From Haliclystus octoradiatus (Eukaryota; Cnidaria; Staurozoa; Stauromedusae; Haliclystidae): 64,000 bases of DNA. Every line of letters starts with the position of its first letter. Within the stretch, counting starts at the first letter, position 1. The position numbers and the translations under genes are program-made. This document shows, piece after piece, positions 1-64,000 of the stretch. The stretch covers positions 2,654,146-2,718,145 of the forward strand of contig OU744447.1 in the NCBI GenBank assembly GCA_916610825.1, written 5' to 3'. Under the pieces are notes generated by a model. That model was given only the letters and a program-made list of their open reading frames with translations. It made no database searches and was not told the DNA's origin.

Positions 1-545
1 TTATATATATATTATCTGAAAATATTATGATATGATAGTATATGAGCCTATATATTTTTGATCTTTGCAATCTCAGCAAGCAAGCCTGTGATTTTCATGG
101 CAGTCTATCAAAATATCAAGAGTTCGTTGAAAATAAGATTTTGTAAGAAAAAAAAGATGTGAAAAATTGGCCTGATAGTGCTTCTTGTTATCAAATTTTC
201 CAGAATAATAGCATCAACATTCTTTTAAAAGGAAATAAAGTTCTATAAAAAATCGCTATACTAATTTGATATTGATATCATGTTACATCTTGTTGTCAAT
301 ATTCTACGCGCTATTTATAATACATTACAGATGTGGAATGAAAGAATAGACGATTTTGAATAAATTAATTATTTTGATAGAAAAACGAAAACAACTCATT
401 TTGCCAGATTCGTGATATGCATATTTATTCAGAATTTATTGAAAAGGACGCGATGGTTTATAGAGTGGAAATGTTTAGTGCAGCTTCAAAGATATAAAAT
501 ACCATAGCTGATGGTAGTATTTAAATGCTCATGTTATGATGTCTG
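1..545 (+). repeat. Inverted repeat, arm 1 (pairs with 1459-2030)
   Basis: Left arm of a local inverted repeat. For example, the stretch around 400-545 (sensitive landmarks: a 'gacgcgatgg' block and a 'gatgtctgatgaaaagg' block) reappears reverse-complemented at 1460-1620. The arms differ by scattered substitutions and small indels; the loop is about 0.9 kb. Confidence 0.8.
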
Positions 546-1458
546 ATGAAAAGGATTTACTTATAAAGAAAATGAATCTGCTTTACCTTGCATTAGATCG
601 CGATATGAAATGATCATTTTTATCAGAATTAATTCGAATAAAAAACAATTTATATTTCATTCTTATCTGGCTTACGTTCTCCTTCGATAAAATATGGTTG
701 TTAACTTATTATTGATTGGTGAATTAACTCAGAGAACCCGCTATTATGTATTTAAATGTTGTTCGTAGATTATGACGCTCGTATAGTTTTTAGTTGGATC
801 TCATTTGGAAAATGGTAAGTTGTATTTTAATAAATATTGTTTGCTATGATCGATTATTTCATGCAACCTTTTCGCTTTTTAATTTTGTAACACAAGGTTT
901 GTTACACTCATCCAAACTTTATTAACTATTTAAAAATGTTTTTGAATTATGTTTTTGTGCTTTTAATTTCAAAGCAAAATTTTTGAACGCTGAAAATATT
1001 ATAATTATTATTATTTTTCACAAATCATACGCTCAATTCAATTTAACTTTGTTGAATTTGATATACCTGAAATTAACTTTATCAAATGTTGATCAACGAT
1101 AATTACAATACACCGCTATTTTTATTCTTGAAACTGTAGTAACATACTGTGTCTTTTTCCTATAGCAAGTCAACAAAATTAAATTTTAATTTTAATCGAT
1201 GCTTACAATTCCTTCGTTTATTATGGAAGCAAAATCTGAAAATAAATGCCTGCCTGCTCAAAACCAAATGATTCATATTTTTATATTAAATAATAAATTA
1301 TAGAAATACTTTTGTGCAATGCCTTGATTAATTCTAAACTCTATAATTTTATACTGTAGACTGATAATCTATTCGAACTTTGAATATTTTTCGAATTGGT
1401 CGAACGCCAACGTCATTTTGAAAATTCTTGCAAGTTAATTTGTTTTTATAAAGAATAG

Positions 1459-2030
1459 TAATCCTTTTCATCAGACATCATTACATGAGCATTTAAATAC
1501 TACCATCAGCTATGGTATTTTATATCTTTGAAGCTGCATTAAATATTTCCACTATATAAACCATCGCGTCCGTTTCAATAAATTCTGAATAGATATGCAT
1601 ATCACGAATCTGGCAAAAGGAGTTGTTTTCTTTTTTCTATCAAAATAACTAATTTATTCATAATCGTCTTTTATTTCATTCGCATCTGTAATGTATTATA
1701 AATAGCGCGAAGAAATATTGACAACAAGATGTAACATAATATCAATTTCGAATTAGTATAGCGATTTATTATAGAATTTTATTTCCATTTAAAAGAATGT
1801 TGATGCTATTATTCTGGAAAATTTGATAACAAGAAGCACTATGAGGCCAATTTTTCAGATCATTTTTTTACTTATAAAATTTTATTTTCAACGAACTCTT
1901 AGTATTTTGATAGACTGCCATGAAAATCACAGGCTTACTTGCTGAGATTGCAAAGATCAAAAATATATAGGCTCATATAATATCATATCATAATATTTTC
2001 AGATTATATAAATAATTTGAAACTATTCAA
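1459..2030 (-). repeat. Inverted repeat, arm 2 (pairs with 1-545)
   Basis: Reverse-complement partner of 1-545. It then runs on, still in reverse orientation, into the tRNA-like module and the 3' part of the Helitron-associated unit. Confidence 0.8.
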
Positions 2031-2130
2031 TACACGCGCTGTCACTCGTTGGTCAGCCTTGTTCAATAATACGTTGTCGAAGCAGTAGGTTTGTTGATTA
2101 GTACAGTAAAAGCGCCTGTGATAGTAAGTA

Positions 2131-2200
2131 AGGCAGTCGCTCATTTGTTAATGCTCTGGTATCACAACATCAGGGTCGTCAGTTCAAATACGTCATTCGG
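2131..2200 (+). repeat. tRNA-like module (SINE-type head)
   Basis: A decayed tRNA-like segment with an A-box-like stretch (around 2137-2154), a pseudo-anticodon arm (CTGGT/ATCAG with an 8-nt loop) and a B-box-like AGTTCAAAT. The T stem does not pair well and the loop size is wrong, so it is not a working tRNA gene. Related copies lie at 46691-46757, 49759-49831 and 52772-52844. Confidence 0.5.
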
Positions 2201-2786
2201 CAATTTTTTATCAACGATTTTTCTAATTTTTTTTAATATGAAGCAGTAAATCATTGTAAATTAACAAAAGATGTCTATTGATCATGTTAATAACAGAAAT
2301 AAGTGGACCATGTGTCTTGTTGAAGCTAAATTAATTTAATATTGAATATATTGCATGCAATGCCACGAGTTTGACCGGCCACAATTTGACGGCGTTATTT
2401 TGTGAACACCACATTAGTGTATATATTGTATATATTGCAATAAAGATTTATGAATCCGAACGCGATCCGATCGTATCGGGTCAGATTTGGGTTAATATTT
2501 TAGGTCTTCGGATCGGAAAGGATTTGAAGTGAATTTTTATGGATAATTTCAGATTTCGAAATTTGACTGAGTATTTTTAATTTATAATAATTAATGTGTT
2601 CTGGCTTCCTTTCAGCACATAAATAAAGTTTTTATGTGTAGATATAGCTACTTTAAATGCAGAAAATTGACCGGCGGCTTCTATACATTTCAATCGAATC
2701 AATTGATGTGAAATAAATCAAATTTTTAATAAAGGAATGATTAAGATGTATTGATTAATGCTACATCGTTTCAATGGGTATTGTGT

Positions 2787-3660
2787 CAATCAAAATTATG
2801 TGATGCTACTGTAAAATGTAGGAATCTCAAATTATTAAAATGTTTGCAAAATCTAGAAGGCCATAACAGTATATCAGAAATAGCAAGAGTTTATATGGGA
2901 CACATTGAGTGTTGGTCGTTTGCGGAAGGCTGTTAAAATAACAATAATCTTCATTGTTATTTGCCTCCATGTTGAGACGGGCTTAGTTGCTTTATTGCAA
3001 TCAAGATACCTCAGTAGAATCATGGAAGAATGCAAATTTATAACTGTAACCTTCATTGTTATTAGCAACTAGCTAATTTCCTCTACTGTGTTGTACTGTA
3101 CTGAAACTCTGTAACACTGTTTTTAACAGTCTACAAATGGAGATCGGGATGCAGATCCATTTTTATATCACCCATATATAACTACTCTATACCCTAGGCT
3201 AGTAACTGCGTGTTTGATGATAAACTGTTCTAACTTTTGAGAATTTTTAATTCTGTAGCTTCGATAATATTGCGACTATTATTGTAATTTTCACCAGTTC
3301 AGTCATAAATTATTGAATTTCAAATTTCCAATCAAAGAACAAGCAAGAGGTTTTTCTGAATTTTATTTTTATCAATTTCAAAGGAAAATGCAAAGAGGCA
3401 GAATCTCAGATAGAATAGAACCCTTAGCGACATTATTTTGGGCATTTTCAGGTACTGTATATTCTATATCTCGCTCATTTATGTATATACTTTAATAGCA
3501 AAAGGAAATCCATACTAATAACATATTATCCAAAGGATGAATTTTTCCCGTTACATTGACCAAGTGCTAATTTTTTCCATTTAATAAGAGTCAATTTTGG
3601 ATTACACTCATTGAGTGAAACTGGTATCTAGTTAAAGTAAAAGGTGATAGGCTTACTTAC
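2787..3660. other. Stretch without recognisable features
   Basis: AT-rich sequence left of the last visible discoidin exon, presumably intron of that gene. Short ORFs here (e.g. 3313-3495) show no domain, splice-site logic or duplication and look accidental. Confidence 0.6.
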
Positions 3661-3947
3661 TGTATCAGAGTTTCTTGATTTCAATGTGTAGATAGCTTGA
3701 CTTTCTCCAACTGTAACCTTGAAAGATGTTACCCAACTTGATGATCCCGATCCTTGTGTTGCAAACCCACTGATAGTCATCTTTTTACCAAGGTCAACTT
3801 GTAAATATTGATCAGTAAGGCTAGATGCACACCATGCTGAACCTACAAAGTTCAATCTTCCATTCGTTGGGAGGCTTGTTCCACTAGCACTCGAACTAGA
3901 AAGAATGGATCCAGTGTTAGCTTCTACACCGAGTGGATATGGACAAA
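3661..3947 (-). CDS. Discoidin gene exon: first half of second F5/8 type C domain
   Basis: A 287-nt exon read from 3947 to 3661. It follows a 3' splice site (TTTTTAG at 3948-3949) and ends at a strong donor (GTAAGTAAGC, 3651-3660). The translation starts at Cys with CPYPLGVEANTGSI, then RLN, SAWC and DQYLQVDLGKK, the typical N-terminal half of an F5/8C (discoidin) domain. The family is an extracellular beta-sandwich that usually binds lipids, glycans or proteins. It enters in phase 1 (two bases complete the codon left by the upstream exon) and ends in phase 0. The matching second half should lie further left; I could not find it in this window. No internal stop. Confidence 0.8.
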
Positions 3948-4778
3948 CTAAAAATATAAACTACATATAGATAGATCATAGTCAGGTGAAAATAAGGTAA
4001 GATTCGGAATATTTAAGTCTATATATTGGAAACTGAAAGTCTGGTAATTGAGAAATCATAAATCTTTGACCATTAGACACGAGAACCAAAATTTCAAAAA
4101 TAGTCTGAAATCTAGTATATCTATATTATTTGTAATGAATTTCAATGGAAAAAGGCAACAATTGGAGTTCTCAAGGGTAGAAATAGTCTAAAATCCGGTA
4201 TTCGTGTGAAAATGATCATGTCTGGACCTTTCACGAACAACCACTTAAAATTCTTCTATCATTACTGTTTGATTTTACCACAGAACATATGTTCTTGCAT
4301 GTTATAGATGTTATACTTTGTAAGGACTTCATTTGCTAATGAACAGACTGATTAGAAAATTGCAAATTATGGCTGAAATGTAGATTAGCGCTCAAATAAC
4401 ACTGAACTAGAAAGTTAGAACAGAAGATATGTCAGCTATATGCGACAGTTGCGTATTCCCTGAAAGACAGTTGAGTTTTGCTGATCAGTTAAATCATCTA
4501 TAGTTTGATACATATCCATCTATTGTTGTCTATCGAGTTGGAATGTGCAGCTTTCAAGGCTCGAGAATCTCAATTTTTATTCCATTGAAAAGGAGTTCAA
4601 CCCAATTTTATTTCCGCTCTCTTTGTTCATACTTTGTGAGCCATAGTTTTGATGGAACAAAAGTAGTATTCATTAAACCATGTGACTGGTATATATCCAA
4701 TGGAATCCGAGAGTGTTCTACGATAGCTCTGATAAATTGAGGTAGTAGCACAGAAAAAATAGAACATTCAGAACTTAC
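3948..4778 (-). other. Intron between discoidin exons
   Basis: An 831-bp intron bounded by GTAAGT (4773-4778, minus strand) and TTTTTAG. No further gene or repeat recognised inside. Confidence 0.7.
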
Positions 4779-4920
4779 ATTGTGGACATCCATATAATTC
4801 AACACGCAGGCATGGTTGACCTACGTAGGATTGAGGTATGATCTTCAGATATCTTGCTGAGAAATAATCATCACCAATATATATAGTTGAAACATTTGTA
4901 CTATCTGAATTGCCATTGAG
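4779..4920 (-). CDS. Discoidin gene exon: second half of first F5/8 type C domain
   Basis: A 142-nt exon read from 4920 to 4779, preceded by TTCAACAG and followed by GTAAGT. It encodes LNGNSDSTNV, then SARYLKIIPQSY and PCLRVELYGC, the characteristic C-terminal half of an F5/8C domain: the ARYxxxxP strand and the closing RVELYGC with the second disulfide Cys. It starts in phase 0, matching the phase-0 end of 9947-10251, and leaves one base that joins the two leading bases of 3661-3947 to make Phe (…CPQ-F-CPYP…). These phases support one continuous gene. The domain is therefore split into two exons of about 300 and 142 nt, and the second domain repeats the pattern. Confidence 0.85.
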
Positions 4921-7900
4921 CTGTTGAAGTCAAACAATAATAAAACCTAGTTAATAAGATACAGAATCACATACCTAAATATAGGAGTCACACATATTTA
5001 CTTGCTTCCTTTACTTTTATCCAGCTGGAATATATGTTTTGGTACAGTTGTAGATGAAATGCAGTTAATTAAAATACTAGTTATCAAGTTGGATATTGCT
5101 GAAATGAACAAGCCGCATACTCAGACAATTATATGAGCGGGGTACATGACGCAAATAATGGATTGTTTTCCGAAAATTGTGATACCAGATAGAAGTATAT
5201 ACCAAATGAAAGCTAATCAGCGGATGAACATATTTAAATTCCTAACCCCAATTGAAACCAGTCATGAAGCTGGATAATTACGATTGACAAATTAACCGAT
5301 TCCTGAATGTAATGAAAAATTTAAATAATCTGTAATCATTAAATTGACCTTCAACAACTAGCTTACTCCTTATCGGATGCAAAATGTAAATTGTAAACAA
5401 GCTGTTTGCAAGAGCGGTCACTGTGAAATTGTCTTATTGTGAAATGGAAATTCGCGACAAATCGTTCACTAGAATCGAGATATAAAACAGTACTATCTGT
5501 CATAAGAAGCTCATTTATTTCATTGTATGTTAGACATACACATAATAAGACTGACGTAATGAAGTTGGTAGCCTATGTTTCATTCATCTAGATCTTGAAC
5601 TTTGAACTGAAAATTCAAAGAAACAGAATAACTATAATTCAAATTTATCTCCGCTAGGCGATGTTCTTCCTTGCAAAAATATTTATCGGTGACTTTCTCA
5701 GGTATATAGCTAAATACATCATAACTTAAATGCTGAAAATTATGGTCGAATTGACTGACAAAATTAACAAATTTGCAAACAAATTCCCGTGAAAAATTGG
5801 TACGAATGAGCTTAGAATTCGATTGAAATATTAGTTCAAAAGTCCGTTGTCATGGTACAAGACAAGAGGCGGATCTTAAAGAAGGCTGCGTTATTTCACA
5901 ACAAACCGGTCATTTAGAACTTCCGGAAGAGCGGGTGTGAAAAACAGTGGAGGATAGGAAGAAAATCCACTCCGAGTTTTTCACTTCCTTATAAACCTTA
6001 ATTTAATCTTATAGTTTCTCTTATGAACTTCCCAAAAAGTCTTTCATTATTTACAGAAATAGGAAAGATTATTATTGTTTGTCTATTATATTTTCCGAGG
6101 ACAAAAACTTCGGAACTCTTCAGAATTGACCTTGGCCTGCTGCGAACTAAATTCACGAGAGGGCATTTTTTGACACCGTGATTAGGTGATACTGCCTTTT
6201 TCTTTATAATCAGCATAACCTGCGTTACAGATCGCGAATCAATCACAAAAGAATAGGGTCTGTTTGGATTGCTCGGTTTCCCTATCCGGGCCTCGTATCA
6301 GAATAAGATTGATGTCACATGATTATGCAAGATCAAAGTGATTCTCGCCGGGATTCTCAAATTACTTTCTTTACTTCGGTTGACAATATTGCAATAAGCT
6401 CTATTATAGCCCTTGTTGCTATGACAGTTAACTGATTGAACCAACGTGAATAATTTATTCACTAAGAAAAATATATTTACCATGCATAGATCAGAAACTA
6501 TCACTCCAGATTTTTGGGTAGTGGCTGGACAGACAACTGCGCAAGACAAAGTCACACAGATTCTATTCATCTGTGAATGAATCGCTGTCTTTGATACATA
6601 AAGACTACAGCCTAAAGACGTAATTCAAGCATAGTATAATTTATGCATGTGAAATAGTTTCAATATTTGTTCGCATCATCATTGTAATCATCATTTCCTG
6701 TCCAGCAAATAGGACAAGTAATGACTTCTTTCAGTGAGATGTTCTACAGAAGTCTTGATTTTCATGTTCAGTATAAATAAACACATGGAGATCGATTTAG
6801 TTGTATAGCATCGATGTTTCAAAGCAGATATATTTTGCAACAATCATTTAATTTAAATTACTGTACAATTTCCTTGCTAAAAGTTGAATACAGCAGAAAG
6901 AGTCAATTGAAGTGCGCTATACTGATTATTTCTTTATATCAGCATATCACTATATACATCTCTAGATATATCACTGAAATACAGATTTAATACATATTGA
7001 AAGACTGCTCGATGACCACATTTGCAAATAGCTCCGTTGTAACTATCGCACTCGTGTCTCTGATATGCAAAGTCAACTAGGTTGGCTTTCTGTTAGAGAC
7101 AGAATAACATCGCATCAACTAATGTTCACTCATAAAATTAAATTCAAACTAGCTCCTCCTTTGCTTTCCGACTTTTTCCAACTGCTGTATTCCAGCAGAA
7201 CAAGATCTCACGCCCACAATGACATTCACATCAAGTCGAGCCATCGTCATTCATTTCAAGACGCTGGTGCGCATAAGTGGAACGTTCTACCGTCTGCAAT
7301 GAAGGAAGTCCAAAGCAGGCCTACTTTCAAACGTCTCCTTGAGAAGCACTTACTTTCTTAGTATACTTTACACTTACCACTCTTTCCTGTTATTTATGCC
7401 TGTTTTTTACTTAATGTCTGTTTTCCTGTCAACTTAGCTATGTATCAGTCCTTTGAAAAAAGTTTGTATAACTTAAAGGTTCTGAATAAATGATGATGAT
7501 GATGATGATGATGACACTTCAAAATTGTGACCTGGACTGAGCACTTTTTTAACAATGCACATGTGCAGGGAAATGTTGTGTGCATTTTCTCAATTCTGGC
7601 ACGGTGTGTTATGGTTTGCGTTTTTTTCATGCGTTTTACTTGAAATGATACCATCCATCCCAACCATCATGCGATTTCTCGAGTTGCGAGGCATATTAAC
7701 TGAATACATTATGTATGGAGAAATAGTGGATTATAGTTTAGCACTTGCTTAGCTTGCAGAAATGAAATAGCAAATAATCAGGAAATAGCCCTTGACTACG
7801 TGATATCTGCACATGGGCAGATACAAGCTTATATGATCACTGACTGGCTCCAAGTCCAGCTTACTTTGATGTGCCGAGACTTGATAATTGGTATGCGGGA

Positions 7901-9946
7901 CTTGTGTCCTTTGTCAAGTGTTGGGCAGGATTCTGCCCAACGCCGGTTTCGTTGATCTCCTTGTTTTCATTAATTTTTAGGTCTTCGAAAGATGAAATAA
8001 TCGGGGGTTCACATGGCGTCAAGTTATGGATAAATGCATCAACTTAGAAAGAGTTTATACAATTTCTTTTCAATACTTGCTTGAATTTTGATCAAATTTA
8101 CTGAAACAGTGACTACATGAATAAATCTATGGCTTTCCTCACCACCACAACGGTCATTCAAAATTGAGAAAGTTTTTTAAAGAGCAACAACTTGGCAGTA
8201 TCAGTCTGTTATAAAGCAAGATCAACAGCATATTTTCTACTTACAATATGTTCGACAGCTCTAAAGATTAAACTGATGATCATGAAGCCAAATTTTAATT
8301 GTTTAAATCATCTTTAAATTACACGCCATGTTTTTACCTCATATCGCATGGTTTGATGCGTTTCTTTTGTTTTGGAAAACAATGGAATGTGCAAAGGACA
8401 CACGTCTCACTTACCAACATTTCAAAATCATCAAAAATATGTAAGACTTTGAGCAAGTCAAATATGATCATACCATCTAAGAATCCATTCCCCATGGGGG
8501 AGCTAACTTTGATATTGATCACTTAAGATGTTGCGTACCATACATTTGTAGCAGGACTATGACTACAATTGATTGTCTTAGAGTAGTAATTAATAAACTA
8601 AATGATGTTCGATATTGAGTTCATGATTAATTGCCATTGTATCCATCTGAAAAGCGTGTAATCTTGCGACTGGTTGATTCTAATTAACATAAAATTAAAA
8701 CTTTAGGCAATGAAATATAATTTGTAGTACTAATAAGATGTAAGCATATGTTCTAATTCACATCATCAAATCTGAAATGAAGCCGCAAAGTTCTGAATAT
8801 GGAATAACATATCTCTATTATTTTTGTACTGCAATTTTATCAGATTTATGATGAATAATTCACAGTTTTGTTTTATACTAAACGGCCAAAAACGAAGCGG
8901 ACAATAGTAAAAGCTACATTTCATACTTTTAGAATTTAATATAGCACATTACTGAAACATTTTCAAAGTTTATTTAATAATAATTGAAACTTTGTTCAAA
9001 AAGATTATCACTTTATTCGAAACCGAACTTACAAAAAATTTGATTATCTATAAATTATGTATTTTCAAGATAATTTCAATTTAATAAGGGACCATAAGTC
9101 CTCAGATTTGAATATATATTATTATACATTAAAGATTAAGTTAAAAACTTGTATTGAATGTTCGAATATCGGATAAAACTAAGATCCATTCATGTAAAAT
9201 ATACTACAATGTGACCCTGTTAATATCACTCATGTTTATATCACGATTCGCTTAATTTCACAACTTTTGGCTGTGCCATTAATGTGATATTTCCGGATGT
9301 GAAGCTCTTGATAAGAGTGTATAATCTAGTTTCAAATAGTCAGAAATTAATAGTGAGATATATTAAAGTTTGACAGAAGCTCTAATGATCGCCAATTAAG
9401 GAGACGATTCACTTCAAAAGAGTTTGGAATATTTGCTTCTTTGCTAGTCTTTGATGCTGGAGTTTAGTATTCTGCATTTAGTTGTGAAAAGCGTGGCATT
9501 CACAGATTTAGCTGAAAAAGTTACTACATCATCGCTACTACTGGATAATAACGACAGGTGCAATAGGCAAATTAAAGAAATAAACAAACAAGCAAAGCCT
9601 TCCACTCGAAATATTTATTAAAGAGACAAACAAGACTTGCAGCCTTTGTATAGATATTTGAAATTGGATCCCGTAGATTTCTATTTAAGTAATATTATTT
9701 TACCGACATGATATTGGTCAAGGTTTCAAATACGGCATATAAGACCTTGAAATATCATTCCATGCGAAAATGCGTGAAATTTCATTCAAGGCTACGGTTT
9801 GAAACGAAAAGAAACAACTGGGCAATTGCCAGTAATAAGATACAGTTTGAATCAATTTTGCTTTAGTAAATCATAATACTCAAATGTAGGCTATCCACCG
9901 TGAAATTTCCTTGTGAATAAATCTATTTTCACAGAGTTTAACAAAC
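4921..9946 (-). other. Large intron of the discoidin gene
   Basis: About 5 kb between the two halves of the first F5/8C domain. Apart from a 5'-truncated LINE at about 7032-7514 I see no exon-like sequence. The rest is AT-rich filler with accidental ORFs. Confidence 0.55.
7032..7514 (+). mobile_element. 5'-truncated CR1/L2-like LINE, 3' end
   Basis: In-frame coding from about 7032 to 7361 gives LGWLSVRDRI, LAPPLLSDFF and HKWNVLPSAMKE followed by a basic stretch ending LLEKHLLS, the usual C-terminus downstream of the reverse transcriptase in CR1/L2-type non-LTR elements. A stop (7359-7361), a ~125-bp 3' UTR and the tail AATAAATGATGATG… (TGA repeats, 7491-7514) follow. The upstream part of the element is missing, as expected of incomplete target-primed reverse transcription. 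It lies antisense in the discoidin gene intron. The same AATAAA-(TGA)n tail occurs at 30274-30300. Confidence 0.8.
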
Positions 9947-10251
9947 CTGGCTAGATCCATTAAGTAGAAAGAATAACACGTCAGAATTAATGCCATCAAA
10001 TCCAGAATATATTGTAAATGTTTTAACGTAATTTGTTGCAGTTTTTGTTGGGTCCCCTTGTAATTCAATTTGATAAATATTCATTGCAATACCAAGGTCA
10101 ATTGTCAAATACTGATCTTGACCCTGTGTACACCAAGCACTAGGACCATTTAATCTTGCATTGAATGGTTCGCTTGATATAGCACTACTTGAAGCTGAAA
10201 ATGACGAATTCGGAATAATTCCATCTGCAATACCAATACTTTGCATGCAAA
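9947..10251 (-). CDS. Discoidin gene exon: first half of first F5/8 type C domain
   Basis: A 305-nt exon read from 10251 to 9947, after a pyrimidine-rich acceptor (TTTCTTTTTAG) and before a GTTTGT donor. It encodes CMQSIGIADGIIPNSSFSAS, then ARLNGPSAWC and DQYLTIDLG, and a C-terminal strand with FTIYSGFDG, matching the N-terminal half of an F5/8C domain including the Cys that opens the domain. Two leading bases complete the codon left open by the signal-peptide exon at 14641-14713 (…ATN-F-CMQS…). It ends in phase 0, as does the equivalent exon at 3661-3947. Together the four visible exons give 269 uninterrupted codons. Confidence 0.85.
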
Positions 10252-11816
10252 CTAAAAAGAAAAAAGCAGAAATAATGTATTATCAAAAGTAAAAGCACAG
10301 TTCATTAATGAACAACTAGATACTTCTTTTTTTTCAGTTAAAAGGCAACTACACTGTACAACTTTAGTAGAATTAAATAACAAGCATCATAATTTGTTTT
10401 CGATTTAGATTTCAAAATATGGAGGGAGATCATTCGCAGGTTTTATCCCCGAGTTCTAGGGGCGGTGCTGTCATTTGGCTAGTGCTAGTGCTAGTTACTA
10501 TTTTATCATAGCTAAGCCTAGCCTATCTTTGAATGTTGTGATTTGAAATTAACTAGCCTTCTTGTGCAAGTACAGGTAATGGCTTAACAATTTGTAATTG
10601 CTATATTTAATTTAAATTCGGAAATTCGAAAAATTAAAAAATTCATATGTAGGCCTACAGCATTTCTCATTTGAAATATGAATAAGCCATATCATTAGGC
10701 ACTCGTAACAAGCAATAAGGAACGACATAGGAAGGCTTACATCGAATTGATTGAAGGACCATTTAAAGCATGCTACAACCAACTCCATGGGGTAGCTTAT
10801 TTCAGGGTCAGGGAGGGGGCGCCAATTTGTATTCAGAATTTTGCCCACAAAAATTTTGATTTTCAAATTGATACCTCACATATTTTATTCAGGCCAAAAT
10901 GTATACCCAAAATAATTTTTTTATCGAAGCATATTTGAAAATTGATTACTACTTCTTGGGTTTACATCAATATTTTTTGCTCATTGAAAAACAACACCTC
11001 GAATATTTTGAAAATTGTGAAATAGATACCTGGAAAATTTTCGAAGTCCGTTAAAATGTACCCTCAATAATTGGCACGTCCCCGTATGCCAACCATTTAA
11101 ATTACAAAACCCAGGCAACCAACACATGATGGAATTTCGAAACCGAAAATATGAGCACAAAACACGATTATCAAAATTGGTCTGGAAGCTAAAGCACAAT
11201 AACACCGACCACAAAATAGCTTTGAGCCCCATATGTACCACTGCAGCTTGATCCAACAAATCGAAAATATGATAACCCTGACTTGCCGAAATGTACTCAG
11301 GTTTTTGCACCAAAGGAAAATTGCTAAATAAAAGGTAAGAGCTAATTTCAAAATGCAGGCATGCAAATAAATTTTATCTACCAAATTTTCAAATTGCTAA
11401 AACTTAACAATCTAATAGCAATAACCTAACAATTAAACAATAGAACCATTGTAATAGAATAAAAATAGAGACTGCAATTAGATTCCTGTTATAGATTTGT
11501 TGCTGTGTATGTTTGTAATTGTAGATATTATTTGTGGTCTGATGATCGTGAAACTTGGAGTTGCAACCAAAGAATGTGTCTTTCCTGACCTACTCATATC
11601 ATTAAAGCCATATCATTATTCATTTACACAAAACCATTTGATAAAATCGTAACCTTGATTTAAGAATATGAACATTCAAGAAAAACTCAAATCAGACTCA
11701 ACAAAAATTAGATTAATCAAAAGTTCTATAACTATAACTATAAAAGTGCAACGCATCAAGGGTAAGTAGAATTAGACTGAAAGCATACTGCTATATGAGC
11801 TCTATCATAGCATTTG

Positions 11817-11883
11817 AATTTCCCTAATTTTCTGGGTGTGATTGATGAAACACATATTGTAATGCAAGTCCTTAAGAATTAAA
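11817..11883 (+). pseudogene. Harbinger/PIF transposase relic (left arm)
   Basis: Reads NFPNFLGVIDETHIVMQVLKN then a stop. FPxFxGVIDGTHI is the hallmark around the first catalytic Asp of the DDE_Tnp_4 (PIF/Harbinger, HARBI1-like) transposase; here the Gly after Asp is Glu. Only about 22 codons survive and there is a stop just upstream. The palindrome partner at 63337-63402 keeps the canonical GVIDGTHI. Confidence 0.5.
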
Positions 11884-13489
11884 TTCTAAAAGTTTTATCC
11901 TGCCATCTTGTTACCTGAAGGTGGCATAAAAATATCATTTTCAAATGTTTTGCATTGGTTAGAATTAGGGGTGGTTTGCACTTTTTGCTGAAGCAAATCC
12001 TGAGAAACTAGAATTCATTCCAGCAATTACAGAAAAAGTTGCAACTAAACAATGATCGTGGTCAACATTGACATATATTAGAGTCTGCATCTCCTGTATG
12101 GAACCTTTTACAAATTTAAGATATAAAGCTATTGAAAATTGTCCAAAGGATATTCATTAATTTTATATATACTTCATCAAAAGATATAATAAAGTAGCTT
12201 CATATAGTGAACGTTTCCGTGATATAAATGGAATCACTTGAGCTTACACTTTTGAAGCAAGATCTTATGTTGTTATATAAAATTGTTCAAAACCTTGTAG
12301 ACTTAGAAATTATTAATTATTGCAAGTTATGTGAAAGTAAATATCTAATGGGGTTAAACCCTTTAAAGAAAACAAAGAACTTAATAATGAAACAGTAAAT
12401 TTCAAAATACATATCTTTTACTCGTATATTACTAAAATTTACACTTTCTCTAAATAATGGATTCTCTAAATACTCTCGATGACTTATTCATATCTCTGCA
12501 GTGCCGTGGCGACTATTTTGAATAGTAAATCATATGTCTGCTGTTTGAGGAGTATTTACATTCATATAATCATCAAATATTAGATTTGCTTGATCAAAAA
12601 AGCGATTTTCTGCTACAGTATATTTATCTACTTTTATTCAAGAGAGAGGATTTTCAATAAATCCTAACTGTATCCAGAATGTTTGTCTTGTTCTTAACGC
12701 TGATAAAAATGTAATAATATCAATCTATTTCATTATTATATAAAAAGAGATATCATAATAACTATGTGGTTCATGTATTAAATCGAAAATGTTTTCTAAT
12801 ATACATAATAGTTGCTCTTATGATATATTATCCATATTTGAAATTTGTTTAACTCCAATTAAAAATATCAGTACAAATTCTCGTCCACAGTTGAGAAAAT
12901 GAAGAAAAAAAAGAATCATTAATTTATTCCAATAAATTGAATCAATTCCCAACTATTCCTACATAAATAGTTTACATTTTACGGTTTGATTATTCCACTC
13001 AGATGCAGATAATAGTTAATTAGTTAATTCAAAAGTGAATAAATAGTGCCTGAGTTTCAAAACTTAACTCGAAAATATTATAATATAATATTATACCCTA
13101 TTATATATTTTATATCTTGATCAAACCAGCTACGTGATTCTTCTAGTAAAGAAACATACAGTATTTGAATTATTTGGGCCTATAAATGAATGTGCAGACA
13201 CTTTCAGACACATTGATATCCGAATATGGATACAATTTATACCATCACTCTTTTCTAATGCACACTTTAGTTTGCAGTAATTCTTGTTTTGTTCAAATAA
13301 TTTTAAACTAAAATTTAACGTTTTTTTATTTTCAGTTAGATTATTATTTTAACAAAACTTTTCTATGATAAATCTCACCATTATCATTTTGAATAAATTT
13401 CTTGAATTAATAAATGTATTTTTTCATCCAAGTATTTCAGCTCAGTAATGTCTTCTGTCATTCAAATTGCAAGTTGATTTGTAGCAACG

Positions 13490-13830
13490 TTTACCTCCTT
13501 CCAAATTTAAATTTTATTTTTGAAACAAATAATTTGATCTGGAGCTCCCAATTTGATTTTAATTTTGCTGTCTGCTAGATTATCAACCGATGTAGTTGTA
13601 AAAATCTGTAAACTCGGTTGGGCAATGATATGAAACAAAATATCAAATGAAGTCTATTATTTTAAAACATTGTCAGAAAAATATAACATTTATGCCACAA
13701 ATATGTACAAAGCAATCTCGCAAAATATTTGCATAACTTCCCGACATCAGATTAGTATTATTTCACCAGTGAGACGTAGATAATTCTTGGATAGACAACA
13801 AATATGCAAAAAATTTATTTACCCACGGAC
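13490..13830 (+). repeat. Diverged relative of the Helitron-associated unit (left arm)
   Basis: Clearly related to 48700-49020 and its tandem copies: both share the 'gctagattatc' block, the 'atatcaaatgaagt…tattattttaaaaca' block, a 'tttgcataacttcccgaca' block and 'ccagtgagacgta'. Identity is much lower than between the tandem units, so this is an older insertion. It is duplicated in the right arm at about 56810-57140. Confidence 0.6.
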
Positions 13831-14640
13831 AATACTAATAATTTAGAGATTCTACGATGTTATTGCAGTGGAATGACTTAGTTACAAGGATCTGTTGTGT
13901 ATCTAAAGTGCCAAAAATCATTCAATATATGGTTGGTAAAAATTGCGATACTGAAGAATGCAGGCTGTGAATAAACGGAGTCAAATCTCCTGTTGCCCGA
14001 CCGCGAGTCCATTATTGAATCCTTTGTTGCACTTGATCAGGTTCTTTTGTTGCCAAAATAATGGATTTATTCTTATTGTTACAATGTCTATTGTTGTCGC
14101 TTGCTGTTTAAAACGGATCGGATTTAGAAATTTTCTAATATATACTTTCTTTCGAGATCTCGCTTCGTTTTTTTATATGAGTAGCAAAATATCAAAACCA
14201 TTAAAAACCTTAGATGTTATGGCTACCTGTTTTTATGTTAAATTTGTAGACCTGATGATTAATATCCAATATGATGAAATAAAATCAATGCAGTAGTGAT
14301 GATTTATGCTCTATTTAACATAATTTTTCGAAAGAACAAAGCAGGGTTTGATGAAGCATAAGGATTTCAGCTTTTGTTAGGTTTCCAAACACAATTTCAA
14401 GACAGCTTTCAAGACATAACTAAATGACAAAACGAGCTATGTGCGCACCCTGATATTGAAATCGCTAATAGAAGTGCGAGTACAGCATAATGCAATATAG
14501 GAATCAAGCTGGCTATAAAATCTAGATATATACGACGTCACTTTGACGACTGTTCTACATCATGCATAACAAGTGAGAGTTCAATAATGAGTTGACAGTT
14601 GAGCATATTAAAACAAACCAAAATTGATTAAGATACTCAC

Positions 14641-14713
14641 AGTTGGTTGCAGCATCAACGTTTGCGATCAATAACCATGAACTGAATAAGATAAATAAAA
14701 CATTATACTCCAT
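14641..14713 (-). CDS. Discoidin gene exon 1: signal peptide (left copy)
   Basis: ATG at 14713 (minus strand) in the good context ACCAAAATGG. It encodes 24 residues: MEYN, a hydrophobic core VLFILFSSWLLIA, then NVDAATN, a textbook signal peptide with a plausible cleavage site after VDA. The exon ends with one extra base before a GTGAGTATC donor (14632-14640). That phase is exactly what the discoidin exon at 10251 needs, so I assign both to one gene for a secreted protein. The identical exon occurs in the right palindrome arm at 55927-55999 in the opposite orientation. Confidence 0.75.
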
Positions 14714-17701
14714 TTTGGTTGATTTAGATATTCAACTATTTCGCATATTCGTTGGAGCTTTGAACTGTTTTGTTACTTCTATCATCCTTATTCACTTGGA
14801 AATTTGTTCCTTTGAAGCAACCCAATACTCAACTACGACATAGAGCTTTTATTGAAGTTACTATTGAAGATTTTATTTGATGTTATTGTTTTCTGGTTTT
14901 CATGCATATCTATAGCTCATTTGCTTCACTGTGTCTTTTATTTCGATACAAAATCATAGCAGGCAGCTTTTTCTTGCTTCTGTAATCGGCTTGTGGGACT
15001 TCTATTATTCTTGCTGGGAGAACAATAACTAGAATATATATTCTGACTGAAAAGGTTCTGGTTTGTACAGTATTCTCATTAGAAGATTAATTTTAGAGAA
15101 TCTGCCTCGTCAATAAAATATTCAATACAAAACAAAATGCTTTTTCAGAGTTGTTAATTTAATTCTACAAATAACCTTTTATAAGAAGTAGCTTAAGAGA
15201 ATTACAAGCCGGTTTATAAATTAGACATCTTACTTATAATACAGGACATATTTATGTAAAAAATGTAATTTTGCGTACATTATTTCCACATTCTATTTTC
15301 ATACTATGTTTAAAAACACGCTAGCGAGATAACATTATAAATGGAATAAAATTATATTGTATGAATAACTATTGATATGAATGTTGTTGCTATATGTAAC
15401 TGCAATTATTCATCCATCTTCTACTGTATGACATATTAATATTACCATTCAACCGTACACGCTGTCCGAATTTAAATGGCCAAATATTAAAATAAATTCA
15501 CCGAAGTCTTGTAGCCATAAATAAATAAGTAATTTCTGCTAGGCAACGTCTACACGAGAGCAAAAACCCGGGTTTTCAAAAGTCTTTTAAAAGGTCACTT
15601 TCAGATAGATAATCATCTTCAGATAGATAATCAGCTTTCACAAGGCTAGTTATATCAATTTTGTTTAAATAAAACGCTCTAAACTCCAGTATTTCTTAGT
15701 TCGAAGTCTAAAACATGAACAAACAATCTGAACAAACTTGTCTTGTCTAATTCGAATGTTGTCGCTAGACCTTGAAATTTTATGCTCTTTAATATTGTGG
15801 ATCCAGGATTTTTTCCGTTAAGCGTGCTAGTTCCAATGAAGAGGGGACTTTATTTACAGAGATTATTTGAAAAACTGCTTTAAATACTTAAAATTTCCTG
15901 ACAGAAAAATGTTTTCCCTCAAAACGGAGCTCAGATTCCTCTAGCATGAATTGTAACCCAAGCCAACTTCAGTGTCACCTTGATGTTCAAGATTATTATC
16001 ATCTTAAACACCGGCCAAATGACTTTTTTTTCATAGCCCAACACAGGTCAACTCTGATTTTTTTATGTTGGCCAAATCAAAATAGTCATTTGGCCACTTT
16101 GGCCAACTCAGGCGGAAACAGCTTTGATCAGCAAAATTAAAGGATCCAGGAATTGGGTGAAAATGAAGTGATTCGTATTTTGACGCAGACAGTTATTTAT
16201 GTCTGGACTTTGCTTCTATTTATTCAAGTGTGAAATTCCGTTATTTTGGAGTTAATTATCTCTATATATTTTACTGTCGTTTATCATAACACATCATGGC
16301 TCTAAATGATATGTCTAATAAAAGACATTTATACTTGTCAGTACTTGAGAGTATTTGTCAATTGAACACGATTTATCAAAACATTTTGAAACGTTTTTAA
16401 ATGTCATATAGATTTCCTGCATAACTATCTTTTCACTGCTATAGTGTATAGAGTGCATGGTCTAACATATTTCATTTAGATAAACAGTTTTTTTTGTTGA
16501 TATTTGATTTGACAAAAAGATTAATGTAACTGCAATCGTTTCAATTCCTAATCTCTCCCCATTATACGCAAATTTCACTTTAAATTTCCCACTCGTAATT
16601 AAAGCTTGAGTTGAGGCATATCTTCTAATAAGTTTGCTGTATAAAATGCCTATAAATGTGAGTTAACAGTGACTAAACTTTTCTGCTAATTATTGGCTGT
16701 TTTGAATCCATCTGTCTATAAAAGTAACACTGATACGGATATATAGCTGGTTCACACATTTTTATTTTTATTGATATTGATTTGTTATATGTATCTTAAT
16801 CAGCAAAAGATTACCTGGAGTACATTCAATGCACGGTATATAAGTTCAAATATCTGTGGCATCAAATATTTACTATATGCACATATATTACAACTTTTAC
16901 CAACGTTATTCATTCTGAAGTTGAGTTGCAAATGTAAAAGAAGGAACAAGAAACATGGCTAGCATCTAGGAAAATAATAAAAAAGAAGAAAGTCGTTTAG
17001 CAATTACACAGATACATCTTCAGGCGCGACCGCGGGCACATATGAGTTAGTTGATCAGTAATTAAATTCAATCATTTATAGAGTTTAGCATGTGCTGGGA
17101 TCAAAATATGTCTAATATATCAAAATTTATTCATATAATTACTCTATATGTATAATAACTTGTTCGTATTATGCGATACGCAATTTTGAACTTACAATTA
17201 CAATTGCAAAATTATTTTTATTTACTTGTATTTTAAATCAGAATATACATATGCTACTATTATTTTTTTTTAATCTTAACTGCCCCAGACCGCCCACATC
17301 TCCCCCTGACTTATTCCTTTTCAGCAGAATCGGGGTCAAAATTCCATTTGTTTCAGAAATTTGATGAGTTCTTTAAATGTGTAGGTTGAAAACTGTGACA
17401 GTGTTAATAATAATGAAAGGTGAATTTTCAGTTGCAACCCTTTTAGGTGTTTTAAGAGTTTAATTGTGTGTAGCCTAATTGTTGAACGGTTTAGGCCGGG
17501 GTTGAACCTTAGTTGATATTTTTGTTCTTTGATTCTTTCCGTTTTAAGCAAATAAGTCTCAACACAAAACATTTTCAGTAAACCATAAAAAACACTTGAA
17601 ATGAAACCATTTTAATAAAATAAGATAAATAATCACGTCTTAAACAGTTCAGACTATAATAGCTTGTTTAACATTCGTAAAATATAAGCTGAAAATATAA
17701 G
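14714..17701. other. Palindrome arm sequence without recognised genes
   Basis: Upstream of the signal-peptide exon; any promoter should lie near 14714-15000 on the minus strand, but I cannot identify one. ORFs at 15946-16140 and 16771-16962 recur in the other arm only because the arms are duplicates, and show no domain. The Helitron empty site is at 15431/15432 and the MITE empty site is the TTAA at 16397-16400. Confidence 0.6.
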
Positions 17702-18024
17702 CTGAACATGTATGCAGATGATGCAAAATTCTATTCATCAAGAGACAATAACGGAAATTACAATTTAGATCCTTTATCTATGACATTGAACACCTTTTAT
17801 CGATAGGCAATTAATGATTGGCAAGTGATCATTGCTGAAGAAAAATGTAATAAAAAATAAGGAGAGGTCATTCTCTAATGTTGCAATCAGCCGAAGTAAT
17901 AAATATCACTATTGGTTCTGCGTTTAGTCATCGTGTTGTCAACGTTTGGAAATCATTGCCTGATACCGTTGTGACATCTGAAAATCATGTCATTTGTAGC
18001 AATCGATTATTTAAGGTTGAATGA
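17702..18024 (+). pseudogene. LINE reverse transcriptase relic (left arm)
   Basis: 17702 onward reads LNMYADDAKFYSSRDNN, containing the YADD catalytic motif of a CR1-like reverse transcriptase. After a deletion, 17911-18024 reads SAFSHRVVNVWKSLPDTVV, the conserved C-terminal segment of the same class. The frame is broken and most of the domain is missing. The copy in the right arm is at 26742-27059. Confidence 0.65.
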
Positions 18025-18756
18025 TTGCCGTATTGGAAAAATTGTTAATTTTTTTCAACTTTTAGCAATATATCAATATATTTGATAATTCATTTATCAA
18101 TCATGCAAAATGCATTAGTAGGCTCTATATTTAAGTGGAAGTTGTACATTATTTGCCTGTCAATATTACACCATTTCATTTTTGAAGAAATATTCTATTC
18201 TATTCTATACTACTTAGAAAAATTCACAATACACCTTCCCCATTTTCAAAGTTCTGGAAACGGTTTGGCAAGCGCTGCTAGTCTCTAGGAAGCAAATAAT
18301 GTGAAAGTTGTGTAAAATGCATAATCTAAAATGGAATTTGTAGAAAAAAGGTGTAACTGTTATGAAAAGGGTGCGATCAAATCCCTTGGTTTTTGCATTT
18401 ACACCCCAAAAAGTTCACTTTTTACACTTTCATTTTTAAGACTGTGCATGGTATAGAATTCCTTTTTATTCTGACAATCAAGAAGTATGTTAATAATCTA
18501 GAATTGTTTAAAGATCCAATTAATTGATATAGCACTTAAGGGTATAACCAATTTTCCTTGGAAATACAATCCCATTCAATGTTGAGACTTTTGTTTTCAT
18601 GTGAAAATGTATTCAATCACAGGACTATATCTTATAACGATACTACAGTCATAGAGGATGCTGGAGACAAAAGGAAAACCGTTCATTCTCCATACTCTTT
18701 TTAATATTTAATACATGCTTATGCTTTAACTTGAACTTGTGATCTTAATAAACCAA

Positions 18757-18887
18757 ATGTCGACAAGACCTCGAAAAAGAGCATCTCGACAACGCGTCAA
18801 ATGTAATGAATGTGCAAAGGAGATTGGTTCTGACTATCAACATAAACATGCTGAAAAACATCCTGAATGCACAGTTAATGGAAGCAG
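18757..18887 (+). CDS. Candidate first exon, small zinc-finger-like protein (left arm)
   Basis: ATG at 18757 in context ACCAAATGT. It encodes MSTRPRKRASRQRVKCNECA, then KEIGSDYQHKHAEKHPEC, and ends in …NGSR at a potential donor (AG|GTATGC, 18888 on). A basic N-terminus is followed by C-x2-C and H-x3-H spacing, compatible with one small zinc finger of the type found at the start of transposase-derived or BED/TTF-like proteins. The exon is 131 nt in both palindrome arms with an unbroken frame. No following exon was identified; it would lie toward the palindrome spacer. The function is unknown and the exon could be a transposon remnant. Confidence 0.45.
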
Positions 18888-19820
18888 GTATGCTGATTAT
18901 TGATCAATCTTTCATATTTAAATTAAAATATTATAGAACTTTAAATTGTAAAAGTAGAGAAAATTGGATAATGCAGAAAGGGATAATTTTTTTTTATCGC
19001 TGATGATCGCTTCGTCGTGTGAACTTCAAGTAGAAAATATGACTCTCTGACTTTTGCTACTATTACTGATAATATATATTTTATCTATTATGTATTATCA
19101 TAACTATTTCAACACATATATATAGATCAAATTGAATGTAACTAGATTTTGTGAATCCTCTGACTTAACTGTTTCAAATAAATGCATGAAGAAATCTATG
19201 TAGAAAAGATGAGCAAAGCCGAAATTTAATTGAGAAAATATTCTATTTTATTGTTTTCTGTTCAGATGAGCAAAAAGTTGAGAAGTGAAAAGTGGAACCA
19301 TAGTCACTAGAATATATGGTTAGGAAAGCGGTACTGATCAAAAGGGGTTTGTCTTTGATGTACTTTTTCCGTCTCAAGTGGTTCTGATGGTGCACACGAT
19401 TTCTCACGCAATCAAGTAAATACAGAGTTTCTATATAAATTCTATGCTATAATCTTCGCTTATTATTATGTTGCATTAATTATTTTAAGGATATTATACA
19501 TAATTTAAGTGATCTCATTGCATCAACAATCTCAACATCAAAATAGCGAAGTCGACTTCAGTTATCGATTTAGTATACAATTCCTTTTATAGTATTTATA
19601 GTATACTTTACCACCGCAAAAATATAGCTATCTACTGTCTTAAAATCTATGCATCTATAAATGCAGAATAGAACTATCCTATTATGTCTTTAATTCTTTA
19701 TGAAAATAGTAAGTAGTTTCTGTTCAATGGCAGTATTTCAATACATTATATATCACAGTAAAGAAATCTAAATAATGATTCTGACCGGCTCAGAGTCAAA
19801 TACATACAAAAACGGATGAA
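18888..19820. other. Palindrome arm, inner end
   Basis: No gene recognised. It contains a 36-bp motif (19298-19333) found again inside the spacer at 23340-23375. Confidence 0.6.
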
Positions 19821-19839
19821 ATTCGTTTTGTTGTAAGAT

Positions 19840-20550
19840 CGAAAAATATGACCTTCCTGGACATTACCCGATTTACATATAACCAGTGGTGTGCTCCAAG
19901 GATCTGTCCTCGGACCGCTTTAATTCATTATTTATGTAAATGACCTATCAAATTGTGTTAAACCTGGCTGGGACATCAAGCTATTTGCTGATGACGCAAA
20001 AATGTTGTTTGCGCGGAGTGATGGGGATGCAAACCCACTTTTCGCATTTGAAGCAATTTTGACAAACCAGGCGCAGATTGGCATATGAAGGTATCTACGC
20101 CCAAATGCCAAGTATTCTGCTTTGATAACAGTAAAATCAACACAGTTGAATACAGATTATCTGGAAATACCTTAAATCAGAGATCAAATATCTGAAATGC
20201 GAGATCTTGTCATTTCATTATCGTCAAACCTTGAATCATCAATCCATTATGAAAGGATAGCAAAAAATGCCTCATCGATGGCTTGATTGTTTATTCAAAA
20301 TAGTTTTTATGTTACACTGATACTCTGCTGAAAGCTTATAAAATTTCTGTCTGACCAATCATGGATTCGCCCACTCCAGTATGGATCCCACATTTGCATA
20401 AAGATATTTGAGTATTAGAGCGTGTTAGGCTTTTATTTACAAAATCAATATTTACTCATCAAAACTTTGATTCTGAAGAATCGTATAAAGAAAGATTGAT
20501 ATCTTCGTAACTTAAAAGTTTACAACCGACATCTGCATGTTGTGGGTTTT
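19840..20550 (+). pseudogene. CR1-like LINE reverse transcriptase relic
   Basis: From 19885 it reads SGVLQGSVLGPL, a stop, then FIIYVNDLSNCVKPGWDIKL and FADDAKML: the conserved GVxQGSxLGPLLF and FADD motifs of a non-LTR reverse transcriptase with a nonsense mutation. Further down, around 20330-20520, fragments resembling LLKAYK…SPVWIP and the ERV/RLLFTK region of the same proteins can be read in shifted frames. Dead element, 5'- and 3'-truncated. Confidence 0.75.
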
Positions 20551-21378
20551 GTGTGCGCTTTGTGAGATAGTATGTGCGTGGTGTCAGATTTTGTGTGCGT
20601 GTTTTTCACATTTTAATCACTGTATAAAAAATAAACAATTATAGAAAAGGTACGAAGAAGATTAACCTATCCAAATAATTATGCATAGAACTTTCAGCTT
20701 TACAATGCTTATTGAAAAATTACAATCTTTGCATATTTATCATAGTCCGGCTCCTGCTGACATGGTATAATACCCTTGCAGGAGTTGAAGTTTAACCCCC
20801 GGATCCAACACCTGTATTGTCTACATGAGCATGAAAAGATTTGTAACGAATACATTGGGATAGTAGGATTGATCATTATTATTTATATCGAATCCAAAAT
20901 TGATTTGAAACTGAATTAAAACTCAATATCTAATATGTTACTTCACTTCTTTCTTATTTAAACACTGAGCCTCAAATATGGGTGAATTCATGGAGAATTA
21001 ATTAAGGTTGACCTTAACTGATTCAAGCACAAAAGAACAAAGCCATAGGCTCAGAGATTTGATACAGATAATTATGAAAACGTAAAGATAACCGGACCTT
21101 GTCTGGGTCTATCATGGTATCTTCGGGCTAACTATTTTCTTGATAAGTTAACGCAATGGTAATTTTCAGACTAGAATACAGTATATACCTAATAAAAGTT
21201 TCGAAGAATTTCCTTTTCACAACTAGCCTCATACATGATAATATATATAGTCGAAGAAATGTAAATCAAATTGAGAATATTGGATTAATTCATTTCCAGT
21301 AATAACAGTTACAATAACAAAAGCAATGCATTGGTAGTTTAGCAATAAACATTTCTCGAAGGCCCCTTTCCTCTTTCA

Positions 21379-21785
21379 TTATGAACAAGAGATGGGGTAC
21401 CACTTTCCCCTTAATCTAATCAAAGAATATGATAATCTGTAAGCAAGAGCAACAAAACTAGCACCAATTGATTCAAGAGCATCACGTCCAGCTGCATTTA
21501 ATAGCCCAAAACTTTCATCGTGTGTAGCAACTAATACGAAAGAGTTATTAGGGATTTCCTTGTTGAGGAAATCTGCCATTTCGTCACTTGCTGTTGCTAC
21601 ACCATGTGTATCCAATCCTATGGAATCTGTTACAACGTGTGTTGTAGCATCGCCAACAACAATATTAAATAATGTTCAACTCCATTGACATGAATTGAAG
21701 CTGTAACCACACCTAAGGGGTGTCCCTTGATTGTATACAACTTTGATTGGATCTTCACATCCTTCAGATATGATAGATAGATACA
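21379..21785 (-). pseudogene. Exon of an ILEI-domain-like protein, frame-damaged
   Basis: An acceptor TTATTTTCAG lies just upstream (21786-21788 on). Downstream one frame reads IKGHPLGVVTASIHVNGVEH, and another NIVVGDATTHVV, then DTHGVATASDEMADFL, FVLVATHDES and LESIGAS. The alternation 'A-x-I-x-VNG … xDTHG … FL … IVxVATxDE … LxxxG' matches the ILEI domain (interleukin-like EMT inducer; FAM3, CEMIP/TMEM2 and related secreted or membrane proteins). A one-base frame change near 21660 separates the halves, and the end after SYSLI may be shifted again. This could be a decayed gene fragment or a sequencing/assembly error. No neighbouring exon recognised. Confidence 0.5.
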
Positions 21786-22068
21786 CTGAAAATAAATAAG
21801 ATAAAAACAATGAGATTAGATCATTTTACATTAGTGCATCAAGATTGTTTTTAAATTAATAAAGTGTCTTTACTAATTACGATTCACTGGTAGCAATAGG
21901 TGCTACTGAACATCCCATATCTGATAGGAAATAAAGTCACAATTAAATATAGAACTTGCCATTATAATTTGGATAATCTACTTCTAAATTTACGCTATTT
22001 CCAATTGTATGTCAGTATGTAAGACGGGGATTCACGATGCCATTTTTGATGCAATTGATTTGAAACAC

Positions 22069-22910
22069 ATATCAATGGATTCGTTATCAACCAGAGGCGT
22101 ACATGGCCGGCTTCATTTCTTAAATAAATACATCGAAGTTGATAAAAACCAATGAAAACTGTTTCCATTTTCAATAACAATGCTTTCTCAGATTGAAGCG
22201 CTAACTAAGCCGTTTTGCACATGAATTACTTTCTATTGTCACTGAGCAACAGTGCAGATCGATCTTTTGTTTTGTGTATGGTCATGCGTCAGAATGGAAA
22301 TTATATAATCAATTTTTTTGAAAATTATTTATAAACTATTCGGATTGGAACGATATCACGTTTGTAAATAAACCCACGCTGGGAAAATTCTTATTTATTT
22401 AACTAAAAAACGTAAACAATAATAAATAGTTTTTGCTTTTGGGAAAGTGGATTGAATCAAATATGGAATAATCATATCGATGGATTTGTCATTAACCAGA
22501 GGGGTACATACGGCCAGCTTCATTTTTCAACGAAATACATTTAAAGTTGAGAAAAACAATAAAACCTGTTTTCGTTTTTCAACAATAATCCTTTCTCAGA
22601 CTGAAGCGCTAATTAAACAGTTTATCACTTGAATGAATTTTTATTGTCTCACAAATACAAAACAGTACAATCTTTGTTGCGACCTGACAGATAATTTTTG
22701 TAGTATTTTCATCGTAGTAATTCTCAGAATGAAATTCAAACATAAACAAACTAAAACACGTATATTTATATGAAAGTGAAAAAAAGATGTGTTACATCTT
22801 ATCTTTAATTGGAAATTATATAATGATTGATCATAGATTATTATTGGAAAATGATTTCGAATGGAAGGTTATGAAATTTGTAAACAAATCCGCGTTATGG
22901 AAATCAAATT
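22069..22910. repeat. Tandem duplication, ~405-bp period, two units
   Basis: Unit 1 starts at 22069 and unit 2 at 22474. They share blocks such as 'atcaatggattcgttatcaaccagagg' versus its diverged partner, 'gctttctcagattgaagcgctaa' and the 'tttgtaaacaaa' stretch. Units differ by perhaps a fifth of positions, so the duplication is old. No coding signal. Confidence 0.65.
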
Positions 22911-24275
22911 ACGAAAATATAAAATAAAAATATTTCCTGATTATTACAGCCAGTGTTAAATTGTACAGTACTGCGATGAAATATAAATTACAAGAAATTA
23001 AAAGAATTAAAAGAAACAATTGCACTACCAGTTTCCACTTCATCAGTGACAATAAATAAATTAAAATATGTAAGAAAGTACGTGACTGTAATTAATAAAA
23101 TAAGATGTAAAGAAATGATAAATAGATTCCCATTCTATACTTTTTCAGAAGTCACTTGAATCATGCTTGAGTAAAATTTTGAATAACCACATTATGAATA
23201 AAGAATAATCAATGAAATTTGTTCGGGATGTGCCAGTGTTGTTACAGGAAACAGAATTAAGAAATTTTTCATTGATTTTTTTTGGATGGGGTGTATGGCT
23301 ACTTAGTACCTAATTTGTAAACAAATCCTGTGCGTTCCACCATAGTCACTAGAATATATGGTTAGGAAAGCGGTATTTGTCTCAAAAGATTGCCATTCAT
23401 GATCAGATGGTGCCGCACAGCTGCTGCCGACTATGTTGACTTGCAATATGCCACGCCTTTCATAGTGCACATGCAAATATCTGTATTTTCACTTCAACAG
23501 CGTTTGGTAGCGGTCGCAAAGTTTTGCTGCTGTTATTTAGGGATGTTTTTACAAAATAGATTCGTTTATTATGGTTCTAACTCATGTAACTACTTGTGGT
23601 AATCATCCTTCGCTTTATATCTGGACTGAAAAACTGATGATGGCAAAAGACTACTGATTATCAATTTATTTTCAAGCTCAATAAGGTGAGTTTACAACGA
23701 AATGGCTAGGCCTGATCACTATTATAGCAATGATGTTTGCAATTTGCATTCTTTCATGATTAATGGATGGGCAAATATCGAATTTACATTTGTATTTCGT
23801 TGCAAAGTTGTTATTAGACCTGAGGCACTAATGATTAAATATATTTTTAATATATTAATATGATTATAGCGTCGGATCTTAACCGTTTGGTGTTGCTGTC
23901 GCTGTAGATTATTATTGTGGTTTTTGACTTCTATAATCATCTTATAATTTCCCTTGATTTGTATTCTAGATAGCACATTCAAGGAACAATCTGACAAATA
24001 GAGAAAGAAAGAAATATTAGCAGAGAAAGATAATCTCTGACCGATGCTCCGTTGCTGTAGCGAAATTGAAAAATTGCAAATAATGATTCACAACGGCATG
24101 GTTATTCTGCCAGCTTTAATGGACATTTTACAACCAGAATTATTCCAACAACAACTATGAGCATATATTTGCTAGCTGTTAACTATATGAAGAAGAATAT
24201 CGGCATGATTTTAGTGGAAAATTTATGAAATATACCCTTCAGACCTTTACGGGACTAAATGAAAGGAAATTGATA

Positions 24276-24321
24276 AATCACTCTCCTCAAAATGTTTAGG
24301 AGAGCTGTAGGAGAGTGATTT
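24276..24321. repeat. Short hairpin, 13-bp stem
   Basis: AAATCACTCTCCT (24276-24288) and its exact reverse complement (24309-24321) flank a 20-nt loop. No flanking element recognised. Confidence 0.6.
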
Positions 24322-24486
24322 TGAAAATAACAAATTTCAATGTTTACTGATAACTGAGTTTTGCTGCTCTGAAGTTTGGCTCGCATTAGTATTTGTAACA
24401 ATTAATCGTGGAAATGGAATAGAGAACGAGATCGTCTTGTTAAAATCAGCATTACTTGTTTATCAGAAGAGCAATATACTGCAATG

Positions 24487-24504
24487 ATATATATATATAT
24501 ATAT
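24487..24504. repeat. (AT)n microsatellite
   Basis: An uninterrupted run of about nine AT dinucleotides in the spacer. Confidence 0.8.
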
Positions 24505-25871
24505 GCCTAATGTTTTTTCTTGACATACTGAGGTGAATATCTACTGCATTCTATCATATGATTCTATTAAGAAGGGAACTTGATTAAGAAGTTGTAATGT
24601 AGACTTGATGGCTATTGTCAATTATTTATTGTTCAACGTTAAGCTCACAAATGTTTAATAAAGACATTTAATTAATTTTCTAGAATTAATTTCTGGATGA
24701 CTAATGATCAATCTTTTCATTTTACATACAAGCATTTCATCAAACGGTATAAAGCTCAATATGTAGACTATGTGCTTCATATAAATTGTATTTGTTAGCG
24801 GAGCATGTTCATAAACAATGTTACAATATGCGATATCAGATAAATCAGATATTTATTTATGCTATCGCTTAGTATGTTTTGATTTATTCACATAAATGAT
24901 TTGAATTTTACAATGTAACTTATCGTCTCTTATGCCTATTCATCCGTTTTTGTATGTATTTGACTCTGAGCCGGTCAGAAGCATTATTTAGATTTCTTTA
25001 CTGTGATATATAATGTATTGAAATACTGCCATTGAACAGAAACTTCTTACTATTTTCATAAAGAATTAAAGACATAATAGGATAGTTCTATTCTGCATTT
25101 ATAGATGCATAGATTTTAAGACAGTAGATAGCTATATTTTTGCGGTGGTAAAGTATACTATAAATACTATAAAAGGAATTGTATACTAAATCGATAACTG
25201 AAGTCGACTTCGCTATTTTGATGTTGAGATTGTTTATGCAATGAGATAACTTAAATTATGTATAATATCCTTAAAATAATTAATGCAACATAATAATAAG
25301 CGAAGATTATAGCATAGAATTTATATAGAAACTCTGTATTTACTTGATTGCGTGAGAAATCGTGTGCACCATCAAAACCACTTTTGACGGAAAAAGTACA
25401 TCAAAGACAAACCCCCTTTGATCAGTACCGCTTTCCTAACCATATATTCTAGTGACTATGGTTCCACTTTTCATTTCTCAACTTTTTGCTCATCTGAACA
25501 GAAAACAATAAAATAGAATATTTTCTCAATTAAATTTCGGCTTTGATCATCTTTTCTACATAGATTTCTTCATGCATTTATTTGAAACAGTTAAGTCAGA
25601 GGATTCACAAAATCTAGTTACATTCAATTTGACCTATATATATGTGTTGAAATAGTTATGATAATACATAATAGATAAAATATATATTATCAGTAATAAA
25701 AGCAAAAGTCAGAGAGTCATATTTTCTACTTGAAGTTCACACGACGAAGCGATCATCAGCGATAAAAAAAAATTATCCCTTTCTGCATTATCCAATTTTC
25801 TCTACTTTTACAATTTAAAGTTCTATAATATTTTAATTTAAATATGAAAGATTGATCAATAATCAGCATAC

Positions 25872-26002
25872 CTGCTTCCATTAACTGTGCATTCAGGATG
25901 TTTTTCAGCATGTTTATGTTGATAGTCAGAACCAATCTCCTTTGCACATTCATTACATTTGACGCGTTGTCGAGATGCTCTTTTTCGAGGTCTTGTCGAC
26001 AT
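25872..26002 (-). CDS. Candidate first exon, small zinc-finger-like protein (right arm)
   Basis: Palindrome duplicate of 18757-18887: ATG at 26002 (minus), C-x2-C and H-x3-H spacing, donor (AG|GTATGC) right after 25872. The frame and length are identical to the left copy. The two copies point at each other across the spacer. Confidence 0.45.
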
Positions 26003-26741
26003 TTGGTTTATTAAGATCACAAGTTCAAGTTAACGCATAAGCATGTATTAAATATTAAAAAGAGTATGGAGAATGAACGGTTTTCCTTTTGTCTCAAGCA
26101 TCCTCTATGACTGTAGTATCGTTATGAGATATAGTCCTGTGATTGAATACATTTTCACTTGAAAACAAAAGTCTCAACATTGAATGGGATTGTATTTCCA
26201 AGGAAAATTGGTTATACCCTTAAGTGCTATATCAATTAATTGGATCTTTAAACAATTCTAAATTATTAACATACTTCTTGATTGTCAGAATAAAAAGGAA
26301 TCCTATACCATGCACACTCATAAAAATGAAAGTGTAAAAAGTGAACTTTTTGGGGTGTAAATGCAAAAACCAAGGGATTTGATCGCACACTTTTCATAAC
26401 AGTTGCACCTTTTTTCTACAAATTCCATTTTAGATTATGCATTTTACACAACTTTCACATTATTTGCTTCCTAGAGACTAGCAGCGCTTGCCAAACTGTT
26501 TCCAGAACTTTGAAAATGGGGAAGATGTATTGTGAATTTTTCTAAGTAGTATAGAATAGAATAGAATATTTCTTCAAAAATGAAATGGTGTAATATTGAC
26601 AGGCAAATAATGTACAACTTCCACTTAAATATAGTGCCTACAAATGCTTTTTGCATGATTGATAAATGAATTATCAAATATATTGATATATTGCTAAAAG
26701 TTGAAAAAAATTAACAATTTTTCCAATACGGCAATCATTCA

Positions 26742-27059
26742 ACCATAAATAATCGATTGCTACAAATGACATGATTTTTAGATGTCACAACGGTATCAGG
26801 CAATGATTTCCAAACGTTGACAACACGATGACTAAACGCAGAACCAATAGTGATATTTATTACTTCGGCTGATTGCAACATTAGAGAATGACCTCTCCTT
26901 ATTTTTTATTACATTTTTCATGAGCAATGATCACTTGCCAATCATTAATTGCCTATCGATAAAAGGTGTTCAATGTCATAGATAAAGGATCTAAATTGTT
27001 ATTTCCGTTATGGTCTCTTGATGAATAGAATTTTGCATCATCTGCATACATGTTCAGCT
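26742..27059 (-). pseudogene. LINE reverse transcriptase relic (right arm)
   Basis: Palindrome partner of 17702-18024, with YADDAKFY near 27040 and the HRVVNVWKSLP-type C-terminal segment near 26800-26850. Broken frame. Confidence 0.6.
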
Positions 27060-28358
27060 TATATTTTCAGCTTATATTTTATGAATGTTAAACAAGCTAT
27101 TATAGTCTGAACTGTTTAAGACGTGATTATTTATCTTATTTAATTAAAATGGTTTCATTTCAAGTGTTTTTTATGGTTTACTGAAAATGTTTTGTGTTGA
27201 GACTTATTTGCTTAAAACGGAAAGAATCAAAGAACAAAAATTTCAACTAAGGTTCAACCCCGGCCTAAACCGTTCAACAATTAGGCTACACACAATTAAA
27301 CTCTTAAAACACCTAAAAGGGTTGCAACTGAAAATTCACCCTTCATTATTATTAACACTGTCACAGTTTTCAACCTACACATTTAAAGAACTCATCAAAT
27401 TTCTGAAACAAATGGAATTTTGACCCCGATTCTGCTGAAAAGGAATAAGTCAGGGGGAGATGTGGGCGGTCTGGGGCAGTTAAGATTAAAAAAAATAATA
27501 GTAGCATATGTATATTCTGATTTAAAAGACAAGTAAATAAAAATAATTTTGCAATTGTAATTGTAAGTTCAAAATTGCGTACCGCATAATACGAACAAGT
27601 AATTATACATATAGAGTAATTATATGAATAAATTTTGATATATTAGACATATTTTGATCCCAACACATGCTAAACTATATAAATGATTGAATTTAATTAC
27701 TGATCAACTAACTCATATGTGCCCACGGTCGCGTCTGAAGATGTACCTGTGTAATTGCTAAACGACTTTCTTCTTTTTTATTATTTTCCTAGATGCTAGC
27801 CATGTTTCTTGTTCCTTCTTTTACATTTGCAACTCAACTTCAGAATGAATAACGTTGGTAAAAGTTGTAATATATGTGCATATAGTAAATATTTGATACC
27901 ACAGATATTTGAACTTATATACCGTGCATTGAATGTACTCCAGGTAATCTTTTGCTGATTAAGATACATATAACAAATCAATATCAATAAAAATAAAAAT
28001 GTGTGAACCAGCTATATATCCGTATCAGTGTTACTTTTATAGACAGATGGATTCAAAACAGCCAATAATTAGCAGAAAAGTTTAGTCACTGTTAACTCAC
28101 ATTTATAGGTATTTTATACAGCAAACTTATTAGAAGATATGCCTCAACTCAAGCTTTAATTAAGAGTGGGAAATTGAAAGTGAAATTTGCGTATAATGGG
28201 GAGATTAGGAATTGAAACGATTGCAGTTACATTAATCTTTCTGTCAAATCAAATATCAACAAAAAAATTGTTTATCTAAATGAAATATGTTATACCATGC
28301 ACTCTATACACTATAGCAGTGAAAAGATAGTTATGCAGGAAATCTATGTGACATTTAA

Positions 28359-28557
28359 AGGAGCAAAAATGACCGGCAGGCGCTACGCACTTCGGATCAC
28401 GTGCATGTTTATTGTTCATAACACAATGTACATTGTTGACATGAATTTATAACAGATTAGGCCTGCGTAGAACAATAGTTTCAAAGCGAGACGGTTGAAT
28501 TACGCTAAGCATAAATTCAACTTGTGCTCGCAGCGGTCGCCGGTCAATCTTGCCCCT
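28359..28557. mobile_element. 199-bp MITE with TTAA target duplication (piggyBac-type)
   Basis: Terminal inverted repeats AGGAGCAAAAATGACCGGC and AGGGGCAAGATTGACCGGC (reverse complement of the right end) match at 16 of 19 positions. It is flanked by TTAA at 28355-28358 and 28558-28561. The left palindrome arm has the empty site, a single TTAA at 16397-16400. TTAA duplication is typical of piggyBac-family transposition, though a TA duplication would also fit. No coding capacity. Confidence 0.85.
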
Positions 28558-29525
28558 TTAAAAACGTTTCAAAATGTTTTGATAAATCGTGATCAATGAC
28601 AAGTACTCTCAAGTACTGACAAGTATAAATGTCTTTTATTAGACATATCATTTAGAGCCATGATGTGTTATGATAAACGACAGTAAAATATATAGAGATA
28701 ATTAACTCCAAAATAACGGAATTTCACACTTGAATAAATAGAAGCAAAGTCTAGACATAAATAACTGCCTGCGTCAAAATACGAATCACTTCATTTTCAC
28801 CCAATTCCTGGATCCTTTAATTTTGCTGATCAAAGCTGTTTCCGCCTGAGTTGGCCAAAGTGGCCAAATGACTATTTTGATTTGGCCAACATAAAAAAAT
28901 CAGAGTTGACCTGTGTTGGGCTATGAAAAAAAAGTCATTTGGCCGGTGTTTAAGTTGATAATAATCTTGAACATCAAGGTGACACTGAAGTTGGCTTGGG
29001 TTACAATTCATTCTAGAGGAATCTGAGCTCCGTTTTGAGGGAAAACATTTTTCTGTCAGGAAATTTGAAGTATTTAAAGCAGTTTTTCAAATAATCTCTG
29101 TAAATAAAGTCCCCTCTTCATTGGAACTAGCACGCTTAACCGAAAAAATCCTGGATCCACAATATTAAAGAGCATAAAATTTCAAGGTCTAGCGACAACA
29201 TTCGAATGAGACAATACAAGTTTGTTCAGATTGTTTGTTCATGTTTTAGACTTCGAACTAAGAAATACTGGAGTTTAGAGCGTTTTATTTAGACAAAATT
29301 GATATAACTAGCCTTGTGTATGCTGATTATCTATCTGAAGATGATTATCTTTTTGAAAGTGAGCTTTTAAAAGACTTTTGAAAACCCGGGTTTTTGCTCT
29401 CGTGTAGACTTTGCCTAGCAGAAATTACTTATTTATTTACGGCTACAAGACTTCGGTGAACTTATTTTAATATTTGGCTATTTAAATTCGGACAGCGTGT
29501 ACGGTTGAATGGTAATATTAATATA

Positions 29526-29555
29526 CTAGCAATGAGTGTAGGTCCATAATGGACC
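29526..29555 (-). other. Helitron 3' terminus (hairpin + CTAG)
   Basis: On the minus strand: perfect 6-bp-stem hairpin GGTCCATTATGGACC (29541-29555), an 11-nt spacer, then CTAG (29526-29529) followed by T. This is the canonical Helitron 3' structure (hairpin about 10-12 nt before CTRR). The same layout recurs at 49069 and 52082. Confidence 0.9.
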
Positions 29556-29739
29556 TTGTGTGATAAAACTTTCTGATTACTATATAGCAAAAATAATTGA
29601 GCAGTTGTGTTTGACTCTGGAAACATGTGAAATTTAAGTATTTGAATTTAAAATTGAGTCTACAACATAGACAGACTTTTTAAACAAACTCTGTCTTGTC
29701 TCCCTTGGCTGTTGCTGGCCAGTACTTGACTATGTTATG

Positions 29740-29930
29740 CTCTTCAACATGTGGTGCCCTGGGATTTCCCACAATTAAGGGTGCTACTTCCCCAGAAGAG
29801 GGGCTATTTACAGAACTAATTTAAATTTTTCCTGACACCCAACACTGCTTACCTTGGGCCTGAGCTGTGAAACCTCTATGAGAGCTGTAGCCCCTGCCCC
29901 CCTTAGTTTCGCCACTGGTCTTTAGGCTAG
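29740..29930. repeat. Degenerate hAT-MITE-like segment
   Basis: G/C-run-rich motifs such as 'agaggggctattt' and 'gtagcccctgccccccttagtttcgccactgg' resemble the ends and interior of the hAT MITE at 45958-46187. No clear terminal repeats or target duplication. Confidence 0.35.
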
Positions 29931-30229
29931 AAGTAGCAACCCTATATCGTATTAATGTCTTAGTATATTTTCAATGGTATCTAATGAATGACGATTAACA
30001 CGATCGCAGAAAACCGTCCGTTTATTTTATAACATGTGATCATGATGAAGATGATATCTGTGTACTGTTATCCCCTGAGCACTCATCAAAATATCCTTTA
30101 TGGAAGCGGATAATAATTTCAATAGTTTTGCCATAGACAAAAACATCCTTAACATGAATTATTTGTGCACCATAATTAATTATCTTCGCCATCAAGTAGA
30201 TTTAAATGAATTCTGTAATGGTTTTCAGG

Positions 30230-30300
30230 CCCTGCCTTTTAGTCTTATTTCATGTCTACCAATTAATGTTTCTGAATAAATGATGATGATAATGATGATT
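30230..30300 (+). mobile_element. LINE 3' tail fragment
   Basis: TTCTGAATAAATGATGATG… followed by imperfect TGA repeats, identical in design to the tail at 7481-7514. A very short 5'-truncated LINE copy inside the Helitron. Confidence 0.6.
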
Positions 30301-30964
30301 CGAACTCGATGATTTTCAGACCATTGATACTCGATACAACCATTGGATTTGGAATCGAGGCCATTTGATTTGCGCTCGAGGCTGTTCTACGGCTGCGCTG
30401 CTGAACCGCATGTTTTGATCTTCGCGATCGTGTTAAATCGTATTATGAATGGTAGTATAAATGAAATTTTTGCTTTATTGAATCCAAGCAATCTGGCTCA
30501 AAGATGGATAGTAATTTGGAGATCTCAAATCATCATGGTGCATCAAAGCAGTAATGTGCTTTATCGAACATTATTTGGGTATTTTCAATTGGATAATTCC
30601 AAGTATTGATTGCTTTCAGTTGCAAGTAATCTGTTCAAGGTAAGACTTCGTGCTGCCCTTCGTTGTCTGGTTTTTATTGTGACAACTTCATAGGATCCGA
30701 ATACAGTAGCAAGTCTTGGAGTGTTATTACTTCAAAATTATTTGCAATATATTGAAAACATTTTTGTGATGATATGTGTCAATAGCATTTGAAGAATAGA
30801 TCGCGAGAAATCCATAACGATATATTAAATTTTAACAGGTTTCATCATTTTAACAACATTTTATATTAAATAATAAATTTTAACAGTTTTCATTATAATA
30901 AATCTTAAATTTTAACAGCTTTCATTATATATATTATCGTAACACAAATCATTTTGAATACTTT

Positions 30965-31200
30965 AGGCATAGAAAAAGGCGATGAAAAACTATTCTATTT
31001 TTCAATATTGGCAGACTTCAAATTCAAAAGCTCAGTAGACAACCAAGATGATGGTCTCAAACGAACCATTTGGACAACTAAAAGGCTGTTGCCGTGACCA
31101 TCATTGACATCAGCAAACTGGATCCAGTCGAGGAAATTCACCACTTTTGCCACCTTCGTCTGTATGGTGCTCGCGATCTGGTCAAAGTTAACAAACATAG
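30965..31200 (+). pseudogene. Decayed inverted relative of the Helitron passenger ORF
   Basis: On the plus strand, fragments ILADFKFKSSV, NEPFGQLK and AVTIIDISKLDP can be read in three frames. They match ILAAFKFDSSV, SEPFGQLK and AVAIIDIKIQQLDP of the minus-strand ORF at 31520-32089. Frameshifts make it non-coding. It stands in inverted orientation 300-900 bp from its intact relative. Confidence 0.7.
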
Positions 31201-31519
31201 AAAATTATTGTACTTATCATGTGTCAATACAGTGGTTTTTATCTGATGTTGTTTTACTAATGTTGGGATGACCGATTGGTGTGGAGCCTAGTAACTCAAA
31301 TTATGATTGATCACATCAGAGATAGAAAAGATGATGGAAATGCAACACAAATAATGACAACTTTGAAGATTGTGCATAGAAATTAAGGATGCAACACCAA
31401 GAAATACCCCCTCTGATAATGTGAGTATTGTCTGTTTTCGAGTTGATTAATCTACTTGTATATTTCCAAATGAATAGGCCTATATATAGTCTAGAAAAGA
31501 GTTACATATACATATACAT

Positions 31520-32089
31520 CTACCTTCCTCGACTCCCATGGTTGTTGTTGTTATCTCCATGGGTGTTTGGTGGCAATAGATCATGTAGTTTGTTTGTAAT
31601 TTTGTCTCTTAAGTATTTCTGTATGTCTTCGTAAGTTCGTTGAACTGCTCTGTCCAGTGTCTGTCGGCGTTGGTTATTTGTTAAATGTACAGTCAGCCCG
31701 TTAAATTTCGTCACGTTCGTGTCAATTGCTTTTTGTATGTCGGACAGTAGCAGTTGCGTCACGTCACTGTTAAACTGTTTTATTTTTTCTGTAATTAGAC
31801 CCTCTGTGGTAAGGCTGTGCGAGTCCGGTAGTGTCAAGTCTGTTCGTTTTATTGCCATTGGAGGATCCAGCTGCTGAATCTTGATGTCAATGATTGCGAC
31901 GGCAATCTCCCAAACAGCAGTTTTTAATTGTCCAAATGGTTCGCTTGGAACCATCACTTCGGTTGAGTTTTCTAATACAACTGAGCTGTCAAATTTGAAA
32001 GCTGCCAATATCGCTATTATTATTGTTTCCATCACCTTTTTGCTATCCCGTATGCATTCGACTAAGTTGATATCGCATGCTGAATTCAT
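31520..32089 (-). CDS. Helitron passenger ORF, unknown function
   Basis: ATG at 32089 (minus); 189 codons ending in a hydrophilic Asn-rich, basic tail (GDNNNNHGSRGR). I do not recognise a domain. The N-terminal third is hydrophobic-mixed (METIIIAILAAFKFDSSVV), and the C-terminal half looks helical and charged (KIKQFNSDVTQLLLSDIQKA, then RAVQRTYEDIQKYLRDKI). The sequence immediately before the ATG is a good acceptor (CCCCTTTTCAAATTGCAG), so this may be the last exon of a longer captured gene. An inverted, broken relative at 30965-31200 shows the sequence belonged to a small family and that this copy stayed open while the other decayed. It lies 3' of RepHel on the same strand. Confidence 0.5.
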   Translation of the reverse strand: MNSACDINLVECIRDSKKVMETIIIAILAAFKFDSSVVLENSTEVMVPSEPFGQLKTAVWEIAVAIIDIKIQQLDPPMAIKRTDLTLPDSHSLTTEGLITEKIKQFNSDVTQLLLSDIQKAIDTNVTKFNGLTVHLTNNQRRQTLDRAVQRTYEDIQKYLRDKITNKLHDLLPPNTHGDNNNNHGSRGR

Positions 32090-32139
32090 CTGCAATTTGA
32101 AAAGGGGAATTTTTGTTTCAATAATAGCCTATCAATAAA

Positions 32140-33200
32140 TTGCAGCACATAAAAGTCTTTAATTGAGTGAGACTAATTCCATGTCTATAAATTCAAATGA
32201 AAGATAAATGGTTGACTGTCAATATTCAAATTGAAATACTATTAGTAAAGCGTTGCCTTGGTTTTTATTGTCCATCAATTTTATATACACATGTTTAAAT
32301 ACATTATCAACATTTCAATAAAGATGATACAGAATACGAGATGTTATATCCATTCAGTGCTATCAACTTACTTTGTTTGATAAATTCAATTTACTTCTGA
32401 CAATAAATTTGTTGTTTGTTTTTTTTCAGTTGGAAAATTGTGAATTTGAAAAGTGAAGGTATCTTCTATGTATGACTTTGTTTAGTTCATGAAACACTGG
32501 TTCATATTTGCCGCTCATTTCACTGGTTAACTGAGCTGTCAATCATTATAAAATTCATATTAACGTTTCCATATTTGCTGCATCTTGATTACAAGAACTG
32601 GATCTTGTGCTATATTAAATAGTAATGTAAATATATTTATTTCATTTATCTTTAAAGTGAGAAAAACTATAGTCTACACTTGTTATATGACAGCGCTTTC
32701 GAATATTTTTGTTTGCCACTGTGTTGTTCAGTGTGCATATCAATATCATTAGAAGAGTTTTGTTAAGGTTTCACATATAAATCAGAAAATTATCATTCTT
32801 CTCCTGAATTTTCTCTTGATCTGATAGTCTAGTCTTGAATTATCTGATATGGCAGTGGAAATTCTTGTCTAGGAATCAGGATACAATTTATTCGAAGTTT
32901 CAATTCCAGATATATAGTTTTGTAATGATCATTGAAAGATGATAGACATTTTTTAGCCCAAAACATAAATCTTGAAACAGTTTCAGCTCAAATTCAGAGT
33001 TAAATGAACAGTGAACATAAAACTTGATATGAATATACTTTTTCTGCTTCCCCAAATCTTTCAATGGCTATTTTTAATATAGAAATTTCATATTGCTGAG
33101 TGTGATGTGAGTTGTTGAATGAGTGTATGAAATTGAAATCAAATTAACATTAAATACCCACTCACTCGACTTTCAAGAAACAAATACTGAATTGTGAACT
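32140..33200. other. Helitron interior without recognised features
   Basis: AT-rich; no ORF with support, no clear repeat. Confidence 0.6.
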
Positions 33201-33202
33201 TA

Positions 33203-33540
33203 TATGCCAGACATTATAGTTTGAATGTTTTTGTAGTACAAAACAGAAAACTGATAATACCACAAATTACAGGTCAAATTGATTTATGAAAACTGAATCG
33301 TATTCATCAGAATGTGTTTTATAGCTTTTAATAGAAAAAAATATATTCTATTTGAAATGCCTGAAAGTTAATACGCCAGACGTTATATTTTGAATGTTTT
33401 TGTAGTACGAAATAGAAAACTGATAATACCACAAATTACAGGTCAAATTGATTTATGAAAACTGAATCGTATTCATCAGAATGTGTTTTATAGCTTTTAA
33501 AAGAAAAAAATATATTCTATTTGAAATGCCTGAAAGTTAC
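33203..33540. repeat. Direct duplication, ~169-bp units
   Basis: Unit 1 is 33203-33371 and unit 2 is 33372-33540, more than 90% identical by eye (both contain 'gataataccacaaattacagg' and 'gaatcgtattcatcagaatg'). No coding signal. Confidence 0.85.
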
Positions 33541-34861
33541 TGAAAATTGAGATCTTATTTTTGATTTCGGCTGTCTATAATAAAGTGTGCGAATCAGATC
33601 CGGTTGTACTTCGGATCAGATTGGGATTGATTTTCAGCTTTCCGGTCGGTTTAACCTATTTCTGTTGGAGTAAATCGGATGTCGAGAAACTGTTTATATT
33701 GTTTTGCGGTTTTCACTGCTTTGTTCTGGTGACGAATGAATCGAATTAGATAACAATCCATTCAAGCTGGATAATTGAAGAACAATGATCTAGCAGAACA
33801 AATGTACTTTGTTATCCTTACACCCTTGGATAAAATTGTACAGAAACTTAAGTAATTGATTAATTGCTCTGCCTCAAATCAGAATCATGTTTTGCCTTTG
33901 TCCAGTGGATGTTAAGATTCTGAAATCTGATCAGAATTACATATCAATCCAATCCCCTGTCTAGAAATTGCATCCAATCAGTGTATCACCATGAACATAA
34001 TTGTATTTCAGCAAACGGAGATAATAATGCAGTGACTATTGCAAACAACTATCAAAATACTATCGGCCACTATATACTTCTGTTTGAGGTGAAACTCAGA
34101 GATGAAACAGTTGATATTTTGTAATATTATATTCAACAGTTCAATCAGTTTTCATCTACATAAAACAATAGCACATAATGCGGATGCTGTGTTGGCAAAT
34201 TCAAGTAAGAAAATATTTGAATATGAGCCTCCACACCAACGGCAAGGTCCAGCATTCCGACTTCGTGGAGGACATGCAGATTCCCCTTTATACTATGTAG
34301 ACGTTATCAATTTACAATATGGAAGGGATATCTGCATGCAGATCATTCCATGGAGTAGTTTGCTATACGTTACAGTGAAATAATGGTATCAAATTGATAT
34401 AGTTTGGAATTACAAAACATTGTAAAAGCAAGACTTACTCCAATGGAATATCCTTAATGAAACAATTGATTGAAATAAGTTTAGAATACAAAGTTAAAAA
34501 CATTAAAGTAAGACACAAGACAATGCATTACGTCATAATATATATTAAACTAAAATACTATGTCATCCACAGTTTCCATCCATGACGTGCATGACATTGA
34601 CAACGATATTTTCATTGAGGGTTGACAAGATAATGTTTTCTTGGATGAGATCTGAATCATAAATATCAATCTAAATACAATTCGATGTAAACATTTCTGT
34701 ATAAAAAAGCTCCAAACTTATTGGGATCTGAAAAAATTATGATGATGATATAGGAATCAAAGATGAGAAAAACCATGATAATATAAAAGTGATGAAAATT
34801 AATAATAATTGAGGCTTGAATTGGAAATGAACATATAAATTCCATAATAAACAGGTACAGT

Positions 34862-35120
34862 TGATGAAAACTGTAGAATATTGTTAAAGAAATAATAATA
34901 ACAACGTAGGTTGAATTGAATTTGTATATTTCTTATAAACAATAATATTAATTCCAAGTTGACATGTATCAAGTTTAGTACATCAAGTTCTCATAGTTCT
35001 AATTTACTGTATTTATAGTGTTAAGATAAATGCTAGAAGGTGCTAGATCATACATGGTCACGAGGGTCATGTGAGTCATGAGGTTCTCCTTGTTCTAGAT
35101 GTTTCAGGAAGGTTCCTACA
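34862..35120 (-). repeat. 3' LTR of the TRIM-like element
   Basis: 259 bp, similar to 35741-35997 and to the solo LTR at 40027-40314. It contains the heat-shock-element-like array near its 5' end (35083-35115, minus strand). Confidence 0.85.
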
Positions 35121-35740
35121 TAACCCCCCCCCCCCGCCAGATGGCGGAGCCATAAATAACAATGCAATGCATGATAGACTAAAAATGATAAAGATTTAAT
35201 GCTATAATATGTGCTAAATTGTAAGTAATAAATGTTTGTAAATATAAAAGTAAGTAATAAATGTATGTTAATACAAATGTAAGTAATTATGGTATAGTAT
35301 AAGCTTTTTATGATGGCAAGGTTTTAGAGAAATGTTCAAAGATTAACGGCATAACAGTTAGTTAAAAAGTTGATTACAATATTGATGTATACCAATTTGT
35401 TAAATTGCTTTGAATTTTCCAGAAAAGAAATTTTCATAAAAGTGTCGTATTTGGTGTAATTTCAGTTTCTTCTATGAGCTTGATAATCTTTAATGTTTCA
35501 TAATTTATACCTATATTTTTTGTTTGTAAATTTGATGAATGCAGTATTTTCTTGGGTTGTTGCTAATTCTTAAGAGTGAAAGTCATTCTAGTTTTGTTGT
35601 TTTTATGTCTTCGCGGTCATGAATAAAATGTTATGTTCAATTCCATTCTGTAATAAAATACTTTCAGCTTTTAAATTATGTCGTAAAGTCTTGAAGATTA
35701 TCCATTAAAAGTAGATGTTCTTGTAATTCGACGGACCAAT

Positions 35741-35997
35741 TGATGAGAACTGTAGAATTATGTTGAAGAAATAATATTTATAACAACGTAGGTTGAATTG
35801 ATTTGAATATTTCTTATAAATAATAATATTAGTTCCAAGTTGACATGTTGATAGTAGACTGTACATTAAGTTCTCATAGTTCTCATTAACTGTATTTATA
35901 GTATTTAGATAAATGCTAGATCATGCATGGTCACGTGGGGAGTCATGAGGTTCTCCTTGTTCTAGAATGTTCTAGATGTTTCAGGAAGGTTCTTACA
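35741..35997 (-). repeat. 5' LTR of the TRIM-like element
   Basis: 257 bp. Minus-strand order: HSE-like array (35950-35993), then a TATA-like stretch (around 35888-35895), then the 3' end …TTCTCATCA. The first dinucleotide is TG with the following G changed to A relative to the other LTRs. Confidence 0.85.
35950..35993 (-). promoter_or_regulatory. Heat-shock-element array in LTR U3
   Basis: On the minus strand, GAA and TTC triplets alternate with strict 5-bp spacing: GAAcc TTCct GAAac (ATC)ta GAAca TTCta GAAca. This is the HSF-binding consensus (alternating nGAAn units) with at least six good units. Confidence 0.75.
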
Positions 35998-36165
35998 CAG
36001 TATACATACTCTATACACAGTCTTGATCACAGTTAATATTTCAAATGAGATATGAAAACCATGAATTCTGTATACTTGATAGATTTACAAAAATTGATCA
36101 GTTAAAAATGTTTTTCAAATAAGTTTGATATAAAAAAGTTTGCAATAAAATTCTAATACTGTGTA

Positions 36166-36345
36166 CAGTCAAAGCTGTTATAAAGGTTACCTATATACAC
36201 TGATACAGGGACCACATGTTTCTAGTGGTTACATTTGGTATGTTTTGTATTCTGTATTGAAACAGCCCTGTATATAAATGCCACCTGTCTACAGTGGTCA
36301 ATTTTCAAATGTCAGTGGTTCAAATATTAAAAATTGATTGGGGGA
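36166..36345. repeat. Short repeat related to 37757-37880
   Basis: Both contain 'ctgttata…ggt', 'tatatacagtgg', 'ttggtatgt' and 'ctacagtggtca'-type blocks in the same order. They resemble degenerate copies of a small DNA element with repeated internal motifs; no TIRs resolved. Confidence 0.45.
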
Positions 36346-36377
36346 TATTTCATCTATTCGGTGTCACCTATCTACCG

Positions 36378-37607
36378 TTAGCATATAACCTCTTGGTACA
36401 CCACATTCAGCACATTTGGTAGAGATGGAGATACAACTTTGATCCCAGCACTGCTTGTTGCTCTGGACAGTGCCACATAAAGTTGGCCATGACTGAAAAC
36501 CTGTCTTGGGAGATAAATACCAACAAAATCAAGTGATTGTCCCTGAGCCTTATTGATCGTCATTGCATATGCAAGTCGCAAAGGGAATTGAATTCTACGT
36601 AACGAGAAAGGAAAATTATCATCATTTGAGATCACAGTGATACGAGGAATAAGGACAATCTTTCCCTTATTAGCACTGCCGATAACTACAGCCTTAATGA
36701 TATTAATTCTTAGTTCTTGTACGGCAAGGCGTGTCCCATTACAAAGGCCATTTTTAGGATCTAAATTTCTAAGTAAAATAACAACGGCACCCACTTTCAA
36801 CGTTAGTTTATGCAATGGCATTCCAGAAGGTGTTATTGAATTGAGATATTCAACTGGGTAGTCAGCAGCCTCGTTTTCATCATCACACTCAATTGAATCA
36901 ATGCTATGATAAATACGCTGCTCGGTAATAAGTCGGTCAAGCACCATAGAGTTAATAACATGGGTCTGTGCATTTGTAGGAGTCAGACAACATCTCTTGC
37001 TTATGAAATCAATGTTGGTCAAATCACCCCCATCAAAAACATGAATAATCAGTTCATCCAAAGCATTATCACCTTTGATGCACATCTCGTCTGGCAAAGT
37101 TATGAAAGAAGGTGATGAGGCGTCAGAAGGAGCCCTTCCTTCACCGACATCTACCAACCATTGGGAAAATGATTGATCAGCGTCATTATTCACTCTCATA
37201 TTGATAGTCAGTCGTTTTTTAATAAAGTGTTGCCAGAGATGAGATGACTGTACACATGCTTGTACTATCTGGGATCTACATCCACGAACTACAACAGGTA
37301 ATACTTGACGGAAATCACCTCCTAGAAGCATCACTTTTCCAGCAAAAGGTTTACTAACCTGGTTTCGGCTGGGCATCAAATCTTTAAACAGACGGTCAAC
37401 AATGTCCAACGCATTAGCTGGAATCATTGAGCATTCATCCCAAATAATGACATCTGCATCTCGCAATTCATCAGCTTGCTTGCTGTTCGCTTTCATGGAG
37501 CTAGCTGAGGTTGATGTGCATTTGAATGGCAATTTGAATTTGGCGTGGGCAGTACTGCCGTTTATAAGCAATGTACTTGCAATCCCAGTGTAGGCTACAG
37601 AAATAAC
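36378..37607 (-). CDS. Helitron RepHel exon 4: Pif1-like helicase core
   Basis: Starts after the acceptor TTTTTCTAG (37608-37609) in phase 0 with [14 protein letters not shown] and ends at a stop at 36378-36380; 409 codons. It carries helicase motifs II (VIIWDECSM, residues ~65), III ([11 protein letters not shown], ~95), IV (LTINMR) and a C-terminal block with [20 protein letters not shown] (motif V) and YVALSRATS (motif VI). These define the SF1B Pif1-family helicase that unwinds DNA during rolling-circle transposition. The C-terminus (…[12 protein letters not shown]) is where family members normally end. No stop or frameshift seen, so the helicase could be functional. Confidence 0.93.
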
Positions 37608-37940
37608 CTAGAAAAAAATCAAGTTAGGATTAGGCTATGGCTCTAATCAGATATAAAAATAATAGAGGCAGGCCTTTCAATGACTGTGATCATCAAGATC
37701 ATCCACAGGAAACAATCAATTAACAAACTAAACATTACTTCAAACAACACAATACAGCCATTCCTGTTATAGCAGTCATTTATATACAGTGGCCACTCTT
37801 GGTATGTCTGAAATATACCTTTTTTTTCACTGAATTAACCCTGTGTATTAAGGTCAGCTGCCTGTAATGATCAATTTGTCTACCCCTCATAGCTTGCTGT
37901 TATATGCATGCTTCAATATAACACAAAATAAGGGAAGTAC
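37608..37940 (-). other. RepHel intron 3
   Basis: 333 bp, GTACTT…TTCTAG on the minus strand, phase 0. It splits the helicase just after Walker A. It contains a repeat segment related to 36166-36345. Confidence 0.85.
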
Positions 37941-39971
37941 CTTTTTGCCCATTTCTATTAATGTCAAAGTGATTGCCTTGTAGAGAAATGTTTTGCCTGT
38001 GCCGCCTGCACCATCTATAAAGAAACAGTTGCCATTGGAATTGTCTTCAGTTGCCTCTATCACTTCATTGTAGATCTCCATCTGTTCTGGGTTGAGTTGA
38101 TTAATAGTTTCATCAGCAGCTGTTGTAGCTCCATTTTGCATATCCAAAGCAAAGTCCAGCTCCAGTTCTTGGTACTGTTGTACTCCAATAAATGGCAGGC
38201 CAAATTCTGCTGTTGTCTTATTATGATTTTTGAGATGGCATTCAATTTCATTCAAAGCCATCTGATAGCATTGTTCACGAACATTGGAATTTTCATCAGT
38301 GGCATGTATGTCATCACTGCCTGATTGAGTAGATCCAGCATAGTTGATTGATCTGTTGCCCTCTGAACACGGCTGCTCAGTACTACATATCAATGCAGCA
38401 TTATTTGATTCATTGTCGCCAGACTCAACAGTCTGCGTACGACAGGTGCTGTCAGACACAGTCTGCACACAGCTATCTTCTGAACACGGCTGCTCAGTAC
38501 TACATATCAATGTAGCATTATTTGATTCATTGTCGCCAGACTCAACAGTCTGCGTACGACAGTTGCTGTCAGACACAGTCTGCACACAGCTATCTTCTGA
38601 ACACGGCTGCTCAGTACTACATATCAATGTAGCATTATTTGATTCATTGTCGCCAGACTCAACAGTCTGCATACGGCAGTTGCTGTCAGACACGGTCTGC
38701 ACACAGCCATCTTCTGAGCACGGCTGCTCAGTACTGCTCATTGGTTCGTTGGTCGTGAGCGCACGTTCTACACTCATTTGAGACACTCTGTGGATGAAAT
38801 CAAGGCACATGAAGTCTTTAAATTCATTCCACAATTCAATTGGTGAAATTGGTTGACACAAGGCAAGAATGAGACTGAAAAAATGTCTCACAGAACGTGG
38901 TGTGCCGATTTCCGTTCCCTCTTGGAGGCATTCTCTATAGATTTTATCATCATGCACAAGTTTTAGTGCAACTGCGGCTTCCTTGAAAGTATCATAATAT
39001 TTACCATCTACAGTTTTCAAATCAACAAAATCCTTAGCACCTTTTACATGCAAAAGAATCAATCTTAGATAGAATTTTTCACCCTGACTTGGTAGTACAT
39101 TGTACATTCGACCAATTACTTGAGGGTTCGGTCTCAGAGGTGATCTTTTCGACCAATGTTTATTTTTGAAAATATAATGTTCTGGAATTTCATGATACAA
39201 ATATTGATGGGCATCATTATCTACCTTATTCAAATCAAACCATGCCTGAAGAGTTGTTCTACTTTCTCTAGCAATGGCCATGGCTTCATCACCTTCTCGA
39301 TAGTAACATGTTTCCATATTAGGCAAATGAACTTGAAGGCGAGTTACTGAATGGCTCCTATCTTGCATTTTGTATTCCCAAATTCGGGTCAGTGCTTCAT
39401 GAGGACCAACATAACGCGTAGATTCATAAGAAAGAATTTCATCATGGTCAACATAGCCTTCACGCACTTCTACAGTAGCACAGTCAAATCCTTTATAAAT
39501 ATATTTGAAAATGTAAGCAGTCACACGAATGGAGGTAGCAACCTCCACATTCATATGGCACCTATATTTTTGCAAAAGGTATGGATTGTAAGGCACTACG
39601 AATTCATCACTAACATGTGTTTTTGCCCTTGCAAGGTAAACATTACTAACCTGTCTACGTCGGTATTTGGGGTATCCGTTTTGATCTGCGATTGTCTCTG
39701 TGACACAACTTTTTGGGAAATTTTTAGTGCACTTACCTTCTGACATGCAGCAATTATCAGGATTTAATGACCCACATGGTCCGTGTATCATGCGATCACG
39801 TACAATTTTGAAAAGCATAGGATTTTCTGTAGGAGAAGGCACTTCAGCTGATACTATCCTGTCAATATCTTCCGGAGTTCGCGGCTTGTCCTCATCGGCA
39901 AGAAACAACAGCATGTGGCAATGAGGCAATCCCCTCTTTTGGAATTCTATTGTGTAAACATATGCGATTAC
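37941..39971 (-). CDS. Helitron RepHel exon 3: Rep HUH/Y2 region and helicase Walker A
   Basis: Read from 39971, after acceptor TTCTCCAG, for 677 codons in phase 0. It opens with VIAYVYTIEFQKRGLPHCHM: the HUH metal-binding motif appears as HCH (residues 17-19). Around residue 150 is VTAYIFKYIYKGFD, the two-tyrosine (Y2) motif that attacks DNA at the Helitron ends. Around 38344-38780 a linker contains three-plus tandem 42-residue units (STEQPCSED…ESNNATLIC). The exon ends with FFIDGAGGTGKTFLYKA, the Walker A of the helicase, then GKK at the donor. The catalytic motifs look intact. Confidence 0.93.
38344..38740 (-). repeat. 126-bp coding tandem repeat in RepHel linker
   Basis: Three near-identical 126-bp units plus a partial one, encoding a Ser/Cys/Glu-rich 42-residue repeat between the Rep and helicase halves. 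The antisense strand is also open through it, which explains a spurious plus-strand ORF. Confidence 0.9.
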
Positions 39972-40031
39972 CTGGAGAAATGTAAGGAAAATAAATTATT
40001 ATTGTTTGAAACATATAATTGTACTATGTAG

Positions 40032-40074
40032 GAACCTTCCTGAACCATCTAGAACATTCTAGAACATAGTAGAA
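40032..40074 (+). promoter_or_regulatory. Heat-shock-element array (nine 5-bp steps)
   Basis: Triplets at 5-bp steps from 40032: GAA, TTC, GAA, ATC, GAA, TTC, GAA, TAG, GAA. Seven of nine units fit the alternating GAA/TTC rule for HSF trimers. It lies about 72 bp upstream of TATAAATA. This density is far above chance for a 43-bp stretch. Confidence 0.8.
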
Positions 40075-40145
40075 CCTACATGACTCCCCGAATGACTCAC
40101 AATGACCATTCATGATCTAGCAGCTTCTAGCATTTATCTAAACAT

Positions 40146-40153
40146 TATAAATA
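40146..40153 (+). promoter_or_regulatory. TATA box of solo LTR
   Basis: TATAAATA about 120 bp into the LTR, downstream of the HSE array; the equivalent stretch is present in the other LTRs. Confidence 0.55.
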
Positions 40154-40517
40154 CAGTAAATCAGAACTATGAGAACTATGAGAACTTAATGTACAGTCTA
40201 CTGTCAACATGTCAACTTGAAATTAATATTATTATTCATAAGAAGAAATATACAAATCAATTCAACCTATGTTGTTTTTATTATTTCTTCATCATAATTC
40301 TACAGTTCTCATCAACTATACAGCAGCAAAATATAGTACAGTATCTTCTAATTAAAGATCAGCTTAATCTAATATTGCATGAAGAAAAAACTATCATAAG
40401 TGATCCTGATTTTGTAGGTGTTTGGATACCGATAACGGGGATGTGCAAGGAACGGTAAATGTAATCATGAAAACTCACATTCAATGTTGCTAACTCACAT
40501 TCAAAGAATTCACTAAC

Positions 40518-41393
40518 CTTTCCAAGAACATGTTTCTTTGTGATTTCATCAAGTATTGACTGTAACTTCAAGAAAAATACTTTGACAACCAAGTCTGGAC
40601 GGTCATCTGCAGTCTGTCCGGGTTGAAGATTACGTTTCACTTCTTCCCATTGTGAATTGGCTGTTATTGTAACAAATAGATCTGGTCTCCCAAATTTTCT
40701 TACTATTGACATTGCATCCTGATAAGCCTGGTGCATGTATCGTGGTGAGCCAATATGAGATGAGGGAAGAATAACTACACGGCCTACTCGAGCATTGGAT
40801 TCATCAGCACGTTGCCGTAAATGATCCATCAGACCAGTATAGCTTTCTGCCCTAAGCTTGACCTGTTCGTTTGCAATGAAGTTCAATTCATTCCCTTCAA
40901 TTTTGCAGTAAGCATCTACAAGAAATTGCTGGAAAAGACGCTTAGCAGAATGAATAATAGAAAATTCCTCTCTAATAGATATCAAATAAGAATACCATTG
41001 CCTCATAGATAATCTATTTCTCACGGCAGTGGCATACTCTGGCTCATGCCTCAAACCTTCTTGCCATCCTAGCTCTCCCTTCAAGAATAGCAATGGATAT
41101 GTAAGAGGGTCACAATGCGGATTTAGTACATTTATGTTTTTAAGTATGCCACCATTTCTATCGACTATAGTTAAAATCCTCGTTTGTGGTGGCGGGGGTG
41201 CTCCGTCATCTCCAGTAAATACGGCAGCAATTTCACTTACCAATGGGTCGTTGCAACGCCTTCGATCTTCCCCTATTCTATGGCTGATTACCATGCGTAC
41301 TGGTAAAGGCGTCCTACCCTCATCCCTTGCTTTATCTTCTTCTTTTTGTATCACTTCCTTCATGTGATGGAATTGATTAACAAAAGGATTTAC
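40518..41393 (-). CDS. Helitron RepHel exon 2: Helitron_like_N domain
   Basis: Read from 41393 after acceptor TTTTTCAG, 292 codons, phase 0 at both ends. It begins VNPFVNQFHHMKEV and contains NPHCDPLTYPLLFLKGE, MRQWYSYLISIRE, then SPRYMHQAYQDAMSIVRKFG and PDLFVTITANSQWEE. These are the conserved signatures of the Helitron_like_N region that precedes the HUH motif and belongs to the Rep nuclease half. It ends KKHVLGK at the donor GTTAGTG (40511-40517). The following exon continues smoothly with VIAYVYTIEFQ, as in other Helitron proteins. No interruption seen. Confidence 0.92.
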
Positions 41394-41469
41394 CTGAAAA
41401 ATATATTTATGAAATATGAGCTTCTGAAAAGGTAGAAACTTCTTAACTATCTTACTACATTTTACTGAC
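41394..41469 (-). other. RepHel intron 1
   Basis: 76 bp, GTCAGT…TTTCAG on the minus strand, phase 0. Confidence 0.85.
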
Positions 41470-43200
41470 CTGTTCTAAATGATTCTGCAGCATTTCCATT
41501 ACATGGGTTGTGCAGCCCCCATTTTCTGGAAGGGACAGTCTTTCATTCAAAGCCTGAGTACTATCTAAAATATACAACTGACAATACTTTGCTTTATGTC
41601 CTTCTTCTGGAAGGATACTACTGATTGCATGATAGGTTTGACCATGAACAACTATCACATTTGAACCATGCCCTTGATGACGAACTAAATTGGCATTCCA
41701 CGAGGCCATTGCCAAGGCATTATTGTAATTCCTGATGTGCTTTTGAAAATTTTTGGCATGTTCATCTGTTCTATCTGTATACAATTTTTTTATGTCATCA
41801 GGTGGTGGGTCAACTTTGTCAAATTTAACTTTGCCATTATGACAACATTTACGAATAGTGTCGCTTTTGAAATGGAGAGCATTACAATATTTACATTTGT
41901 CATCCATCGCTCCTAAATCATGAGACTCTACGTCTTCAATGTTAGCAATGTTTGAAGATAGACCCGAGCCTCGTGAAGGTATGTGAGAAATCATCCTGTT
42001 CAGTGCTTGTCGCTCTCTACGATTCACTCTTGCAGTTTCACGTCTGGCTAAAATGGACTGCTGTGATTCATTACCTCTGCGTACCCTATGTGTTAGATTG
42101 TCATTGCGAAGCCTAACCGCTCTTTCTGCACAACTCTGAGATGCCCGATGAGAGGCAGTACACTGCTGAGCAGTTTCAAGCCTGTTTACTCTTTCTTCTT
42201 CAGCTTCCTCCTCATGATTGATTTGTTGGGCACGCCTTAATTGTTGTAATCTTGCATCTCGATCTTCAGGTGTCTCATCTTCTAATAGAAGCTGTTGGTA
42301 TTCCCTGAAGTAACGGTTTCTTCGTTCTCTCTCTTCTGAGGTTTCATTAGTAGTTCTAATTTGCCAAGACTCCCTATAAGACTGAAGCCTCTGCTGATAT
42401 GCTTCAGGAGTTTCATTGGAGATCCTCACCTGTTGATTATCTCTTGCACTCTCTAACCTACGTTCGTATTCAGCAGTGGTCTCATTAGCAGTTCTAATTT
42501 GCCAAGAATCCCTATAAGACTGAAGCCTCTGCTGATATGCGTCAGGAGTTTCATTGGAGATCCTCACCTGTTGATTATTCCTCGCACTCTCTAGCCTACG
42601 TTCGTATTCAGCAGTGGTCTCATTAGCAGTTCTAATTTGCCAAGACTCCCTATAAGACTGAAGCCTCTGCTGATATGCTTCAGGAGTTTCATTGGAGATC
42701 CTCACCTGTTGATTATTTCTCGCACTCTCTAGCCTCCGTTCGTATTCAGCAGTGGTCTCATTAGCAGTTCTAATTTGCCGAGACTCCCTATAAGACTTAA
42801 GCCTCTGCTGATAAGCTTCAGGAGTTTCATTGGCGATCCTCACCTCTTGATTATTTCTCGCACTCTCTAGTCTCCGTTCGTATTCAGCAGTGGTCTCATT
42901 TGCAATCCTGATTTGGCTTGATTCCTTACCAAAATGAAGCCTTTGTTGCCTCTCTAATGGAGTTTCGCTAGCGCGTTTTCTCTGCTTGGCTGTCATATCT
43001 TTCTTACGCCTAGACGAAGCCTCAATACCACTTTCATCAGCCCTGCGTTGTTTTTTCCTAGTCCGATTAACTTCTCTTTGTAGAGATGCTATGTCATCGG
43101 AGCTATCAGAATTACTGGCCCCAGATTCAAGTAGTTGTGCAATTCTAGAATAGAAGCAAAATATAAATTGTTCCATTATTATTTTCAATGTATTTTTCAT
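41470..43200 (-). CDS. Helitron RepHel exon 1: N-terminal repeats and zinc-finger-like region
   Basis: ATG at 43200; 577 codons to the donor at 41469 (…EMLQNHLEQ). After an acidic/basic start it has about a dozen 23-residue repeats of the form NETxxxYxxRLxSxRxxxQxR (residues ~85-300), predicted helical and charged. Further on is DDKCKYCNALHFKSDTIRKC followed by CHNGKV, the C-x2-C…CC-x-GKV zinc-finger-like motif typical of Helitron transposase N-termini. An internal acceptor (TTCTATTCTAG, 43145-43146) suggests the real exon may begin at 43144 with an upstream exon, so the start is uncertain. No stop or frameshift. Confidence 0.88.
42300..42960 (-). repeat. 138-bp coding tandem repeat in RepHel N-terminus
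   Basis: About five near-identical 138-bp units, each coding two 23-residue subrepeats (ANETTAEYERRLESAR… and SNETPEAYQQRLQSYR…). High identity between units implies recent expansion or gene conversion. Related NETPExRxxRL repeats are common in Helitron proteins. Confidence 0.9.
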
Positions 43201-45148
43201 TTATGTTGATATTTGTATGTCAAATATTGCCAAAAAAATATTTTTACACAACAATTAATGAAGAGATTTTAAAATGTTTTTGAAAAATATTTATACTTCA
43301 TTATGTCGTTGGGATTTCACTGTAAATTGTAAATCATGTGATAAAGATTCGTCAATCATGACATGCAGACTGTTATCTGCTTCTGTAATATGATATCAAT
43401 ACCTCTGCGTGTTTTTATTGCTGAAAAATTACCATAAATATAAGCATATTAAAGTTAAATTCTACATTTTTGTATATTCATAAATTTGAAGCAGGTCCAC
43501 ACCAGCCTAGTGCTGCCAGGATCTTGACCTGCTCATTCAAACAAATAAAAAATACATACTGTATTAGTGCGAGATTAAGTCAACCTTTTTCCTCCAAAAA
43601 TTCAAAATATTGTTATAAAAATATTGCCGCCAAATTGATGTAGGCCTACAATGCACAGTTATGTATGAGAGATTGTATGAGTATTGAGCTTTTTTGTTTT
43701 GTCATATTCATTTTGGCAATACGTTTTGTGCAGATATTTCCCAAATTTCTAAATTTTTCACATTAAAAATTTAAATTAACTTTTATAATCAAAATAATTT
43801 ACCAGATCCTATGTTAACTTTATTATGCATATTTGTAAATTTATGTATATATTAAATACATTTCTCATTATAAACTTGTTAATATAGTCGTGCTATTAGC
43901 AAATACAGCAATTAAATACGCAAATACGGCAAATATTCTTCAAACGTGAAACAGCTACAGAATGATTCTTAAAACCAAGAAAACAGATTATTAACATTAT
44001 TAATGTATTGTTTGTTTTTTTTTTTGGGGGGGGGGTGTTCAAATCTAAAAAATTAACAATTAGTTCCTCATATTAATGTATTGTTTTTGCGGAACATCCA
44101 AAATCCAACAAATGAAGAATGAGTTTCCTCAGTATATGGAAAATATTGAAAACATGTATATATCGCCTATTGGGACACAACAGATTTGGATAGAGATTTT
44201 GCTTCTATTACAGATTTCCTTGTTGTGTTTTGCATAGCGTGACTTTATTCCGTGTATATTGACTTTGAACATTTTGAGATTCTCGAGGAACAATATTATT
44301 TACCACAAGAGAGTTTGACATTCTACGTTTTAATTGCTAACACAGAAAACAAAGTCAGAATCACTCTACTTTTTTGTCATTAAAAATTTAACTGTCCATC
44401 CCGATCCTGTTAGCTACTTTTCTCATAGTATAACATATTCAAAAACAATCATCAATTAATTTTAAACAAATCGATGTTACCTTTAATGCATTATTTACAT
44501 AAAATATTCGAAGTACCGACAAAAGAGAAATCAATGGGAGGGGGAACGGTAAAATCAATGTTGCCCTTCACCCAGAGGGAATCATTTAGTATTTGTGAGG
44601 TCAATTTTGAAACGCCAAACGGGTTCCCTGGAAACACCAATCAGGGGAAGCCACTGCCACATGCATTGAAAGTATCAGCGGATTCCCTGGTGGAGTAAAC
44701 AACTGGGGAACCCTTTGGCTCTAAGAAGGATCAATTGCGTTTTGCTAAGAAATTGATGTCCTGGGGGGAATTAGTGACTTTGTCCTCTTTTGCAATTTTT
44801 CATTTTTACACCTGGGAGGGTTTAAGACAATGTAATTTTCTCTAATGAATTTTCTCAAATTTTTATTAACAGACCACACGCTTAACATTTCTACATTATT
44901 GGGTTTTTGTTGTTATAAAATCATTACTTAATATTAAAAAAATAATTTTATAATAATAATATCTCTATATTAATCTACTAAAAAACATTTTCATCTTTAT
45001 TTTATCAACTGCTGCGTCATAATTTGGGTTCAGCAAGCTTTTCCGCACATTATTTACATAAAATTTTAGGAAGCAAATGAAAAATATGTCTGACCCCAGG
45101 GTGAAGGTGGAAATAAAAAATTATTGCTGTTCCTCACCCAGCAGTATG
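43201..45148. other. Helitron region upstream of RepHel
   Basis: AT-rich, presumably promoter and possible 5' exon of RepHel; I cannot place a start site. It contains a T-run/G-run tract at about 44018-44038. Short ORFs such as 44474-44698 look accidental. Confidence 0.5.
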
Positions 45149-45265
45149 GTGGCCCATCGTTGCCATAGCGAGTTTTTTTGAAATTTTTTTACACCATGGC
45201 CCATTGTTGCCATAGCGTTTTTATTTGTGAAAAATTTTTAAACCAGGGCCCATGGTTGCCATAGT
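45149..45265. repeat. ~48-bp tandem repeat, three units
   Basis: Three copies of 'ggcccat(c/t/g)gttgccatag' at 45151, 45198 and 45247, separated by T-rich spacers. Confidence 0.8.
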
Positions 45266-45957
45266 AAAAAAAAATTACCATGGCGCAATTACCATTCAAG
45301 TTATTGAACCCTGAGGCCTGAGCCAGATGAAGTACTTGTTTAATAGGAGGCTATTGTGATTAATATTAAACATGTTAAATGGTTCTGAAAGTTTACATTA
45401 TGAACAAATGTTTGTTTTTGAAGTGCAGTTTGATTTTGAGAGCAAAACAAAATTAAAAAGTTACATTACCGACCGCGGAGATCAAACCTGTATCAATCGT
45501 ATTCGTGAACAGAAAGTCAGCTTAGTTTACAAAATATCTTACCCTACTCTTTGGCCTTGCTGTCTTTTTTTTGGTGGCATGTTATTAATAGGAAGTTAGA
45601 CAATAAATTGACTTATTCCAAAGTAGCAATATGTCTTTTTAATTGCATTAATGCTAATCAAAGTAATTTTGCTACCTGATTGATTTTGCAAAATCAAACA
45701 GTTGTGAAAAGCTTTCTCTTAGCCATGGTTACATTTTTCGCGGGAAAATGACGATGCCTCATTTTCATGCATGGCTTTTCATTTTCATGGCTTTTTTTAG
45801 TCCGTCTTGTATTGGTACGCCTGAACAGTTCATCCACAATTATGAACATTGTTTTATTACATTTCTTTTTACTAATTTAATGGTAATCGACTGTTGACAA
45901 TGTTGATCGTGCTGATTGGAGTTAGATGTTAATATATTTGTCCTTTTCATGTGAAAC

Positions 45958-46187
45958 CAGGGGTGGCACCACGATTTCCCCGACGAGGGGGCTATGCCAA
46001 ATTTCTATGTTACATGGAAACAATTTGGCAGTAGTCTCTAATACTGGAATAGAGCTAGATCCTATTGTTTTTTACGAAATATCTTTAAAAAGTTACCAAA
46101 CAGAGAATTTGGACTTTCCCGACAGGGGGGCTGAGCATCCCCGACGGGAGGCTGTAGCCCCCCTGCCCCCCTCTGGTGCCACGCCTG
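45958..46187. mobile_element. 230-bp hAT-type MITE
   Basis: Ends CAGGGGTGGCACCA and TGGTGCCACGCCTG form near-perfect terminal inverted repeats, flanked by an 8-bp duplication TGTGAAAC (45950-45957 and 46188-46195). CAGGGGTGG ends with an 8-bp duplication are hallmarks of hAT elements. No coding capacity. Confidence 0.9.
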
Positions 46188-46389
46188 TGTGAAACGAAAA
46201 CAGCGAAGCAGTAAGTTGTGTTTTTGAAATATTTCCCCCGATCTTTCCTTGCTATCCTAGCTCTGTACTCTGTTTTTTAATTTTAAAATTCTCTGTAAAC
46301 GCTTTACGGATCTGTGAATCGAACTTTGAATTTTCTCGAATGCTGTCGTGATAAAATATTTTCTTGCAAGTTCTTGTATTTTCATGCCC

Positions 46390-49068
46390 TGCGCTAGACT
46401 CTTGATTTCAATTTTCAACACCTCGTTCAACAACCATGTTTCTTTGAATCCAAAACAGACTGTTTTATCAATGTTCTCGCAAATTATATATCATAGTAAC
46501 CCTTTTAGAAGAAGTGCAATGTTTGTAAGGAACGGCATTTTGTTTCATTAATAAATTAAGGACCTAAAGTCCGATACAATCCGATCCCAAGACCTAAAAT
46601 ATTAACCCGAATCTGACCCGATACGATCGGATCGCTGCTTTACTGCTTCATATTAAAAAAATAAGATCAATCGATAAAAGTTTCCCAAATGGCGGATTTG
46701 AACATACGACCCTGATATTGCGATACCAGAGCATTAACCAATAAGCCACTACCCTACTTACTGTGATGGGCGCTTCGACTGTACTAATCAACAAATCTAC
46801 TGCTTCGACAATGTATTATTGAACAAGGCCGACCCACGCGCGTGTATTGAATTTCAAATTATATAAACAATCTGAAAATATTATGATATGATAGTATATA
46901 AGCCTATAAATTTTTGATCTTTGCAATCTCAGCAAGTAGGCCTGTGATTTTCATGGCAGTCTATCAAAATACTAAGAGTTCCTTGAAAATAAAATTTTAT
47001 AAGTAAAAAAAAGATGTGAAAAGTTGGCCTCATAGTGCTTCTTGTTATCAAATTTTCCAGAATAATAGCTTTCCAGAATAATAATCAACATTCTTTTAAA
47101 TTGAAATTAAATTCTATGAGAAATCGCTATACTAATTCGATATTGATATTATGTTACATCTTGTTGTCAATATTTCTACGCGCTATTTATAATACATTAC
47201 AGATGTCGAATGGAAGAAAAGACGATTATGAATAAATTAGTTCTTTTGATAGAAAAACGAAAACACTGAACTCATTTTGCCAGATTCGTGATATGCATAT
47301 TTATTCAGAATTTATTGAAACGGACGCGATGGTTTATAGAGTGGAAATGTTTAGTGCAGCTTTAAAGATATATAAATACTGTACTATAGCCGATGGTAAT
47401 ACTTAAATGTTCATGTTATGATTTATGATGAAAAGGATTTACTTATATAGAAAATTAATCTACTTTACCTTGCATTTGATCGCGACATGAAATGATCATT
47501 TTTGTCAGAATTATTTCGAATAAAAAACAATTGATATTTTATTCTTATCGGGCTTACATTCTCCTTCGATAAAATATGGTTGTTAACTTATTATTGATTG
47601 GTGTATTAACTCAGAGAACCCGCTATTATGTATTTAAATGTTGTTCGGAGATTATGCCGCTCGTATAGTTTTTATTTGGATCTCATTTGGAAAATGGTAA
47701 GTTGTATTTTAATAAATATTGTTTGCTATGATCGATTATTTCATGCAACCTTTTCGCTTTTTATTTTTGTAACACAAGGTTTGTTACACTCATCCAAACT
47801 GTATTAACTATTTAAAAATGTTTTTGAATTATGTTTTTGTGCTTTTAAATTCAAAGCAAAATTTTTGAACGCTGAAAATATTATAATTATTATTATTTAT
47901 CACAAATCATACGCTCAATTCAATTTAACTTTGTTAAATTTGATATACCTGAAATTAAGTTTATTAAATGTTGATCAAAGATAATAACAAGACATCGCTA
48001 TTTTTATTCTCGAAACTGTAGTAACATACTGTGTCTTATTCGTATAGCAAGTCAACAAAATGAAATTTTAATTTTAATCGATGCCTATAATTCCTTCGTT
48101 AATTATTGAAGCAAAATCTGAAAATAAAAGCCTGGCTGCTCATAACCAAATGATTCATATTTTTATATTCACTAATAAATTATAGAAATACTTTTGTGCA
48201 ATGCCTTGATTAGTTCTAAACTCTATAATTTTATACTGTAGACAGATAATCTATTCGAACTTTGAATATTTTTCGAATTGATCGAACGCCAACGTCATTT
48301 TGAAAATTCTTGCAAGTTAATTTGTTTTTATGCCCCACGATAGATTATTCATTTCAAAACAGATTGTTTGCTCAGTGTTCTCACAAATTATATATCAAAA
48401 TAGCCTTTTTAAAAGTGAAATGTTTTGTATCTCGATTTTGTGAAAAGTAATGAACGGCATTTTGTTTCATTTATAAATTAAAGACCTAAAGTCTCTTTAA
48501 TTTTCATAGCGTTTGTGCAGCGCTATATGTATTGCTGATATCAACACTACATGAAATAAGTCTACGTTTCTTTGATTTCAAAACATATTTTGTTTGGCCT
48601 ATTTATACTGGTAATTCAATGTAATTCAGTATTTCGTATTGTTTTAATTATCATAAAACTGATTCATTTTCAAGTTTCACTTGCTCAAACAATTTACACG
48701 CAGCTTTTAAATTCAAAGCAAAATATTTTTGTTCTGGGGATTTCAATTTGAATTCGATTTGGCTGCCCGCTAGATTATCGACCTATGAAATTTTTCAAAA
48801 TCTCTGAATTTTTTAATGCAAGGATATCAAATAAATTATCAGATGAAGTATATTATTTTAAAACAACGTCATAGACCCATACTTTTCATACAACAAATTT
48901 GTTACTGTACACGGTTATCTCGACACAAATGTTTGCATAATTTCCCGACAACGGATTATCCGTATTATATCGCCAGTAAGACGTACATAAGTCGCGGACA
49001 GACACAGAAATATCGAAATATAGAAATATAGAAATATTGTGATATATAAACAGACAGTATTATTAATA
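46390..49068 (-). repeat. Helitron-associated unit 1 (5' block of the autonomous Helitron)
   Basis: First of three tandem copies. From about 46390 it resembles 48340-48490, and from 46560 it follows the unit consensus (tRNA-like module 46691-46757) to the 49068 junction. Unlike units 2 and 3 it lacks its own CTAG/hairpin on the left, consistent with being the 5' part of the long autonomous element. Confidence 0.75.
46691..46757 (-). repeat. tRNA-like module, unit 1
   Basis: A-box- and B-box-like segments as in the copy at 2131-2200; not a functional tRNA. Confidence 0.5.
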
Positions 49069-52000
49069 CTAGCAATGAGTGTAGTCCATAATGGACCTTC
49101 TATGATAAAACTTTCAGATCACTTATAATTAAACAATTGACTAAGCTTTCTATCGCTGTATAATACGGAGTATGAACTCTGGAGGAGAACATGAGACACA
49201 ATACGCATTGAAACGATGTAGCATTAATCAATACATCTTAATCATTCCTTTAATAAAAATTTAATTTATTTCACATCAATTGAGTCGATTGAAATGTATA
49301 ATTTAACGTAGCTTTGTCTACATAGAAAAACTTTATTTTATGTGTTGAAAGGAAGCCAGAACACATTAATTATTATAAATTACAAATACTCAGTCAAATT
49401 TCGAAATCTGAAACTATCCATAAAAAATCACTTCAAATCCGATCAGATCCGAAGACCTAAAATATTAACCCGAATCTGACCCGACACGATCGGATCGCGT
49501 TCGGTTCGAATTCATAAATCTTTATTGCAATATATACAACACTAATGTGGTGTTCACAAAATAACGCCGTCAAGGTGTGGCCGGTCAAACTCGTGGCATT
49601 GCATGCAATATATTCAGCATTAAATTAATTTAGCTTCGACAAAACACATGGTCCACTAATTTCTGTTATTAACATGATCAAGCGATATCTTTTGTTAATT
49701 AACAATGATTTACTGCTTCATATTAAAAAAAAAATCAGAAAAATCGTTGATAAAAACTGCCGAATGGCAGATTTGAACTTACGACCCTGATTTTGTAATA
49801 CCAGAGCATTAACCAATGAGCCAACCCCTTACATACTGTTGTACGCGCCTTGACTGTACTAATCAACAAACCTATTGCTTCGACAACGTATTACTGAACA
49901 AGGCGACAGCGCGTGTATTGATTTCAAACTATATATATAATCTGATAATATTATGATATGATAGTATATGAGCCTATATATTTTTGATCTTTGCAATCTC
50001 AGCAAGTAGGCCTGTGATTTTCATGGCAGTCTATCAAAATACTAAGAGTTCGTTGAAAATAAAATTTTAAAAGTAAACAAAAGATGTGAAATGTTGAACT
50101 CATAGTGCTTCTTGTTATCAAATTTTCCAGACTAATAGCATCAACATTCTTTTAAAAGGAAATAAAATTCTATAATAAATCGCTATACTAATTCGATATT
50201 GATATTATGTTACATCTTGTTGTCAATATTTCTACGTGCTATTTATAATACATTACAGATGTCGAATGAAAGGAAAGACGATTATGAATAAATTAATTAT
50301 TTTGATAGAAAAACGAAAACAACTCATTTTGCCAGATTCGTGATATGCATATTTATTCAGAATTTATTGAAACGGACGCGATGGTTTATAGAGTGGAAAT
50401 GTTTAGTGCAGCTTCAAAGATATAAAATACCATAGCCGATGGTAATATTTAAATGCTCATGTTATGATGTCTGACGAAAAGGATAATTTACTATGTAGAA
50501 AATGAATCTACTTTACCATGCATTTGATTACGATATGAAATGATCATTTTTGTCAGAATTATTTCGAATAAAAGACAATCTTTATTTTATTCTTATCGGG
50601 CGTACATTCTCCTTCGATAAAATATGGTTGTTAACTTACTATTGATTGGTGTATTAACTCAGAGAACCCGCTATTATGTATTTAAATGTTGTTCGGAGAT
50701 TATGCCGCTCGTATAGTTTTTATTTGGATCTCATTTGGAAAATGGTAAGTTTTATTTTAATAAATATTGTTTGCTATGATCGATTATTTCGTGCAACCTT
50801 TTCACTTTTTATTTTTGTAACACAAGGTTTGTTACACTCATCCAAACTGTATTAACTATTTAAAAATGTTTTTGAATTATGTTTTTGTGCTTTTAAATTC
50901 AAAGCAAAATTTTTGAACGCTGAAAATATTATAATTATTATTATTTATCACAAATCATACGCTCAATTCAATTTAACTTTGTTAAATTTGATATACCTGA
51001 AATTAACTTTATTAAATGTTGATCAAAGATAATAACAAGACATCGCTATTTTTATTCTCGAAACTGTAGTAACATACTGTGTCTTATTCGTATAGCAAGT
51101 CAACAAAATGAAATTTTAATATTAATCGATGCCAGTATAATTCCTTCGTTAATTATGGAAGCAAAATCTGAAAATAAAAGCCTTGCTGCTTAAAACCAAA
51201 TGATTCGTTTTTTTATATTAAATAATAAATTATAAAAATACTTTTGTGCAATGCCTTGATTAATTCTAAACTCTATGATTTTAGACTGTAGACAGATAAT
51301 CTCTTCGAACTTTGAATATTTTTCGAAATAGTCGAACGCCAACGCCAATTTGAAAATTCTTGCAAATTAATTTGTTTTTAAGCCCCGCGATAGATTATTC
51401 ATTTCAAAACAGATTGTTTGCTCAGTGTTCTCACAAATTATGTATCAAAATAGCCTTTTTAAAAGTGAAATGTTTTATATCTCGATTTTGAGAAAAGTAA
51501 TGAACGGCATTTTGTTTCATTAATAAATTAAATTAAGACCTCAAGTCTCTTTAATTTCATAGCGTTTGTGCCGCGCTATATGTATTGCTGATATCAACAC
51601 TACATGAAATATGTCTACGTTTCTTTGATTTCAAAACATATTTTGTCTGGCCTAGTTATACTGGTAATTCAATGTAATTCAGTATTTCGTATTGCTTTAA
51701 TTATCATAAAACTGATTCAGTTTCAAGTTTCACTTGTTCAAACAATTTACACGCAGCTTTTAAATTTAAAGCAAAATATTTTTGTTCTGGAGATTTCAAT
51801 TTGAAGTCGATTTGGCTGCCCGCTAGATTATCGACCTATGAAATTTTTCAAAATCTCTGAATTTTTTAATGCAATGATATCAAATAAAATATCAGATGAA
51901 GTATATTATTTTAAAACAACGCCATAGACCCATACTTTTCATACAACAAATTTGTTACTGTACACGGTTATCTCGACACAAATGTTTGCATAATTTCCCG

Positions 52001-52081
52001 ACAACGGATTATCCGTATTATATCGCCAGTAAGACGTACATAAGTCGCGGACAGACACAGAAATATCGAAATATAGAAATA
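49069..52081 (-). mobile_element. Non-autonomous Helitron unit 2 of tandem array
   Basis: 3,013 bp. The 3' end has CTAG at 49069-49072, an 11-nt spacer and hairpin GTCCATTATGGAC (49084-49096). The 5' side abuts unit 3 directly. No protein coding is seen: the 81-codon ORF at 51896 is conserved only because the units are recent copies. Head-to-tail with its neighbours. Confidence 0.82.
49759..49831 (-). repeat. tRNA-like module, unit 2
   Basis: Same A-/B-box-like arrangement as the other units, diverged. Confidence 0.45.
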
Positions 52082-55000
52082 CTAGCAATGAGTGTAGTCC
52101 ATAATGGACCTTCTATGATAAAACTTTCAGATCACTTATAATTAAACAATTGACTAAGCTTTCTATCGCTGTATAATACGGAGTATGAACTCTGGAGGAG
52201 AACATGAGACACAATACGCATTGAAACGATGTAGCATTAATCAATAAATCTTAATCATTCCTTTAATAAAAATTTAATTTATTTCACATCAATTGAGTCG
52301 ATTGAAATGTATAATTTAACGTAGCTTTGTCTACATAGAAAAACTTTATTTTATGTGTTGAAAGGAAGCCAGAACACATTAATTATTATAAATTACAAAT
52401 ACTCAGTCAAATTTCGAAATCTGAAACTATCCATAAAAAATCACTTCAAATCCGATCCGATCCGAAGATCTAAAATATTAACCCGAATCTGACCCGATAC
52501 GATCGGATCGCGTTCGGTTCGGATTCATAAATCTTTATTGCAATATATACAACACTAATGTGGTGTTCACAAAATAACGCCGTCAAAGTGTGGCCAGTGA
52601 AACTCGTGGCATTGCATGCGATAGATTCAATATTAAATTAATTTAGCTTAAACAAGACACATGGTCCACTGATTTCTGTTATTAACATGATCAAACGATA
52701 TCTTTTGTTAATTAAAAATGATTTACTGCTTCATATTAAAAAAAATAAGAAAAATCGTTGATAAAAATTTTCCGAATGGCGGATTTGAACTGACGACCCT
52801 CATATTGTGATGCCAGAGCATTAACCAATGAGCCACTGCCTTACTTATTATTATAGACGCTTTGACTGTGGTCATCAACAAACCTACTGCTTTGACAACG
52901 TATTATTGAACAAGGCCGACACACGCGCGTGTAATTGAAAATCAAATTATATATATAATCTGAAAATATTATGATATGATAGTATATGAGCCTATATATT
53001 TTTAATCTTTGCAATCTCACCAAGTAGGACTGTGATTTTCATGGCAGTCTATCAAAATACTAAGAGTTCGTTGAGAATAAGATTTTGTAAGTAAAAAAAA
53101 GATGTGAAAAATTGACCTCATAGTGCTTCTTGTTATCAAATTTTCCAGAATAATAGCATCAACATTCTTTTAAAAGGAAATAAAGTTCTATAATAAATCG
53201 CTATACTAATTTGATATTGATATCATGTTACATCTTGTTGTCAATATTTCTACGCGCTATTTATAATACATTACAGATGTCGAATGAAAGAAAAGACGAT
53301 TATGAATAAATTAATTATTTTGATAGAAAAACGAAAACAACTCATTTTGCCAGATTCGTGATATGCATATTTATTCAGAATTTATTGAAACGGACGCGAT
53401 GGTTTATAGAGTGGAAATGTTTAGTGCAGCTTCAAAGATATAAAATACCACAGCCGATGGTAATATTTAAATGCTCATGTTATGATGTCTGATGAAAAGG
53501 ATAATTTACTATGTAGAAAATGAATCTACTTTACCTTGCATTTGATCGCGATATGAAATGATCATTTTTGTCAGAATTATTTCGAATAAAAGACGTCAAT
53601 CTTTATTTTATTCTTATCGGGCTTACATTCTCCTTCGATAAAATATGGTTGTTAACTTATTATTGATTGGTGTATTAACTCAGAGAACCCGCTATTATGT
53701 ATTTAAATGTTGTTCGGAGATTATGCCGCTCGTATAGTTTTTATTTGGATCTCATTTGGAAAATGGTAAGTTGTATTTTAATAAATATTGTTTGCTATGA
53801 TCGATTATTTCATGCAACCTTTTCGCTTTTTATTTTTGTAACACAAGGTTTGTTACACTCATCCAAACTGTATTAACTATTTAAAAGTGTTTTTAAATTA
53901 TGTTTTTGTGCTTTTAAATTCAAAGCAAAATTTTTGAACGCTGAAAATATTATAATTATTATTGTTTATCACAAATCATACGGTGAATTCAATTTCACTA
54001 TGTTGAATTTGATATACCTGAAATTAACTTTATTAAATGTTGATCAACGATAATAACAAGACACCGCTATTTTTATTCTCAAAACTGTAGTAACATACTG
54101 TGTCTTATTCGTATAGCAAGTCAACAAAATGAAATTTTAATTTTAATCGATGCCTATAATTCCTTCGTTAATTATGGAAGCAAAATCTGAAAATAAAAGC
54201 CTGCCTGCTCAAAACCAAATGATTCATGTTTTTATATTAAATAATAAATTAAAGAAATACTTTTGTGCAATGCCTTGATTGATTCTAAACTCTGTAATTT
54301 TAGACTGTAGACAGATAATCTATTCGAACTTTGAATATTTTTCGAATTAGTCGAACGCCAACGTCATTTTGAAAATTCTTGCAAGTTAATTTGTTTTTAT
54401 GCCCCGCGATAGATTATTCATTTCAAAACAGATTGTTTGCTCAGTGTTCTCACAAATTATATATCAAAATAGCCTTTTTAAAAGTGAAATGTTTTATATC
54501 TCGATTTTGAGAAAAGTAATGAACGGCATTTTGTTTCATTTATAAATTAAAGACCTAAAGTCTCTTTAATTTTCATAGCGTTTGTGCAGCGCTATATGTA
54601 TTGCTGATATCAACACTACATGAAATAAGTCTACGTTTCTTTGATTTCAAAACATATTTTGTTTGGCCTATTTATACTGGTAATTCAATGTAATTCAGTA
54701 TTTCGTATTGTTTTAATTATCATAAAACTGATTCATTTTTAAGTTTCACTTGTTCAAACAATTTACACGCAGCTTTTAAATTCAAAGCAAAATATTTTTG
54801 TTCTGGGGATTTCAATTTGAATTCGATTTGGCTGCCCGCTAGATTATCGACCTATGAAATTTTTCAAAATCTCTGAATTTTATAATGCAAGGATATCAAA
54901 TAAATTATCAGATGAAGTATATTATTTTAAAACAACGTCATAGACCCATACTTTTCATACAACAAATTTGTTACTGTACACGGTTATCTCGACACAAATG

Positions 55001-55207
55001 TTTGCATAATTTCCCGACAACGGATTATCCGTATTATATCGCCAGTAAGACGTACATAAGTCGCGGACAGACACAGAAATATCGAAATATAGAAATATAG
55101 AAATATTGTGATATATAAACAGACAGTATTATTAATATAAGTAATAGAAATATTGTGATATATAAACAGACAGTATTATGTATATAAGTGATAAGTAGAT
55201 AAGTAGA
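52082..55207 (-). mobile_element. Non-autonomous Helitron unit 3, carrying the array's 5' end
   Basis: 3,126 bp. The 3' end has CTAG at 52082-52085 and a hairpin at 52097-52109. The 5' end at 55207 reads TCTACTTATC on the minus strand directly after target A. Just inside, a ~60-bp segment ('actgtctgtttatatatcac…') is duplicated. No protein coding. Confidence 0.85.
52772..52844 (-). repeat. tRNA-like module, unit 3
   Basis: Best preserved copy: TGGCTCATTGGTTAATGC as A box and AGTTCAAATCC as B box on the minus strand. The anticodon arm and T stem are imperfect. Confidence 0.5.
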
Positions 55208-55926
55208 TCATACAGTAGAAGATAGATCAATAATTGCAGTTACATATAGCAACAACATTCATATCAATAGTTATTCATACAATATAATTTTATTCCATTT
55301 ATAACGTTATCTCGCTAGCGTGTTTTTAAACATAGTATGAAAATAGAATGTGGAAGTAATGTACGCAAAATTACATTTTTTACATAAATATGTCCTGTAT
55401 TATAAGTAAGATGTATAATTTATATACCAGCTTGTAATTCTCTTAAGCTACTTCTTATAAAAAGGTTATTTGTAGAATTAAATTAACAACTCTGAAAAAG
55501 CATTTTGTTTTGTATTGAATATTTTATTGACGAGGCAGATTCTCTAAAATTAATCTTCTAATGAGAATACTGTACAAACCAGAACCTTTTCAGTCAGAAT
55601 ATATATTCTAGTTATTGTTCTCCCAGCAAGAATAATAGAAGTCCCACAAGCCGATTACAGAAGCAAGAAAAAGCTGCCTGCTATGATTTTGTATCGAAAT
55701 AAAAGACACAGTGAAGCAAATGAGCTATAGATATGCATGAAAACGAGAAAACAATAACATCAAATAAAATCTTCAATAGTAACTTCAATAAAAGCTCTAT
55801 GTCGTAGTTGAGTATTGGGTTGCTTCAAAGGAACAAATTTCCAAGTGAATAAGGATGATAGAAGTAACAAAACAGTTCAAAGCTCCAACGAATATGCGAA
55901 ATAGTTGAATATCTAAATCAACCAAA

Positions 55927-55999
55927 ATGGAGTATAATGTTTTATTTATCTTATTCAGTTCATGGTTATTGATCGCAAACGTTGATGCTGCAACCAACT
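55927..55999 (+). CDS. Discoidin gene exon 1: signal peptide (right copy)
   Basis: Palindrome duplicate of 14641-14713, identical in its 24 codons (MEYN, hydrophobic core VLFILFSSWLLIA, NVDAATN) with donor GTGAGTTTC from 56000. It is on the plus strand and so would lead into discoidin exons to the right; none lie before 64000. By symmetry with the left copy (first discoidin exon at 10251, outside the paired part) they should be beyond the window. A LINE (57387-61909) lies in what would be its first intron, and the Helitron array ends 720 bp upstream of the ATG, so its promoter may be altered. Confidence 0.7.
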
Positions 56000-56809
56000 G
56001 TGAGTTTCTTAATCAATTTTGGTTTGTTTTAATATGCTCAACTGTCAACTCTTTATTGAACTCTCACTTGTTATGCATGATGTAGAACAGATTTTATAGC
56101 CAGCTTGATTCCTATATTGCATTATGCTGTACTCGCACTTCTATAAGCGATTTCAATATCAGGGTGCGCACATAGCCCGTTTTGTCATTTAGTTATGTCT
56201 TGAAAGCTGTCTTGAAATTGTGCTTCGAAACCTAACAAAAGCTGCAATCCTTATGCTTCATCAAACCCTGCTTTGTTCTTTCGAAACATTATGTTAAATA
56301 GAGCATAAATCATCACTACTGCATTGATTTTATTTCATCATATCATCATATTGGATATTCATCATCAGATCTACAAATTTAACATAAAAACAGGTAGCCA
56401 TAACATCTAAGGTTTTTAATGGTTTTGATATTTTGCTACTCATATAGAAAAACGAAGCGAGATCTCGAAAGAAAGTATAGATTAGAAAATTTCTAAATCC
56501 GATCCGTTTTAAACAGCAAGCGACAACAATAGACATTGTAACAATAAGAATAAATCCATTATTTTGGCAAAAAAAGAACCTGATCAAGTGCAACAAAGGA
56601 TTCAATAAAGGACTCGCGGTCGGGCAACAGGAGATTTGACTCCGTTTATTCACAGCCTGTATTCTTCAGTATCGCAATTTTTACCAACCATATATTGAAT
56701 GATTTTTTGCACTTTAGATACACAACAGATCCTTGTAACTAAGTCATTCCACTGAAATAACATCGTAGAATCTCTAAATTATTAGTATTGTCGGTGGGTA
56801 AATAAATTT

Positions 56810-57140
56810 TTGGCATATTTGTTGTCTATCCAAGAATTATCTACGTCTCACTGGTGAAATAATACTAATCTGATGTCGGGAAGTTATGCAAATATTTTGC
56901 GAGATTGCCTTATACATATTTGTGGCATCAATGTTATATTTTTCTGACGATGTTTTAAAATAATAGACTTCATTTGATATTTTGTTTCATATCATTGCCC
57001 AACCGAGTTCACAGATTTTTACAACTACATCGGTTGATAATCTAGCAGACAGCAAAATTAAATTCAAATTGGGATCTCCAGATCAAATTATTTGTTTCAA
57101 AAGTGAAATTTAAATTTGGGAGGAGGTAAACGTTGCTACA
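56810..57140 (-). repeat. Diverged relative of Helitron-associated unit (right arm)
   Basis: Palindrome partner of about 13490-13830. Confidence 0.55.
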
Positions 57141-57386
57141 AATCAACTTGCAATTTGAATGACAGAAGACATTACTGAGCTGAAATACTTGGATGAAATA
57201 ATACATTTATTAATTCAAGAAATTTATTCAAAATGATAGTGGTGAGATTCATTCTAGAAAAGTTTTGTTTAAAATAATAATCTAACTGAAAATAAAAAAA
57301 ACGTCTAGTTTTAGTTTAAAATTATTGGAACAAAGCAAGAATTACTGCAAACTAAAGTGTGCATTAGAAAAGAGTGATGGTATAAA

Positions 57387-58881
57387 CAGATAGATGTTTA
57401 TTTAATCATGTAAAACACTTAATAATAATAATTTACAAATCAACATTGTTGAAAATTAATTAGTGATACATGATAAGGTTAATCCCTGAAGCAATCAATG
57501 GTTGTTTATTTGAGATACCTGTAAATTTATAAAATGATTAAAGAAATGTTATATTTAGATACTTTGTAAAATTTAAAACAACATTTAAATAAGAATAGTA
57601 AACAATGAGAATGATAATAATAGTAATATTAAAGAGTTTCGAATGACCAGCAGCCTTTGCTTTGTTTTGTTGTTTTGATTACAAGAAACGAGGCTAATCC
57701 TCTGGAAAGTGACGTGAGCGCTCACGTCAGAGGATTGTCCTCGTGGCTGTTGCTACGGAAAGACAATACAGAAAATAGTCTGGTTTATCAATTTCAGTTT
57801 TGGATAAATCTCAATTCTTATTTATCGAAACGCAAAGTTTATGGCTATAGATATCCAACAAATGTATACGGCTCAAAAATAAATAGCGGACTGGGAGTCA
57901 CACAGTCCGATTATCTGTCTGAGAAGTTTGACGCAAATCAAAACAAACTTGGATAAAATGTACTTTCAAATCAACACTAAATAAATTCATGTGATTCTAA
58001 ATTTTACAATTTACCTGCATAAATACTGCAGAAAAACAATGCAATGTGAAACATACATAGGTATGTAACTAATTATTTTTAGACGTATAACGTGTTTACA
58101 AATATAATTTTGAGTCAATGATCAAAGTATCCGTATTAAAAATCGAATTCACCTGGTGTTATAATTTCATTTTGTTTCGGCGATAAATTTCGATTTTGAA
58201 TGCTAACAAATCTCTTCCTGTTCTTTCAATCCCTAATATTCTTGTATCAAGTAAACACCAACATGAAATTTTGAATCAGTCGAGTTCAGTTGTAGCTTTC
58301 AACTCTGTCATCCTTCCTCAATTCGTATGTCGCTAGTAGCAAGTGAATTGATTTTTGTGGGACACATTTATTCAAGCGTCGAAAGCCCTTACGACGTCCA
58401 CCTCTATTGCTCTTGTAACTTTCCAAACCAGTTCGTTAATAAATAACTTGGCAGAATGCTTCCATGCTCGTTTTACGAAATGTTTTGCAAAATCGCGTGT
58501 GTGTGCAAAGGAGACACAAAGGCGGGCCGTGTATCATGAAAACGAGTGATTGAAATCTGGGTCCAGATTTCAATGACAAAAATATACAAAGGCTGTTGGT
58601 CATTTTATGGTCTTTAAATATGGCTAAATGAACAGAATAAATTAGAAAATGTTTCAAATACATTTGAAAATATAGAATAAACAGTATTATAAAAGGTGTG
58701 AAATACATTTGAAAATATGATTGAATTACAGTAGATAATAAACTCAGTTGGAAAACCAACTATATGGTTGATGAGGAGGAAAGAATTATAAAGGGGACTA
58801 GAAGAGTGAGCAATGAAGAAATAAGATTTAATAGTCACAACAGATATTGCAGTTCTTGACAGTGCAGACATCATAGTATCT
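57387..58881 (-). other. LINE 3' region
   Basis: About 1.5 kb after the last LINE coding segment. ORFs here (57657-57956, 58436-58874) have no recognisable domain. It contains a striking 20-bp palindrome at 57710-57729. Confidence 0.55.
57710..57729. promoter_or_regulatory. Perfect 20-bp palindrome with two CRE-like half sites
   Basis: TGACGTGAGCGCTCACGTCA, a perfect palindrome made of TGACGTGA and TCACGTCA (CREB/ATF-like) around AGCGCT. AATCCTCT and AGAGGATT lie further out, extending the symmetry imperfectly. Function not shown. Confidence 0.5.
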
Positions 58882-59316
58882 TTATAGAAACAATGTTTTT
58901 AACTTCCTAGAAAAACCATGAGTCAGTATATTGAAATCAAAATTGAACTTGAAACCATTCAAGAGGGAAAGAAACTGAAAACTGGGGTAATTTTGTAATG
59001 CAGATGTTTTTGCATGAGGTACGACAAAAATGTTTTGTTTTCGACGATGACGTGGCTGAAAGACAAAAGCTTTTTTAAAATGTGATGGAACTTTACCCTT
59101 GATGATATTATGCAGAAACAATAAGACTTTAGATGTGTAAAGATCCTCCAACTGAAGAATACCAAGGCGTTTACATAAAGGTTCTGCATGGGTACGAGGT
59201 CTCACCCCCATAATAATTCGAATGCATTTTTTGTGTAAGATGTTTAACGAAAGGGAGGATTTACCATGTCCATGACCCCATATTTCAATACAATACTCAA
59301 AATGGGGCTTGATCAT
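58882..59316 (-). pseudogene. LINE reverse transcriptase, C-terminal segment
   Basis: 145 codons starting MIKPHFEYCIEIWGHGHG, then LHKKCIRIIMGVRPRTHAEP and LYTSKVLLFLHNIIKGKVP: the post-RT region of L2/CR1-type proteins (thumb and beyond). It is one base out of frame with the reverse transcriptase ORF that overlaps it at 59313-59316. Reading one base shifted from the preceding ORF gives continuous LQIYNCMIKPHF. A frameshift therefore separates it from 59313-60782. Confidence 0.8.
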
Positions 59317-60782
59317 ACAGTTGTAAATTTGTAATTTGTGTTGCGCAGAAGAAAGTTTTTTAATCTAATTGATGAATAAATGTTTTTTCTAATTTTGCTT
59401 TTGATAAAATTGATATGTGTAGACCAATTTAATTTATCGTCAATCATAACACCAAGGAATTTACCACAACGTTGTAGAGGGTGACCATTCATATCAATGT
59501 TAAAACTTGGTGATTTGTGATGACAAAACAGTATATAATTATTTTTGTTGAAATTGATAGTCAATTTGTTTGCATAAAACCAGTTTGAAATCTTAATTAA
59601 TTCAGTATTGCAATTTTCTTCAAGCAATGAAATACTGGGAGATGACAGTTGCAGTGTGGTATCGTCGGCAAATAGATTAACATTAAAATTACTACATTTT
59701 GGTAGATCATTGATATATATTAAAAAAAGAAGTGGACCCAGGATACTGCCTTGGGGCACACCACAATCTAAATTTTTGGGTGTAGATAAATTCAAATTGA
59801 AAGACAAAATCTGACTACGATCTGATAGATAGTTGGCAAACCAATCAAGTTCCTTGCCCAAGATACCATAATGGGCAAGCTTAGATAGCATAATTTTGTG
59901 GCAAACAGTATCAAAGGCTTTGCTCAAATCTAAGAATATCCCAATATGGAATTTCTTGTCAGAGTTTACAAAATTATTCTGTAAAAAATTAATGATGCAA
60001 TGTGAAGTACTATGATGCTCGCGAAAGCCAAATTGTAAACTTGTAAAATATTTATTTTCAAAATACGTATATAGTTGATTGTGAACAACACGCTCAAAAA
60101 TTTTAGAGAAAGTTGAAAGCAAAGAAATTGGTCGATAATTTGAGAACACATGTACATCACCAGTTTTAAACAGGGGAATAACTTTGGCGCATTTGAAAGA
60201 AAAAGGGATAAAGCCAGATTTTAGAGATAGGTTAACAAGATATGTGAAAGGATAGAGCAAAGGCTCTTTGACCAATTTTAAGCATTTGTTAGAAACTTGG
60301 TCAATAACTGAACTTGATTTATTTTTCATTTTCGAAATTATTTTGTCAATGGAAAACGTTGAAACTGATTGAAATTCAAATCTTTGATCTGAGTTGGAAG
60401 GTAGGTATTTTGTGAAATCTTTAGATGTTTGAAAGTTTTGTGCAAGATTAACCCCAACATTAGCAAAGAAAGAATTGAAACTGTTAGCAATTGCAACTGG
60501 GTCCTCAAGCTTTCTATCATTGACATTGAAAAAGGAAGGAAACCGGTTTTTTTTCTTTGATCTGCCTAGCAACTCATTTGTTGCTTGCCAAAATTTTTTC
60601 AAATTTTGCCTAGAAGTTTTGTAAAAGCTATCCCAGTATGTGACCTCAGATTTACTGATTGATTTATTATAAACTCTGCAATAGTGATCATAATTCATTT
60701 TGGCAATTAGAGATTTGATTTTGATAAAAGTTTGTAGCAGTTTCATTTTTTTGTGTCCTGAAATTAAAAGGCACTTTGTCAT
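59313..60782 (-). pseudogene. LINE reverse transcriptase domain
   Basis: 489 codons. It contains NYRPISLLSTFSKIFERVV, LQFGFREHHSTSHCI, GIFLDLSKAFDTVCH (first catalytic Asp), GVPQGSILGPLLFLIYINDL and NLFADDTTLQL (FADD catalytic pair), all in correct order for a non-LTR reverse transcriptase. The catalytic residues are intact. It is out of frame with the endonuclease ORF upstream (overlap ATGA at 60779-60782) and with the C-terminal segment downstream, so the usual single polyprotein is broken in two places. Either the copy is dead or there are indel errors in the sequence. Confidence 0.88.
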
Positions 60783-61717
60783 CCACGGTTCAATTTTATG
60801 GTGCTTTTATTGAAATTGCTGGTGATTAAGGGGCACGCAATATCAAAACAAACTAGAAAATTCTCTTCAAAAACCCTGAATGCTTCAGCAGGATCAGATG
60901 GCAAAAACCAATCTTGAGTAGATAAAAGATTATTTAAATGAGTTATGTTTTGAGGAGACATAGATCTATATGAAATTTTTTGCTTTTGCTTTTCTATGTC
61001 AAAATTACCAGCTAGAATTGCAAATGGTGCCAAGTGATCAGAAATTTCTGTTGTCAAAACAGCAAAACTTAAAGAACCTTTGAAATTAGTGAAAATGTTG
61101 TCAAGTAAAGTATAACTTTTCACCGTGATACGTGTTGCAATTGAAACTAAAGGAAGCAATCGGTGGTCAAGAAGATGGTTCATCAGTTGTTCAGATTTTG
61201 GAGAAACTGAAAGCAAGTCAACATTGTAATCACCTGCTAAAAATACAGTCTTCCTTTTATTAAGAGTTGACAAAATAGTGGATAGTTGGAACAATGCGTT
61301 AATGAGATCTGCTTTTGGCGGAATATAAACTGAGAAAAAAAAGAATTTGGAAGTTTCGATAGCAATTAATTCCAGATCTTGGGACATTACTGATAGTTTA
61401 GGGCAATGTGTGAACTCTAAAGAATGATGGACTGCAATTGCAACACCACCACCCCTTGTGGGTCGTTCATTTACAAGAAGTTCATAGTTAGGGATACTTA
61501 TAGTGGAATTTTGCCGAATTTCTTGCAGAGCAAGTATTTTTATATTGGTGGTTGATAGAAAAGTTGATACCGACTCATGGTGTTTCAATAGGCTCCTGAC
61601 ATTTTGCGATGCCAAAGACATCGAATCTTGAAAAGTCTTTTGAGGATCTATATATCCTAGCCTGGTTATTGTTTCTGCACTGACAGCTTGTTGGTCTAAG
61701 TCATCAATATTTGTCAT
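60779..61717 (-). pseudogene. LINE AP-like endonuclease domain
   Basis: 312 codons from ATG at 61717. It contains SQNVRSLLKHHESV, ILALQEIRQN (catalytic Glu), a GGGVAIAV strand, VFLAGDYNVDLL (catalytic Asp-x-Asn), LLDNIFTNF and SDHLAPFAIL (catalytic Asp-His): the complete APE-type endonuclease of CR1/L2 LINEs, which nicks the target to prime reverse transcription. It ends KLNRG-stop. One base out of frame the sequence continues EPWMTKCLL, the normal linker to the reverse transcriptase, so a single-base frameshift lies around 60783-60800. Confidence 0.88.
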
Positions 61718-61909
61718 TGAAAAGCTTTAGAAAGAAAGTTTGGAAATGTTAAAATATAAGTTAAGTGAAATGAGATGTCTTCTTCTACTGGAACATAACC
61801 TGAGTTGTTGGTTGAATTTTGGTAATATTAGATTATTGGAATTAGTTTATTAGGGACACCTATTGATAAAATATAATTAATTAAAAATAAATAGCTCATC
61901 TTCATCAGC

Positions 61910-64000
61910 AAATTGTATCCATATTCGGATATCAATGTGTCTGAAAATGTCTGCACATTCATTTATAGGCCCAAATAATTCAAATACTGTATGTTTCTTT
62001 ACTAGAAGAATCACGTAGCTGGTTTGATCAAGATATAAAATATATAATAGGGTATAATATTATATTATAATATTTTCGAGTTACGTTTTGAAACTCAGGC
62101 ACTATTTATTCACTTTTGATTTAACTAATTAACTATTATTTGCATCTGAGTGGAATAATCAAAACGTAAAATGTAAACTATTTATGTAGGAAAAGTTGGG
62201 AATTGGTTCAAATTATTGGAATAAATTAATCATTCATTTTTTTTTTCATTTTCTCAACTGTGGACGAGAATTTGTACTGATATTTTTAATTGGAGTTAAA
62301 CAAATTTCATATATGGATAATATATCAAAAGAGCAACTATTATGTATACAAGAAAACATTTTCGATTTAACACATGAACCACATAGTTATTATGATATCT
62401 CTTGTTATATAATAACGAAATAGATAGATATTATTACATTTTTATCAAGACAAACATTCTGGATACAGTTAGGATTTATTGAAAATCCTCTCTCTTGAAT
62501 AAAAGTAGATCTGATAAATACACTGTAGCAGAAAATTGCTTCTTGCTCTTATCGATCATGAACAGAAGATAAATTCAAGAAACTGAATTCAAAAAGATTT
62601 TAATCTAACGTCTAATATTTTATGATTATATGAATGTAAATACTCCTCAAACAGCAGACATATGATTTACTATTCAAATTAGTCGCAACGGCACTGCAGA
62701 GATATGAATAAGTCATCGAGAGTATTTCTAGAATCCATTATTTAGCGAAAGTGTAAATTTTAGTAATATACGAGTAAAAGATATGTATTTTGAAATTTAC
62801 TGTTTCATTATTAAGTTCTTTGTTTTCTTTAAAGGGTTTAACCCCATTAGATATTTCCTTTCACATAACTTACAATGATTAATAATTTCTAAGTCTGCAA
62901 GGTTGTAAACAATTTTATATAACAACGGAAGATCTTGCTTCAAAAGTCTAAGCTCAAGTGATTCCATTTATATCACGTATACGTTCACTGTATGAAGCTA
63001 CTTTATTATATCTTTTGATGAAGTATATATAAAATTAATGAATATCCTTTGGACAATTTTCAATAGCTTTATATATTTAATTTGTAAAGGGTTTCCATAC
63101 AGGAGATGCAGACTCTAATATATGTCAATTTTTGACCACGACTGTTTAGTTGCAGCCACGACTGTTTAGTTAGCAACCACGACTTTTCTGTAATTGCTGG
63201 AATGAATTCTAATTTCTCAGGATCTGCTTCAGCAAAAATTCAAACCACTCCCAATTCTAACCAATGCAAAACATTTGAAGATGATATTTTTATGCCACAT
63301 TCAGGTAACAAGATGGCAGGATGGAACATTTAGCATTTAATTCTTAAGGACTTGCATTATAATATGTGTGCCGTCAATCACACCCATAAAGTTAGGGAAA
63401 TTCAAATGCTATGATAGAACTCATAGCAGTATGCTTTCAGTTTAATTCTACTTTACCCTTGACGCATTGCAATTTCATAGTTATAGTTATAGAACTTTTG
63501 ATTCATCTAATTTACGTTGAGTCTGATTTGAGTTTTTTCTTGAATGTTCATATTTTTAAATCAAGGTTACGATTTATTCAAATGGTTTTGTGTAAATGAG
63601 GAATGATATGGCTTATTAATAATGAGTAGCTGAGGAAAGACACATTCTTTGGTTGCAACTCCAAGTTTCACAATCATCAGACCACAAATAATAGCTACAA
63701 TTACAAACATACACAGCAACAAATCTATAACAGGAATCGAATTGCAGTCTGTATTTTTATTCTATTACAATAGTTCTATTGTTTAATTGTTAGGTTATTT
63801 CTATTAGATTGTAAAGTTGTACCATTTTTTTAAATTTGGTAGGTAAAATTTATTTTCATGCCTGCAGTTTGAAATTAGCTCTTACCTTTTATTTAGCAAA
63901 TTTCCTTTGGTGTAAAAACTGCAGTACATTTCGGCAAGTCAGGACTAGCATATTTTCGATTTGTTGGATCAAGCTTCAGTGGTACATAGGGGGCTCAAAG
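61910..64000 (-). repeat. Giant palindrome, right arm, outer segment
   Basis: Reverse complement of 11220 to about 13233, still matching at the last base of the window, so the arm continues beyond it. A local triplication of a 'ccacgactgtttagttgc' motif at about 63135-63187 is absent from the left arm. Confidence 0.88.
63337..63402 (-). pseudogene. Harbinger/PIF transposase relic (right arm)
   Basis: Reads NFPNFMGVIDGTHIIMQVLKN then a stop. It retains the canonical GVIDGTHI around the first catalytic Asp of HARBI1-like DDE transposases. Same short remnant as 11817-11883. Confidence 0.55.

Follow-up and report, generated by a model that had tools for sequence, protein, structure and literature searches.

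A candidate heat-responsive LTR family with a phased heat-shock-element array, carried in part by a Helitron, in the stalked jellyfish Haliclystus octoradiatus

A solo long terminal repeat (LTR) in the genome of the stalked jellyfish Haliclystus octoradiatus carries a strong, phased array of heat-shock elements (HSEs) at promoter position, which is a predicted binding site for heat-shock factor (HSF). This LTR occupies positions 40027..40314 on the forward strand of the window, i.e., the whole 64,000-nucleotide stretch of DNA that was analyzed. It is 288 bp long, has TG...CA ends, and is flanked by a 4-bp target duplication (ACTA, 40023-40026 and 40315-40318). Triplets read at 5-bp steps from 40032 are GAA TTC GAA (ATC) GAA TTC GAA (TAG) GAA, such that seven of the nine steps in the array (40032..40074, forward strand) are perfect. 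These include two perfect three-unit sites in the same register, with one step between them. The TATA box TATAAATA (40146..40153, forward strand) lies 71 bp downstream of the array. Both features had been noticed in a sequence-only reading of this DNA, which placed the array about 72 bp upstream of the TATA box, and both hold up. Among 20,000 dinucleotide shuffles of the solo LTR, the best phased score was 4 in 72 cases, 5 in two, and 6-7 in none; with step sizes of 3, 4, 6, 7, and 8, the LTR itself scored 2. Outside positions 34801-40400, phased scores above 4 are absent on both strands of the window. The string GAANNTTCNNGAA occurs nine times in the window (1.0 expected), and five of these nine are found within the solo LTR and the two LTRs of a short element at 34862-35997. 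An ONSEN-like HSE consists of at least three adjacent nGAAn units in an LTR upstream of the transcription start, and such an arrangement is present here by sequence. The strongest class (4P; not required for this definition) has at least four strictly contiguous units, and the longest perfect run is at most three units in the sets of 33 and 19 LTRs described below. The solo LTR also contains a downstream 9-bp AGAACTATG repeat that has no HSE phasing.

We consider it reasonably probable that this LTR belongs to an HSF1-driven, ONSEN-like animal element that has spread by retrotransposition as well as by hitchhiking in a Helitron. The LTR would serve as the promoter of a young, mostly non-coding family of the Ty3/Gypsy type. 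Heat or other proteotoxic stress would free the host HSF1, trimers of which would bind the phased nGAAn array at its two perfect three-unit sites. The bound HSF1, about 71 bp upstream, would then activate transcription at the TATA box in the manner of the host HSP70 genes, and proteins of a coding relative would copy and insert the non-coding RNA. Separately, three LTRs have become passengers of a large Helitron and been copied with it to about eight places. HSF1 binding, heat induction, and mobilization in trans are what we infer from the sequence features described below.

The phasing was examined across the H. octoradiatus assembly (33 contigs, 261.86 Mb; given as 262 Mb and 33 scaffolds in the genome note, PMC9975415). 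A pattern with the spacing of the array (N7) has 439 matches in the whole genome and none for the reversed control. By comparison, a spacing one base shorter (N6) has two matches in the whole genome, and a spacing one base longer (N8) has 48; a different repeat, TTCATGAA, is present in 44 of these. Among the other four N8 matches, one (C1:8104412) shows the LTR-like string GAACCTTCCTGAAC twice. The excess of N7 over N6, together with the assignment of most N8 matches to another repeat, shows that the phase is specific in the LTR. Among 100 N7 matches listed, 59 are LTR-like strings and 41 are of the TTCATGAAC type, a split assigned by the matched string only. A second repeat family (L046, L058, L063/L065, and L070, of which L063 and L065 overlap) has many TTCATGAAC units, contributes to these 41 matches, and ends in CTTGTTTCGCAGG; its members are about 97-98% identical among four places, around position 1500. 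We therefore rejected the view that all phased GAA/TTC arrays are HSF sites: the palindromic TTCATGAAC unit yields the phase on its own, and a simpler guess for this second repeat is that it has the subterminal binding sites typical of a DNA transposon. In the genome of H. octoradiatus, phased GAA/TTC arrays by themselves are no proof of HSF sites.

A 25-base pattern taken from the other end of the LTR, with up to three mismatches allowed, has 422 matches in the genome and none for the reversed control. This number counts LTRs (two per full element) and includes the Helitron passengers. The proposed LTR family is genuine. In paired non-coding members, the LTR starts are 1.36-1.57 kb apart, and the one copy examined for coding capacity has a longest stop-free stretch of 80 codons in 1.2 kb. 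The family is young, apparently non-coding, and of the Ty3/Gypsy type, with TRIM-like elements of about 1.1-1.9 kb that share with TRIMs the short length and the lack of coding capacity. At 257-294 bp, however, the LTRs are on the long side for TRIMs.

Array scores were obtained for 33 LTRs chosen by the other-end pattern from among 100 matches listed. Since all 100 are exact to the pattern, this sample leans to young copies. The 33 also include at least three pairs that share one element or sit 4-5 kb apart on the same strand. Eleven of these LTRs score 7/9, nine score 6/9, six score 3-4, and seven score 1-2; in other words, 20 of the 33 reach 6-7 and 13 have scores of 4 or lower. In some of the low-scoring LTRs, the end with the array may have been truncated or rearranged. 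Three consecutive perfect units are present in 23 of the 33. In four LTRs of three non-coding elements (L072, L073, L074, and L077), GCA replaces the third GAA. Of the 40 genomic matches to the solo LTR that were scored, eight (window included) were at the 100% level and the other 32 at 95-96% identity. The two LTRs of individual elements are nearly identical: five non-coding pairs have mismatches of 0/284, 0/284, 1/284, 1/284, and 0/288. Across seven pairs compared from this type and the coding type described below, there were no mismatches in four, one in two, and two in one, with 0-12 gap columns. Both types have moved recently.

The other two LTRs in the window had been described as two LTRs at 34862 and 35741 that keep most of the array. 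They are the two ends of a single short non-coding element on the minus strand (34862..35997), which has an ACTG target duplication. The 5' LTR (35741..35997, minus strand) does keep most of the array, at 6/9 with the last GAA off phase by one base. This is not true for the 3' LTR (34862..35120, minus strand), which scores 4/9 and lacks one 10-bp unit (ATTCTAGAAC); a G-rich tract precedes it. The internal part (35121-35740, minus strand; 620 bp) has no long open reading frame, with a longest stop-free stretch of 67 codons. An alignment of the two LTRs shows differences at 21 of 242 sites, along with 32 gap columns.

A related coding family of about 5 kb has LTR pairs 4.79-4.89 kb apart, with nine such pairs among 42 matches examined. 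In one copy (L130), a 3001-base piece is open throughout its 999 codons, and protease, reverse transcriptase (RT), and integrase motifs are visible in it by eye. A decayed copy (L096) has Pfam matches to RVT_1 and Integrase_H2C2, with rve just below the cut-off, and its protease piece has no Pfam match. A further stretch (L097), with LTR ends 4.66 kb apart, has no frame of more than 96 codons. In Ty1/Copia elements, the integrase precedes the RT in pol. The coding element has the RT before the integrase, which is the order of Ty3/Gypsy rather than Ty1/Copia and rules out membership in ONSEN/COPIA78 itself. The TG...CA LTRs, the 4-bp ACTA/ACTG duplications, and the protease-RT-integrase order in the coding relative all fit Ty3/Gypsy, an assignment made by domain order and not by a tree.

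The coding-family LTR shares 80-84% identity with the solo LTR and with two LTRs of the non-coding type. It has one perfect three-unit site, followed by TTC GAA one base out of phase, and this site ends 111 bp before the TATA box. Among 19 coding-type LTRs fetched, 15 have a perfect three-unit site, although one of these (L125) resembles a recombinant with the non-coding type; five of the 19 are identical, including both LTRs of one element. Mismatches in coding-type LTR pairs are 0/294 and 2/294. The non-coding elements probably use the proteins of this relative in trans. The single three-unit site in the coding family and the shared GCA variants indicate that a full 7/9 array is not required for spread. 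A bolder version of the favored reading, which we put forward only tentatively and regard as somewhat doubtful, is that the non-coding LTR element is a parasite with a stronger HSF switch (7/9) than the coding element on which it depends. It would claim a larger share of each heat-triggered burst, with the Helitron independently carrying the same switch as intron cargo. If so, two transposition systems that are unrelated to each other would pass on one heat-shock module and scatter HSF1 sites across the genome.

For comparison with host promoters, three HSP70 genes with single full-length frames were found, two of them head to head. Their HSEs are TTC GAA ATC GAA, TTC GAA GTC GAA, and, in one gene of the head-to-head pair, TTC GAA ATC GTA. 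These HSEs end 77-78 bp before a TATA-like box, compared with 71 bp for the solo-LTR array; given that the three promoters are paralogous, the shared distance counts as one observation rather than three. An ATC, as in two of these HSEs, is also present at the fourth step of the solo-LTR array. At least three perfect units in the best five-step stretch were found in five of nine upstream stretches of HSP70-family and small heat-shock genes versus four of 74 window tiles. Four perfect units were found upstream of one small heat-shock gene and in none of the 74 tiles, and the summed score of the HSP70 HSEs (13 of 15) is matched by one of the 74. In the number of in-phase units, the LTR array exceeds all nine host upstream stretches. 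One LTR pair is about 29 kb from the HSP70 pair, a closeness that we treat as chance. As for other heat-shock genes, four small ones (C1:34334818-34336642, C1:38739106-38739660, C4:21281257-21281817, and C4:30416722-30417519) have two alpha-crystallin matches each, apparently in the same frame, and one pair of small heat-shock genes is arranged head to head. HSF DNA-binding domains are encoded at three genomic loci. The one on C7 reads by eye as a canonical HSF exon, and two further HSF-domain frames (L131 and L132) are present besides it. L131 resembles cnidarian proteins, some of which are named HSF5-like. The best named relatives of an HSF-like protein from this genome are cnidarian, with Hydra, Montipora, Rhopilema, and Nematostella among them.

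Conservation of the array was evaluated with a selection test on a tree of LTR copies that were not chosen by the array, in which changes on internal and terminal branches were compared for the seven matched triplets. In two of three runs, internal-branch changes, taken relative to terminal ones, were scarcer in the triplets than in the remainder of the LTR: p = 0.0135 (70 rows), 0.13 (69 rows; L123 dropped and another alignment setting), and 0.015 (65 rows; L086, L098, L104, L107, and L123 dropped). In the array region, the rows left out of the 65-row run carry insertions, deletions, or changes, such that dropping them may favor the claim. Compared with the array's own spacers, the triplets gave p = 0.28, 0.77, and 0.11 over the three runs, none of which is significant. 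When the same mask was slid along the LTR, an equal or lower fraction was found at 46 of 187 and 16 of 187 positions, and without the first 15 bp the test gave p = 0.27 and 0.087. The first perfect three-unit site is common to two lineages whose LTRs are 16-20% apart, and this site starts at the LTR end. The array starts at the LTR terminus, a part that is also constrained by integration and the integrase. In addition, the families are young, so the retention of the array may reflect age only.

These results bear on the possibility that a decamer repeat (NGAACMWTCT units) has drifted and grown by slippage at the LTR edge to give an array that only resembles an HSE, with expression driven by other factors or constitutively. 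Five imperfect 10-bp units can be recognized in the array, and the unit number differs between the two LTRs of the 34862-35997 element, and the same LTR has the AGAACTATG repeat outside HSE phase. The genome is also rich in GAA/TTC-phased TTCATGAAC repeats, and the p values given above are unstable across runs and not significant against the spacers. However, the units are mixed in sequence and yet keep the GAA/TTC phase, the distance to the TATA box resembles that of the host HSP70 promoters, and the coding lineage, although diverged, has the first three-unit site as well. On balance, we regard this explanation as unlikely. Alternatively, the sites may bind HSF1 in principle while silencing keeps nearly all copies off, so that the array would be a leftover from an earlier successful phase. 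Silencing is the usual state of genomic LTR elements, and the LTR element in the window is an older one, judging from its 21/242 LTR differences; however, the 0-2 LTR differences in coding-type and non-coding pairs imply recent transcription and transposition, making this explanation quite unlikely. Finally, HSF may use the array for germline or developmental expression rather than for heat, e.g., via host HSF5-like factors. Retroelements do gain from germline expression, and the host has two further HSF-domain frames, one resembling proteins named HSF5. However, nothing in these data links such factors to the array site, and it is uncertain which DNA sequences HSF5-like proteins recognize; we regard this explanation as improbable.

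Comparisons with known systems follow the accessible parts of the papers cited. Adjacent nGAAn units grade the heat response of ONSEN (PMC5059998). ONSEN/COPIA78 and other heat-responsive COPIA elements of Brassicaceae resemble the family favored here as HSF1-driven in having clustered nGAAn motifs in the LTR, which are graded there as 3P/4P, and the strong site of ONSEN arose from a duplicated short proto-unit, just as a 10-bp unit varies in number here (PMC5059998, PMC3907296). In contrast, ONSEN is a copia-type plant element with heat induction measured via HSFA, whereas the present family is cnidarian, of the Ty3/Gypsy type, and predicted from its sequence to be heat-responsive (PMC5059998, PMC3907296). 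The proposal of an animal analogue of these plant elements is thus a fair comparison, although not one without precedent: a copia-type element of Drosophila was earlier described as heat-inducible and as having heat-shock consensus sequences (Strand and McDonald, 1985, cited in PMC3907296). This is likewise an animal LTR element with the consensus in its promoter; however, its transcription does not require heat, and it lacks the extra nGAAn copies on which strong HSF binding depends, in contrast to the seven in-phase units found here (PMC3907296). Among the cases cited, the strong and measured heat-driven LTR elements are from plants, and the animal one, Drosophila copia, is weaker. The literature searched covered heat-induced LTR elements in cnidarians and other animals, with subscription journals thinly represented, and within it no strong HSE array in an animal LTR was found.

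Elements of this kind are already known; the present one stands out by its host, its strong array, and its double carriage. DIRS-1 of Dictyostelium is a tyrosine-recombinase element. Its terminal repeats have a heat-shock promoter, as in the present LTRs, but they are inverted and belong to an amoeba, unlike this solo-LTR family (Zuker, 1984; Cappello, 1984; both in the references of PMC2685390). TCN3 and TCN12 of Cryptococcus are also LTR elements with putative HSEs, although these are fungal, have only one or two such sites, and had their mobility measured at 37 C (PMC12810828). The stalked jellyfish family, being young, present in hundreds of LTR copies, and equipped with a strong HSE, would add another animal system of this kind. 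It would make it possible to test directly, in a marine animal exposed to warming, whether stress triggers transposition.

All three LTRs in the window lie within one Helitron insertion (29526..55207, minus strand). Helitrons have a 5' TC and a 3' CTRR that follows a hairpin, and they insert between A and T without target duplication. The insertion has TC at 55207 and CTAG after a AGGTCCAT/ATGGACCT hairpin at 29526. An uninterrupted counterpart of its insertion site, without duplication, is present at about 15431 of the same window in an inverted copy of the flanks; this paralogous empty site has C where the insertion flank has T. For the Rep and helicase parts of a Helitron, matches to Helitron_like_N and PIF1 were both found by Pfam on the minus strand. 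The open frame at 40359..41363 contains Helitron_like_N (E 5.9e-50), the N-terminal part of the replicase. The middle part of the replicase/helicase is at 37887..39929, with a C-terminal end that opens the PIF1 domain, and the helicase part with PIF1 and Pif1_2B is at 36378..37571. An open frame with STPR repeats (41455..43200, minus strand; Pfam) adjoins the replicase frames on the same strand. The solo LTR sits, in opposite orientation, within an apparent intron of the replicase gene (GTTAGT...CTCCAG, 39972..40517, minus strand), such that 40359-40517, the last stretch of the Helitron_like_N frame, would be intron. A location inside a GT-AG intron would explain the continued spread of the Helitron.

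The solo LTR and the short LTR element are found together at eight places on five chromosomes, window included. These places are 99.2-100% identical over stretches of about 3.3 kb around each, except that only 2.6 kb around the solo LTR was aligned for one (L001). All eight also match 32000-34800 and, with gaps in five, 41500-45500. Near 20.78 Mb on C2 there is a ninth pair, which is more diverged (about 96-98%). In addition, most of 32000-34800 is matched by a region near 12.11 Mb on C2 that is absent among the scored LTR matches. The suggestion that the array has been dispersed inside a Helitron is borne out by these near-identical copies. The parallel drawn with Caenorhabditis stands in part: Helitrons spread HSEs in an animal genome in both cases, but in Caenorhabditis the HSEs are in the Helitrons themselves and HSF-1 binding is reported, whereas here they belong to nested LTR passengers and not to the Helitron's own sequence (PMC6927752). 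The route seen here, with an LTR inserted into a Helitron intron and then copied by the Helitron, is one by which regulatory sites can spread without further retrotransposition.

Several other structures were observed in and around this Helitron. Repeats of about 3 kb are arranged in tandem at its 5' side (46636-55137), with fragments at the window start (4-2787), and two of the repeats inside the Helitron, at 49069 and 52082, start with its own 3' terminus. In a Helitron copy on C8 (L138 and L139), the unit of about 3 kb is at the opposite side, as if the number of units varies. The window also contains a large inverted duplication (11220-19820 versus 24939-29524 plus 55208-64000), the pieces of which are 92-98% identical. 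Its left arm provides the uninterrupted Helitron site at about 15431. The right arm is interrupted twice, once by the Helitron and once between 57386 and 61910, the location of a non-LTR retroelement (59313-61717). This retroelement has a Pfam match to RVT_1 in 59313-60782, and its upstream frame is endonuclease-like by eye.
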